Source of the DNA: Deltaproteobacteria bacterium
GTDB taxonomy: Bacteria; Desulfobacterota; Desulfobulbia; Desulfobulbales; Desulfurivibrionaceae
DNA: 44,466 bases
Direction of reading: 5' to 3'
NCBI GenBank assembly: GCA_026388695.1
Contig: JAPLJH010000022.1
Span: 1-44,466, forward strand
The first letter of the stretch is position 1; each line of letters opens with the position of its first letter. The translations under genes were made by a program, and so were the position numbers. Shown here in pieces: positions 1-44,466 of this stretch. A model generated the notes under the pieces. It was given only the letters and a program-made list of their open reading frames with translations. It was not told the DNA's origin and ran no database searches.

Positions 1-1
1 C

Positions 2-1873
2 AACACCGCCTTGGTCCAATATCGGGTTTACGACCGCAAGACCACCAACGGCTATTGTGGCACCACATATTCTCCCCAGGTCTGCGCCTTTGACCAGGCA
101 GGCATCCGCTATGCCGCCGAACTCTATGTGCATGAGTACGACTACAACCGGCGGGAAAAGGTGATCGACGCCAACACCACGGCGACCTACGCCTATGACA
201 TCATCAAAAACAACGTCAAGCGGGAGGAACTGGGCCTGGTGGTTAAGGGCCCGACCAAATACGACCGCAGCCATGTCATGCCGAAGATGATCGGCAACTA
301 CCATTACCTTGCCTTTATGAAGAAACGGGCCGTCCCGCCCGAGGACTGGTATGAAATCCACTCCTATCTCCATGCCGGCAACGTGCATGTCAAGATCGAG
401 GTCAGATGTAAAAACGGCCTGCTCGATGCCCTGCCCGACCGGCTCATGAACGAGATCATCGCCAAACTGCCGCGCACCGGCCAGGCTGACATACCAGTCG
501 CCGCAGTGGAAGCCGAAGAAAAAGCGCCGCCGATCGAAAACCCCGACTTGATGGTCGAGGCCTATCCCGCCCCCTCTTCGGCACAGGTCGGACGCACCGC
601 CTACCTTCCCGCCTCGACCAAGCTGCCAGCCAAGCTGGTGGCCAAAACAAAACCAGGCACCGCGACGACCTTTGAAATCGTCTCCGGCAAACAGGCGCAA
701 TTGCAGGCAGGCGCCAACAAGGGCACCCGCCTGACGGTCAAGGCAGACAGCAACGGGGTGGCCGAGACCCTCTTTTTCTATACCGGCCCCAACATCAAGG
801 CCCCACTGGCCTATGAGGTGCGAGTCTCCACCCCGGGCCGCAGGGAGACGGTTACCGTGAATGTGGGCCTGGGGTTGGCCTTTGACCGCATCCAGGCAAT
901 CAAAGGCGACATGCTGGACACCCATGCCTTTACCCTTGGCGTCAAGAGCCGTTTTTATCCCAAGCTCAACCTCGGCCAGTATCTGTACAGCGCCCAGGAA
1001 GCGGGAATCTGGGGCGACCGGCAGGTGGGGATCAAGCTCAGGACCACCTGGGTCAATGCTCCCGAGGGTGCATCGCCGGATCAAGCCTTTGTCGGCACCA
1101 CGAAGATCGTCACGACCACTGTGGGAGAAAGCGTGCTGGTGGTCGGCAAGAATGAGGCCCCTGGCGAGCCGCAATACTTTTTCGGCAAGCACCTCTATCC
1201 GGCTGTGGTGATGAAAAGCGACGGCAAACATGCCTACCAGATCAACGGCGGCATTGTCCTGCTCGACAGCAACGATGCCTTCAGCGAATTCATCCAAGAG
1301 GGCATGCAGCAGGGCCAAGCCCTGGCCCTTATTTCCCGCGACACCCCGGAACACTGGCTCACCAGCCTGGTCTGCTCCCTGGAGGCCCAGGACGAGGTGC
1401 AGTATGCCATGCTCGAAACCGCCAAGATGCTGCCCGGCGGCGATGTGGTGGATGCCCTGACCTCAGCCACCGGCCTGATGTGCAAGTTCGGCAAGGGCGA
1501 ATATGAGTCGCTTTTCTATGATCTCGGGACTATCGTGGGCGGCAAGTACCTGGATCATCTCAACCAGCCGGAGGTTCTAACCAAGCTGACGCCAAAACAG
1601 CAGAGCGCGGCCAAGTTGGCCAAAAAAGCCTACGACAAGCTTGACGAGCACAAAAAGGGCGAAGAGCGCGACAAGTGGATCGGCGCGGCTGGCGAACGGT
1701 TCAGAAACAGCCGGACGGAACAACCGGCAGCAAAACAGCCACCGCCGCCTGCGCCTAATTCGGCACCTGCCCCAACCCCTGCGCAGCCAGGCAATGACCT
1801 GAAGAAAAATGTCGAGGATCTACAAAAATCGTTCGAGGAGTTGGGGAATACCTTCAAGGGTATCTTCAAGTAA
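2..1873 (+). CDS. Unrecognised protein with Pro-rich C-terminal linker (5' end outside window)
   Basis: I do not recognise this protein. The frame is open to the left edge of the window, with a possible TTG codon at 11 but no visible ribosome binding site, so the true start probably lies upstream. The visible 620 residues show a mixed alpha/beta N-terminal part. A stretch around residues 185-285 has the feel of an Ig-like or carbohydrate-binding beta-sandwich, with short alternating strands and an LTVKAD...GVAETLF pattern typical of bacterial Ig-like repeats. A helical middle part follows, then a Pro/Ala-rich linker near residues 570-600 and a short amphipathic C-terminal helix. No membrane segment is obvious. 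It lies 15 bp upstream of yajD on the same strand, but nothing shared in function is evident. That it is coding is secure; its role is unknown. Confidence 0.75.
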   Translation, partial: NTALVQYRVYDRKTTNGYCGTTYSPQVCAFDQAGIRYAAELYVHEYDYNRREKVIDANTTATYAYDIIKNNVKREELGLVVKGPTKYDRSHVMPKMIGNYHYLAFMKKRAVPPEDWYEIHSYLHAGNVHVKIEVRCKNGLLDALPDRLMNEIIAKLPRTGQADIPVAAVEAEEKAPPIENPDLMVEAYPAPSSAQVGRTAYLPASTKLPAKLVAKTKPGTATTFEIVSGKQAQLQAGANKGTRLTVKADSNGVAETLFFYTGPNIKAPLAYEVRVSTPGRRETVTVNVGLGLAFDRIQAIKGDMLDTHAFTLGVKSRFYPKLNLGQYLYSAQEAGIWGDRQVGIKLRTTWVNAPEGASPDQAFVGTTKIVTTTVGESVLVVGKNEAPGEPQYFFGKHLYPAVVMKSDGKHAYQINGGIVLLDSNDAFSEFIQEGMQQGQALALISRDTPEHWLTSLVCSLEAQDEVQYAMLETAKMLPGGDVVDALTSATGLMCKFGKGEYESLFYDLGTIVGGKYLDHLNQPEVLTKLTPKQQSAAKLAKKAYDKLDEHKKGEERDKWIGAAGERFRNSRTEQPAAKQPPPPAPNSAPAPTPAQPGNDLKKNVEDLQKSFEELGNTFKGIFK

Positions 1874-1888
1874 ACAGAGGAGACACCC

Positions 1889-2251
1889 ATGGCCCCACCG
1901 CCCAAACCCGATATGCTTTCCGAAGCCCAGCGCGCGCAGGAGCTACGGGCGCAGACCTATCGAGAGAAAGCGCTCAAGATCTATCCCTGGATCTGCGGCA
2001 GATGTGGTCGTGAGTTCAACGGCAAAAAGTTGCGCGACCTCACGGTCCACCACAAGGACCACAACCACGAAAACAATCCGCCCGACGGCAGCAACTGGGA
2101 GTTGTTGTGCATCTACTGCCACGACAACGAACACGACCGCGAGAGCGTTGCCGATGCCTATGGCGCGCTAAAACCGGAAGGAAAACAGGAAGCGATTGCC
2201 ACCTCGAATCCCTTTGCCGCTCTCGGAGCCTTACTCAAGGATAAAAAATGA
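1889..2251 (+). CDS. yajD: HNH nuclease family protein YajD
   Basis: This is a 120-residue HNH-type protein very close in length and layout to E. coli YajD. The zinc pairs C36-x2-C39 and C74-x2-C77 flank the HNH core, which contains the TVHHKDHNH motif (H54, H55) and an NxxDGSNWELLC segment. H82 completes the fold. The family is thought to bind or cut nucleic acid, but its physiological role is not settled. The ATG is preceded by a good GAGGAG ribosome binding site. The gene overlaps the next one by ATGA (2248-2251), so the two are probably translationally coupled. Family identification is secure and biochemical activity is inferred. Confidence 0.93.
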   Translation: MAPPPKPDMLSEAQRAQELRAQTYREKALKIYPWICGRCGREFNGKKLRDLTVHHKDHNHENNPPDGSNWELLCIYCHDNEHDRESVADAYGALKPEGKQEAIATSNPFAALGALLKDKK

Positions 2252-2727
2252 CGAACAACGATGTGTTACGCGGGGTGCGGTATGCCCTGGCTCTCCCCAC
2301 TGCTGCCATGGCTGAGATATTCAGCATCTCCGGGCAAACAGTTACCCAAGACAAAATCCTCAATTTCCTGAAAAAAGAAGAGGAAGCAGGCTTTGTGGCC
2401 TGCCCGGATGCGCTTATGGAAGATTTCTTGGGTGGCCTCATTATCTACAAACGAGGCAGGCAGGAAGGCAAACCGGAGCGGCCTGCACAATCGGCCGAGC
2501 CGCTGACCAATAACTCCATCCTGAAAAAGCTCCGCATCGCCCTGATACTCCAGGAAAGCGACATGCTCGACATTTTACAGCAGGCTGGCAATCCGGTCTC
2601 AAAATCCGAGCTGTCCGCCTTGTTCCGCAAGGCCGGAAATAAAAACTACAAGGAGTGCGGCGACCAGTTTCTCCGAAATTTCCTCAAAGGCCTGGCGCTT
2701 CGGTATCGAGAGCCCGCCGCCCGCTAG
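2248..2727 (+). CDS. yehS: DUF1456 family protein (YehS-like)
   Basis: This 159-residue protein is built from two copies of the DUF1456 module, near residues 1-70 and 88-155. Each copy starts with an NNDVLRGVRYAL-type or NNSILKKLRIAL-type helix and ends in a short FLxGL/FLKGL helix. That matches the E. coli YehS architecture. The function of the family is unknown. It starts inside the stop codon of yajD (ATGA). At its 3' end the stop codon is shared with the convergent downstream gene through the palindrome CTAG (2724-2727). Confidence 0.88.
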   Translation: MTNNDVLRGVRYALALPTAAMAEIFSISGQTVTQDKILNFLKKEEEAGFVACPDALMEDFLGGLIIYKRGRQEGKPERPAQSAEPLTNNSILKKLRIALILQESDMLDILQQAGNPVSKSELSALFRKAGNKNYKECGDQFLRNFLKGLALRYREPAAR

Positions 2728-3824
2728 CCCTCCACCAACAACAAACCCGTGTTGCCGCCATCAGCACCGACCCCCTTGTGGATCACCAGTTGCTTCCCCT
2801 CCTGCTGCCCGGCCTGATAGGTATTGGCATGCACCCGAGGCCCGTTATGCTGCACGGTGCGGAGGCGGGGATAACGCGCCCGGTAGTAGCGGATCAGCCC
2901 CGGATCGGAGGCGCAGATCAGGCTGGAATTCGTGTTGTTGCCGGTGGTGCGCATGGCCTCCCGGTCCTGGGTTGCAAGCTTTTCCCGAAAACCGTTGAGC
3001 ACCCCGAGCCAATAGGAATTTTTCTCCCGGCCCAAAGCCCCCGTGCTTTTTCGGTACTCCTGCCAGAGATAATCCAGCCGCCGGATGAGAAAGTGGTAGA
3101 CATGCCCGGCCACGGCCAGGTTTTCCTTGGCCCCGGTCAGCTCGATCACCCGCAGGGTTTCACCACTGTGTGCCTCAAATTGCCGAGCAATAACCACATT
3201 GACGTAAAAAAAATCCTTGAGGATCGCGGCAATGAGCCGTTGGTGGGCAGCGATCCGCTTGCCGCCTGGATTGATGATCAGATAATCATAGTCCGTGGCC
3301 GCTTGGCGGTGGAGGCGTTCCAGGTTGTACCGACGCAGGATGGTATTGGCTTTCTGCATGGCCAGGGCGGCCTCGTGCTCGTTGGCGCTCTGGGCCAGGG
3401 CAAAGAGCTTCTCCACCCTGGACAGCATGGCTCCAGCCCCCTGGCCCTCCCCGTTGAGCAAGCGCGGGATTGTCCCTTGAGAGGCGCGGAATTCGGGATG
3501 CACTCCCAGCCGGTCACAGGCCTCCTGAAAGGCCGGTCCGTGCGGCAGCTCATCCCCTCGGCCTAAAACCTGCTGGACATACTGGTGGCTCATCTCATGC
3601 TTCAACACCTCCAGCACCACGTCCCAGGAATGATCCCGGATCAGCCAGGAGGCAAGGCTGAGGGTGTCCAACCCCGGCGCCCAGGCTCCGGCCCGGCTCT
3701 GTCCCTCGCGGATCTCAAAGAGCGGCAGTGTCAACCGCACCCGGTACAGCCAACAGAGATGGCGATATTCCTGGGCCAATTGCCTGCGCCAAGTCTCCAT
3801 GAGTCGGCTATCTTTTTCGCTCAC
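2724..3824 (-). CDS. SprT-like zinc metalloprotease domain fused to DUF2786
   Basis: This protein of about 366 residues joins two modules. The N-terminal part carries an SprT-type zinc site, HEMSH near residues 76-80, with a further histidine in the LPHGPAF segment about 15 residues later, where SprT proteins place their third ligand. The middle part, around 130-175, reads like a DUF2786 module (LSRVEKLFALAQS...EHEAALAMQKAN). The C-terminal 190 residues are not recognised. I chose GTG at 3824 because an AAGGGG site sits 7 bp upstream; a TTG two codons earlier is possible but is too close to that site. SprT-family proteins act in DNA-protein crosslink or stress proteolysis, but transferring that role here is inference. 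The gene stands alone and converges on yehS with a 4-bp overlap. Confidence 0.82.
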   Translation of the reverse strand: MSEKDSRLMETWRRQLAQEYRHLCWLYRVRLTLPLFEIREGQSRAGAWAPGLDTLSLASWLIRDHSWDVVLEVLKHEMSHQYVQQVLGRGDELPHGPAFQEACDRLGVHPEFRASQGTIPRLLNGEGQGAGAMLSRVEKLFALAQSANEHEAALAMQKANTILRRYNLERLHRQAATDYDYLIINPGGKRIAAHQRLIAAILKDFFYVNVVIARQFEAHSGETLRVIELTGAKENLAVAGHVYHFLIRRLDYLWQEYRKSTGALGREKNSYWLGVLNGFREKLATQDREAMRTTGNNTNSSLICASDPGLIRYYRARYPRLRTVQHNGPRVHANTYQAGQQEGKQLVIHKGVGADGGNTGLLLVEG

Positions 3825-3892
3825 CCGCAATCCCCTTTATCTTGGTTCGTCGGCGTTTTATGTGGAAATGCGTCGTAGCGCGGCAAGTCAAA

Positions 3893-6013
3893 TTAGCTCG
3901 GCAGATGCGGGGAATTTTTCCTTTCAAGGACCTTGCGGACCGCAGAGAGAAAATCGTGCTGTAAAACCGGCTTAGCGAGGTATTCACAAATCCCCATGGC
4001 CAAGGCTTTCCCTTTATTAACAAGCTCACTTTGCCCAGTACAGAGAATGATTGGCATATCAGGCCGGATGGCGAGAATCTTCTGGGCAAGTTCTGCCCCG
4101 GTCATATACGGCATGGTCATATCCGTTATGACCATGTCGAATTGGTGCGGAGAACTCTGCAATATATCAAGAGCCTCTACCCCATGTTTGCAGATCGTCA
4201 CCTGATAGCCGTTCGCGGAAAAGAGCCTGTTTGCGATGTCACGAATTTGCTCTTCATCATCGACAAACAAAATTCGTTCTCCATTGCCGGTGAGTTCTGC
4301 GAGGCCCACCTCTATCGGCAGATCGAAAGCCTTATCTTCAACCAACGGCAAATAGACATGAAAGGTTGCTCCTTTCCCTGGCTCGCTGTAGACGGTAATA
4401 TGACCATGGTGGCTTTTAACAATCCCATGCACCACCGCTAAACCAAGGCCCGTCCCTTCTCCTGTTTTTTTGGTGGTAAAATAAGGCTCGAAGATTTTTT
4501 CCCGGATTTCAGGACTGATCCCGCAGCCTGTGTCGCTGACCTCAAATTCCAGGTATCTTCCCGGAACGAATTCGCCATAACGCTCATCTTTCTCATCAAT
4601 TGTAATTTCCCTTAAAGAGACGGCCAGGATTCCCCCTGTCTCTCGCATGGCTTGATATGCATTGGTGCAAAGATTCATGATGATCTGATGAATCTGGGAG
4701 GGGTCCGCCAGCACTGTGCCCTCGGACGAGATATTCTGTCTGATTTCAACGGTGGCAGGAATGGAAGCGCGCAACATCTTCAGCGCTTCTTTAATGATCA
4801 GCGAAATTTGCAAGGGCTGCTTCTGTTGCTCGGTTTTGCGACTGAATGCAAGAATCTGCTGGACAAGCTCCCTGGCCCGTCTTGCCCCTACAAGAACTTG
4901 ATCGAGTTCCTGCCGCCGTTTTTCCGGATCACCCTGCTCCCTTTTGGCCAGCTCAGTATAGCCAAAGATAACGGAGAGGATATTGTTAAAGTCATGGGCA
5001 ATCCCGCCAGCCAAAGTGCCGATGGCCTCCATTTTCTGGGCCTGCAGCAAGCGTGTCTCCATCTCTGCCTTTTCCATCTCTGCTCGCTTGCGTTCGCTAA
5101 TATCGCGAACAAAAGCACAATCATACTCTTCGTGACCGAGCTTGACATAATTGGCACCAATTTCCACAGGAAACACCCTGCCGTCCTGAGTGCGGTGTTC
5201 GGACTCAAACATTAAGGTGCCATGTTTCTGAAGTTCGGGAAAATGTTGCTCCCATGCCTGCGCGTCGTAGAGGGGATCGACATCGGAAACCTTCAGCCGG
5301 AGCAACTCCTCCCGGGTATAGCCAAGCGAGCGGCATGCGGCTGCATTAACATCCACGATGCGGGCATCAGGCGTCATCCAGAAAAGGGCATCGGATGCGG
5401 AGTTCACGCTAATATGAGTCAACTGCAGCGCTTTCAGGGAGCGGACTCCTGCTTCTTGACTGGAAAGGAGCATGCCGATTATGAGAGTAGCCAAGGGATA
5501 GATTAACAGGATCGGCAGGCCCAGACGTTTGATGGTATCAAGACCCTTCCCCGCAGGCAGGGTGAACATCAATAAGATCATGACCACATGGACCAATAAA
5601 CCAAGGCTGAACAATCTGCCTGCGGTCAGCGGCACCTCCTTGCGCTTCCAGCGACAATGAAAGACAAACCCCAAAAGTGCCGACAAGGCGATGACGAGTA
5701 CACCCATATAGACGCCATCGCCTCCGAGCATGATTCTGTAAAGCGCTGCCAGCCCACCGGAAATGAAGACAGCCAGAGGCCCGAAAAACAGGCCGCAAAG
5801 AGTGATTACCACGGAACGACCATCAAAGATAAGCCCCGGCCCCAAGATCAGGGAACGCATCATCCCGATCACCGCCGCTGCGCCAAAAAGTACTCCTTGA
5901 AAAACAGCCCCCCAGACCTTGTCCTCACAACGCTGCCTGATAAAACCTGACATCGCGCACATTGCTACCAGGATGGCAAGATTGTAGGTCAATTCAATAA
6001 GGGGTGAGTACAT
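3893..6013 (-). CDS. Hybrid sensor histidine kinase (5TM-LYT, PAS, HisKA, HATPase, receiver)
   Basis: This is a 706-residue membrane sensor kinase. Residues 1-185 hold about five to six hydrophobic helices that resemble the 5TM-LYT (LytS-type) sensor region. A PAS domain follows (about 203-310, with the end motif RDISERKRAE). Next come a HisKA domain with the phospho-acceptor H340 in AGGIAHDFNN, an HATPase with its N box near N447-N451 and G boxes (DTGCGIS, GTGLGL), and a C-terminal receiver domain (about 578-700) with acceptor D631 and K in YLAKP. Such proteins feed phosphate to a separate response regulator or a histidine phosphotransfer protein, and none is encoded nearby. The ATG is preceded by a GGAGAG site. 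The ligand is unknown. Confidence 0.93.
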   Translation of the reverse strand: MYSPLIELTYNLAILVAMCAMSGFIRQRCEDKVWGAVFQGVLFGAAAVIGMMRSLILGPGLIFDGRSVVITLCGLFFGPLAVFISGGLAALYRIMLGGDGVYMGVLVIALSALLGFVFHCRWKRKEVPLTAGRLFSLGLLVHVVMILLMFTLPAGKGLDTIKRLGLPILLIYPLATLIIGMLLSSQEAGVRSLKALQLTHISVNSASDALFWMTPDARIVDVNAAACRSLGYTREELLRLKVSDVDPLYDAQAWEQHFPELQKHGTLMFESEHRTQDGRVFPVEIGANYVKLGHEEYDCAFVRDISERKRAEMEKAEMETRLLQAQKMEAIGTLAGGIAHDFNNILSVIFGYTELAKREQGDPEKRRQELDQVLVGARRARELVQQILAFSRKTEQQKQPLQISLIIKEALKMLRASIPATVEIRQNISSEGTVLADPSQIHQIIMNLCTNAYQAMRETGGILAVSLREITIDEKDERYGEFVPGRYLEFEVSDTGCGISPEIREKIFEPYFTTKKTGEGTGLGLAVVHGIVKSHHGHITVYSEPGKGATFHVYLPLVEDKAFDLPIEVGLAELTGNGERILFVDDEEQIRDIANRLFSANGYQVTICKHGVEALDILQSSPHQFDMVITDMTMPYMTGAELAQKILAIRPDMPIILCTGQSELVNKGKALAMGICEYLAKPVLQHDFLSAVRKVLERKNSPHLPS

Positions 6014-6171
6014 AGTATCTCTCCGGAAAAGCGCACAAAGTCATGCCAGGAAGAATTCATTCCTAATGGATATCAGGCAGCCGATTTCCTGGTCGCAAAT
6101 TCATCTTTTTTATCGGCGCACCCCGTCTGGATTTATCCGAAGCTACATAACACGTCGAGGAGCCTTTACTT

Positions 6172-6873
6172 TCAGCCCTTGTATCCGGCATCCACCGGCA
6201 GATCGTCCTGGCGGGACGAGGCCACGGCCAGTTCATCACAGCGCTCATTAAAGGGGTTCCCGTTGTGGCCCTTGACCCAGTTGAAGGTGATCTTCAGCCC
6301 CTCAACAAGATCCAGCAGCTGGCCCCAAAGATCGGGATTGACCGCGGGTTGTCGGTCCGCCTTGACCCAGCCCCGTTTCCGCCAGCCCTTGGCCCAGCCC
6401 TTGCTGATCCCGTTCACCACATAGCTGGAATCGGAATAAAGCGCCACCGGTCGATCGCGGTGCTCCAGCTCGCGCAGGGCCACGATACAGCCCATCAGCT
6501 CCATCCGGTTATTGGTGGTCAAGCGGAAACCGCCGCACAGTTCCTTGCGCTCACCATTGTAGACCTGGACGACGCCGTAGCCGCCCGGCCCCGGATTATA
6601 GCGGGCGCCGCCGTCGGTGTAGATGCAGACCACACCCTCCTTGGGGGAGGTATCGCCTGCCTGCGGAGTGGCCTTCGCAGCACTCTTGCCGCTGCCCGGC
6701 CCGCTCTGGCCTGAGGTGGGATTCTTCATCCAGGCCTCGGCCTCGGCCCGGGTGGGAAAGCCCTTGAATCTGGCGCCCTGAAAGCCGATGACCTGGGTCT
6801 GGGCCTGGGGCCAGTTATCGTAGATGCCGGGCGCCCGCCCGGCCAGGATTGCGTAAAATTTCTTTGCTGCCAT
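6172..6873 (-). CDS. rnhA: Ribonuclease HI with N-terminal RNase H1-type RNA/DNA hybrid-binding domain
   Basis: This 233-residue protein degrades the RNA strand of RNA-DNA hybrids. The N-terminal 55 residues (KKFYAILAGRAPGIY...FPTRAEAEAWM) match the small hybrid-binding (caulimovirus VI-like) domain found in eukaryotic RNase H1 and many bacterial RNases HI. A Gly/Ser/Pro-rich linker follows. The catalytic domain has the acidic residues in order: D in YTDGGARYNPG, E in NRMELMG, D in YSDSSYV, and the late D in ERCDELA. It stands alone, with about 160 bp to the kinase gene downstream. Upstream, about 75 bp from its start codon, lies the inverted-repeat element at 6951-7321. Confidence 0.95.
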   Translation of the reverse strand: MAAKKFYAILAGRAPGIYDNWPQAQTQVIGFQGARFKGFPTRAEAEAWMKNPTSGQSGPGSGKSAAKATPQAGDTSPKEGVVCIYTDGGARYNPGPGGYGVVQVYNGERKELCGGFRLTTNNRMELMGCIVALRELEHRDRPVALYSDSSYVVNGISKGWAKGWRKRGWVKADRQPAVNPDLWGQLLDLVEGLKITFNWVKGHNGNPFNERCDELAVASSRQDDLPVDAGYKG

Positions 6874-6950
6874 GTTTTGGATTGTCCTTTTCGGTTCATC
6901 CGGAAATTCCGGAGAAGGTCAGCAAGAGGGACCTTGCTGCTTTTGTTTCC

Positions 6951-7321
6951 TTTCTTCTTTTGCGTGCCCAAAAGAAGAAACAAGAAAACGGCACCCCAGC
7001 CAGTCCTGGCCCTACGGGCTTCCCTTACTTCTCGACAAGGGCGGGACGCGGAAAAACTCGGGCTTCGCCCTCAAACAGTTCCCGCGTCTTTTCCGCCCTC
7101 GCCTGCGAGGCGCGGCAGGACAAATGGGGGAGGAGAAAATCCCATTGTCACGCAGCCGAGCACCGGAGAGGCTGCCGAAAAGGGGATTTGCACTGTTTGA
7201 GGCGCAGCCGAGTTTGCAAAGCCCCGGCAGCATCGAGGAGCACAGGGCATCCCGCCTTCGGCGGGACAAGTGGCGGGGTGCCCTTTTCTTGTTTCTTCTT
7301 TTGGGCAAACGAAAGAAGAAA
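6951..7321. repeat. Nested inverted-repeat element, about 370 bp, non-coding
   Basis: This fills most of the 647-bp gap between rnhA and the small CxxC gene. The outer arms, 6951-6996 and 7275-7321, are imperfect inverted copies. Each arm is itself a hairpin, with TTTCTTCTTTT facing AAAAGAAGAAA around a short loop. A second inverted pair lies inside: 7053-7078 (AAACTCGGGCTTCGCCCTC...) and 7192-7215 (...GAGGCGCAGCCGAGTTT). Several further GC-rich hairpins occur between them. Reading frames across it are broken, low-complexity shadows and I accept none as a gene. The layout resembles widespread proteobacterial intergenic repeat elements. No transposase is present, so any mobility would need to be supplied in trans. 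The flanks 6874-6950 and 7322-7520 show nothing I can name. Confidence 0.8.
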
Positions 7322-7520
7322 AAGAGAACTGTAGATAAAGACACCCTCTTCGCCAAAAAACCCAGCACTACACTCTTTCATCGCAATGCAGCACCCAAAC
7401 CCCACGCTCCCTCTTGCCGCATTCCCCAATTTCAACTATGTTGCCTAAGCAAGAATACACCATCGCCCCGAAGCCGCAAATGGCGATGCTCTCATTACCC
7501 CTCGCAGGCAGGTGAAAAAA

Positions 7521-7688
7521 ATGAAACTATTTGTTACCCCCAAGGGCGACTGTTGGCTCTGTTCCGAATGTGAAGAAGAGTTCGCCGAAACCATCAGCGA
7601 GCAGGGCTGGCGGGTGGCCTTTGAAAAAATCGACCCCATGCTCCGCTGCTCCGAATGCAAACACGGCGACATCGAAATCTTTGATTGA
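7521..7688 (+). CDS. Small CxxC zinc-ribbon-like protein (55 residues)
   Basis: This short gene encodes 55 residues with three closely placed cysteines near the N-terminus (C11, C14, C17 in CWLCSEC) and a second CSEC pair at C43 and C46, a pattern that could bind zinc. An AGGCAGGTG ribosome binding site precedes the ATG at a good distance. The stop is 6 bp before the radical SAM gene, so the two are very likely co-transcribed and may work together. No transmembrane segment or signal peptide is present. I do not know the function; a metal-binding accessory protein is a guess. It is easily missed because it is so short. Confidence 0.65.
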   Translation: MKLFVTPKGDCWLCSECEEEFAETISEQGWRVAFEKIDPMLRCSECKHGDIEIFD

Positions 7689-7694
7689 TCCCGA

Positions 7695-8552
7695 TTGAAA
7701 AAATTCAAAAAAATATACCTCGAGATCACCAACCGCTGCAATCTTTCCTGTAGCTTCTGCCCCCGGAGCGAGCGGGCAAAAGCCTTCATGCGCCTCGAGG
7801 ATTTCCGCGCCATCCTCGGCAAAATCAAGGACCACACCGACCATCTTGCCCTGCACGTACTGGGCGAGCCCCTGCTACACCCGGAGCTTGACGAACTTCT
7901 TGCCCTCTGCCAGGAGCACGGTCTCAAGGTCAACCTGACCACCAACGGCACCCTGCTGCCCCAGCGCCAGGGACTTCTGCTGGCCAGTCCGGCCCTGCGC
8001 CAGGTGAACATCTCCCTGCACGGTCTTGCCGAGCTGCCCGATGCCCCGGCTCTGGAAGCCGCGCTGGCCGGGGTCTTGGCCTTTGTCCAAGAGGCCATGC
8101 GCACCCCGATCTTCATCAGCCTGCGGCTCTGGAATCTTTCCGCGGCAGAAGGCAACGGCCACAATCAACACATCCTCAACCGGATCACCGATTTTTTCGC
8201 CCTACCCGAACCGCTCACCGGCAGGCTCGCCCCCGGCCACGGCCTCACCCTGGCCCCCAAGGTTTTCCTCAGTCAGAACGCCCGGTTCACCTGGCCCCAT
8301 GCCCCGGCCCCGGACCTGGGCGACAAAGGAACCTGCCGAGGACTGCGAGATCATGTCGCCATATTAGCAGATGGCACCGTGGTGCCCTGCTGTCTCGATG
8401 CCGAGGCAGATATCCCCCTGGGCAACATCCACCACCAATCACTTGCAGATATCTGCGCCAGCCCCCGCGCCACCACCATCCGCACCGGCTTTACCCAACG
8501 CCGACTCAGCGAACCCCTCTGCCGCCGCTGCACCTTCCGGCAATCCTTTTAA
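7695..8552 (+). CDS. Radical SAM protein with SPASM-like C-terminal cysteines
   Basis: This 285-residue protein begins with a radical SAM core. The cluster motif is C15-x3-C19-x2-C22, the GEPLLHPEL segment matches the usual GGEPLLxP motif, and NLTTNGTLL and NISLHG occupy the expected strand positions. The C-terminal part has a group of cysteines (GTCRG, VVPCCLD, LCRRCTF) in SPASM-like order, together with the GTVVPCC and GNIHHQSLADI segments typical of that domain. SPASM proteins modify peptides or proteins or insert extra clusters; the substrate here is unknown. The start is TTG at 7695, close behind the small CxxC gene. Its stop codon shares the TTAA at 8549-8552 with the stop of the convergent rlmN. 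Confidence 0.88.
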   Translation: MKKFKKIYLEITNRCNLSCSFCPRSERAKAFMRLEDFRAILGKIKDHTDHLALHVLGEPLLHPELDELLALCQEHGLKVNLTTNGTLLPQRQGLLLASPALRQVNISLHGLAELPDAPALEAALAGVLAFVQEAMRTPIFISLRLWNLSAAEGNGHNQHILNRITDFFALPEPLTGRLAPGHGLTLAPKVFLSQNARFTWPHAPAPDLGDKGTCRGLRDHVAILADGTVVPCCLDAEADIPLGNIHHQSLADICASPRATTIRTGFTQRRLSEPLCRRCTFRQSF

Positions 8553-9628
8553 CCCTTGCCCGCCAACTGACCGCAGGCTGCGGAGATATCTGCACCCCGG
8601 CTCTGGCGGATAAAGGTGTTGAAGCCCGCCTCCCGCAGCACCTTCTGAAAGGCCAGGGTCTGCGCCTCATCGGGGCAGGCGTACTCGGTCTCCCCGGAAC
8701 CGTTGTAGGGCAACAGGTTGATCCGGCTGGGGATGCCTTGCAGCTTCTCCGCCAGCAGGTGCGCATCGGCCAGGGAATCGTTGATCCCCTTGAGCATGAT
8801 GTACTCAAACAAAATCACCTTCTTTTTCCCCAGGGGATACCTGCGGCAGGCGGCAAGCAGCGATTCCAGGCCGTAGGTTTTGTTCACCGGCATCAGGCGG
8901 CTGCGGACCGCATCATCGGCGGCGTGCAGCGACACGGCCAGATTGACCCGGATGTCCCGGCCCAGGTCGTCCATGCGCGGCACAAGACCGCAGGTAGAAA
9001 CGGTGATCCGCCGTTCGGAAAAACCCAGGCCATGGTCATCCATGAGAATTGTCAACGCGGCCAGAAGGTTGTCGTAATTGGCCAGGGGCTCGCCCATGCC
9101 CATGAAGACCAGATTGTTAAGTAATTCCCTCGGCGTGGCCCGTTTAATCCCGTTGGCGACCATATGATTCATCACCGCCAGCACCTGACCCACGATTTCG
9201 GCAGGCCGCAGGTTGCGGGTAAAGCCCTGGCCCCCGGTGAGGCAGAAGCCACAGCCCATGGCGCAGCCCGCCTGGGAGGAGATGCACAGGGTGTGGCGGC
9301 CGTCCTCGGGGATGAGCACGCTCTCGATCATTGCATCGTCCGCCAGCCGGAAGGCAAACTTCTCGGTGCCATCCGCCGATTTTTCCACCGCGGCAGGGGT
9401 AAGGCTGCTCATGGTGGCGTGGCTGGCCAGCAGTGCCGTTACCTCCCGGCTGATCCCCATCTGGGAAAAATCGAAGACCCCAGGCCGGTGCAGCCGGGCA
9501 AAGATCTGCTTGGCCCGGCTGACAGGCAGGCCTAGGTCTACAATATAGTCGCTGAGTTGGCTTGGAGTGAGATCGCGCAGGTCGGCCTGCCCACTCCCCG
9601 CCACTGGTTGTTTTGGCTGCATATCCAT
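8549..9628 (-). CDS. rlmN: Dual-specificity 23S rRNA/tRNA methyltransferase RlmN
   Basis: RlmN is a radical SAM enzyme that methylates C2 of A2503 in 23S rRNA and A37 in some tRNAs. The cluster motif is in the GCAMGCGFC segment. The methyl-carrying cysteine of the family lies near the C-terminus in the AACGQLA motif, and the conserved FMGMGEPLANYDN and SLHAADD segments are present. I chose ATG at 9628 (359 residues). The frame stays open for 84 more codons upstream, but that stretch runs across the divergent promoter and the TetR gene and is not family-like. A GGGAGGGG site lies about 20 bp upstream of the ATG, and GTG at 9634 is an alternative start. Confidence 0.95.
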   Translation of the reverse strand: MDMQPKQPVAGSGQADLRDLTPSQLSDYIVDLGLPVSRAKQIFARLHRPGVFDFSQMGISREVTALLASHATMSSLTPAAVEKSADGTEKFAFRLADDAMIESVLIPEDGRHTLCISSQAGCAMGCGFCLTGGQGFTRNLRPAEIVGQVLAVMNHMVANGIKRATPRELLNNLVFMGMGEPLANYDNLLAALTILMDDHGLGFSERRITVSTCGLVPRMDDLGRDIRVNLAVSLHAADDAVRSRLMPVNKTYGLESLLAACRRYPLGKKKVILFEYIMLKGINDSLADAHLLAEKLQGIPSRINLLPYNGSGETEYACPDEAQTLAFQKVLREAGFNTFIRQSRGADISAACGQLAGKG

Positions 9629-9698
9629 GCCCACTCTGTAACATATTCCCCTCCCGGTTTCAAAGTATAGCAACAGAAAACCCCCACCCAAAAACCCC

Positions 9699-9743
9699 TT
9701 GACGCAATCAAACAAATAAGTCAAATATGCATTTAACTTATTT
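9699..9743 (+). promoter_or_regulatory. Promoter with overlapping palindromic operator for the efflux operon
   Basis: A TTGACG -35 box lies at 9699-9704 and a weak -10 candidate near 9722-9728. They overlap a near-palindrome at 9714-9743 whose outer arms, AAATAAGT and ACTTATTT, are perfect, and whose inner AAAT/ATTT arms also match. The position fits autorepression by the TetR protein encoded just downstream. Because transcription would begin around 9735, the ATG at 9727 cannot be the start of that gene. Confidence 0.7.
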
Positions 9744-9759
9744 AAAAAGGAACCACCCT

Positions 9760-10437
9760 TTGAGAAAACAACGAAGCGATGGCCAGGAAACACGGCAAAA
9801 CCTATTGGCGGCCGCGAGTGAAATCTTTGCCCGCAAAGGCTTTCGGGAGGCAACCATCGCCGAGATTTGCAAGCAGGCAAAGGCCAATACCGCCGCGATC
9901 AACTACCATTTCGGCAGCAAGGAAGCCCTGTATGTGGAAAGCTGGCGCTACGCCTTCAACCAATCAATAAAAACCTACCCTTTTGATGGCGGAATTTCGC
10001 CCAAGGCATCGGCAGAAAAACAATTGCGCGGACGAATTCTTGCGATCATGCGGAGGATCATCGACCCGCAAAGCCATGAATTCGATTTTTTTTACAAGGA
10101 GATGGCAGCCCCTACCGGCCTGCTGACCAAGGCCATCCAAGAATCGGTAGAGCCGATTTTTAATGGCCTTGGCCTCCTGGTCGGGGAGTTGCTGGGCGTA
10201 GAACCACACGAGCAAGAAGTGCAACTCTGCGTCATGAGCATCCGAGCCCAGTGTTTTGGCCCCCTGATGCACGCCCGCCGCCTAAAAACCGCCCAGGGAC
10301 TCCCCCCCACCGGCCTGGAGCCCCTGCTCGAAGATGTGGAACACCTGGCGGACCATGTCACCCGCTTCAGCCTTGCCGGTATCCGGGCACTGCGCCCCCT
10401 CCACCCGCAACAATCCAACAACGAGGTTGGCTCATGA
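9760..10437 (+). CDS. TetR/AcrR regulator of the CecR (DUF1956) type
   Basis: This regulator of about 225 residues has a typical TetR N-terminal helix-turn-helix: an FARKGF...ATIAEICKQA segment, then NTAAINYHFGSKEALY. The C-terminal ligand domain, with HEFDFFYKEMAAPTG and a later SIRAQCFGPLMHAR helix, resembles CecR/YbiH, which in E. coli controls an ABC efflux operon. I place the start at TTG 9760 because an AAAAAGGAA site sits 7 bp before it. The upstream ATG at 9727 lies inside the operator and before the likely transcription start. The gene overlaps the MacA-like gene by ATGA (10434-10437), so it is the first gene of the efflux operon and probably represses it. Confidence 0.88.
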   Translation: MRKQRSDGQETRQNLLAAASEIFARKGFREATIAEICKQAKANTAAINYHFGSKEALYVESWRYAFNQSIKTYPFDGGISPKASAEKQLRGRILAIMRRIIDPQSHEFDFFYKEMAAPTGLLTKAIQESVEPIFNGLGLLVGELLGVEPHEQEVQLCVMSIRAQCFGPLMHARRLKTAQGLPPTGLEPLLEDVEHLADHVTRFSLAGIRALRPLHPQQSNNEVGS

Positions 10438-11732
10438 AACAACATCCGGGCAAGAAATCCCTTGTCATCTTGATCGCCGTGCTCCTTCTCGGCAGCCTGG
10501 CCGCCTGGCAGCTTACCCGCAGCAAAAGCAAGGGCAACGCCTACCGCACCGCCGAGCTCAAGCGCAGTGATCTGGTGGTTACCATCAGCGCCACCGGCAC
10601 GGTGGAGCCGGAAGAGGTCATCGATGTCGGCGCCCAGGTGGCCGGACGCATCGTCTCCTTTGGTACAGACGCCAAGGGCAAGCCCGTGGATTATGGCTCC
10701 GCAGTTGAAGCCGGCACAGTACTGGCCCGGATCGACGACTCGCTCTACGCTGCGGATGTGGCCCAGGCCGAGGCCCAGCTTCTCTCCAACAAGGCCGGAT
10801 TGCAAAAGGCCAAGGCAGACCTTGCCCGGACGGAACAGGACTGGAAACGGGCCAAGCAACTCGGCCCCTCCGATGCCCTATCGCAATCGAGCTTTGACAC
10901 CTACGAATCGACATACAAAACCGCAGTAGCCCAGGTGGCGGTGAGCGAGGCCGCAATCCGCCAGGCCGAGGCAGCACTCAAACGTGCGCAACGCAACCTC
11001 GGTTACTGCACCATCACCTCGCCGGTCAAGGGCATCATCATCGACCGCAGAGTCAACACCGGCCAGACCGTGGTGGCAAGCCTCAACGCCCCCAGCCTCT
11101 TTCTGCTGGCCAAGGATCTCACCCGCATCCAGGTCTGGGTGGCGGTAAACGAGGCGGACATCGGCCGCATCCACCCCGGCCTGCCGGTGACCTTTACCGT
11201 GGATGCCTTCCCCGGCGAGACCTTTAAGGGCCAGGTGGGCAAGATTCGGCTCAACGCCTCCATGACCCAAAACGTGGTGACCTACACCGTGGAGATCGCC
11301 ACCGACAACAGCGATGGCCGCCTCCTGCCGTATCTCACCGCCAATGTCCAGTTTCAGTTGCAACAGCTCGCCAATGTTTTGCAGACGCCCAACGCGGCCC
11401 TGCGCTGGAACCCGCCTGCCAAGGAGGGCGAGGCTGAGGGCGGCAAGAAAAAAGAGGGGATGAAAGAGGACAAAAAAACCGCCCCGGGCAAGACCAAGAG
11501 CGGCGGCATCCTCTGGGTGCTTGACGAAGACAAAAAACCCCGCAAAGTCGAGGTACAAACCGGGGCCAGCGACGGGATCAACACCGTGGTGGAGAGTGCT
11601 GGCTTAAGCGAAGGCATGCAGGTAATCACTGGAATGCGGATGTCCGAAGCCGACAAGGGCAAAAGCAATGGCGGCAACCCCTTCACCCCGAATCTCACTG
11701 CCGGGGGCAAGAAGCCCAAGGGAGACAAGTAG
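10434..11732 (+). CDS. MacA/HlyD-family periplasmic adaptor of an ABC efflux pump
   Basis: This 432-residue membrane-fusion protein has an N-terminal signal anchor (about residues 8-25) and a lipoyl/barrel-sandwich part (SATGTVEPEEVIDVGAQV...GRI). A long alpha-hairpin follows, rich in Ala/Gln/Lys (about 105-185), then the second lipoyl half (YCTITSPVKGIIIDRRVNTGQTV) and beta-barrel segments. An unusual Lys/Glu/Gly-rich insertion lies near residues 325-350, before the last membrane-proximal domain. The translation start overlaps the stop of the TetR gene. In the pump it would bridge the ABC transporter and the outer-membrane lipoprotein encoded downstream. The family is secure and the exported substrate is unknown (macrolides, peptides and lipids are all known for relatives). 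Confidence 0.93.
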   Translation: MKQHPGKKSLVILIAVLLLGSLAAWQLTRSKSKGNAYRTAELKRSDLVVTISATGTVEPEEVIDVGAQVAGRIVSFGTDAKGKPVDYGSAVEAGTVLARIDDSLYAADVAQAEAQLLSNKAGLQKAKADLARTEQDWKRAKQLGPSDALSQSSFDTYESTYKTAVAQVAVSEAAIRQAEAALKRAQRNLGYCTITSPVKGIIIDRRVNTGQTVVASLNAPSLFLLAKDLTRIQVWVAVNEADIGRIHPGLPVTFTVDAFPGETFKGQVGKIRLNASMTQNVVTYTVEIATDNSDGRLLPYLTANVQFQLQQLANVLQTPNAALRWNPPAKEGEAEGGKKKEGMKEDKKTAPGKTKSGGILWVLDEDKKPRKVEVQTGASDGINTVVESAGLSEGMQVITGMRMSEADKGKSNGGNPFTPNLTAGGKKPKGDK

Positions 11733-11738
11733 AGCCCC

Positions 11739-12452
11739 ATGGATCTCATCACCCTGCGCGGCATTGAAAAAACCTACCAGATGGGCGACATCGCAGTGCC
11801 TGTGCTGAAGGGCATCTCCCTAGCCATCCGGCAGGGGGAGCTGGTCGCGCTCACCGGCTCGTCCGGCTCCGGCAAATCAACGCTGATGAACATCCTGGGC
11901 TGCCTGGACCGCCCGACCGCTGGCGAATACTGGCTGGACGGCCAGGAAATCTCCCAGCTCACCACCGACGAGCGGGCCTTGCTCCGCAATCGCAAGCTGG
12001 GCTTTGTGTTTCAAAGCTTCAACCTGCTAGCCAGAACCAGCGCCATCGAAAACGTGGCCATGCCCCTTACCTACGCCGCCGAGGACTTAAACGACCGCGA
12101 GGCCAGGGAACGGGCTGCGGAGATGCTTGTCCGGGTGGGCCTGGCCGACCGGCTGGACCACCATCCCGCCCAGCTTTCCGGCGGCCAGCAGCAGCGGGTG
12201 GCCATCGCCAGGGCGCTGATCAACCATCCGCCGGTGCTTTTTGCCGACGAGCCCACCGGCAACCTGGATTCGAAAACCAGCGAAGAGGTGTTGCAGATGT
12301 TCGAACGGCTCAACACCGAAGACGGCATCACCATCATCATGGTGACCCACGATCCCAAGGTGGCCGGGCACGCCAAACGGGTGATCCGCATGGGCGATGG
12401 AGTGATCCTTGAGGATGCGGCCCCGATCTCCGCCACGGGAGGCAAGGCATGA
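11739..12452 (+). CDS. MacB/LolD-type ABC transporter ATP-binding protein
   Basis: This 237-residue ATPase carries a full set of motifs: Walker A (GSSGSGKST), Q-loop, signature LSGGQQQRVAIARAL, Walker B (VLFADEPTGNLD), and the H-loop histidine in MVTHDPKV. It is the MacB/LolD/FtsE type that drives mechanotransmission transporters. Unlike E. coli MacB, the ATPase and permease are separate genes here. It lies 6 bp after the adaptor gene and overlaps the permease gene by ATGA (12449-12452), which indicates tight translational coupling. Confidence 0.96.
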   Translation: MDLITLRGIEKTYQMGDIAVPVLKGISLAIRQGELVALTGSSGSGKSTLMNILGCLDRPTAGEYWLDGQEISQLTTDERALLRNRKLGFVFQSFNLLARTSAIENVAMPLTYAAEDLNDREARERAAEMLVRVGLADRLDHHPAQLSGGQQQRVAIARALINHPPVLFADEPTGNLDSKTSEEVLQMFERLNTEDGITIIMVTHDPKVAGHAKRVIRMGDGVILEDAAPISATGGKA

Positions 12453-13819
12453 GGGTCTACACCACCGCCCGCACCGCTTTCCGGGCCCTGCGCCGCAATC
12501 CCATGCGGGCCATGCTCACCACCTTAGGCATCGTCATCGGCGTGGGCGCGGTCATCGCCATGATGGAGATCGGCGCAGGCTCCTCCACGGCCCTTAAAAA
12601 AACCATCGCCAGCATGGGGGCCAACGTTCTGGTGATCCGGCCCGGCACCGCCTCCAGCGGAGGGGTCTCCTTCGGGGCGGGCAGCACCACCACCCTGACC
12701 CCGGAAGACAGCCAGGCCATCCTGCGGGAGTGCCCTTCCATCAGCAACGCCACGCCCATGGTCCGCGCCAGGGTTCAGGTGGTGTACGGCAATCGCAACT
12801 GGGTGCCCAACGCCATCTACGGCGCCACCCCGGCCTATCTCGATGTGCAGGACTGGACCATCCTGGCCCAGGGCGAGCCCTTCAGCGACCGCGATGTCTT
12901 GAACGGCAACCGGGTCTGCCTGGTAGGGCAAACCATAGTGAGAGAGCTGTTTGAAGGCGAATCCCCGGTGAGCAAGGAGATTCGGCTCAAGAACATCGCC
13001 TTTAAGGTGATCGGGGTGCTCACCCCCAAGGGCGCCAACATGATGGGCTTTGATCAGGACGACGTGATCCTCGCGCCCTGGACCACCATCAAATACCGGG
13101 TTACCGGCGCGAGTTCCTCCACCTCCAACCAGAGTACCAGTTCCACAAGCAGCGACTCGGTGAACACCCTGAGCAATCTCTATCCTGCGACCCAAGGCGG
13201 CCTCTACCCGGAAAAGGCCAGCGTCCAGCAGGCCGACAACCCCATGCCCATCCGCTTCGAGAATATCGACCAGATCATGGCCGCAGCCATCAACTCCGGC
13301 GAGATCGCCAATGCCATCGAACAGGTGGGCGCGGTCCTCCGTGAACGCCACCATCTCCGCCCTGGCGAACCGGACGACTTCAACATCCGCGACATGGCCG
13401 AGCTGACCAAAACCCTCTCCACCACCACCACCCTGATGACCAACCTGCTGCTGGCCGTGGCCATGATCTCGCTGGTCGTGGGCGGAGTGGGGATCATGAA
13501 CATCATGCTCGTTTCCGTTACCGAGCGCACCAGGGAAATCGGCTTGCGCATGGCAGTGGGCGCACGGGGCAAAGACATCCTCCGCCAGTTTTTGGTGGAG
13601 GCGGTGGTGCTTTGCCTCACCGGCGGGGCCATGGGCATCGTCCTCGGCCATGGCGGTTCCCTGCTGGTGAAGCTCCTGCTCAAGTGGCCGGTGGAGACCT
13701 CGCTTACGGCCATCGCCGCAGCAGTGCTGGTTTCGGCCGGAGTGGGGATCATCTTCGGATTTTATCCAGCCTGGAAGGCTTCGCGGCTTGATCCCATCGA
13801 GGCATTACGCTATGAATAA
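12449..13819 (+). CDS. MacB/FtsX-family ABC transporter permease
   Basis: This 456-residue permease has the MacB layout: an N-terminal helix (about 18-40, RNPMRAMLTTLGIVIGVGAV), a large periplasmic domain (about 45-325), and three C-terminal transmembrane helices starting at the SLVVGGVGIMNIMLVSV motif. It ends with the typical PAWKASRLDPIEALRYE tail. The periplasmic part contains a Ser/Thr-rich loop around residues 215-235 that is longer than I would expect. Together with the ATPase and adaptor it should form a tripartite efflux or trafficking pump. Confidence 0.95.
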   Translation: MRVYTTARTAFRALRRNPMRAMLTTLGIVIGVGAVIAMMEIGAGSSTALKKTIASMGANVLVIRPGTASSGGVSFGAGSTTTLTPEDSQAILRECPSISNATPMVRARVQVVYGNRNWVPNAIYGATPAYLDVQDWTILAQGEPFSDRDVLNGNRVCLVGQTIVRELFEGESPVSKEIRLKNIAFKVIGVLTPKGANMMGFDQDDVILAPWTTIKYRVTGASSSTSNQSTSSTSSDSVNTLSNLYPATQGGLYPEKASVQQADNPMPIRFENIDQIMAAAINSGEIANAIEQVGAVLRERHHLRPGEPDDFNIRDMAELTKTLSTTTTLMTNLLLAVAMISLVVGGVGIMNIMLVSVTERTREIGLRMAVGARGKDILRQFLVEAVVLCLTGGAMGIVLGHGGSLLVKLLLKWPVETSLTAIAAAVLVSAGVGIIFGFYPAWKASRLDPIEALRYE

Positions 13820-13862
13820 AAAATTAGGCGGTCTCTCTGCCCATCTCATAAGGAGTAACCCC

Positions 13863-15320
13863 ATGCACCGCACAACCTACCGAACCAGCCTGGCCATCTG
13901 CCTCTGCCTGCCCCTGCTGACCAGTTGCGCGATAGGCCCCGACTTCCTTCGCCCGGAGTCCAAGGTCTCTTCCCAATGGCTGGGACAGACGCCGACAGCC
14001 CCCGAGGCCGCGCCAGCGGAACACAATCTGGCCCAGTGGTGGACGGTGTTCAACGATGCCCAGCTCACCTCCCTGATCGAGCGGGGGATGCAGGCCAATC
14101 TGGACCTGCGCATGGCTGGAAGCCGCATCCGCCAGGCCCGCGCCTCCATGGGCATCGCCGGAGCAGACCTTGGCCCGACGGTGAACACCAACGCCGCCCT
14201 TACCCGCAGCCGGACCCCGGCCTCCGCAAGCCGGAGCGAGGTGATGACCGGCAACCTCTACCAGATGGGCTTTGATGCCGGCTGGGAGATCGATCTTTTC
14301 GGCGGCTTGCGGCGCGGGGTCGAGGCGGCAGGCGCTGATTACGAGGCAGCAGTGGAAAGCCGCAGCGACTTGCTGGTGAGCTTGAGCGCCGAGGTGGCCA
14401 GCAACTATCTCAACCTCCGCTCCCTGCAACAGCGGCTCGCCATTGCCCAAGAGAATCTCAAGGCCCAGGCACACACCTCCGACCTCACCCGCCAGCGCTT
14501 CAACGCAGGCTTTGCCAGCAAACTCGATGTGGTACGGGCGGAGGCTCTAGCCGCCACCACAGCCGGACAGATTCCGCTGCTTGAGGCGCAGGTGCGGCAA
14601 ACGATCTACAGCCTCAGCCTGCTGCTGGGCGGCGAACCCTCAGCCCTGCTGACAGAACTCACCCCGGACGGCCCCCTGCCCGTTGCCCAGGCCACAGTGC
14701 CCGTGGGCCTGCCTTCGGATCTGCTCCTGCGCAGGCCGGACATCCGCAAGGCCGTTGCCAAGCTCCATGCCGCCACCGCCCGCATCGGCGTCGCCAAGGC
14801 CGATCTCTTTCCAAAATTCACCCTCTCAGGCGCCCTGGGCTACCAGAACATCAACTCCAATGCGCTCTTCAACCCGGCCAGCAGTTTCTGGTCCCTCGGC
14901 CCGGCCCTGAACTGGCCGCTCTTCGACATGGGCCGCACCCGCGCCAATCTGGAACTGAAAAAAGCCGTTCAGGAAGAGGAGCTTTTGGCCTATGAGCAGA
15001 CCGTACTCAATGCCCTGCGCGAGGCAGAAAGCGCCCTCATCGCCTCGACCAAGGAAGAAGAGCACCGCAAGTCCATGGCCCAGGCCGTGGCAGCCAACCG
15101 CACTGCGGTGGAACTGGCCACCCTCCTCTACACTGCGGGCCAAAACGATTTCCTCGCCGTGCTGGACGCCCAACGCTCCCTCTATGCCGCCGAGGATAGC
15201 CTGGCCCAGTCTAGTCGCACGGTTTCCACCAATCTGGTCGCCCTGTACAAGGCCCTAGGCGGCGGCTGGCAGACGGAAGAGGGTAAGGGCAACGAAAGTT
15301 CTGCTGCACCAAAAGAGTAA
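13863..15320 (+). CDS. NodT-family outer-membrane efflux lipoprotein (TolC-like)
   Basis: This protein of about 485 residues begins with a lipoprotein signal whose lipobox is LTSC. It continues with the CAIGPDFLRPE start characteristic of RND/ABC outer-membrane factors of the NodT type. The body contains the two repeated halves with long Ala/Leu/Gln-rich helices and the RPDIRKA segment expected of the second repeat. I placed the start at ATG 13863, preceded by AAGGAG, rather than at upstream codons inside the permease gene. It closes the efflux operon and supplies the outer-membrane channel. No clear hairpin terminator was seen after its stop. Confidence 0.95.
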   Translation: MHRTTYRTSLAICLCLPLLTSCAIGPDFLRPESKVSSQWLGQTPTAPEAAPAEHNLAQWWTVFNDAQLTSLIERGMQANLDLRMAGSRIRQARASMGIAGADLGPTVNTNAALTRSRTPASASRSEVMTGNLYQMGFDAGWEIDLFGGLRRGVEAAGADYEAAVESRSDLLVSLSAEVASNYLNLRSLQQRLAIAQENLKAQAHTSDLTRQRFNAGFASKLDVVRAEALAATTAGQIPLLEAQVRQTIYSLSLLLGGEPSALLTELTPDGPLPVAQATVPVGLPSDLLLRRPDIRKAVAKLHAATARIGVAKADLFPKFTLSGALGYQNINSNALFNPASSFWSLGPALNWPLFDMGRTRANLELKKAVQEEELLAYEQTVLNALREAESALIASTKEEEHRKSMAQAVAANRTAVELATLLYTAGQNDFLAVLDAQRSLYAAEDSLAQSSRTVSTNLVALYKALGGGWQTEEGKGNESSAAPKE

Positions 15321-15357
15321 CTTCTCAAGTCAGGGGTGTGTTGCGGATGACAGGGCA

Positions 15358-16317
15358 ATGATGCACAGAAAAAACTCGGTCCTCATCCAGCCCCAACAGG
15401 CAGGCCAGCAGCTCCTCGATTTCGTCAGCCAGCGCTTCACCTATCGGAGCCAAGAGGAATGGCAGGCAGAATTGGCGGCCAACCGTTTTCTGCTCAACGA
15501 TACCGAGGCGCGGGGTGATGCCATCCTGGCTCCCGGAGACCGCCTCGTCTACCTGATGCCCGCCCTGATCGAACCCCCTGTTGCTTCCGACTACACTGTG
15601 CTGCACGAGGATAATGACCTGCTGGTGATCGACAAACCAGCCCCCCTGCCCTGCCATCCCGGCGGCCGCTTCTTCGCCCATACCCTCTGGGCTCTGCTCA
15701 AGGAACAGCACGGCCTTGCCGAGCCGAGGCTCATCAACCGGCTGGACCGGGAAACCTCCGGCATCATGTTGGTGGCCAAGAATAAGGCCACTGCCCGCCT
15801 GTGCCAGGAGCAGTTTGCCCAACGGCGAGTGGAGAAGGTCTATCTGGTTCTGGTGGAAGGGGATTTTCCGGACACGGTCGTGCCGGTTGAAGCCACGGGC
15901 TGGCTAGGATCGGACCCGAACAGCGCGATCCGCAAAAAGATGCGGTTCTATCCGACGCAAATGGATGCACCACCCGGAGCGGTGGCATCCAGCACCACAT
16001 TCCGGCGCATCTCCACCGCAAGCACCGCCTGCCTGTCCCTGCTGGAAGCAAGACCGCACACCGGGCGCTGCCATCAGATTCGGGCCAGCCTCTTACACCT
16101 GGGCTTTCCGGTGGTGGGCGACAAACTCTACGGCGTGGACGAGCAGCTTTTCCTCCGTTTTCAGGAAGACCGGTTAAACGCCGCCGACCACGCCCTGCTC
16201 CGTCTTCCCCGCCAGGCCTTGCATGCAGCGAGTCTGCGCCTCAACCATCCGGTAAGCGGAATGGAAATGGAGTTTTCCGCCCCCTTGCCGTCTGCACTTC
16301 AAGGATTGCTGGACTAG
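15358..16317 (+). CDS. RluA-family pseudouridine synthase
   Basis: This 319-residue RNA pseudouridine synthase has an S4-like N-terminal part (about 14-68) and a catalytic domain. The catalytic aspartate is D130 in the RLDRETSG motif. The family segments LLVIDKP, HTGRCHQIR and GDKLYG are all present, in order. The exact RNA target (RluA, RluC, RluD or TruC class) cannot be decided by reading. It starts at ATG 15358, 37 bp after the efflux operon. It could be read through from it but is functionally unrelated. Confidence 0.93.
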   Translation: MMHRKNSVLIQPQQAGQQLLDFVSQRFTYRSQEEWQAELAANRFLLNDTEARGDAILAPGDRLVYLMPALIEPPVASDYTVLHEDNDLLVIDKPAPLPCHPGGRFFAHTLWALLKEQHGLAEPRLINRLDRETSGIMLVAKNKATARLCQEQFAQRRVEKVYLVLVEGDFPDTVVPVEATGWLGSDPNSAIRKKMRFYPTQMDAPPGAVASSTTFRRISTASTACLSLLEARPHTGRCHQIRASLLHLGFPVVGDKLYGVDEQLFLRFQEDRLNAADHALLRLPRQALHAASLRLNHPVSGMEMEFSAPLPSALQGLLD

Positions 16318-16389
16318 ATATCGATTTACTTTTCCCTTGGTTTTCCATATCCTATCAAGCAATATCGCTCTATTTGAAAACCACCGCAA

Positions 16390-16417
16390 GAAAACCGGGG
16401 AAAGTCCCCTCGTTTTC
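16390..16417. terminator. Hairpin downstream of the RluA-family gene
   Basis: GAAAAC at 16390-16395 pairs with GTTTTC at 16412-16417, and GGGGA pairs with TCCCC inside, around an AAG loop. It lies 70 bp after the stop codon of the pseudouridine synthase. The trailing T run is short and interrupted, so it is a plausible but weak terminator. Confidence 0.5.
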
Positions 16418-16457
16418 TCAAGCTTAAGCGTTAGAAGTTCAACGGGCATGAACCGCT

Positions 16458-17477
16458 ATGGATAAAGAAAAATTGAAGAGCTATTTCTACTCGAACATAG
16501 CGACGATATTTTGGTCGTCATTCTTATTGCTTGGCGGCGGCATCTTCGTTGCGTACTACGCTCATATAGAATACATGCCGGATTTCGACCTAAAATCGTC
16601 AATCGCTATCCTTGCCGCCGCGGCAGTTACTGCAACCATCATCACCACTGTCCTTCTGGGTGTAATGGTTTTACCTGGCGCGTTCTGGGGAAATACTTGG
16701 GGGGCGGAGTCTAGTCTGAAAAATTACTGGACCGACGAAAAAGGGAACAAAACCTTTCTTGGCCTCTGCCTTTGGTTCGCACTTCCTCTCGTTTCCATCT
16801 ACGGAGCCTCTATCGCAAGCTTCTTCATCGGCTGGTACGCTTTGTTCATCGTGATGGGGATCTTCGGGGGCTTTTTATTGTTTGTAATATTCAAACGCAA
16901 ATTCACCCCAAAGCATTCAGTAAAAGAAGTATTGACTCTACTCGGAACTATTCTTATAGCGTCAGCATTTATTTTCGTTCCACTTTTGCTGGTGTTGAAT
17001 CTGTCTCTTCATGAGGATGCATCTCTTCGAATGCCAGCCTGGGTAGCTGGCATTTTGTCTGGATGCTTCATTATCTTCGTGAACGTCCTTGCCGCAACAA
17101 CTCCAACGCATGTCAAACCATTCTACTGGCACCTTGGCTTGAGCATTATCACGCTCTTCGTCGTTCTCAGTACCTTCGAAAAGTTTCATCGTGTACCTGT
17201 CAGAGTCATGGAGCTATACAAGTTCGGAAACATTCAAACAACAGAACTAGTTATGAAAAAGGAGGCTTGTAAGTCCTTCGCTGCTTTAGGAATCGAAATA
17301 GCCGAACAAAATACAGACATCTGCGTCGCAAAAAATATTTTAATACTTTCCCGTTTAGGTAAAGAGGCCTACCTCCAACACAGCTCTGAAGGCCACAACA
17401 TAAAATTCACAATCGCTTCGGAAGAAATAGTCTCTTGGGCTATCAGAGAAACGAAGGCAGGCGGTGAAAAAAAGTAA
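16458..17477 (+). CDS. Unrecognised polytopic membrane protein
   Basis: I do not recognise this 339-residue protein. It shows about seven hydrophobic segments (roughly residues 16-36, 48-75, 100-120, 122-145, 160-182, 192-212 and 222-240). A soluble C-terminal domain of about 95 residues follows, with two cysteines in KKEACKSF and NTDICVAK. The codons are visibly richer in A and T than in neighbouring genes, which hints at later acquisition. It is separated from the pseudouridine synthase by 140 bp with a hairpin and from the SPFH gene by 91 bp, so it looks like a single-gene unit. An ATG 10 bp upstream (16448) is out of frame. Confidence 0.72.
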   Translation: MDKEKLKSYFYSNIATIFWSSFLLLGGGIFVAYYAHIEYMPDFDLKSSIAILAAAAVTATIITTVLLGVMVLPGAFWGNTWGAESSLKNYWTDEKGNKTFLGLCLWFALPLVSIYGASIASFFIGWYALFIVMGIFGGFLLFVIFKRKFTPKHSVKEVLTLLGTILIASAFIFVPLLLVLNLSLHEDASLRMPAWVAGILSGCFIIFVNVLAATTPTHVKPFYWHLGLSIITLFVVLSTFEKFHRVPVRVMELYKFGNIQTTELVMKKEACKSFAALGIEIAEQNTDICVAKNILILSRLGKEAYLQHSSEGHNIKFTIASEEIVSWAIRETKAGGEKK

Positions 17478-17568
17478 AATATCGGGATTCAGCCACATTT
17501 TGTCTGTCTTTGGTCGTTCGATTGAAACATTTACGAAAACCAATCATCACCTTCCAGGAGAATGAACC

Positions 17569-18522
17569 ATGAGCAACTTTGATTTCAACATCCCGCAGTC
17601 CACTGGCGCACTACCCGAAAAGTTCAAAGGCAAGGGCAAGTACCTGCTGCTCGTGCTGGCTGCCTTCATCATCATGCCCTTTGTCCGCGGGCTGGTAATC
17701 TCGTGGCAGGTGATCGAGCCGGGCTATGCGGGGATCAAGATCAATCGGCTGGTAAACAAGGGGATCACCCGCGAGGATATCATCACCGGCTTCATTTTTT
17801 ACAACCCCATCCAGACGGCGATCGTCACCTATCCCACCTTTATCCAGCGGGTCGCCTGGACCCACGACAAGGCGGAAGGGACCCCGGCAAACGAAGAGCT
17901 CACCTTCAACACCAAGGACTCCGTGCCGGTCAACATCGATGTGGCGGTGAGCTACCAACTGGAAGCGGCGCGGGTGGCCGAGTTCTACACCAAGTTCCGT
18001 GCCGACAATATCGACCGCTTTACCCACGGCTTTCTGCGGGATACCACCCGCAACATCGTGGCCAATATCGGCTCGGAATATAACTTTGACGACATAAACG
18101 GCTCGCAAAAAGAGGAGTTCCTGCAACGGGTTGGGAAAACGCTCGACGAAACCGTGCACCAGTACGGCATCAACATCCAGCAGTTCGGGCTGATCGGCTC
18201 GCTCCGGCCTCCGCAGGCATTGCTTGAGGCGGTCAATGCCAAAACCCAGGCCATCCAGAAATCCATCCAGGTAGAAAACGAAGTCCGGGCAGCCCAGGCC
18301 GAGGCCAAGAAAAAGATCGCCATTGCCGAAGGCGAGGCGGCGGCCAACCGGGCGTTGGCTTCATCTCTGGAGCCGCGTCTGCTGGAATGGGAGCGGCTGA
18401 AGATCATGCGCGAGCAAATCTCCAAGTGGAACGGCAAGATGCCCGATGTGCTGGCTGGCGGCAATGAGCCGGGCTTGCTCTTTAACATCCCTGCGGTTCA
18501 TCAGGATGGCGCGAAAAAATGA
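17569..18522 (+). CDS. SPFH/band 7 (prohibitin-like) membrane protein
   Basis: This 317-residue protein has one N-terminal membrane helix (about 26-46), then an SPFH/band 7 domain (about 50-215, with TKDSVPVNIDVAVSYQ and the RRT/RDTTRNIV region). A C-terminal coiled coil follows, rich in Ala/Glu/Lys (about 225-265, AAQAEAKKKIAIAEGEAAANRA). Such proteins form ring-like or raft-associated assemblies that hold proteases or organise membranes. A CCAGGAG site precedes the ATG. No HflK/C partner or NfeD-like protease is encoded nearby. Confidence 0.92.
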   Translation: MSNFDFNIPQSTGALPEKFKGKGKYLLLVLAAFIIMPFVRGLVISWQVIEPGYAGIKINRLVNKGITREDIITGFIFYNPIQTAIVTYPTFIQRVAWTHDKAEGTPANEELTFNTKDSVPVNIDVAVSYQLEAARVAEFYTKFRADNIDRFTHGFLRDTTRNIVANIGSEYNFDDINGSQKEEFLQRVGKTLDETVHQYGINIQQFGLIGSLRPPQALLEAVNAKTQAIQKSIQVENEVRAAQAEAKKKIAIAEGEAAANRALASSLEPRLLEWERLKIMREQISKWNGKMPDVLAGGNEPGLLFNIPAVHQDGAKK

Positions 18523-18558
18523 ACTAGGCTACCAAGCAAAATTCCCTGAGGAGACATC

Positions 18559-19659
18559 ATGACAACGAGCAGGTTATTCGAACCACTCTCCATCGGCGAT
18601 CTCCATTTCAAAAACAGAATCGCCATGGCGCCCATGACCAGGAGCCGCGCTGGCTCTGAGCGGGTACCCAATGCATTGATGGCCGAATATTACCGCCAGC
18701 GCGCCTTGGCCGGACTGCTCATCACCGAGGCAACCGTGGTCTCCGAGCAGGGTATCGGCTGGCATGATACGCCGGGCATCTACACCGCAGAGATGGTTGC
18801 GGGCTGGCGGAAGGTTACCGATGCGATCAAACCAGCCGGAGCGCAGATGTTTTTGCAGCTCTGGCATTGCGGCAGGGCCTCGCACAGCGATTACCACAAC
18901 GGCGCGCTCCCGGTTTCCGCTTCTGCCGTGCAACTAAACGGCGATTCCATCCACACCCCGCTCGGCAAGAAACCATACGAAATTCCCCGTCCACTGACGA
19001 CGGAGGAAATCACGGCAACCGTGGATGATTACCGCCGGGCCGCGATCAATGCCAGGGAGGCCGGTTTTTCCGGGGTTGAGATGCATGGCGCCAACGGCTA
19101 TCTGATCAATCAATTCCTCGATCCGAAAACCAATCTCCGCCAAGATCAATACGGCGGCAGCCTGGAAAACCGCTTCCGTTTTTTCAGGGAAGTGCTTACG
19201 GCGGTCCTTGAGGTCTGGCCCGCAGAACAGGTCGGTGCGCGCATCTCGCCCAACGGAATTTTTAACGACATGGGCAGCGCGGATTTCCGGGAAACCTATC
19301 TGTACACGGCCAAGGAGCTGAACACCTTCAAGCTCGGCTATCTTCATATCATGGACGGCCTGGCCTTTGGCTTTCACGGCAAAGGCGAACCAATGACCTT
19401 GGCGGAATTCCGACCGATTTTCCAGGGCCGGATCATCGGCAATTGCGGCTACACGCAAGAACTGGCGGAGCAGCGATTAGCCGAAGGCACTGCGGATATG
19501 ATCGCCTTTGGCCGCCCTTTTATTACCAACCCCGATCTACCCGAACGCTTCAAGAACAATTGGCCTCTCAATCCTGCCGAGGACATGTCGCTGTGGTATA
19601 CTCCAGGAGCCAAGGGGTATACGGATTATGCGCCGTACGCCCCATCTTCTTCTGTGTAA
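18559..19659 (+). CDS. nemA: Old Yellow Enzyme family NADH:flavin oxidoreductase (NemA-like)
   Basis: This is a 366-residue TIM-barrel flavoprotein. The N-terminal FEPLSIGDLHFKNRIAMAPMTRSR, the HCGRASH segment, the substrate-binding pair in MHGANGYLINQFLDP, the YGGSLENRFRF motif and the late IAFGRPFITNPDLPERF stretch are all typical of NemA/pentaerythritol tetranitrate reductases. It uses NAD(P)H to reduce activated alkenes, nitro compounds or quinones through FMN, in the cytoplasm. A GAGGAG site precedes the ATG. The gene lies 36 bp after the SPFH gene; a shared transcript is possible but not shown. Confidence 0.93.
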   Translation: MTTSRLFEPLSIGDLHFKNRIAMAPMTRSRAGSERVPNALMAEYYRQRALAGLLITEATVVSEQGIGWHDTPGIYTAEMVAGWRKVTDAIKPAGAQMFLQLWHCGRASHSDYHNGALPVSASAVQLNGDSIHTPLGKKPYEIPRPLTTEEITATVDDYRRAAINAREAGFSGVEMHGANGYLINQFLDPKTNLRQDQYGGSLENRFRFFREVLTAVLEVWPAEQVGARISPNGIFNDMGSADFRETYLYTAKELNTFKLGYLHIMDGLAFGFHGKGEPMTLAEFRPIFQGRIIGNCGYTQELAEQRLAEGTADMIAFGRPFITNPDLPERFKNNWPLNPAEDMSLWYTPGAKGYTDYAPYAPSSSV

Positions 19660-19686
19660 ATCTAATCAGAAACGGGGATACCAATA

Positions 19687-20235
19687 ATGGCAAAACACGT
19701 CTGTCCCTGGTGGCTGGCCTACACCTTTGACAACCCGCTGCGGCGAATCTTCCACAAACCGGAAAAAATGTTTTTCCCGTATCTCAAGGCAGGGATGACC
19801 GCCATCGACCTTGGCTGCGGCATGGGCTACTTCTCCATCGGCATGGCCAGGATTGTTGGTGAAACTGGAAAGATAATCTCCGTTGATCTGCAACAAAAGA
19901 TGCTGGACACCCTGAGGAAACGCGCGGGAAAAGCGGGCGTTTCCAGCCGCATCACCACCCGGTTGTGCGGTGAAAACAGTATCGGCATCCACGAAGCAGT
20001 GGATTTCGCCCTGGCGTTCTGGATGGCGCACGAGACCCCGGATGAAAGAAATTTTCTCAGGCAGGTCCATGCAATCCTGAAACAATCGGGCAAGCTTTTA
20101 CTGGCCGAACCCAAGGGACACGTCACCTTCAGCGAATTCAAAAAAACGCTGTCCATCGCACAAGAACTGGGCTTCAAGCCCATTGATTCTCCTATAATAT
20201 CCTTGAGTCATGCTGCTGTGCTTGAGAAGCAATGA
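19687..20235 (+). CDS. Class I SAM-dependent methyltransferase
   Basis: This short 182-residue methyltransferase has motif I (AIDLGCGMGYFS), the acidic residue ending strand 2 (ISVDLQQKML), and later strand segments (DFALAFWMAHE and KLLLAEPKGHV). The AHETPDERNFLRQVHAILK helix resembles UbiE/methyltransferase type 11 proteins, but the sequence does not reveal the substrate. It begins 27 bp after the NemA-like gene on the same strand. The opening residues KHVCPWWLAYTFDNPLRR are conserved in a group of delta-proteobacterial methyltransferases, as far as I can recall. Confidence 0.87.
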   Translation: MAKHVCPWWLAYTFDNPLRRIFHKPEKMFFPYLKAGMTAIDLGCGMGYFSIGMARIVGETGKIISVDLQQKMLDTLRKRAGKAGVSSRITTRLCGENSIGIHEAVDFALAFWMAHETPDERNFLRQVHAILKQSGKLLLAEPKGHVTFSEFKKTLSIAQELGFKPIDSPIISLSHAAVLEKQ

Positions 20236-20301
20236 TGACGCCCAATTTTTACCGAACTAAGACGGCGCAACAAGCCCGCGACCGCATCCGGAGATGAGCG
20301 C

Positions 20302-21117
20302 ATGTGCCAATTCTGCACCCAGCATGGAGAGGGGAAAAAGTGGTACGAGAACATGGCCAACTACACGGCCGAGATGTTCCGCCAGGTCAACTCCGAGCAG
20401 AACCTCCTCCGCTTCCTGCGCGGTTTCAGCAAATCGCTGCGGGCCGATGTCGCCACGGCTGCCCGCTGGCAGCGCCGCTTTCCCCGCATCTACCGCCTCA
20501 TCGCCTACCCGCTCCTCAGCCGCAAGATGGAAAAGACCCACTTCGGCCAGATCGTGCCGCTGGAAGATGTGGAAGCGATCCTCTCGCAGATGGAACACAT
20601 CGTCCGACTGCCCTGCGTCTGCCGCAGGGTCTCCCTGGGCACGGAAAAGCGCTACTGCTTCGGGGTGGGCATGGACCTGACCCCGATCCTGGCCCAGGTG
20701 CCGGATTTCGCCGCCTTCGAGTACTGGACCAGGGAACAGGCCATCAGCTTCATCCGCCAGCTCGACCAGGAGGGCAAGACCCACAGCGTCTGGACCTTCA
20801 ACACCCCGTTCATCGGCGCGATCTGCAACTGCGACCAGGACTGCATGGCCTACCGGGCCCAGATCACTCTGGGGGTGACGCGCACCATGTGGAAGGCGGA
20901 GTACGTGGCCGAAATCGACCCGCTGCGCTGCACCGGATGCAACCTTTGCCGCAAGCGCTGCTTTTTTGAAGCCATCGGTTTTGACCGCGACAACAAGAAA
21001 TGCGTGGTCGATGCCGCCGCCTGCTATGGCTGCGGTATCTGCCGCCCCGCTTGCCAACACGAGGCCATCCGCCTCATCGACCGCGCGACAGTGCCTGTTG
21101 CAGCGGCAAATTGGTAA
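20302..21117 (+). CDS. Ferredoxin-type 4Fe-4S protein with a cysteine-rich N-terminal domain
   Basis: This 271-residue cytoplasmic protein has no signal peptide. It opens with MCQFCTQHG. A middle region holds further cysteines (LPCVCRR, YCFGVGMD, ICNCDQDC). The last 70 residues hold two ferredoxin clusters: CTGCNLCRKRC and CYGCGICRPAC, each followed by a late cysteine or matching position. The middle region may bind an additional cluster or haem-free metal, but that is inference. It is common, in my recollection, in anaerobic delta-proteobacteria without an assigned role. It starts 66 bp after the methyltransferase gene and is followed by a 134-bp gap with nothing I can identify. Confidence 0.85.
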   Translation: MCQFCTQHGEGKKWYENMANYTAEMFRQVNSEQNLLRFLRGFSKSLRADVATAARWQRRFPRIYRLIAYPLLSRKMEKTHFGQIVPLEDVEAILSQMEHIVRLPCVCRRVSLGTEKRYCFGVGMDLTPILAQVPDFAAFEYWTREQAISFIRQLDQEGKTHSVWTFNTPFIGAICNCDQDCMAYRAQITLGVTRTMWKAEYVAEIDPLRCTGCNLCRKRCFFEAIGFDRDNKKCVVDAAACYGCGICRPACQHEAIRLIDRATVPVAAANW

Positions 21118-21251
21118 AGACCCGGATTAGACTACTGGCGACAATCCCAGTATTTATTCAGTATTGCCCACGGAATCTTCCAGGTGTACGATCACACAGC
21201 GAATCAAGTCGTTGCCCCGCTACCTGATCGTGTTGCCGATGGAGTACCGCC

Positions 21252-21473
21252 ATGCACTGCTGGGATTTTCACAACTGCGGAGAAAAGAAAAAGAATTGCC
21301 CGGCCTTCCCAGGCTCGGGTAAGAACTGTGCGTTGCTGGCCGGAACCATCGGCTCGGGCCAGCCCATCTTCGCCTTCAGCCAAAAGAGTGACCGCTGCCT
21401 GCGCTGCTCCTTCTTCCGCAGCGAACACTACCCCGAAGAGTTCGAGGGCGCCCTCGAGCATGAGCCGTTTTAG
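21252..21473 (+). CDS. Small two-CW-domain cysteine-rich protein
   Basis: This 73-residue protein is rich in cysteines (HCWDFHNCG, NCPAF, NCALLAG, RCLRCSFF) and matches the pattern of the two-CW family of small metal-binding proteins found in anaerobes. It has no signal peptide or membrane helix. Two further cysteines in CLRC may complete a zinc or iron-sulfur site. It sits alone between the ferredoxin-like gene and a convergent gene. Function is unknown and metal binding is inferred from the cysteines. Confidence 0.72.
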   Translation: MHCWDFHNCGEKKKNCPAFPGSGKNCALLAGTIGSGQPIFAFSQKSDRCLRCSFFRSEHYPEEFEGALEHEPF

Positions 21474-21486
21474 CTGAACCTGCCCC

Positions 21487-22194
21487 TCATTTCCCGGCCG
21501 TATCCGCCTGCCCGACCAGTCTCTTGAACTGCGGCTCGGGTTTTTCAACCTCCTCCCCGCAAACCTGCCTGAAAACATTGTTCCGCCAGGTCTCCTCAAC
21601 GCAGGGCAGCAGGTACTGTTTCACAAAGGCCTCGAAATGGCCGATGACGGAAGGCGCCACATCCTTGATGCCGCTCTTTGTTCCGCGCTGCACAAGTTCG
21701 AGCATGTTGCCGAAGTCCCGCATCGACACCGTGTAGTTGCCATTTTCCCGGCTCGCGATAAGCGCCTCCATCATGTCGTTGTTGATATGAACGTCGCCTT
21801 CGGCCTCGGTGCATCGCCGCTGGGCGAGCATCTGCGTCATGAGCGGCGACAAATCATTCGACAACCCGTCCGCCAATGCCTGACGCACAAGGCCACTCTG
21901 GAACTCGCATTCCGCAAAGGCCTTTTTCCACTTTGGCGAGGCCGCAGGATTTTTGACCGCTTGCAGGTAGGCATTGGCAAAATGTTTGTTAAACCTGAGC
22001 AGAGACTTGGGATTATCGAACGCCTCCAGACCCACCGCACGAATGATTTCTTGCGTGATGTCTCGATGGATCAGGGTGAACAGCACCTTCAGCTCATCTT
22101 TCTGCTCCTTGCCCTGCTGGATTGCCACCTCGCTAAGAGCATCGATGATTTCGCGGTTCTCCCGCAGCAGGTTGTCGAGTTCTTCATCGGGCAT
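21487..22194 (-). CDS. Unrecognised soluble protein
   Basis: This 235-residue protein is mostly helical and charged, with no signal peptide and no membrane segment. I find no motif that fits a known family. I chose ATG at 22194 because an AAGGAAG site sits about 8 bp before it; the frame is open for 33 more codons, which read as non-family-like. Conserved-looking segments include QEIIRAVGLEAFDNPKSLL and SMRDFGNMLELV. It converges on the two-CW gene and diverges from the PA2779-like gene, so it is a single-gene unit. Confidence 0.7.
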   Translation of the reverse strand: MPDEELDNLLRENREIIDALSEVAIQQGKEQKDELKVLFTLIHRDITQEIIRAVGLEAFDNPKSLLRFNKHFANAYLQAVKNPAASPKWKKAFAECEFQSGLVRQALADGLSNDLSPLMTQMLAQRRCTEAEGDVHINNDMMEALIASRENGNYTVSMRDFGNMLELVQRGTKSGIKDVAPSVIGHFEAFVKQYLLPCVEETWRNNVFRQVCGEEVEKPEPQFKRLVGQADTAGK

Positions 22195-22435
22195 ATGGTC
22201 TGCTTCCTTATGCGAATATGGAAATAAGCTGCGGCTTTTACCTTTGGGGCAAAAAACCAGATCATAGAAATACTCTAACATCCGCAGGGACAACCTTTCA
22301 AGAGCCCAAACTTTGGCAAACGAAACGGAAAAAACGCAGGAAAGCCATTGCAGTGTTTGCCCCTATTATTTATAAAGAAAGAGTGTTTTTAATTATGCGG
22401 ATTTTTATCAAACTTCAAGATAAGGAAGAATATCC

Positions 22436-22846
22436 ATGCTGCAAAAAATGATCAGGCCCATGAGTTTCTTTTTGATTTTCTCCTTTCTTCTCCTCGACTT
22501 TTCCGTACAGACAGCACAGGCGCAGATGATCGACACCAGCACTGTGATCGCAGCACAGAAGCAGGACACGAGCCGGGAGCGGGTTGCCTCCTTCCTGGGC
22601 CGTGACGATGTGCAGCAGGTCATGGTGCAGCACGGCGTCGATGCTGTTGAGGCGCAAAAACGGGTGGCCAGCCTTTCCGATGCGGAGCTGGCCAAGATTT
22701 CCCAGGCCATGGACCAGTTGCCAGCCGGTGGCGATGGCGGCATCGGGACGATCATCGGCGCTGCGGTTTTCATCTTTGTGGTGCTGCTGATCACCGACAT
22801 CGTCGGCCTCACCCATGTCTTTTCCTTTGTTAACCACAAGCGCTAA
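22436..22846 (+). CDS. PA2779 family membrane protein
   Basis: This 136-residue protein has an N-terminal hydrophobic signal or anchor (about 8-28). A short periplasmic stretch follows with the conserved DDVQQVMVQHGVDA.EAQKRVASLSD pattern, then a Gly-rich turn and a C-terminal membrane helix (about 103-125). This is the layout of the PA2779 family, which is nearly always next to a PA2778-type cysteine peptidase, as here. The family's role is not established. The coding end overlaps the first possible start of the PA2778 gene (22815) by 32 bp. Confidence 0.87.
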   Translation: MLQKMIRPMSFFLIFSFLLLDFSVQTAQAQMIDTSTVIAAQKQDTSRERVASFLGRDDVQQVMVQHGVDAVEAQKRVASLSDAELAKISQAMDQLPAGGDGGIGTIIGAAVFIFVVLLITDIVGLTHVFSFVNHKR

Positions 22847-23837
22847 GCGCCAGCCGCCAGCGCGTTTTCTTCAGGCCGACAGTCGGATGATTGTCGGCCT
22901 GTTGTTTTTAGCGCTGCCCATTTTTCTCTCCGGCTGCGGCCTCCTCTCATCGGAGCGGCTGCCCCAGGCGCCGGGCGGGCCAACCAAGGCCATGATTGCC
23001 AAGGTGCCGTTTTTTGCCCAGGAAGAATTGCAGTGCGGCCCGGCCGCTCTGGCCATGGCCCTTAACTGGAGCGGGGTTGCCATCCAACCCGCCGAGCTCA
23101 CTCCCGAAGTCTTCACCCCCAGCCTCAATGGCAGCCTGCAAAGCGCCCTGATCGGTGCCGCCCGCAGGCATGGCCGGGTCGCCTACCCCATCACCGGCAG
23201 CGAGGCCCTGCTGGCCGAGGTCGCTGCCGGTCATCCGGTCATCGTCCTGGTCAATCTCGGCCTGTCCTGGTACCCGAAATGGCATTATGCCGTGGTGATC
23301 GGCTTTGACCAGGAGCGCGACGAGGTTATCCTCCACTCCGGGCTCACGGCCAACGAACATCTCAAATCCGGGGTTTTCCTCAATACCTGGCAACGGGGCG
23401 AGTACTGGGGGCTTCTGGTCCTGCCGCCGAACCGGCTGCCCAGTAAGGTTGCAGAAGGGGATTGGCTTGAGGCCGTTGCTGGCCTGGAAAAGGGCGGGCA
23501 ATGGCAGGGGGCGGCAATCGGCTACGCGACGGCTCTAAAACGATGGCCGCAGAGCTTTGCCGCCTCGATGGGCCTTGGCAACAGCCGCTACCGCCTGCAC
23601 GATCTCGCCGGCGCAGCCGAAGCCTTTCGCCGGGCCACTCTGCTTGAACCCAAAAACGGCATGGCCTTCAACAACCTGGCCCAGGTATTCTCCGAACAGG
23701 GCAAGCGGAAAGAGGCTCTGGCCATGGCGCAGCGAGCCGTGGAGCTTGGCGGGCCGATGCTTGAAAATTTCAAGCAGACCTTGGAAGAAATCAAGAAAAA
23801 ATCGGGATCAAAAAGCGAACGAAAGCGGGTGAAATAG
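22815..23837 (+). CDS. PA2778 family cysteine peptidase lipoprotein with TPR repeats
   Basis: This 340-residue protein has a lipoprotein signal (lipobox LSGC, C41). A C39-like papain-fold peptidase domain follows, with the likely nucleophile C74 in ELQCGPAALAM, and a downstream histidine in KWHYAVVIGFD. The C-terminal half consists of two to three TPR repeats (about 220-320). It pairs with PA2779. The start is uncertain: ATG 22815 gives a charged n-region, which a lipoprotein signal needs, while ATG 22887 gives an n-region without charge. A strong terminator-like hairpin at 22872-22909 spans the signal-peptide codons. Confidence 0.88.
   Translation: MSFPLLTTSAKRQPPARFLQADSRMIVGLLFLALPIFLSGCGLLSSERLPQAPGGPTKAMIAKVPFFAQEELQCGPAALAMALNWSGVAIQPAELTPEVFTPSLNGSLQSALIGAARRHGRVAYPITGSEALLAEVAAGHPVIVLVNLGLSWYPKWHYAVVIGFDQERDEVILHSGLTANEHLKSGVFLNTWQRGEYWGLLVLPPNRLPSKVAEGDWLEAVAGLEKGGQWQGAAIGYATALKRWPQSFAASMGLGNSRYRLHDLAGAAEAFRRATLLEPKNGMAFNNLAQVFSEQGKRKEALAMAQRAVELGGPMLENFKQTLEEIKKKSGSKSERKRVK
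22872..22909 (+). terminator. Intrinsic terminator-like hairpin inside the start region of the PA2778 gene
   Basis: A perfect 10-bp stem (CAGGCCGACA facing TGTCGGCCTG) encloses a 10-nt loop and is followed at once by TTGTTTTT. It lies 26 bp after the PA2779 stop codon. The alternative start ATG 22887 of the next gene is in the loop. It can terminate PA2779 transcription, or act as an attenuator for the peptidase gene. Confidence 0.75.
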
Positions 23838-23893
23838 GGGGATAAAAAGGTAGCAGCTCGCCAACCGCTCCCCCACGAACCAAGCCGCGGCTC

Positions 23894-24904
23894 TCAGAGC
23901 CAGTTCCCCTGGGGTTCGGGTGCGGTCCTGATCCGTTCCATCTGCTCGGCCAAATCGCGCAGCTCCCGCTGCCAGTACTCGCGGGTGCCAAAATCAGGGG
24001 CCACCCGGCTCAAGCCCTCTTCGGCCACCTGATACGCGCACCAGGCCATGTAGTGAATAAAGCGCATGGCCCTCAGCGGCTCGATCAACCGCAGGCTCCG
24101 CCGGTCGAAATCCCGAAAAGTCTCGTAGCCTTCAAGAAAAAGGTCGATCTCGGCAAAGGTCTCTTCCCGATAGCCGGGCAGCAGCATCCAAAAATCCTGC
24201 ACCGGCGGGCCAAGGGCCATGTCGTCGAAATCTATGAGATAGAAAGATTCGCCGGGTCTGTAGATGAGGTTGGAGAAATGGCAGTCGCCGTGGATGCGGA
24301 TCATCTCGGTATTGGCAAACAGCGGGCTGATCTCGGCAATCAGATCCTTGGCCAGCTCGGCGAATTGCGGGGCAAGGTCGGCGGGCAGAAATTTGCCGGC
24401 CAGGAGATAGTCCGCCTGTTGCCGTGTTGACTTGTCCGGGGTCATGGTGATCCTCCCCTCGGGAATCCGACCCGCGCCCACGGCATGGGTGCGGCCCAGC
24501 AACCGGCCGATCTCCAGCCACTGCTCGTCGCTGAATTCATCCGAACTGCGACCGCCGCATTTGGGAAACACGGTAAAATACATCCCCTCATGCTCACCCA
24601 GGCTGCCGTTGCCCTGCAAAACCAGAGGAGCGATGACCGGAATCTCCCGGCTGGCAAGCTCAAGGAGAAACTCATGCTCGTCTTGCAGCGCAGTGCGGGT
24701 CCAGCGTCCAGGTCGGTAGAACTTGACCACCAGCCCTTCGCCGTCCTCGCCTTCCAGCTCGTAGACCCGGTTGATGTAGCTGGCCAGGGGGCGGCAGAGG
24801 TTGGTACAGCGGATATCCAGGGCCTTTTCCACCAAGCCGAGGAGCAGGTCCGGGGTCAGGCGGTGGAAGGCGGAATGCGTATGGGGCGCGGCGATGCGGT
24901 TCAT
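23894..24904 (-). CDS. srkA: Stress response kinase A (SrkA/RdoA/YihE)
   Basis: This 336-residue kinase has the choline kinase/APH fold. The N-terminal lobe carries the YELEGEDGEGLVVKFYRPGRW strand pattern typical of the SrkA family. The catalytic loop is HGDCHFSNL with D207, and the metal-binding DFDD follows at 225-228. E. coli SrkA protects cells from stress-induced death, is linked to envelope stress, and phosphorylates Ser/Thr. Length and motif order match the family. It stands alone, converging on the PA2778 gene. Confidence 0.93.
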   Translation of the reverse strand: MNRIAAPHTHSAFHRLTPDLLLGLVEKALDIRCTNLCRPLASYINRVYELEGEDGEGLVVKFYRPGRWTRTALQDEHEFLLELASREIPVIAPLVLQGNGSLGEHEGMYFTVFPKCGGRSSDEFSDEQWLEIGRLLGRTHAVGAGRIPEGRITMTPDKSTRQQADYLLAGKFLPADLAPQFAELAKDLIAEISPLFANTEMIRIHGDCHFSNLIYRPGESFYLIDFDDMALGPPVQDFWMLLPGYREETFAEIDLFLEGYETFRDFDRRSLRLIEPLRAMRFIHYMAWCAYQVAEEGLSRVAPDFGTREYWQRELRDLAEQMERIRTAPEPQGNWL

Positions 24905-25081
24905 CGTTTTTCAGCCTTGTCCTGCACTGTGAATTTCCATTACTCGAAAGCCCGATCAGAAGCAGCCTCGCACGGCCATTCTATTCCAAAACCGGTGAAA
25001 AGTATACGCGGGAAATAGACAGCGCGCCTCACAACCCTCGGTCTGTAATCTTCTCTTTTCTTCGCCACACCTTGTCTCCAG

Positions 25082-25097
25082 TGTGACTAAAGTCACA
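25082..25097. promoter_or_regulatory. CRP/FNR-type palindrome upstream of extI
   Basis: TGTGA-N6-TCACA matches the consensus of the CRP-type operator exactly in both half-sites. It lies about 106 bp upstream of the extI start codon. A Crp/Fnr-family regulator is encoded about 2 kb downstream and is the obvious candidate to bind it, but a different regulator could do so. Confidence 0.65.
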
Positions 25098-25102
25098 TCA
25101 TC

Positions 25103-25120
25103 CAATGACTCCGGTCATTG
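25103..25120. promoter_or_regulatory. Second palindrome upstream of extI
   Basis: CAATGAC-TCCG-GTCATTG is a perfect 7-bp inverted repeat with a 4-bp centre. It starts 5 bp after the CRP-type site and is about 20 bp centre to centre from it. The TGAC/GTCA core resembles half-sites of the FNR/HcpR branch rather than CRP. The 24905-25081 stretch upstream shows nothing else I can name. Confidence 0.55.
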
Positions 25121-25202
25121 TTTTCTTCTTCCTCTTATTGCTAAGAGAGACAAAGGCATTGTGCCTGAGCGTTCTTTTTCAATCTTCATAAGGAGGAGAG
25201 AG

Positions 25203-26591
25203 ATGAAAAAAATGTACACGGTTCTTGCGGCAACCGCCTTCTGTTCATGCCTTGCGGGTGGACTGGCCTTGCCGGACAAGGCCAACGCCGGACCATCCAT
25301 TGATTTCGGCAATGATGGCGGCTACCTGCAACTTGATGTGAAATTTCAAGGAATTTTAGACCACACAAATTTTGGTTCCGGCTCAGATGGCCAGGCAAGT
25401 CGTTGGGATGCTGATCTCCGGAGGGCCAGAATTGTCTTCACCGGCATGTTTGACGACACCTGGGGTGCCAAATTCCAGACCTGTGGAGCATCAAGCGCCA
25501 CCCGTAATGTCGGGGGCGGCGGCTATGAGCTTGCCAAGAATAACAGCAAGACCAATTCCCAGATCAGGCTGACCGATGGCTATCTCATCGGGATGGTTAA
25601 TGATGAACTCAACCTGAAGGTCGGTCTGACCAAGACTCCTCTCACCCGCGCCAATCTGGATGAGTGCTTTGCTCCGCTGAGCCACGAGCGATCCTCCTTT
25701 GTCTATTCGCCTTTTGGCACAGACGCCACCAAGAACAGTCGGGATATGGGCGTTGTGGCCACCGGCGCCTTTTCAAATGATCGCCTCAAATACTTCGCTG
25801 GTATCATGGAGGGAAGAGAAGGCGCAGCCGCATTCTATAACCCTTTTAGGGACAAGGATTATATCACAAGCGCTGAGCCCAGCAGCAACATGCAATATGT
25901 GGCACGGCTCCACTATTCATTTTTGGACCCAGAAACCAGTGCCAGCGCTGGCGGGTACAAAGGCACCTATCTCGGGAAAAAAGGCACGATTTTGACCATT
26001 GGCGGAGGTGCAGCCTATGAGGCGGATGCCGCCTATAAAAACACACGGGCTACAGGTGGTGTTCCTACTGCCTTGACAGCCGAGGTTCTTAATGATGAAA
26101 CCGTAGATTACACGGCCTATACCGCAGATATTTTCTTCGAACACCCTTTTGCCGATGGCGGGGTTATCACTGCCACCGCCCTCTATCTCAAGGTTGATTT
26201 TGACGATGCCTACAAGACCGCCCGTGCTCCTGCTGATCTGGCAACCGTAGTGGGTTCAGGCACCGGCCAGAGGGAGGGCTATTATGCAAAACTTGGTTAC
26301 GTTCTCCCTCTCACCGTGGGTCCGAAAGGCAAACTCCAGCCCTTTGCCCGCTATGAAAATTGGGATGTGGCAAACTTCCTGGGGGTCGATGATCAGACCG
26401 TGAAAATTTGGGGAGTCGGGATGAATTACTATGTGAAAGGCGATGACAAGATACGATTCACCCTGGAATACTTCCGGACCGACTTTGACAAGCCCACGAA
26501 TCTTGGTGATTATACAGACTGGCTCACCCCGGCAGTCGCCACAACAACCAGCTACGATACCGTGGCGGCCATGTTCATGGTTTCATTTTAA
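25203..26591 (+). CDS. extI: ExtI-like outer-membrane porin of the selenite/tellurite type
   Basis: This beta-barrel protein of about 462 residues has a clear Sec signal peptide (residues 1-28, ending AGPS). A porin-like series follows: alternating strands, many aromatic residues at strand ends, and a terminal VSF tail. It resembles phosphate-selective porin O-type channels and the ExtI porin of Geobacter, which has been linked to selenite/tellurite uptake. An extJ-like gene follows. I chose ATG 25203 because AGGAGGAG lies just before it; the frame opens further upstream without a signal peptide. Regulation by a Crp/Fnr protein is suggested by the two palindromes upstream. The assignment to ExtI rests on architecture and neighbour. 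Confidence 0.7.
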   Translation: MKKMYTVLAATAFCSCLAGGLALPDKANAGPSIDFGNDGGYLQLDVKFQGILDHTNFGSGSDGQASRWDADLRRARIVFTGMFDDTWGAKFQTCGASSATRNVGGGGYELAKNNSKTNSQIRLTDGYLIGMVNDELNLKVGLTKTPLTRANLDECFAPLSHERSSFVYSPFGTDATKNSRDMGVVATGAFSNDRLKYFAGIMEGREGAAAFYNPFRDKDYITSAEPSSNMQYVARLHYSFLDPETSASAGGYKGTYLGKKGTILTIGGGAAYEADAAYKNTRATGGVPTALTAEVLNDETVDYTAYTADIFFEHPFADGGVITATALYLKVDFDDAYKTARAPADLATVVGSGTGQREGYYAKLGYVLPLTVGPKGKLQPFARYENWDVANFLGVDDQTVKIWGVGMNYYVKGDDKIRFTLEYFRTDFDKPTNLGDYTDWLTPAVATTTSYDTVAAMFMVSF

Positions 26592-26609
26592 CCCGTCATG
26601 ATTTTTTTC

Positions 26610-26645
26610 ACAGGCCTTCTTGCCCGGCAAGGCGGGAAGGCCTGT
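26610..26645. other. Hairpin between extI and extJ
   Basis: ACAGGCCTTC at 26610-26619 pairs perfectly with GAAGGCCTGT at 26636-26645, around a GC-rich loop that can itself pair. No T run follows, so I read it as an mRNA processing or stability element or partial attenuator rather than a full terminator. Confidence 0.45.
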
Positions 26646-26704
26646 TCTCCCCAATTTAAGTTGGGGGCAAAACACCACGGCAGAAAACACCCTCAGGAGA
26701 AAAA

Positions 26705-27025
26705 ATGAAAAAAATAATTCTCTTCGTCCTGCTTGGCCTGATCCCAAGCAGCACTGCCTTTGCCGAAGAGCTGGTCGTGCATCTTACCTCCGGCAATGCG
26801 GTGGTGATCCAATACACGGGGGCCATTCAGGGGGTAACCTTCCAAGGGAAGACCGATGCCATAGCAGGGCTGGACATGCCAACCACAGCCAAGCCTACGG
26901 CCAGGGCCCAACAACCTGCTGCAGAAAAACAAACCGTTAACTCTCAACCAGAACAGGTTGAAGCTAAGAACGGGAAAGAACGATTGATTCGCTTCAAGTG
27001 GGCAGAGCCGAAAGGCGAAGATTAA
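26705..27025 (+). CDS. extJ: ExtJ-like small periplasmic protein
   Basis: This 106-residue protein has a Sec signal (about 1-20, ending in a TAFA cleavage site). A short beta-rich part follows (ELVVHLTSGNAVVIQYTGAIQGVTFQGKTD), then a low-complexity Ala/Gln/Pro/Thr-rich tail and a C-terminal KERLIRFKWAEPKGED. Its position directly after an ExtI-like porin and its small size match ExtJ, a periplasmic protein of the selenite/tellurite reduction cluster. It has no cysteines, so it is not a haem or redox protein. The gene symbol rests mostly on synteny. Confidence 0.6.
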   Translation: MKKIILFVLLGLIPSSTAFAEELVVHLTSGNAVVIQYTGAIQGVTFQGKTDAIAGLDMPTTAKPTARAQQPAAEKQTVNSQPEQVEAKNGKERLIRFKWAEPKGED

Positions 27026-27057
27026 ACACCTGGCGGCAAAGGCCCTGGGCGCGCTGT

Positions 27058-27261
27058 AAAAAAGCTATTCAGGGCAGTTACAGCCCTTTGTAGTGCCTGA
27101 ATCACCTACTCGGCTGGCCATCGTGGCCAGCCGGGGCCTTTACCCGGCAAAGTACCGCTTGGGTGTATTTTTAAAAAAAGCTATTCAGGGCGACGGCCCT
27201 TTGTAGTACCCACTTATCTCCTTCCCGGCTGGCCTCCCGCGGCCAGCCGGGGCCTTTACCC
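27058..27261. repeat. Two tandem structured repeats (27058-27145 and 27174-27261)
   Basis: Two copies, each 88 nt with a 116-nt period, share AAAAAAGCTATTCAGGGC, GCCCTTTGTAGT and GGCCAGCCGGGGCC-TTTACCC. Each copy folds into two hairpins, AGGGC/GCCCT and GGCTGGCC/GGCCAGCC. The loops and the linker between hairpins differ between copies while the stems are kept, as expected for an RNA or palindromic repeat. Read on the minus strand, each unit ends in a hairpin followed within 7 nt by a T6 run, so they may form the 3' end of the Crp-type gene. They fill most of the 297 bp between extJ and the Crp-type gene, which holds no reading frame I accept. Confidence 0.7.
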
Positions 27262-27322
27262 CCAGAGAGAAAGAATCAGCGGATACCTCTTGAAAATTAC
27301 AGCCCTGCAACCACAAACCCAA

Positions 27323-28012
27323 TCAGATGGATTCACCCAGATTCTGCAACCTGTCAGGGTCTTTCAGCATGATACACGACAATTTCCCCGTGCTTTTCGT
27401 ATCCAAAAGCCCCTCATTTTTAAGTTTGGTCAGACTGCGGGAGACCACCTCACGGCAGGTTCCCAGCCGACAGGCCAGCTCGCTTTGGGAAAGGCTACAC
27501 ACCGGGATGTTGTCCTTACCCGGCAGAGAATTAGTGAGCAGGATCTTGACCAGCCGCTCCTGCACATTCTTAAAGGTGAAATCTTCAAGCAGAGTCGCAT
27601 AGGCTGCCAGCTTTGAAGAAATACAGGTGATAAAATGCAGGGCGAGTTCATGATGCTGGGCCACGATCCAGTCCAGATCCCGGCGCGGCAGACAAAAAAT
27701 CAGGCTGTCCTCCTGGGCAAGGGCGTTGGCGAAGGATCTGCCGGCAAAGAGGTTGGCCAGACAGAAAACCTTCCCCGCATCGACATGCCAGAGAGTAACC
27801 TTGCGGCCATTGACGTCACTTTTATAGATCTCCACCGAGCCCATCTCGACAATGTAGAGATGCTCCACGACGTCATCCTGGTAAAAAACATGCTGACCGC
27901 TGCGGAATTTCTTTTTCCGGCAACGGACCAGCAACTCCCGGAGCATTTCGTCCGGAAGACCGGAAAAAACAGGGATCGCTTGCAGAAAATGATAATCCGG
28001 ACCGTTGACCAT
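27323..28012 (-). CDS. Crp/Fnr-family transcriptional regulator
   Basis: This regulator of about 229 residues has an N-terminal cyclic-nucleotide-binding-type beta barrel (FRSGQHVFYQDDVVEHLYIVEMGSVEIY) and a C-terminal helix-turn-helix (SQSELACRLGTCREVVSRSLTKL). It has several cysteines (VFCLANLF, IFCLPRR, FITCISS, RLGTCRE), but they do not match the N-terminal four-cysteine pattern of FNR, so I do not predict an Fe-S cluster. I chose ATG 28012 because AGGAGG lies 7 bp before it. It is transcribed away from the PilZ-like gene, with a perfect palindrome between them. Confidence 0.88.
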   Translation of the reverse strand: MVNGPDYHFLQAIPVFSGLPDEMLRELLVRCRKKKFRSGQHVFYQDDVVEHLYIVEMGSVEIYKSDVNGRKVTLWHVDAGKVFCLANLFAGRSFANALAQEDSLIFCLPRRDLDWIVAQHHELALHFITCISSKLAAYATLLEDFTFKNVQERLVKILLTNSLPGKDNIPVCSLSQSELACRLGTCREVVSRSLTKLKNEGLLDTKSTGKLSCIMLKDPDRLQNLGESI

Positions 28013-28038
28013 TGCCTGTCCTCCTGAATGCATTTTTG

Positions 28039-28052
28039 ACCTGTATACAGGT
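28039..28052. promoter_or_regulatory. Palindrome between the Crp-type and PilZ-like genes
   Basis: ACCTGTATACAGGT is a perfect 14-bp palindrome centred 33 bp before the Crp-type start codon. It could be an autoregulatory operator. It does not match the TGTGA/TCACA site seen before extI. A TATAAA -10 candidate for the rightward gene lies at 28082-28087. Confidence 0.55.
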
Positions 28053-28135
28053 AATACTTACTCGCTTTTGCAAAAAAAACTTATAAAAAATAGATCTTGG
28101 CCGAACCCGGTAGGCCCCACACAGGAGAACCGCCC

Positions 28136-28642
28136 ATGAAAAAAACAGAAAACGGGCACTGCGGAAAATTCCCCCGGTTCACCCCAAACCAGGAGATGTA
28201 TGTGTTCCATAATGAGGTCGGCAGAGTTCTCGACATCAGCATGGACGGAGTAACATTTACATACATTGCCGACAATCGTCCTACCAAAGAATTTCCGCCG
28301 GAAGGGATGCTCTTTACAGTCGGCGGCACATATATTCATGAAATCCCCTTTGAGCGCATAAGCGATCACGTTCATGGCAATTTTTTTTCAAGCGGCTACT
28401 TTATCCGGGAAAGACGGATCTGCTTCGGCGAGCTTTCCACCGATTTGGTCAAACAACTGGAATGCTTTATCTTGGAAAACGCGCACATCCCACAGCTTTC
28501 ATACGATGCGCGGTATCTGGCATACAAATCCGTTTATGCCGCCACAGAGTCAGCCAATTTTGACAACACCGTGCAAGAGCGGGTCTTGGAGAACAACACG
28601 GACATACCGTTGGCTCGATGCAGCGAAATTCCTCAAGGATGA
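28136..28642 (+). CDS. PilZ-like domain protein
   Basis: This 168-residue protein has an N-terminal half (about residues 10-95) with the VLDISMDGVTFTY motif that marks PilZ-type or PilZ-like folds. The usual RxxxR nucleotide-binding motif is weak here (PRFTP), so binding of cyclic di-GMP is doubtful. The C-terminal half is helical and unknown. A CAGGAG site precedes the ATG. It diverges from the Crp-type regulator and is followed closely by the Fe-S protein gene. The role is unknown. Confidence 0.65.
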   Translation: MKKTENGHCGKFPRFTPNQEMYVFHNEVGRVLDISMDGVTFTYIADNRPTKEFPPEGMLFTVGGTYIHEIPFERISDHVHGNFFSSGYFIRERRICFGELSTDLVKQLECFILENAHIPQLSYDARYLAYKSVYAATESANFDNTVQERVLENNTDIPLARCSEIPQG

Positions 28643-28709
28643 CCGGGCCTAGGCCATGTTTCTCGCAACCCCTGATCTCGGACTGCTTCCCGCTGCCATG
28701 GAGAAAGAA

Positions 28710-29240
28710 ATGCTGCTCACCTCCTTTACCGTAGAATTTTCCCATGCCGACTGCTGTCGAAACAAGGGGCAGGCCCTGCGTTGCCTCGCCCGTCTCGATC
28801 AGAATGTGAGCGAGGCCCTTCCTTACCTGAATGCCGTCTTAGGCGGCTACACCTATATCAAGGAACCGCCCTTGCTCACCTTCCATTATTCCCAGGGCAA
28901 ACTCATCACTGTGGATGCGGACAGCATCGCCATCAATTGCGTAAAAAACCCAATCGAGGCCCAGGAAATCCTGACCTGGCTCCAGCAGGAAATCAACGTG
29001 GCCTGGGAAAACCGGGGGGAGATTACCCCCAAATATACGGCCGCCCCGTGGCCAAAGCCTGCGGATATTCTGAGATTCCTACCCAAGACCGATTGCGGCC
29101 GCTGCGGCCTTTCGACCTGCACCGCCTTCGCCTGTCTGGCTGCCGAGGGCGGCATGAGTGAAGTAGATTGCCCGGCCTTGCCGCCCAATGCACGAAAAGA
29201 ACTGGCTACCTACTTGAGCCGTTTTCATTTTGATGAATGA
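28710..29240 (+). CDS. Fe-S cluster protein with N-terminal unknown domain (paralog 1)
   Basis: This 176-residue protein has an N-terminal domain of unknown function (about 1-105). At the C-terminus is a 4Fe-4S motif, C129-x2-C132-x4-C137-x16-C154, in the pattern of the Fe-S domain of corrinoid/acetyl-CoA synthase proteins (PF04060-like). I chose ATG 28710: a GGAGAAAG site precedes it, and the second copy of this family at 32973 starts with the same MLL residues at the same position. Two cysteines near the N-terminus (C15, C16) are extra; the paralog has one. It is cytoplasmic by lack of a signal. Confidence 0.8.
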   Translation: MLLTSFTVEFSHADCCRNKGQALRCLARLDQNVSEALPYLNAVLGGYTYIKEPPLLTFHYSQGKLITVDADSIAINCVKNPIEAQEILTWLQQEINVAWENRGEITPKYTAAPWPKPADILRFLPKTDCGRCGLSTCTAFACLAAEGGMSEVDCPALPPNARKELATYLSRFHFDE

Positions 29241-29282
29241 TGACCGATCAGCCCGGCAGTACAAGGGGGAGAATGAATACTT

Positions 29283-30257
29283 TTGAATAACCAATCACAC
29301 CACCAAAGCCCCGTCGAAAAACCGAACCACGCAGTAAAAAACATGCCTCTGAAACAGGATGCGAACGCTTGGACCCATTACTGGTCCAAGGCGTCCGCCA
29401 AGCCACGCGGCTGCCTGCCAGATTTGCCTGGCGTAGCGGCTGATCATATCCAAGAAATATGGCTACAATTCTTTGCCAGCCTTCCCCTGGGAGCACGGCT
29501 GTTGGACCTGGGTACCGGCGGTGGGGCCGTGCTTATCGAGGCACAAGCCTTTCGTCCCGACCTGCGATTAACCGGCGTCGATTACGCAACCGTGCTTCCC
29601 GAACTGAACAAAGCCATCACCCTGTATCCCGGGACCAGGCTTGAAAATCTTCCCTTTGATGATGGGAAGTTCGAGGCAATAACCAGTCAGTTCGCTATTG
29701 AGTACAGCAACGTTTCGGCTACGATACAGGAGGTCTATCGGGTTTTGGCTTTTGCCGGAAGTTATTTGTTTATCTGCCATCACGCCGACGGAGTGATCGT
29801 CCGGGATAATCTCCCTCGACTCAAGGCCCTCCGTGAGGCCATCTCCCCTGCCGGTCTGCTCTACACGGCCATCCAGGCAGTGCGCCAGCAGAAAAAATCC
29901 GCCCCCGAAACGTGGCAACAACTCGCCCGGATTTTTACCGCAACCCAACATAAGCATCCAGATCAATCCCTGGTAAAGGAACTGGCCGACGATATCGCCC
30001 GGATCATGGCCGGACCTGACAGCCTGGAAAAACTTCTGGCCATGCGCCAGGCAGTGGAAATGGAAGGCCAGCGGATCATGGCCTTGGAAAAAGGGGCCTT
30101 GACGGAAAACCGGGCCAAAATATTGGCCGAGGCGCTCTCCTCGAAACAACAGCCGGCGCATCTAGAAGTTGTGCATGTGCCGGGAGTCAGCGCACCCTTT
30201 GCCTGGCGGATAAGCAGCCAGCCCCGGATGATGGCACCCACCCGCCTAGGCGGATAA
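29283..30257 (+). CDS. Class I SAM-dependent methyltransferase
   Basis: This protein of about 324 residues has motif I (LLDLGTGGGAVLIEA), a following acidic residue (LTGVDYATVLP), motif II (FEAITSQFAIEYSN), and motif III (EVYRVLAFAGSYLFICHHAD), all in the order of the type 11 family. The C-terminal 150 residues are helical and may bind substrate. TTG at 29283 is the likely start, about 11 bp after GGGGGAG; ATG 29343 would remove 20 residues. It lacks the conserved cysteines of the arsenite methyltransferase ArsM, so I do not assign it that role despite the nearby ArsR operon. Confidence 0.85.
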   Translation: MNNQSHHQSPVEKPNHAVKNMPLKQDANAWTHYWSKASAKPRGCLPDLPGVAADHIQEIWLQFFASLPLGARLLDLGTGGGAVLIEAQAFRPDLRLTGVDYATVLPELNKAITLYPGTRLENLPFDDGKFEAITSQFAIEYSNVSATIQEVYRVLAFAGSYLFICHHADGVIVRDNLPRLKALREAISPAGLLYTAIQAVRQQKKSAPETWQQLARIFTATQHKHPDQSLVKELADDIARIMAGPDSLEKLLAMRQAVEMEGQRIMALEKGALTENRAKILAEALSSKQQPAHLEVVHVPGVSAPFAWRISSQPRMMAPTRLGG

Positions 30258-30265
30258 AAAAGCAC

Positions 30266-30315
30266 TTGACGCAACCCCGTGCCATAGCTAAATTGCCATA
30301 TGACTATTTAGCTAT
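30266..30315 (+). promoter_or_regulatory. Promoter and ArsR operator of the arsR-arsP operon
   Basis: A TTGACG -35 box at 30266-30271 is followed, after 17 bp, by a TAAATT -10 box at 30289-30294. An inverted repeat, ATAGCTAAAT at 30284-30293 and ATTTAGCTAT at 30306-30315, has perfect 10-bp arms around 12 bp and covers the -10 box. This is the usual place and shape of an ArsR-type operator, so repression relieved by metalloid is expected. Confidence 0.8.
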
Positions 30316-30332
30316 ATAACCTGGGGGTGCGC

Positions 30333-30680
30333 ATGAAAAATTTTGTCAAGGTCATGAAGGCCCTTTCCGACCCGAACCGGGTCAAGATCATCAAGATGCT
30401 CCAGCAGAAAAACAACCTGTGCGTCTGCGAGATGCGGGCTGTGCTGAAGCTGGCCCAGCCCACCGTATCCAAGCATCTCAAGGTTCTGGAAGACGCGGAG
30501 CTCATCGTCGGCAGCAAGGAGAAACTCTGGGTCAATTACCGGCTGAATACTACCAGCCCTTCTCCTTACGGGGCGGCCATGCTCAAACAACTTCACCAAT
30601 GGCTCACCGAGGATTCGGAAATACAGAAAATATTCAAAATTCTACCCGCCATCGACCGAAACAACATCTGTAAGTCTTGA
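30333..30680 (+). CDS. arsR: ArsR-family metalloid-responsive repressor
   Basis: This 115-residue winged-helix repressor has the CVC motif (C30-x-C32 in NNLCVCEM) at the start of the recognition region, the arsenite-binding site of E. coli-type ArsR. The helix-turn-helix is AQPTVSKHLKVLEDAELIV. The ATG at 30333 has a G-rich upstream stretch, and an in-frame GTG lies at 30327. It leads an operon with the ArsP-type permease, thioredoxin-like and universal stress protein genes. A matching palindrome lies over the promoter. The C-terminus contains another cysteine (NNICKS). Confidence 0.93.
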   Translation: MKNFVKVMKALSDPNRVKIIKMLQQKNNLCVCEMRAVLKLAQPTVSKHLKVLEDAELIVGSKEKLWVNYRLNTTSPSPYGAAMLKQLHQWLTEDSEIQKIFKILPAIDRNNICKS

Positions 30681-30691
30681 GGACTCCCGTC

Positions 30692-31771
30692 ATGCAGCCC
30701 GACAACCTACACAATTCGGTCGTAAACCCGCAATCCGCTCCGCTGCATGCGCCCTCGGCGAAAATTAAAATCCTCACCGGCCTTGCCGGGCTTGCTCTCT
30801 GGTTTTCCCTGTACCGGCAATTGCACAACCTGGCCGGATATCTTGCCTTTTCCCTGTTCGGCCTGACACCTGGCAGCCGTCTGGGCGAGGCCATGCTCTT
30901 CTTTTTCTACGACACCCCCAAGGTGCTGATGCTGCTCACCCTGATTGTTTACGGGGTCGGGGTGCTGCGCTCCTTCTTTACCCCGGAACGCACCCGGAAA
31001 ATCCTTGCCGGCAAGCGCGAATCCGTGGGCAATGTGCTTGCCGCCCTTCTCGGCATCGTCACCCCTTTCTGTTCCTGCTCGGCCGTACCGCTGTTCATCG
31101 GCTTTGTCACCGCAGGCATACCCCTGGGGGTGACTTTCTCCTTTCTGATCTCCGCTCCCATGGTCAACGAAGTCGCCCTGGTGCTTTTGTACGGCTTACT
31201 GGGCTGGAAGGTGGCGGCGCTCTATTTAGGAACCGGACTCCTAATCGCTATTGTCGCCGGCTGGACCATCGGTCGCTTGCAACTGGAGCACCACATTGAG
31301 GATTGGGTACGGGAGATGCATGTCAATGCCTCTGACATTCCAGACGAAAAACTGACTTGGGTCGAACGGCTCGGGCACGGCAAAGCAGCGGTGCGGGACA
31401 TCGTGGGCAAGGTTTGGATCTATGTGGTTTTGGGGATCGCGGTGGGAGCCGGAATCCACGGCTATGTGCCCGAGGGCTTCATGGCCTCGATCATGGGCAA
31501 GGGCGTCTGGTGGTCGGTACCGGCAGCGGTGCTGATCGGCATCCCCATGTACTCCAATGCCGCTGGCATCGTGCCGGTGGTTCAGGCCCTGCTCGGCAAA
31601 GGCGCGGCACTGGGCACGGTGCTCGCCTTTATGATGAGCGTCATCGCTCTATCTTTGCCGGAGATGGTCATTCTCCGGAAGGTGCTTAAGCCGCGACTCA
31701 TTGCGGTGTTCATTGGCGTGGTGGGCATCGGCATCATGCTGGTGGGCTATCTCTTCAACATCATTATCTGA
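30692..31771 (+). CDS. arsP: ArsP-type permease (DUF318 family)
   Basis: This protein of about 359 residues has roughly eight transmembrane helices and the family signature TPFCSCSAVPLFIGF. A second such region (SNAAGIVPVVQ) supports an internal repeat. A cytoplasmic loop lies between about residues 195 and 225. The ArsP family exports organoarsenicals and related compounds in some bacteria, but many members are of unknown substrate. Its place after an ArsR gene supports a metalloid role. I chose ATG 30692, 9 bp after GAGG; the frame is open 15 bp further upstream. Confidence 0.85.
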   Translation: MQPDNLHNSVVNPQSAPLHAPSAKIKILTGLAGLALWFSLYRQLHNLAGYLAFSLFGLTPGSRLGEAMLFFFYDTPKVLMLLTLIVYGVGVLRSFFTPERTRKILAGKRESVGNVLAALLGIVTPFCSCSAVPLFIGFVTAGIPLGVTFSFLISAPMVNEVALVLLYGLLGWKVAALYLGTGLLIAIVAGWTIGRLQLEHHIEDWVREMHVNASDIPDEKLTWVERLGHGKAAVRDIVGKVWIYVVLGIAVGAGIHGYVPEGFMASIMGKGVWWSVPAAVLIGIPMYSNAAGIVPVVQALLGKGAALGTVLAFMMSVIALSLPEMVILRKVLKPRLIAVFIGVVGIGIMLVGYLFNIII

Positions 31772-31784
31772 TAGGGAGTCAAAC

Positions 31785-32015
31785 ATGGAAATCAAGGTAC
31801 TGGGTCCTGGCTGCACGAAATGCCACGAAGCGGAGAAAATTATGCGGACCGTGGTTGAGGAGGCTGGGGTTGCCGCCACCATCGAGAAGGTCAGCGACTT
31901 TCAACAAATCGCCAAACACGGTGTTTTTTCCACCCCGGCGGTAGTCATCGACGGCCAGATCAAATGCGTCGGCAAGGTACCGTCCAAGGCCGAGGCCATG
32001 GGCTGGCTCAAATAA
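31785..32015 (+). CDS. Small thioredoxin-like redox-active disulfide protein
   Basis: This 76-residue thioredoxin-fold protein has the CTKC motif (C10-x2-C13), the cis-proline motif STPAVVID, and a further cysteine in IKCVGK. It matches the short 'redox-active disulfide protein 2' type that is often next to ArsP/ArsE-like permease genes. It starts 13 bp after the permease gene and so belongs to the ArsR operon. A TTG frame running further upstream overlaps the permease gene and is not credible. Confidence 0.88.
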   Translation: MEIKVLGPGCTKCHEAEKIMRTVVEEAGVAATIEKVSDFQQIAKHGVFSTPAVVIDGQIKCVGKVPSKAEAMGWLK

Positions 32016-32056
32016 GGAAAGGCCCGTGGTACGCCAGATCACCAAGGAGGGATAAA

Positions 32057-32929
32057 ATGTTCAGAAAGCTATTGTTGTGCGTTGATCCGTACCCGCCGAG
32101 CAATACCCTTGTTTCCCATGCTATTGCCCTGAAACAAGTTGGAGCGGAGGAGACTATCTTAGCGCACATTCTCGCGGACGCCCCCCTTGAACTTGACACC
32201 ATGCTACGCGAACAGGCACGGCCGGAGATGGAGCAACAGAAACAAATTCTTGAAGAAGCGAAACTCAAGGCCTCCATTGCAATGGAGGCGGGGATTCCTG
32301 CCCATGCCCTCAATGCTCTCGCGGAAAAAGAAGACGCATCCCTCCTCATCATTGGCACGCATGGCAGGGGACTATTAGAATCCATGGTGTTGGCTGGCAG
32401 CCCGCTGGGCAATGTCTCCTCCAAACTTCTCCATCTGAGTCATCGGCCTATGCTTCTCGTTCCGAATGCATTGCCGACCAAGGAAACAGGGAATGCACCA
32501 CCGGAACTTTTTTCTCATCTCCTTTTCCCCACCGATTTTTCCGACACGGCGGAGATTGCTTTTGCCTATCTCGAAACCATAGTCCGCGCCACACAGTGTC
32601 CGGTAACCTTGCTGCATGTCCAGGACCGGTCCCGACCGGCGCCGCATCTCGGCCATCGTCTCAAGGAGCTGCAAGAACTTGACGGACTCCGCCTACAACG
32701 ACTGCAAGGCTGGATAAAGGGATTGGGCGCACCGGATGTGCGCATCGACCTCATCCAAGGAAATCCAGGGGATGAAATTGTGAAGAGGGCCAAATCCTGC
32801 GGCTGCTCCCTGATCCTCATGGGAACCCAGGGCAAGGGCATCACCAGGGAAATCCTGCTGGGCAGCGTGGCGCACCATGTCGCCCGGCATGCCGCGCAGC
32901 CAGTTCTTTTTATTCCGGCTCTCCTGTGA
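32057..32929 (+). CDS. Universal stress protein with two UspA domains
   Basis: This 290-residue protein is two UspA domains in tandem (about 1-145 and 150-290). Each shows the ATP-binding style ending: LIIGTHGRG...LGNVSSKLLH.SHRPMLLVP in the first and LILMGTQGKG...LGSVAHHVARHAAQPVLFIP in the second. An AAGGAGG site precedes the ATG. It is probably co-transcribed with the thioredoxin-like gene. Such proteins help cells survive stress; the specific role here is inferred from the operon. Confidence 0.9.
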   Translation: MFRKLLLCVDPYPPSNTLVSHAIALKQVGAEETILAHILADAPLELDTMLREQARPEMEQQKQILEEAKLKASIAMEAGIPAHALNALAEKEDASLLIIGTHGRGLLESMVLAGSPLGNVSSKLLHLSHRPMLLVPNALPTKETGNAPPELFSHLLFPTDFSDTAEIAFAYLETIVRATQCPVTLLHVQDRSRPAPHLGHRLKELQELDGLRLQRLQGWIKGLGAPDVRIDLIQGNPGDEIVKRAKSCGCSLILMGTQGKGITREILLGSVAHHVARHAAQPVLFIPALL

Positions 32930-32972
32930 GCAGCATGAAATTGAAGAGACTACGAATGGACGGGAGGGCACC

Positions 32973-33497
32973 ATGCTACTGAAGGGATGGACAGAGGAAA
33001 TAACCCGGGCAGAATGTCGGCCCGAGGCCCAGACAGTGCACTGCATTGCCAGGCTGGAGCAAAATATCGGAGAGGCGATTCCCTATCTCAACGCAGTGTT
33101 GGGAGGCTATATCTATATCAATGAGCCCCCTTCCGTGGCCTTTCGCAACCAAGGCAAACTCATCTCGGTGCATGCCGATCACATCGCCATCAATGCCTTG
33201 CAGGACGTCGATGAAGCAAGAAAAATCCTCCTGTGGCTACAACAAGAAATAAACGATGCCTGGGAGAGAAGGGCTGAAATCACCCCCAGCTTTAAGGCCG
33301 CCCCACGACCGCAGGTCTTGCAGATTCTGCGACTATTGCCCAAAACGAATTGCAAAAAATGCGGTCAACCCACCTGCATGGTCTTCGCCGCCCTGGCGGC
33401 AGAGGGCGGCAAGGGCGCGGAACATTGCCCGGCTCTGTCGCCTGAAGCGAGAAAACAGCTTACCGCCTATCTGGAGCGTTTTCCTTCTGATGGGTGA
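32973..33497 (+). CDS. Fe-S cluster protein with N-terminal unknown domain (paralog 2)
   Basis: This 174-residue protein is a clear paralog of the protein at 28710. The NAVLGGYxYI, GKLISVHADHIAIN and WLQQEIN segments match, and the C-terminal cluster motif is C127-x2-C130-x4-C135-x16-C152. The two copies are collinear over their whole length. It follows the universal stress protein gene in the ArsR operon and precedes the DUF1566 gene. A GGGAGG site precedes the ATG. Function is not known. Confidence 0.82.
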   Translation: MLLKGWTEEITRAECRPEAQTVHCIARLEQNIGEAIPYLNAVLGGYIYINEPPSVAFRNQGKLISVHADHIAINALQDVDEARKILLWLQQEINDAWERRAEITPSFKAAPRPQVLQILRLLPKTNCKKCGQPTCMVFAALAAEGGKGAEHCPALSPEARKQLTAYLERFPSDG

Positions 33498-33547
33498 TTG
33501 CGCCGACTCCGGCAAGCACCCCCATAACAACCCAAAGGAGAAAACCC

Positions 33548-34006
33548 ATGAAGAAAAACCACTTCTGTCTCGTGTTCGTGCTGTTGGCCGCTTTCACCGC
33601 CTCGCTGGCCCTTGCCGGGGAAGCGCGACTGGTGCAGCTTGACAACTCCATGGTCAAGGACACCAAGACCGGGCTCATCTGGCAGCTCGACAAAAGTCCC
33701 GAACAGTTCGACTCCAAGGAAAAAGCGGCCCAATATGCCAGCTCTCTTGAGCTGGGCGGCTACCATGACTGGCGCCTGCCTACCCTTGAAGAACGCTGGG
33801 ATCTGTTGCGGGTCTTTGTTATCAAAAACAATGGCGGCATCGAATTCCCGAAATTCGACAACAAATACTGGACGCTGGAGACACACAAGGGAACACAACC
33901 GATCAAGCTCGATATCTCCTGCATGTGCCGGGGCGACCAGGAGATCGAATACAAAAATACCGGCTATGTGCGGGCAGTGCGGGGGCCGCAGGTGGGCAAC
34001 CAATAA
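33548..34006 (+). CDS. Secreted DUF1566 protein
   Basis: This 152-residue protein has a Sec signal (about 1-23, ending SLALAGE). A DUF1566/Lcl-type domain follows, with the typical DTKTGLIWQLD start, GGYHDWRLPTLEER, and the YVRAVRG end. Such domains are found on surface or periplasmic proteins, sometimes linked to binding of ligands, but have no fixed function. Two cysteines (ISCMCRG) could bind metal or form a disulfide. It follows the Fe-S gene by 50 bp. Confidence 0.8.
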   Translation: MKKNHFCLVFVLLAAFTASLALAGEARLVQLDNSMVKDTKTGLIWQLDKSPEQFDSKEKAAQYASSLELGGYHDWRLPTLEERWDLLRVFVIKNNGGIEFPKFDNKYWTLETHKGTQPIKLDISCMCRGDQEIEYKNTGYVRAVRGPQVGNQ

Positions 34007-34100
34007 TTGCTGGTGTGCCCCTGCGCCTCGAAAAAATAGCTGAATTCGGTGGTAATCAAATTGTAAAATACCTCCATAATCTTCATAAAGGAGCTTCACC

Positions 34101-34607
34101 ATGTCAACACTGTCAAAAGCAGCGCTGGGAATTCTGGTTCTTTCCCTTGGCTGTTCTTCCATGTCGTATGCACTCACCCCTGAAGAAGCGAAGACTGTGC
34201 AAAAAGTCGCCGTTGAATTTCTCGGCTCTACCCCGGAAAGCACTTTTCTGATTGCTCCCGAAGCTGTTTATGAGCGCATTCAGTCGAGTGCCAAGGATTA
34301 TGTCTTGGTGGATGTCCGTTCTGCCAAGGATTTCCAAGCAGGGCATATCCCCACGGCGATTAATATCCCCTATCGAGACATTGCCAATGCGCAAAACCTT
34401 GCCAAGCTTCCCCGTGATAAGGAAATCATCCTCTACTGCAATTCCGGCCATGAATCGACCAAGGTACTCTCTATTCTCAAAATGCTCGGCTACAACGCTT
34501 ATGGAATGAAATGGGGAATGATGGCATGGAATGTCGTCCCATCCACAGCGGCAACGCTCAAGGCCATCGCTACTGGAACTGCTGGAAGCTACCCTTTGGA
34601 AAAATAG
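34101..34607 (+). CDS. Exported rhodanese-like protein
   Basis: This 168-residue protein has an N-terminal signal; an LGC near residue 18 could be a lipobox but the -3 residue is not ideal. A single rhodanese domain (about 50-165) has the active cysteine C113 in YCNSGHES. The DVRSAKDFQAGHIPTAINIPY stretch is the classic rhodanese opening. In Ext clusters a rhodanese-like lipoprotein (ExtH) partners the porin ExtI; here the gene is 7.5 kb away, so a link is only possible. An AAAGGAG site precedes the ATG. Confidence 0.87.
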   Translation: MSTLSKAALGILVLSLGCSSMSYALTPEEAKTVQKVAVEFLGSTPESTFLIAPEAVYERIQSSAKDYVLVDVRSAKDFQAGHIPTAINIPYRDIANAQNLAKLPRDKEIILYCNSGHESTKVLSILKMLGYNAYGMKWGMMAWNVVPSTAATLKAIATGTAGSYPLEK

Positions 34608-34668
34608 CACGGTGATCGCTCAGCGAATATGATCGGGGATAAAAAAATTTCGTTGCGGGTAATTTCCC

Positions 34669-35661
34669 ATGGCGCATAAACACAACCACGATGGTCACGA
34701 TCACGCCCCTGCCGATTTCAGTCGGGCCTTTGCCATCGGCACGGCGCTGAATCTCGCCTTTGTCTTGGTGGAAGGGGGTTACGGCTTCATTGCCAACTCC
34801 CTGGCGCTGGTAGCCGACGCCGGACATAACCTGAGTGATGTCATAACCCTGCTCCTTGCCTGGGGCGGCATGATCATGGCCAAACGCGGGGCGACGGCCA
34901 GGCACACCTTCGGATTCAAAAAAGGCACCATCTTGATCTCATTGGGCAGCGCCCTGTTTCTCTACGCCGTTATCGGGATCATCCTCTGGGAGGCGGTGGC
35001 CCGCCTGCGCGCCCCTGCCGAGGTCAATGGCATGGCCGTCACCGTGGTGGCCGCCATCGGGGTGGTGATCAACACCGTCACCGCGCTGCTTTTCGTCTCG
35101 GGACGGAAAAACGATCTCAACATCAAAGGCGCCTTTCTACACATGGCCGCCGATGCCGCAGTCTCGGCCGGGGTCGTAGCAGCCGGATTCGCCATCATGG
35201 TCACCGGCTGGAACTGGCTCGACCCGTTGATCTCCATGGCCATCGCGATCATTGTCCTTATCGCCGGATGGGGCATGCTGAAGGAGTCCCTCCATCTCAC
35301 CATGGCAGGCGTCCCAGCCCATATCGAGGCCGAGGCGGTGCTCGACTATCTCACCGGACTGCTGGGGGTGCAGTGCGTTCACGATCTGCACATATGGGCG
35401 GCCAGCACCACGGAAACCGTGCTCACCGCCCATCTAGTCATGCCAGGGGGCGGCGATGACGATTTTCTTCACCATACCGCCGAACACCTGCACCACGATT
35501 TCAATATCCACCACACCACCTTACAGATAGAATTGGAGGACGGGAAAGGACTCTGCCATACCAACAACAAAAGTCAAGGGTGCTGCTGGCCCGGAAAGGC
35601 GGCGGCACCCGGAGCTGCGCAATTCCAACAATCTCAGCCATCCACAGGAGGCGACCGATGA
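34669..35661 (+). CDS. Cation diffusion facilitator (CzcD-like)
   Basis: This 330-residue CDF transporter has an N-terminal His-rich stretch (HKHNHDGHDH), six membrane helices with the HxxxD pairs in ADAGHNLSD and MAADAAVS, and a cytoplasmic C-terminal domain (about 205-300). It ends in a Cys- and Gln-rich tail. It exports divalent metals such as zinc, cobalt or cadmium. The stop codon overlaps the start of the following rhodanese gene by ATGA (35658-35661), which indicates coupling. Confidence 0.92.
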   Translation: MAHKHNHDGHDHAPADFSRAFAIGTALNLAFVLVEGGYGFIANSLALVADAGHNLSDVITLLLAWGGMIMAKRGATARHTFGFKKGTILISLGSALFLYAVIGIILWEAVARLRAPAEVNGMAVTVVAAIGVVINTVTALLFVSGRKNDLNIKGAFLHMAADAAVSAGVVAAGFAIMVTGWNWLDPLISMAIAIIVLIAGWGMLKESLHLTMAGVPAHIEAEAVLDYLTGLLGVQCVHDLHIWAASTTETVLTAHLVMPGGGDDDFLHHTAEHLHHDFNIHHTTLQIELEDGKGLCHTNNKSQGCCWPGKAAAPGAAQFQQSQPSTGGDR

Positions 35662-36113
35662 AAACACCATCCGTACCCGCAGCCTTTCTTGCCTTGACGC
35701 TGTTTCTCATGCTGCCAGCCACGTCCAACGCCGACAAGTTTGACGAATATCTGGCGGGCTTCACCTACCAGGAACGCAAGGATATGAAGATCGAGAGCAA
35801 GGAGCTGGTGGGGCTGCTCCAAAAAGGCGAAGCCCAGCTCATTGATATCCGTTTTCCCGAAGAGGTCGCGGCCTGGCGGATGGGCTTTGCCAAGAATATC
35901 CCGCTCAACGAACTGCCCTCGCGTCTGGGCGAGCTGGATAAGAATAAACTCATCGTCACTGCCTGCCCCCATAATGACCGCTCGCATATAGCCAGAATGT
36001 ATCTCACTACCAAAGGGTATCAGGTCAGGTACCTGCATGACGGTCTGATCGGGCTTGCCGAACTACTCCGGGGCGACGCGGCCAGGGATTTCGTCACTGC
36101 CCCGGCACAATAA
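35658..36113 (+). CDS. Periplasmic rhodanese-like protein
   Basis: This 151-residue protein has a Sec signal (about 1-25) and a rhodanese domain. The active-site loop is CPHNDRS with C103, and the opening is LIDIRFPEEVAAWRMGFAKNIP. It starts in the stop codon of the CDF gene. The frame upstream extends into the CDF gene but has no signal peptide. It could carry persulfide or selenide sulfur in the periplasm and pass it to the thioredoxin encoded next; this is inference. Confidence 0.83.
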   Translation: MKTPSVPAAFLALTLFLMLPATSNADKFDEYLAGFTYQERKDMKIESKELVGLLQKGEAQLIDIRFPEEVAAWRMGFAKNIPLNELPSRLGELDKNKLIVTACPHNDRSHIARMYLTTKGYQVRYLHDGLIGLAELLRGDAARDFVTAPAQ

Positions 36114-36172
36114 GATGCTTTGCAATAGCTCCCGTTTGAAAGGGAGCATCCCTACAACATCAAGGAGAACGC

Positions 36173-36574
36173 ATGAAAACAATTGTCAGATTTGCATTGT
36201 TACTGGCCGCATTGGTAGTCCTGCACACCTCTAACAGCACGGCGGCAAGCACGCCTTCGCTGGTGCCGGTTCCCGACACGGTGACCATGGTCGATCTCGG
36301 CGCCACCTCCTGCATCCCCTGCAAGATGATGGCGCCCATCATCGAGGAATTGGAAGCAGAGTACCGGGGCAAGGCGGCGATCATCTTCATCGATGTCTGG
36401 AAGAATCCAGACGAGGGCAAGAAATTCAAGGTGAGCATGATCCCCACCCAGATTTTTTTCGACCGCGCAGGCAATGAGGTCTACCGCCACAGCGGCTTCA
36501 TGGACAAGAAGACCATTGTCGCCCAGCTTTCCCAAATGGGGGTTGCCCAACCCGCCTCCGGGAGTGGTAAGTGA
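36173..36574 (+). CDS. Periplasmic thioredoxin-like protein
   Basis: This 133-residue protein has a signal peptide (about 1-24) and a thioredoxin fold with CIPC (C47-x2-C50) and the cis-proline in SMIPTQIFF. An AAGGAG site precedes the ATG. Its stop overlaps the start of the broken CcdA-like gene (TGATG at 36572-36576). The pair would be expected to move reducing power from the cytoplasm to periplasmic thiols. Confidence 0.88.
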   Translation: MKTIVRFALLLAALVVLHTSNSTAASTPSLVPVPDTVTMVDLGATSCIPCKMMAPIIEELEAEYRGKAAIIFIDVWKNPDEGKKFKVSMIPTQIFFDRAGNEVYRHSGFMDKKTIVAQLSQMGVAQPASGSGK

Positions 36575-37114
36575 TGGACACCATTTTTCTCCTGGTCAAT
36601 GAATGGATGGGCGCGGGCATCGCTCTTGCCGCTCTGGGCTGTTTTCTCTGGGGAATGATCAGCGTCTTGCTCAGCCCCTGCCACCTGGCCTCGATCCCAC
36701 TGGTGGTGGCCTATGTGGGCGGCCAGGAAAAACTGGTCAAGGGCAGGCAGGCCGTACACTACGCAGTGTTGTTCAGTGTCGGCCTTTTCCTGACCATCGT
36801 CCTGGTGGGGGTGATCTGCGCCCTGCTCGGTAGGATGCTGGGGGATGTGGGGCCGTACTGGACCATGGCCGTGGGAGTGATTCTGCTCTGGGTGGCCGGT
36901 GACATGCTGGGCATTGCCAAGTGCTCCGTGGCTCATCCTTCTTTTTGCCATCGGCCACTGCCTGCCCATTGCCGTGGCTGGCAGTTCCACCGCCACGGTG
37001 AAACGGCTGCTGGCCAGTTCCTCCTTCGGGGAAGCCAGCGCCTGGTTCCGCAAGGGGGCGGGGATGCTGATCGCCGGACTGGGGATATATTTTCTGATCA
37101 GGCCCTTTGTGTAA
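36574..37114 (+). pseudogene. CcdA/DsbD-like membrane protein, broken by internal deletion and frameshift
   Basis: The first about 116 residues carry the CcdA-like N-terminal half, with the conserved cysteine in LLSPCHLAS and three to four helices. After GIAKC at about 36924 the frame no longer makes sense. The family-like C-terminus (LILLFAIGHCLPIAVAGSS... WFRKGAGMLIAGLGIYFLIRPF) continues in another frame from about 36932 to the stop at 37114. About 50 residues of the usual middle, including the second conserved cysteine region, are missing at the junction, so this is a deletion with frameshift and not a one-base slip. The protein is probably non-functional. A sequencing or assembly error cannot be excluded. 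Confidence 0.8.
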
Positions 37115-37142
37115 AAGCAGGGCTGTTATTCGCTTGCCACGC

Positions 37143-37181
37143 AAAAACGGGCTGCCGATCTTTCGGCAGCCCGTTTTTTTT
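37143..37181. terminator. Bidirectional intrinsic terminator
   Basis: AAAAACGGGCTGCCGA (37143-37158) pairs with TCGGCAGCCCGTTTTT (37163-37178) around a 4-nt TCTT loop, and T tracts lie on both sides. It lies between the broken CcdA-like gene and the convergent molybdoenzyme gene and terminates both transcripts. Confidence 0.93.
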
Positions 37182-37205
37182 ATTTCCCTTTCGGAAAACC
37201 GCTGA

Positions 37206-40200
37206 CTATACCTTCACCAGCTTCACCTTGGTGTCATAAAACGAGACACTCCCGCCCACCTTGTCGATCATGCAGGTGTTTTTAAGATGCGGGTCCACCC
37301 ACATGGCGGCATTGGCGTTGATGCCCATAGCGCGGCGCGGATCACCCTTGATCACCTTGCCGTCGATGGTCTGATCCACGGCACCGGTGGCCCAGTGGCC
37401 CTGGCCATGGAGAACGGTGATGATGCCAGGACGGATGGTTTCCGTGACCTGCACCTTACCGACCATCGGCTTCTTTGTGCCGTTTTTCAGATTCCAGCTT
37501 CCTTCCGTATTGGTAGCCGAAATAACCTTGACTTTATCCCCGGTCTTGAGCCCCAACCGCTTAGCATCGCTGGCATGGATGACAATGCCGTTCTCCCCCG
37601 TGGAGTCGTTCAGGTACTGCTGGGTGATGGTGCGAGACTTGGTCATCCGCACGTCCTTCTGGGTGATCATGTGCAGGTCGTAGCCCTTGGACTGCTCGGT
37701 GGGCGGACGGTCCAGGGTGTCCACGATGGGCATGTACTTGGCCATGCCCAGGTAGTGCTTACCGGTGAAGGCGTCCTTACACTTGGCGGTCTTCTCCTGA
37801 TAGAGGTTGATGTACTTGCCCCACTTGTTGGCCACTTGGTCGCCCTTGTAGCTGTTCTCCTGGGTTTCGAAACGACCGCCCCGGTTCAGGACATGCACCA
37901 CCTTGGCGAAGCTCGCCCCGGCAATGGCTTTCCAGCGATCCACGTCAAAAACGTTCTTGGGCAGATGCCTGCGGGACTTGGTAAACAGCTCGATCTCCGC
38001 CGCAGAGGCGTCGGCCACCGGCTCCTTGCCGTCGGTGGCCACATTGGCCACCATGCGGATATAGAAGTCGTCGGGCCGGGTCAGGGGCTGGCCTTCGCCA
38101 AAGCCGCTGGGCCCGAAGCCCGGCAGGCCAAGTTTCTCGGCCAACGCCAGCCAGACCGCCTCGTAGGAGATGGGCTGCTGCTCGCCGAATACGGTGACGA
38201 TCTCGTTGGGCGACGGGATAACCGGCTGGCGGATGGGCTGCACCTTGACCGGCATGTTGGGGTGCGAACCCTGCATCTCCCAGCGCTCCAGATAGTGGAG
38301 ATCCGGGAAGATGTAGTCGGCGTAGACGGTGGTCACCCCGATGGTGATGTCGCTGGCAAAGTAGAGCGGGATGCGCTCAAGATTGACCAACGCCTCGATC
38401 TGGGTGTGCCCGGCGGGCAGGGAGTAGGTGGGCGCCCCACAGTAAGAAAAAAGCGCCTTGATCGGGTACGGGTAGGCATCGGCGCAGGAGGGGATGATCT
38501 CCTCGTAGACATCCGAGGACAGCGGCCACCAGTTGCGCTTAGCCGGGTATTTCGTCGCGTCGAAGATGGTGGACTCTTCGTACTTGGCGTCGTGGCGGAT
38601 GATGGAGAGGCCAAAGGCCTTGCCCGCCTTGGGAGTGATCTTCTTGAAATTGAAGGGCTGCGCCTCGGTTTTGGTGCCGTCGGTGTTGAAGGTGGAGGCC
38701 ACGATCATGCCGCCCTTCCAGTCGAAGTTGCCGATCAGCAGATTCAGGGCATACAGGGCCGAGATGTTGTAAAAGCCATTGGTGTGCTGGGCCGGGCCAC
38801 GGTGCATATCCACACAGGCCTTCTTGCCGTAGCTGGTGAACTCCTTGGCCACCTCCTCGATCACCTTGGCCTCAATACCGCAGATTTTAGCGTACTCGGG
38901 GATGGTTTTTTCGCGCACCGTGTCCAGCAGCACCTGCAAACCGCTCTTGACCTTAATTTTCTTGCCGTCCTTGCCTTCCAGCTCGGCGGTGACGAAGAGG
39001 TCGCCGACCACGGCTTCCTTTTCATCGTTGGGATCAAAGGCCATTGGCTTGCCGCCCTGCATGGCCACCAGGTATTCGAAGGAAAACTCCTTGCCGTCCT
39101 TGTCCTTGCGGGTTTCCTTGTCCTTGAGGCCGATGTCGGAAGCGCGCAGCAGGCTTGAGGGGTTGCCCTCCTTGTCGAGCTTTACCAGCCAGGCGGCGTT
39201 GCACCAGGTGGTCTCCTTGCCAGCTGTGGCCGCAGCCTTGTTGGCGTTGCCCAGGTATTTAGCGTCGAAGCGCTTGTTTTCCAAAATCCAGCGGGCTGCC
39301 CCGTTGGCAAAAGCAGCATCGGTGCCGGGCAGCACCGGCACCCAGCGGTTGGCCTTACTGGCCAGCTTGGAAAACCGGGGGTCCAGCACGGTGATCTTCA
39401 GCTTGCCGTCGGCCAGACGCTGGGTGATGCGCGGGCTGCGGTTGGATGGGCCGTAGTTGGCGTCAAAGAGATTGGCCCCGACAAACATGATGTACTCGGA
39501 ATTCTCCTGATCGGCCTGCCAGTAAAATTTTTGACCATCCTTGAAGGTGTCGCCCACGTACTGCTCGCTCAAGGCCTTGGAGGCGAAGTAAAGCGACCCC
39601 TGGCAGACCGTGGTGTGCCCATGGGTATTGGCCGTGCCGAACTGCTCGGTGAAGCGCTTGGCAAAATCGGCGCGCCCGCCTTTCTTGCGGCCCCACATGT
39701 AGACGAACTGGTTGTTCTTGGGGCCGAAGTCCGGATGGTCCGGGTCGATGAGCTTGTCGAGATTTGCGGCGTGCTTGACTTTGAACTCGGCGATGGCCGC
39801 CAGCTTCTCTTCCTGGGTCTTCTTCTTGCGCAGAGCCGCGACATCCTTGCCCATCTCCTCGTAGACCTTGGCGTCTTTAAGCGCGAAGATCTCTTTCAAG
39901 CCCGCGACCTGGCGGTTCTCCTCGCCGGGTACATGCTTGAAAAGCAGGCCGCCAGCCACGATCTCGCCGATCGCCTGGTCAAAGGGGATTGCCTGCCACT
40001 TGCCCTCGCCGCGCTTGCCCGCCCGTTTCAGCACCCTGGTGATCCGATAGGAGTCGTAAGCGCCCTGATGCCCGGCCTGACCCTTGGGACAGATGCCGCT
40101 GTCCAGCTTGGCGGCCACGCCAACATCCTCTTTCATGGGCAGATGCGGATGGAGGGTGAAGGGATTGTATGGGTTGCCGTCGATCTTCACCGCCACCCCG

Positions 40201-40454
40201 TCCAGCACCTTGACCTTGATGCCGCAGCCGGTGTTGCAGTTGAGGCACACGGTGTACAGGGTGTTTTCGGCCTTCATCAACTCATAGGCCTCGGCGGCGG
40301 TCAGCTCCCCGGCCTCGACCCGGGCGATCAGCATATGGGCGAAATCCAGCTGGCTCGCGGCCAGGGCCGCGCAACCGGCCAAGGCGGTTTTTTGCAGAAA
40401 ATCCCGCCGGGACAGGCCGGGCTGTTCTTCCTTGGTTTTTTTCAGATTATTCAT
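37206..40454 (-). CDS. Tat-exported molybdopterin oxidoreductase, TtrA/SrdA-like, catalytic subunit
   Basis: This 1082-residue catalytic subunit has a Tat signal (SRRDFLQK at 15-22). A 4Fe-4S site, C70-x2-C73-x3-C77-x44-C122, follows in the FdhF/PsrA-type place, and C284 in THGHTTVCQGS is a likely Mo ligand. A molybdopterin-dinucleotide domain lies at about 960-1060 (GIVIHASDAKRLGLKTGDKV). Size and layout fit tetrathionate, selenate and arsenate reductase relatives (TtrA, SrdA, ArrA); substrate cannot be read from sequence. It is the last gene of the five-gene operon beginning with arsR at 43087. No NrfD-type membrane anchor is encoded in the operon. Confidence 0.9.
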   Translation of the reverse strand: MNNLKKTKEEQPGLSRRDFLQKTALAGCAALAASQLDFAHMLIARVEAGELTAAEAYELMKAENTLYTVCLNCNTGCGIKVKVLDGVAVKIDGNPYNPFTLHPHLPMKEDVGVAAKLDSGICPKGQAGHQGAYDSYRITRVLKRAGKRGEGKWQAIPFDQAIGEIVAGGLLFKHVPGEENRQVAGLKEIFALKDAKVYEEMGKDVAALRKKKTQEEKLAAIAEFKVKHAANLDKLIDPDHPDFGPKNNQFVYMWGRKKGGRADFAKRFTEQFGTANTHGHTTVCQGSLYFASKALSEQYVGDTFKDGQKFYWQADQENSEYIMFVGANLFDANYGPSNRSPRITQRLADGKLKITVLDPRFSKLASKANRWVPVLPGTDAAFANGAARWILENKRFDAKYLGNANKAAATAGKETTWCNAAWLVKLDKEGNPSSLLRASDIGLKDKETRKDKDGKEFSFEYLVAMQGGKPMAFDPNDEKEAVVGDLFVTAELEGKDGKKIKVKSGLQVLLDTVREKTIPEYAKICGIEAKVIEEVAKEFTSYGKKACVDMHRGPAQHTNGFYNISALYALNLLIGNFDWKGGMIVASTFNTDGTKTEAQPFNFKKITPKAGKAFGLSIIRHDAKYEESTIFDATKYPAKRNWWPLSSDVYEEIIPSCADAYPYPIKALFSYCGAPTYSLPAGHTQIEALVNLERIPLYFASDITIGVTTVYADYIFPDLHYLERWEMQGSHPNMPVKVQPIRQPVIPSPNEIVTVFGEQQPISYEAVWLALAEKLGLPGFGPSGFGEGQPLTRPDDFYIRMVANVATDGKEPVADASAAEIELFTKSRRHLPKNVFDVDRWKAIAGASFAKVVHVLNRGGRFETQENSYKGDQVANKWGKYINLYQEKTAKCKDAFTGKHYLGMAKYMPIVDTLDRPPTEQSKGYDLHMITQKDVRMTKSRTITQQYLNDSTGENGIVIHASDAKRLGLKTGDKVKVISATNTEGSWNLKNGTKKPMVGKVQVTETIRPGIITVLHGQGHWATGAVDQTIDGKVIKGDPRRAMGINANAAMWVDPHLKNTCMIDKVGGSVSFYDTKVKLVKV

Positions 40455-40490
40455 AACTCCTCCAGAGAGATAGTTTCATGCGGGGCGGCG

Positions 40491-41237
40491 TTAGCGGTAC
40501 AGGGTTTCCAGCTTGTCGTTGGACACATAATAGACCCTGGGGGCCGTGCCCTTGCCCGCCTTGAGGATCTGCACCTTGTTGGCCTTTTTCACCTGGGCGA
40601 TCAGGCTTTTGGGATCGTTCTCGTCGCCGAAATACCCAGCCCGACCGATACAGGTGGTGATGCACTGAGGGAGCATGCCGTTTTGCAGGCGATGCACGCA
40701 GAAATGGCATTTACGGGCATTGCCGATGGGCTGGTTCTTGCCGGAGCGCGGCCATTGCTTGCCGTACTCAAAAGAGGGCATGGTCTCGTATTTCTGGATG
40801 GAGGGAGTGCCTTCGCCATGAAATTTGCCCGCATCCATGGTCCGGGCGCCATAGGGACAGGCCGGGACGCACTTGCCGCAGCCGATGCATTTGGCGTAAT
40901 CGATGGGCACCGTGCCCGCGCCGATGCCCTTGGTTTCCTTCCAGGTCGCCTCACCCTTGGCCGGGCAGGCATCCACACAGGGCGGCTTGTCGCACTGCAT
41001 GCAGGGCCGGGGCAGAAAGGTCCGGGAAACCTTGGGGTACTTGCCCTGCTCGTATTCGTACACCGGGCGGTAGTGCATCTTGGGGGGCAGCTTGTTTTCG
41101 GAAACGCAGGCAATGGTGCAGGCATGGCAGCCCACACATTTGCGCAGGTCGATGAGCATGGCCCACCGTCGCTCTTCGGGCTTTCTTTGCAGCGCCTGCG
41201 CCAGCTCTTCGTGCATGGTAACGAGAATGTCGTTCAT
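40491..41237 (-). CDS. Four-cluster ferredoxin subunit (PsrB/TtrB/ArrB-like)
   Basis: This 248-residue protein has the electron-transfer fold of molybdoenzyme partner subunits. The clusters are bound by CVGCHACTIAC, CMQCDKPPCVDAC, CIGCGKCVPAC, CHFCVHR and a late CITTC. I chose ATG 41237, preceded by AAGGAG; the frame is open for another 27 codons which do not look like protein. A stretch of about 40 residues between the third cluster motif and CHFC is longer than in PsrB. It lacks a signal peptide and is probably carried across by the Tat signal of the large subunit. Confidence 0.92.
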   Translation of the reverse strand: MNDILVTMHEELAQALQRKPEERRWAMLIDLRKCVGCHACTIACVSENKLPPKMHYRPVYEYEQGKYPKVSRTFLPRPCMQCDKPPCVDACPAKGEATWKETKGIGAGTVPIDYAKCIGCGKCVPACPYGARTMDAGKFHGEGTPSIQKYETMPSFEYGKQWPRSGKNQPIGNARKCHFCVHRLQNGMLPQCITTCIGRAGYFGDENDPKSLIAQVKKANKVQILKAGKGTAPRVYYVSNDKLETLYR

Positions 41238-41254
41238 GGCTTCTCCTTGTGGTG

Positions 41255-41569
41255 TTATTTCGTATGACACTTGGCGCAGTTGCCTTTCACCGAAAAGGCC
41301 TTGGCGCCGTTGTGGCAAGCGCCGCAGGATGCTCCGGCCTGCATGGCCTTCATGGTCACGGCCTTGTGCTGCTTGCTGGTGGTATAGAGCTTGGAATGAC
41401 AGGCCTGACAGGCATTCCCCAGCCCGGCCACATGGAGTTCGTGACTAAAAACCACGTTGCCGCCCTTGTTCTGCATGGTGATTTCCCCGCCGCCGACCAC
41501 GGCAAAGGCTGGCGCGGCCATCAAAAACAGATGGGCCAGCACCGTCGGAACTGCCAGAACGCTTCTCAT
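41255..41569 (-). CDS. Triheme cytochrome c7-type protein
   Basis: This 104-residue periplasmic protein has a Sec signal (about 1-25) and three CxxCH sites (CQACH, CGACH, CAKCH). Each is preceded by histidines in the usual c7 spacing, with a GGNVVFSHELH start. It is of the c7 triheme class and carries electrons in the periplasm. I chose ATG 41569, with AGGAGG 6 bp upstream, over the GTG at 41596. It is encoded between the ACR3 transporter and the ferredoxin subunit, 17 bp from the latter, which suggests that it is the electron partner of the molybdoenzyme. Confidence 0.9.
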   Translation of the reverse strand: MRSVLAVPTVLAHLFLMAAPAFAVVGGGEITMQNKGGNVVFSHELHVAGLGNACQACHSKLYTTSKQHKAVTMKAMQAGASCGACHNGAKAFSVKGNCAKCHTK

Positions 41570-41613
41570 GATGCTCCTCCTCTTGAGTGTTTTCACATTC
41601 CACCAACCACTGC

Positions 41614-42702
41614 TTACGATTTGCAGCTCACATGGCAGACGCCAGCAGGGGTCTGCCTGACATGCGGAAAGTAACGACCCCGAAACCAGAGGGCCACATG
41701 AACCAGACCAAGAAGCACAGGCACCTCGACCAGCGGCCCGATCACTGCGGCAAAGGCCTGGCCGGAGTCGATGCCGAACACGGCAATGGCCACGGCAATG
41801 GCCAGCTCAAAATTGTTGGAGGCGGCGGTGAAGGACAGGGTTGCCGATTGCTCGTAAGTGGCCCCGGCTTTCATGGACAGGAAAAAGGAGACCAAAAACA
41901 TCACCAGAAAATAAATGGTGAGAGGGATGGCAATGCGGAGCACGTCAAGGGGCAGCTGCACGATGTATTCGCCCTTGAGGGAAAACATGACCACGATGGT
42001 GAAAAGCAGGAAGATCAGAGTAAGCGGGCTGATTTTCGGCAGCAATCGCTGCTGGTACCACTCCTCGCCCATGAGCCGTAGCCCGAGCAGCCGGGTGAAC
42101 ATGCCCGCGAGAAAGGGGATGCCAAGATAGATGAAAACGCTCTCGGCGATCTGCCCCATGGAGATGTCCACCACCGCGCCTTCAAGCCCCAGCCAGCCGG
42201 GAACGACGGTGATAAAAAGCCAGGCGTAGAATGAGAAAAAGAGCACCTGAAAGATGGAGTTGAAGGCAACCAGCCCGGCGCAGTACTCCCGGTCGCCGTC
42301 GGCCAGATCGTTCCAGACGATGACCATGGCGATGCAGCGGGCCAGGCCGATGAGGATCAACCCCACCATGTACTGGGGCTGGCCGGAGAGAAAAGTCACT
42401 GCCAGACCGAACATGAGGATTGGGCCGATCAGCCAGTTCTGGACCAGCGAGAGCAGCAGCACCCTGGCGTTGCCGAACACCTCGTGGAGCTTCTCATACC
42501 GTACCTTGGCCAGCGGCGGGTACATCATGAGAATCAGGCCGATGGCGATGGGAAGGTTGGTGGCGCCGACTTGGAAGGAGTTGATGACGTCACGGATGCC
42601 AGGATAAAGATACCCTCCGGCTACCCCGGCAAACATGGCCAGAAATATCCACAGGGTGAGGAAACGGTCGAGGAAGGAAAGTTTTCTGGGTGTTTCCGGC
42701 AC
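41614..42702 (-). CDS. acr3: ACR3-type arsenite efflux transporter
   Basis: This protein of about 362 residues has ten membrane helices and the ACR3 motifs: [18 protein letters not shown] in helix 4, with its functionally essential cysteine, and [18 protein letters not shown] in helix 9. It expels arsenite, and sometimes antimonite, from the cytoplasm. I chose GTG at 42702 because an AGGAGA site lies 6 bp before it. The frame is open a further 76 codons upstream, but that stretch runs through arsR. It ends with CHVSCKS, an unusual tail with two cysteines. It follows arsR by 37 bp. Confidence 0.93.
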
Positions 42703-42739
42703 GGCGGTTCTCCTAGGATTACCACGACCACGGAACAGT

Positions 42740-43087
42740 TCAGCGGCAGGCGGCCTCATTCTTGGTGACAAGGTAGGCGACAAGCGACTCCTGATCCTTT
42801 TTCCCTTGGGGCAGCGCGGCAAGTTCACGCCGGAGCAACTCCAGGGCCTTGTGCTGGAGGGGGTTCTCCTCTCCGGCCAGACTATAATACATCCACAGCC
42901 CTTGACGACGCCCCGCGACCCAACCGGCATTGCGCAGGGTGGCGAGATGGCGGGACACCGTGGATTGCGGCAGATCGAGCACGGTCATCAGATCGCAGAC
43001 GCACCGTTCTCCGCGGGTCAGGAGGCCAAGGATTCTGAGCCGAGTTTCATCGCCCAGGGCCTTGAAAATTGGTGCGGTGGTGTGCAT
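42740..43087 (-). CDS. arsR: ArsR-family metalloid-responsive repressor (second copy)
   Basis: This 115-residue winged-helix protein has CVC (C29-x-C31 in ERCVCDLM), as in E. coli ArsR. The helix-turn-helix is [21 protein letters not shown]. It is only distantly similar to the ArsR at 30333, so the two did not arise by a recent duplication. It leads the operon with acr3, c7, ferredoxin subunit and molybdoenzyme. A GGAGAAGGAGA site precedes the ATG. A palindrome in its promoter lies at 43126-43149. Repression should be lifted by arsenite or antimonite. Confidence 0.93.
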
Positions 43088-43125
43088 GGGGTACGATTCT
43101 CCTTCTCCACAGACTCACTTATTTC

Positions 43126-43149
43126 TTATATCTGGATATACGGATATAA
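43126..43149. promoter_or_regulatory. Probable ArsR operator before the second arsR
   Basis: TTATATC at 43126-43132 and GATATAA at 43143-43149 form perfect 7-bp arms around 10 bp, with more dyad symmetry inside. It lies 39 bp before the start codon of the divergently oriented arsR (read on the minus strand), where an ArsR protein would bind. Confidence 0.65.
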
Positions 43150-43217
43150 CACAAGAGAAATTACAGCCGCAGACATAGAATGCCAACAAAAGTCGTTTTT
43201 ACAAAGAGATATTTTTC

Positions 43218-43670
43218 CTACAACGTAACACCCATCCGCTCTATCGTAATGGCAAGGCCCGCCTTGACAACCCCGCCGCGAACGACCTTGGCAAAAATCC
43301 CTTCCTTGGGCATGATGCAATCCCCGGTGGCCTTCTTAATGGCGCACCCGGCATTATGACATTCCTTACCGATCTGGGTGACTTCGAGCACCACCTTGCC
43401 GTCGATGACCAGGCGGTCGCCGATGGCAAGCGCGGTCAGCTCCAGGCCCCGGCAGACGATGTTCTCGGCAAATACCCCGTGCTTCAGGTGGGGCATCTTC
43501 TGTTTCACCGTATCGATGCTTTCCCCGGCAAGCAGGGAGACCTGCCGGTGCCAGTCCCCTGCATGGGCATCCCCGTCGATCCCCCAGTTTTCCTTGAGGC
43601 GAATCTCAGACACCTCTTTCTTGACCATGCCTTTTTTTTCGCTGGTGCAAACCGCTTCGACCCTTCCCAT
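43218..43670 (-). CDS. MOSC domain protein
   Basis: This 150-residue protein is a stand-alone MOSC domain, with VTQIGKECHNAGCAIKKATGDCIMPKEGIFA, the conserved GDAHAGDWHRQVSLL segment and the last VKAGLAI strand. MOSC domains are found in molybdenum-cofactor sulfurases and in other proteins that handle Mo or sulfur. It lies near a molybdoenzyme operon but in a separate unit, so a link to cofactor maturation is plausible and not shown. I chose ATG 43670, preceded by AGGGAGG; codons further upstream are in the next gene's 3' region. Confidence 0.88.
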   Translation of the reverse strand: MGRVEAVCTSEKKGMVKKEVSEIRLKENWGIDGDAHAGDWHRQVSLLAGESIDTVKQKMPHLKHGVFAENIVCRGLELTALAIGDRLVIDGKVVLEVTQIGKECHNAGCAIKKATGDCIMPKEGIFAKVVRGGVVKAGLAITIERMGVTL

Positions 43671-43690
43671 ATGCCCCTCCCTGTTGATTG

Positions 43691-44338
43691 TCATTCGAGG
43701 ATAAACCCGGCAACCGGCAGCCCCTTGCCCCAGGCGCCCCAAGCGCCGTCGTGGATATCCAGGGTTTGGGCGGCGCTGTCGTAAGTGGCCTTGATGTTCG
43801 ACTCCAGACTGCACTTGCGGTCATAGTTGGTGTGGGTAAAGGTCAGTCGGTAGACCGTGGCACTTTGAGCAACGACCTCCTCGACATAGGCAACATGCCC
43901 GGTGGGCATCTTTCTCCGGCCATTGGCAGCAAGAATGAGTATACTGCCGGGTTTGGGGATAAGCGAGGTGTTGCCGCGCCATTTCTCACAGGTAAACCAG
44001 GTAAGCGGACCGTTTTCATGACCGGAGCGACAACTGATAATGCCGCTCCGGCAGCGGGCAAATGGGAGACTCTGAGGTTCGCAGCGGTTTCCCTTGCCCC
44101 CTGGACGCAACTGGAAGCATTCATCCGTATCGCGCCCCTGCCTGCCAAAGTTGGCTCGGAACTCCTCCAAAGAAAAAGGCTGGTCAGGAGACACCCCCGT
44201 CGTCGCAGGCACGGTTCCGGTCTCCTCCATCGCGTCCTGGCCCGTCGAAAGGGCCGCCTGTGATTCCGGATCACCGCAGCCGAACCTCAACAGAATACAC
44301 AGAAAAATTGTGACCACCCGGGCAGTGCTTTGCTGCAT
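43691..44338 (-). CDS. Lipoprotein with a possible CHAP-like domain
   Basis: This protein of about 215 residues starts with a lipoprotein signal and a weak lipobox (LRFGC). The C-terminal half contains PKPGSILILAANG and GHVAYVEEV, the arrangement seen around the catalytic histidine of CHAP cysteine amidases. A cysteine in WFTCEKWRG precedes it, but the usual order of the catalytic pair is not fully clear. Several other cysteines may form disulfides. The frame is open upstream to 44425, but ATG 44338 gives the signal. The family assignment is tentative. 44339-44466 shows nothing I can name. Confidence 0.6.
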   Translation of the reverse strand: MQQSTARVVTIFLCILLRFGCGDPESQAALSTGQDAMEETGTVPATTGVSPDQPFSLEEFRANFGRQGRDTDECFQLRPGGKGNRCEPQSLPFARCRSGIISCRSGHENGPLTWFTCEKWRGNTSLIPKPGSILILAANGRRKMPTGHVAYVEEVVAQSATVYRLTFTHTNYDRKCSLESNIKATYDSAAQTLDIHDGAWGAWGKGLPVAGFILE

Positions 44339-44466
44339 GAAAATTCCATTCTGCTTTGGTTGCTCTGGGGCGCATTGCACCCTGCTCCTTGCGCGCATCA
44401 TAGCAGACCCACCCACCCTTGACAATGCCAGGCGCCAGAGCCTTACGAATTGCGGCAGAATAGAGT

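Follow-up and report, generated by a model that had tools for sequence, protein, structure and literature searches.

Five minus-strand genes, arsR, acr3, c7 and those for an iron-sulfur B subunit and a molybdoenzyme A subunit, follow one another in the window, by which we mean the whole stretch of 44,466 nucleotides analysed (Table 1). All five ORFs are present, with intergenic gaps of 37, 44, 17 and 36 bp, and together with the domain models they confirmed the gene order, strand and spacing of the original prediction; genes were called with a home-made hexamer caller. The arsR product is an ArsR/SmtB protein, scoring above the NF033788 cut-off and carrying a CxC motif, the acr3 product passes the TIGR00832 cut-off for ACR3, and the c7 product has the three CxxCH motifs of a cytochrome c7 within one TIGR04257/PF14522 domain. 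The acr3 gene starts with GTG, preceded by AGGAGA, and c7 with an ATG preceded by AGGAGG, its product having a signal-peptide-like N-terminus. Three molybdopterin domains of A exceed their Pfam cut-offs and its Tat signal reaches 23.1 bits (cut-off 16.7); its cysteines include C70, C73, C77 and C122, plus C284, which aligns with the ArrA cysteine at the Mo-ligand place. No anchor gene is found within the operon. Compared with their relatives in genome G013, where A is 96% identical and arsR is absent at the corresponding place, A, B, acr3 and c7 display dN/dS values of 0.08, 0.06, 0.05 and 0.15, respectively, and are under purifying selection.

The palindrome, which lies 38 bp ahead of arsR and was found without a chance control, is a putative ArsR operator. 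At the other end, the hairpin was listed for the plus strand only in a terminator scan that returned 9 sites overall vs 6.9 in shuffles, and its arm ending in TTTTT could also serve the minus strand. Going by the short gaps, the upstream palindrome and the 3' hairpin, the five genes are predicted to be co-transcribed. In G013 (gene order of locus L023), a relative of the MOSC-domain protein directly adjoins acr3. The second ArsR-led set of the window probably belongs to the same arsenic island as the operon. Rhodanese genes also lie nearby, and Rfam gave no match at gathering scores across positions 30000-44466.

Table 1. Genes and candidate regulatory features at the operon and around it.
Feature	Position	Strand	Description
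Second ArsR-led set	30327..32015	+	arsR2, ArsP_1 permease, ArsE-like thioredoxin
Terminator-like hairpin	37143..37178		16-pair stem, 9 G-C pairs; between the operon and converging plus-strand genes
A subunit	37206..40454	-	Tat-exported molybdoenzyme, 1082 aa; PF00384, PF01568, PF04879, TIGR01409; trees
B subunit	40491..41237	-	4Fe-4S dicluster protein; 16 Cys, four 4Fe-4S motifs; TtrB/DsrO/ArrB-like
c7	41255..41569	-	triheme cytochrome c7, 104 aa; TIGR04257 (nanowire_3heme) 88.1 bits, cut-off 40; PF14522 69.1 bits
acr3	41614..42702	-	arsenite/antimonite efflux transporter; TIGR00832 451.6 bits, cut-off 282.8
arsR	42740..43087	-	ArsR/SmtB metalloregulator; NF033788 96.9 bits, cut-off 55; CVCDL motif (C29, C31)
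Candidate ArsR operator	43126..43149		12-bp imperfect palindrome TTATATCTGGAT/ATACGGATATAA; arms 83% complementary, 0 nt apart
MOSC-domain protein	43218..43694	-	PF03473; upstream of arsR

Placement of the A subunit

The best curated model for A is that of TtrA (NF011567), with 482.3 bits against a cut-off of 1750, and the ArrA model (NF041714) yields 128.7 bits against a cut-off of 1600, a value that no protein reached in the search of 249 class genomes. In trees built from the best 80 of at least 469 relatives, a sample that favours close ones, and excluding ten duplicate loci as well as sequences shorter than 880 aa, A groups within a 38-sequence clade of TtrA-like proteins (support 0.997 with FastTree and 99 with IQ-TREE in quick mode). 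Annotated TtrA proteins (L205, L209) branch apart from A in both trees, and the eight ArrA-like rows form a separate group. TtrA identity was ruled out by the score, the lack of an NrfD-type TtrC and the separate branch, ArrA identity by the score and the separate group, and PhsA identity by score and tree. Model scores and trees therefore place A outside TtrA, PhsA and ArrA. With the ArrA-like and Psr/Phs-like rows as the root, A lies nearer to TtrA than to either of these two groups, a placement that is a lead rather than proof because the deep branches are long and flagged. The AlphaFold model of A (mean pLDDT 71.5) matches structures of the DMSO-reductase family generally, with perchlorate reductase and ArrA on top (query TM 0.39-0.48 across 50 listed matches), and hence does not discriminate between members of this family.

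A has two features of the group that comprises TtrA, SrdA and the alternative arsenate reductase, namely the cysteine at the Mo-ligand place and the B(-C)-A gene order. The operon resembles TtrBCA in placing B before A, in this cysteine and in its TtrB-like B subunit, but A is only about 29% identical, and both TtrC/NrfD and adjacent ttrRS genes are missing. ArrAB(C) is likewise a periplasmic Mo enzyme that has an Fe-S protein as its B subunit, and a GHW motif near the C-terminus is common to A and ArrA; its A-B gene order, however, is reversed relative to the operon. A plasmid-borne B-C-A operon of Citrobacter arsenatis LY-1 (L206) also sets a TtrA-like enzyme between ars genes, yet it shares 31% identity, has a hypothetical gene between B and A and falls outside the clade.

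Cytochrome and anchor in the c7 clade

The original prediction held that a soluble c7 takes the place of the membrane anchor, and this pattern extends to the clade. A same-strand NrfD gene within 1.5 kb accompanies 0/38 clade members vs 47/75 other non-reference relatives, as judged with a model that misses distant forms such as the NrfD annotated in L209. Conversely, a same-strand c7 gene within 1.5 kb accompanies 22/38 clade members vs 1/75 other relatives, with a model requiring at least two CxxCH motifs (two in L100, three in the other 21 of the 22 matches). The association is not uniform: of the 35 clade members whose upstream sequence is long enough, 13 have no adjacent c7, and in two members (L103, L095) an NrfD-like gene lies within 2.3 kb on the opposite strand. 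Both traits are patchy, since c7 presence requires 11 changes and NrfD presence 8 on a 74-row tree. The cytochrome is also retained away from arsenic genes, a positive outcome for the check proposed with the original prediction: no ars gene was found within 8 kb, over the available stretch, in 13 of the 22 c7-bearing members. QrcB, a possible electron feeder, had no match in 6 genomes, nor in the controls. Among the titles and abstract openings listed from one open-access library, none dealt with a c7 paired with a TtrA-type enzyme or with the AnrA gene order, which does not prove their absence. Lack of an anchor is less of an exception than first thought, arrAB clusters without C having been noted (Duval 2008).

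Arsenic-gene linkage and Anaeromyxobacter sp. PSR-1

The proposed tie between the enzyme and metalloid genes also holds beyond the window. Among the matches listed, ACR3 lies within 5 kb of A homologues at 5/28 class places, the window being omitted because it was picked for this trait (6/29 with it), compared with 1/150 for PhsA-like and 7/52 for ArrA-like genes, the distances and the totals of 150 and 52 being read by eye from printed lists. With the window out, Fisher's test gives p = 4e-4, and p = 0.01 when all three places with the gene order of the window are omitted (3/26), again among the matches listed. Likewise, acr3, arsP, arsE or a CxC-type arsR lies within 8 kb of 11/37 clade members (window out) vs 6/70 other relatives (p 0.01); no ars gene was found at this distance in 26 of all 38 members.

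These counts bear on an improbable alternative, that the enzyme acts on sulfur compounds, in tetrathionate reduction or thiosulfate disproportionation, and that the ars genes are mere neighbours in a mixed resistance island. TtrA is indeed the best curated model for A, rhodanese genes lie near the operon, and a Caldimicrobium MAG holds a clade member without c7 (L096). Moreover, a TtrBCA homologue from one Desulfobulbaceae species turned up only under thiosulfate disproportionation, in Desulfolithobacter a TtrA was the most abundant of the proteins specific to this condition, and TtrAB clusters without TtrC are on record for Desulfobulbus propionicus and Caldimicrobium thiodismutans. Against this stand the score of A, far under the TtrA cut-off, the position of annotated TtrA elsewhere in the trees, an ACR3 linkage above that of PhsA-like genes among the matches listed, and an operon headed by ArsR.

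Evidence from another bacterium points to arsenate. Anaeromyxobacter sp. PSR-1 has been published as respiring arsenate without arrAB, and a TtrA-type protein of this strain has been put forward as a candidate arsenate reductase (Muramatsu 2020, as cited in PMC9751629). We found that PSR-1, whose best ArrA-model score is 92 bits, carries the same c7-B-A module, with A, B and c7 being 72%, 77% and 44% identical to the window proteins. The two TtrA-like genes of PSR-1 at E <= 1e-20 share one locus, one of them in this module, which is adjoined by a second, NrfD-type module; where the window has arsR-acr3, the c7-B-A module of PSR-1 has a PhnD-like binding protein and a histidine kinase. The reported protein may belong to either the c7-type or the NrfD-type module. 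Their gene numbers, 308 and 313 with the hexamer caller and about 324 and 330 once scaled to the published gene density, do not separate the two modules with respect to PSR1_00330, possibly its locus tag, and carry no weight here. Because a TtrA-type protein had already been proposed in PSR-1, and PSR-1 has the same c7-B-A module, calling the module undescribed was too strong, and this kind of enzyme is not wholly new.

Substrate and proposed mechanism

On balance, we favour the view that the operon encodes a periplasmic, anchor-free, c7-fed reductase whose substrate is a pentavalent metalloid oxyanion, most likely arsenate, with antimonate as the second choice, combined with ArsR control and ACR3 export. 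A and B would be exported together via Tat. The triheme c7, charged by periplasmic cytochromes, would reduce B, whose four clusters would hand the electrons on to the FeS cluster of A and its Mo centre; there, As(V) would be reduced to As(III). In the cytoplasm, As(III) or Sb(III) would bind the CxC site of ArsR, which would then leave the palindrome upstream of arsR, and the whole operon would therefore be induced; ACR3 would export the As(III)/Sb(III) product.

That antimonate is instead the physiological substrate, the clade being or including AnrA-type reductases and ACR3 and ArsR handling Sb(III), is unlikely, albeit the strongest of the alternatives. Sb(III) is also acted on by ACR3 and ArsR, and AnrA belongs to the DMSO-reductase family. 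This dissimilatory antimonate reductase has been reported from Geobacter sp. SVR and resembles the proposed enzyme in acting on a metalloid oxyanion. An A homologue occurs in 9 of 48 genomes of the Geomobilimonas luticola family, eight of them at 62-83% identity, but PSR-1 is known for arsenate. In this family, an ArrA-like gene is found in 4 genomes, with no overlap with the 9, and, among the genomes listed, 11 class genomes carry an A homologue at 72% identity or above, only one of which (G210) is among the 51 with an ArrA-like match. Such numbers are too small to support a claim that one enzyme replaces the other.

The reverse direction, an arsenite oxidase passing electrons to c7, is very unlikely. 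The cytochrome could equally be an electron acceptor, and ArxA, of the ArrA lineage, runs that way; yet PSR-1 takes arsenate as acceptor, and the named hosts include Geobacter and Anaeromyxobacter, which are anaerobic respirers. We give least credence of all to selenate or another oxyanion as main substrate. SrdA falls in the same broad group, and a Seleniivibrio woodruffii MAG contains a clade member (L104), but the latter has no adjacent c7, and neither ArsR nor ACR3 is known to act on selenium oxyanions.

With the metalloid reductase as the favoured reading, a more tentative extension is that the c7 clade might be a class of arsenate/antimonate reductases in its own right, one that has been widely transferred and in which the quinol-oxidising NrfD anchor was lost and a dedicated triheme c7, linked to the periplasmic cytochrome pool, feeds the enzyme directly, explaining arsenate respiration without arrAB, as in PSR-1. 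With a small soluble cytochrome taking over from the membrane anchor in a complex iron-sulfur molybdoenzyme, electrons would enter at another point, and the scope for energy conservation would change as well. Some arsenate respirers have no arrA and are therefore missed by arrA surveys; the c7-B-A signature offers a searchable marker for them and singles out one concrete module in PSR-1. It occurs in Desulfobulbaceae-type, Geobacter-type and Anaeromyxobacter hosts; records whose titles name Nitrospirae, Spirochaetia and WOR-1, among others, also have it, with lower identity.

The operon and its tree placement

Gene calls and family matches bore out the original prediction of five minus-strand genes and the gaps between them.

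Features of the operon and of the cluster facing it
Feature	Position	Strand	Remarks
arsR	42740-43087	-	clear family match
acr3	41614-42702	-	clear family match
c7	41255-41569	-	clear family match; single triheme domain, 104 aa
B (ferredoxin subunit)	40491-41237	-	clear family match; 16 Cys
A (molybdoenzyme)	37206-40454	-	clear family match; Tat signal; four-Cys FeS motif
Second ArsR-led cluster	30327-37114	+	converges on the minus-strand operon

One Cys of A aligns with the Mo ligand of ArrA. Between the window and G013, a genome of the same genus, acr3, B, A and c7 have dN/dS values of 0.05 to 0.15. Upstream of arsR, at a distance of 38 bp, is a 12-bp imperfect palindrome; directly behind A is a 16-pair hairpin that was called as a terminator for the plus strand. 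As contig C70, the window belongs to a draft genome (2.58 Mb, 87% complete); close homologues in its class come from records titled Deltaproteobacteria and Desulfobulbaceae.

A was rejected as TtrA (482 bits against 1750 required), ArrA (129 against 1600) and PhsA (207 against 694). It fell within a 38-member clade with a support of 0.997 in a 127-row tree and of 99 in a second, 74-row tree. This clade is nested in a large group of TtrA-like proteins. Among the rows, whose source list took in the best 80 of 469 relatives, with ten duplicate loci and rows below 880 aa excluded, and not including SrdA, the Pyrobaculum enzyme or AnrA, window A stood apart from annotated TtrA (loci L205 and L209), ArrA-like and Psr/Phs-like proteins. 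Duval 2008 (PMC2500031) describes clusters of BCA order, arrAB lacking an anchor and a related clade that is uncharacterised, and Wells 2023 (PMC10100899) a seemingly novel lineage, sister to TtrA, SrdA and the alternative arsenate reductase.

ArrA-like genes (360-1157 bits) are common in the class, with 51 genomes out of 249 carrying them; none reaches the NCBIfam ArrA cut-off of 1600, which would thus miss them. Contig C101 of the window's own genome carries two molybdopterin-family genes (L001, L002), each with one in-frame TGA, which points to selenocysteine enzymes, for instance formate dehydrogenases. For loci L198 and L204, G290 has two members of the clade separated by about 10 kb, and G293 two homologues broken into several frames.

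c7 and NrfD across the clade

No clade member (0/38) had a same-strand match within 1.5 kb to the NrfD model, which is blind to distant anchors such as one annotated in L209; an NrfD-like gene lies close by in L103 and L095, on the opposite strand. A c7 gene stands beside A in 22 of the 38, with three CxxCH motifs in 21 and two in L100. Three of the 16 members without c7 lie too near a contig end to judge; in three, a different multiheme cytochrome is encoded upstream. Non-reference rows outside the clade number 75: NrfD occurs in 47 and c7 in one, and 27 have neither. Taken together, the clade lacks the anchor and often has c7 instead, although both traits are patchy: on the 74-row tree NrfD changes 8 times and c7 11 times. 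As for whether c7 stays beside A where arsR and acr3 are absent, it does: in the sequence examined, 13 of the 22 c7-bearing members (among them L024, L025, L103, L193 and L200) show no ars gene at distances up to 8 kb. The titles and abstract openings listed by searches of one open-access library described no c7 paired with a TtrA-type enzyme.

Arsenic linkage and candidate function

Among the matches listed, ACR3 lies within 5 kb at 6 of 29 homologue places in the class (G000, the window's genome, and G013, G209, G040, G196, G076). Since the window was itself chosen for this linkage, 5 of 28 is the fairer figure, again among the matches listed; its omission weakens the linkage statistics. ArrA-like genes, the positive control, gave 7 of 52 places, and PhsA-like genes, the negative control, 1 of 150 among the matches listed (Fisher p 4e-4; 0.01 without all three places of the window's gene order). 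Likewise, acr3, an ArsP-type permease, an ArsE-like thioredoxin or a CxC ArsR lies within 8 kb in 11 of 37 clade members, window excluded, against 6 of 70 other relatives (p 0.01). The position of acr3 varies: upstream on the same strand in the window and L057, downstream on the opposite strand in L199, upstream on the opposite strand in L201 and downstream on the same strand in L080. The link to the module therefore probably arose more than once. TtrA-like operons are also flanked by ars genes on a Citrobacter arsenatis LY-1 plasmid (L206, 6013-10817) and followed by arsR on Pseudomonas pBYT5-2 (L209).

Anaeromyxobacter sp. PSR-1 respires arsenate without arrAB (PMC4432346). The top ArrA-model score in its genome is 92 bits, and its two TtrA-like genes (E <= 1e-20) share one locus (L193, 4292-17844), where an NrfD-B-A module and, on the other strand, a kinase and a PhnD-like gene are followed by c7-B-A. 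The A and B of this c7-B-A module are 72% and 77% identical to those of the window. A passage of PMC9751629 citing Muramatsu 2020 reports that a TtrA-type protein may be an arsenate reductase, without tetrathionate reductase activity; this protein may be the A of either PSR-1 module.

Mainly on the strength of PSR-1 and the clade, we lean slightly towards A being an anchor-free, c7-fed periplasmic reductase of arsenate or, as second choice, antimonate. Electrons would pass from reduced c7 through B to A, which would reduce As(V) or Sb(V) in the periplasm; the trivalent product would be sensed by ArsR via its CxC site and exported by ACR3. We observe directly the gene content and order, the contrast between c7 and NrfD and the linkage to ars genes, and infer the remaining steps from known families. 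A role in sulfur-compound metabolism deserves weight: PMC9751629 describes TtrBCA of Desulfolithobacter dissulfuricans as detected solely during thiosulfate disproportionation, and TtrAB lacking TtrC in some disproportionators.

Other neighbours

PhnD-like binding proteins and histidine kinases lie near the module in 12 and 10 of the 38 clade members, respectively. In G013, PhnD-like and kinase genes precede moaA-mosc-acr3-c7-B-A, arsR being missing at that place. Such genes may also exist beyond the window, since the contig stops at 44466.

The second cluster encodes an ArsR with CVCEM, an ArsP_1 permease, an ArsE-like thioredoxin, Usp, an Fe-S protein and an Lcl_C protein, as well as two rhodaneses, a cation diffusion transporter (named from sequence), a thioredoxin and a DsbD_TM/CcdA protein. 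Eight clade members, the window's among them, have ArsP and ArsE matches at most 8 kb away. The CcdA-like gene is broken across two plus-strand reading frames in the window (36571-37239 and 36899-37114), and its relative in G013 (L023, 16335-17036) is a single 233-aa frame.
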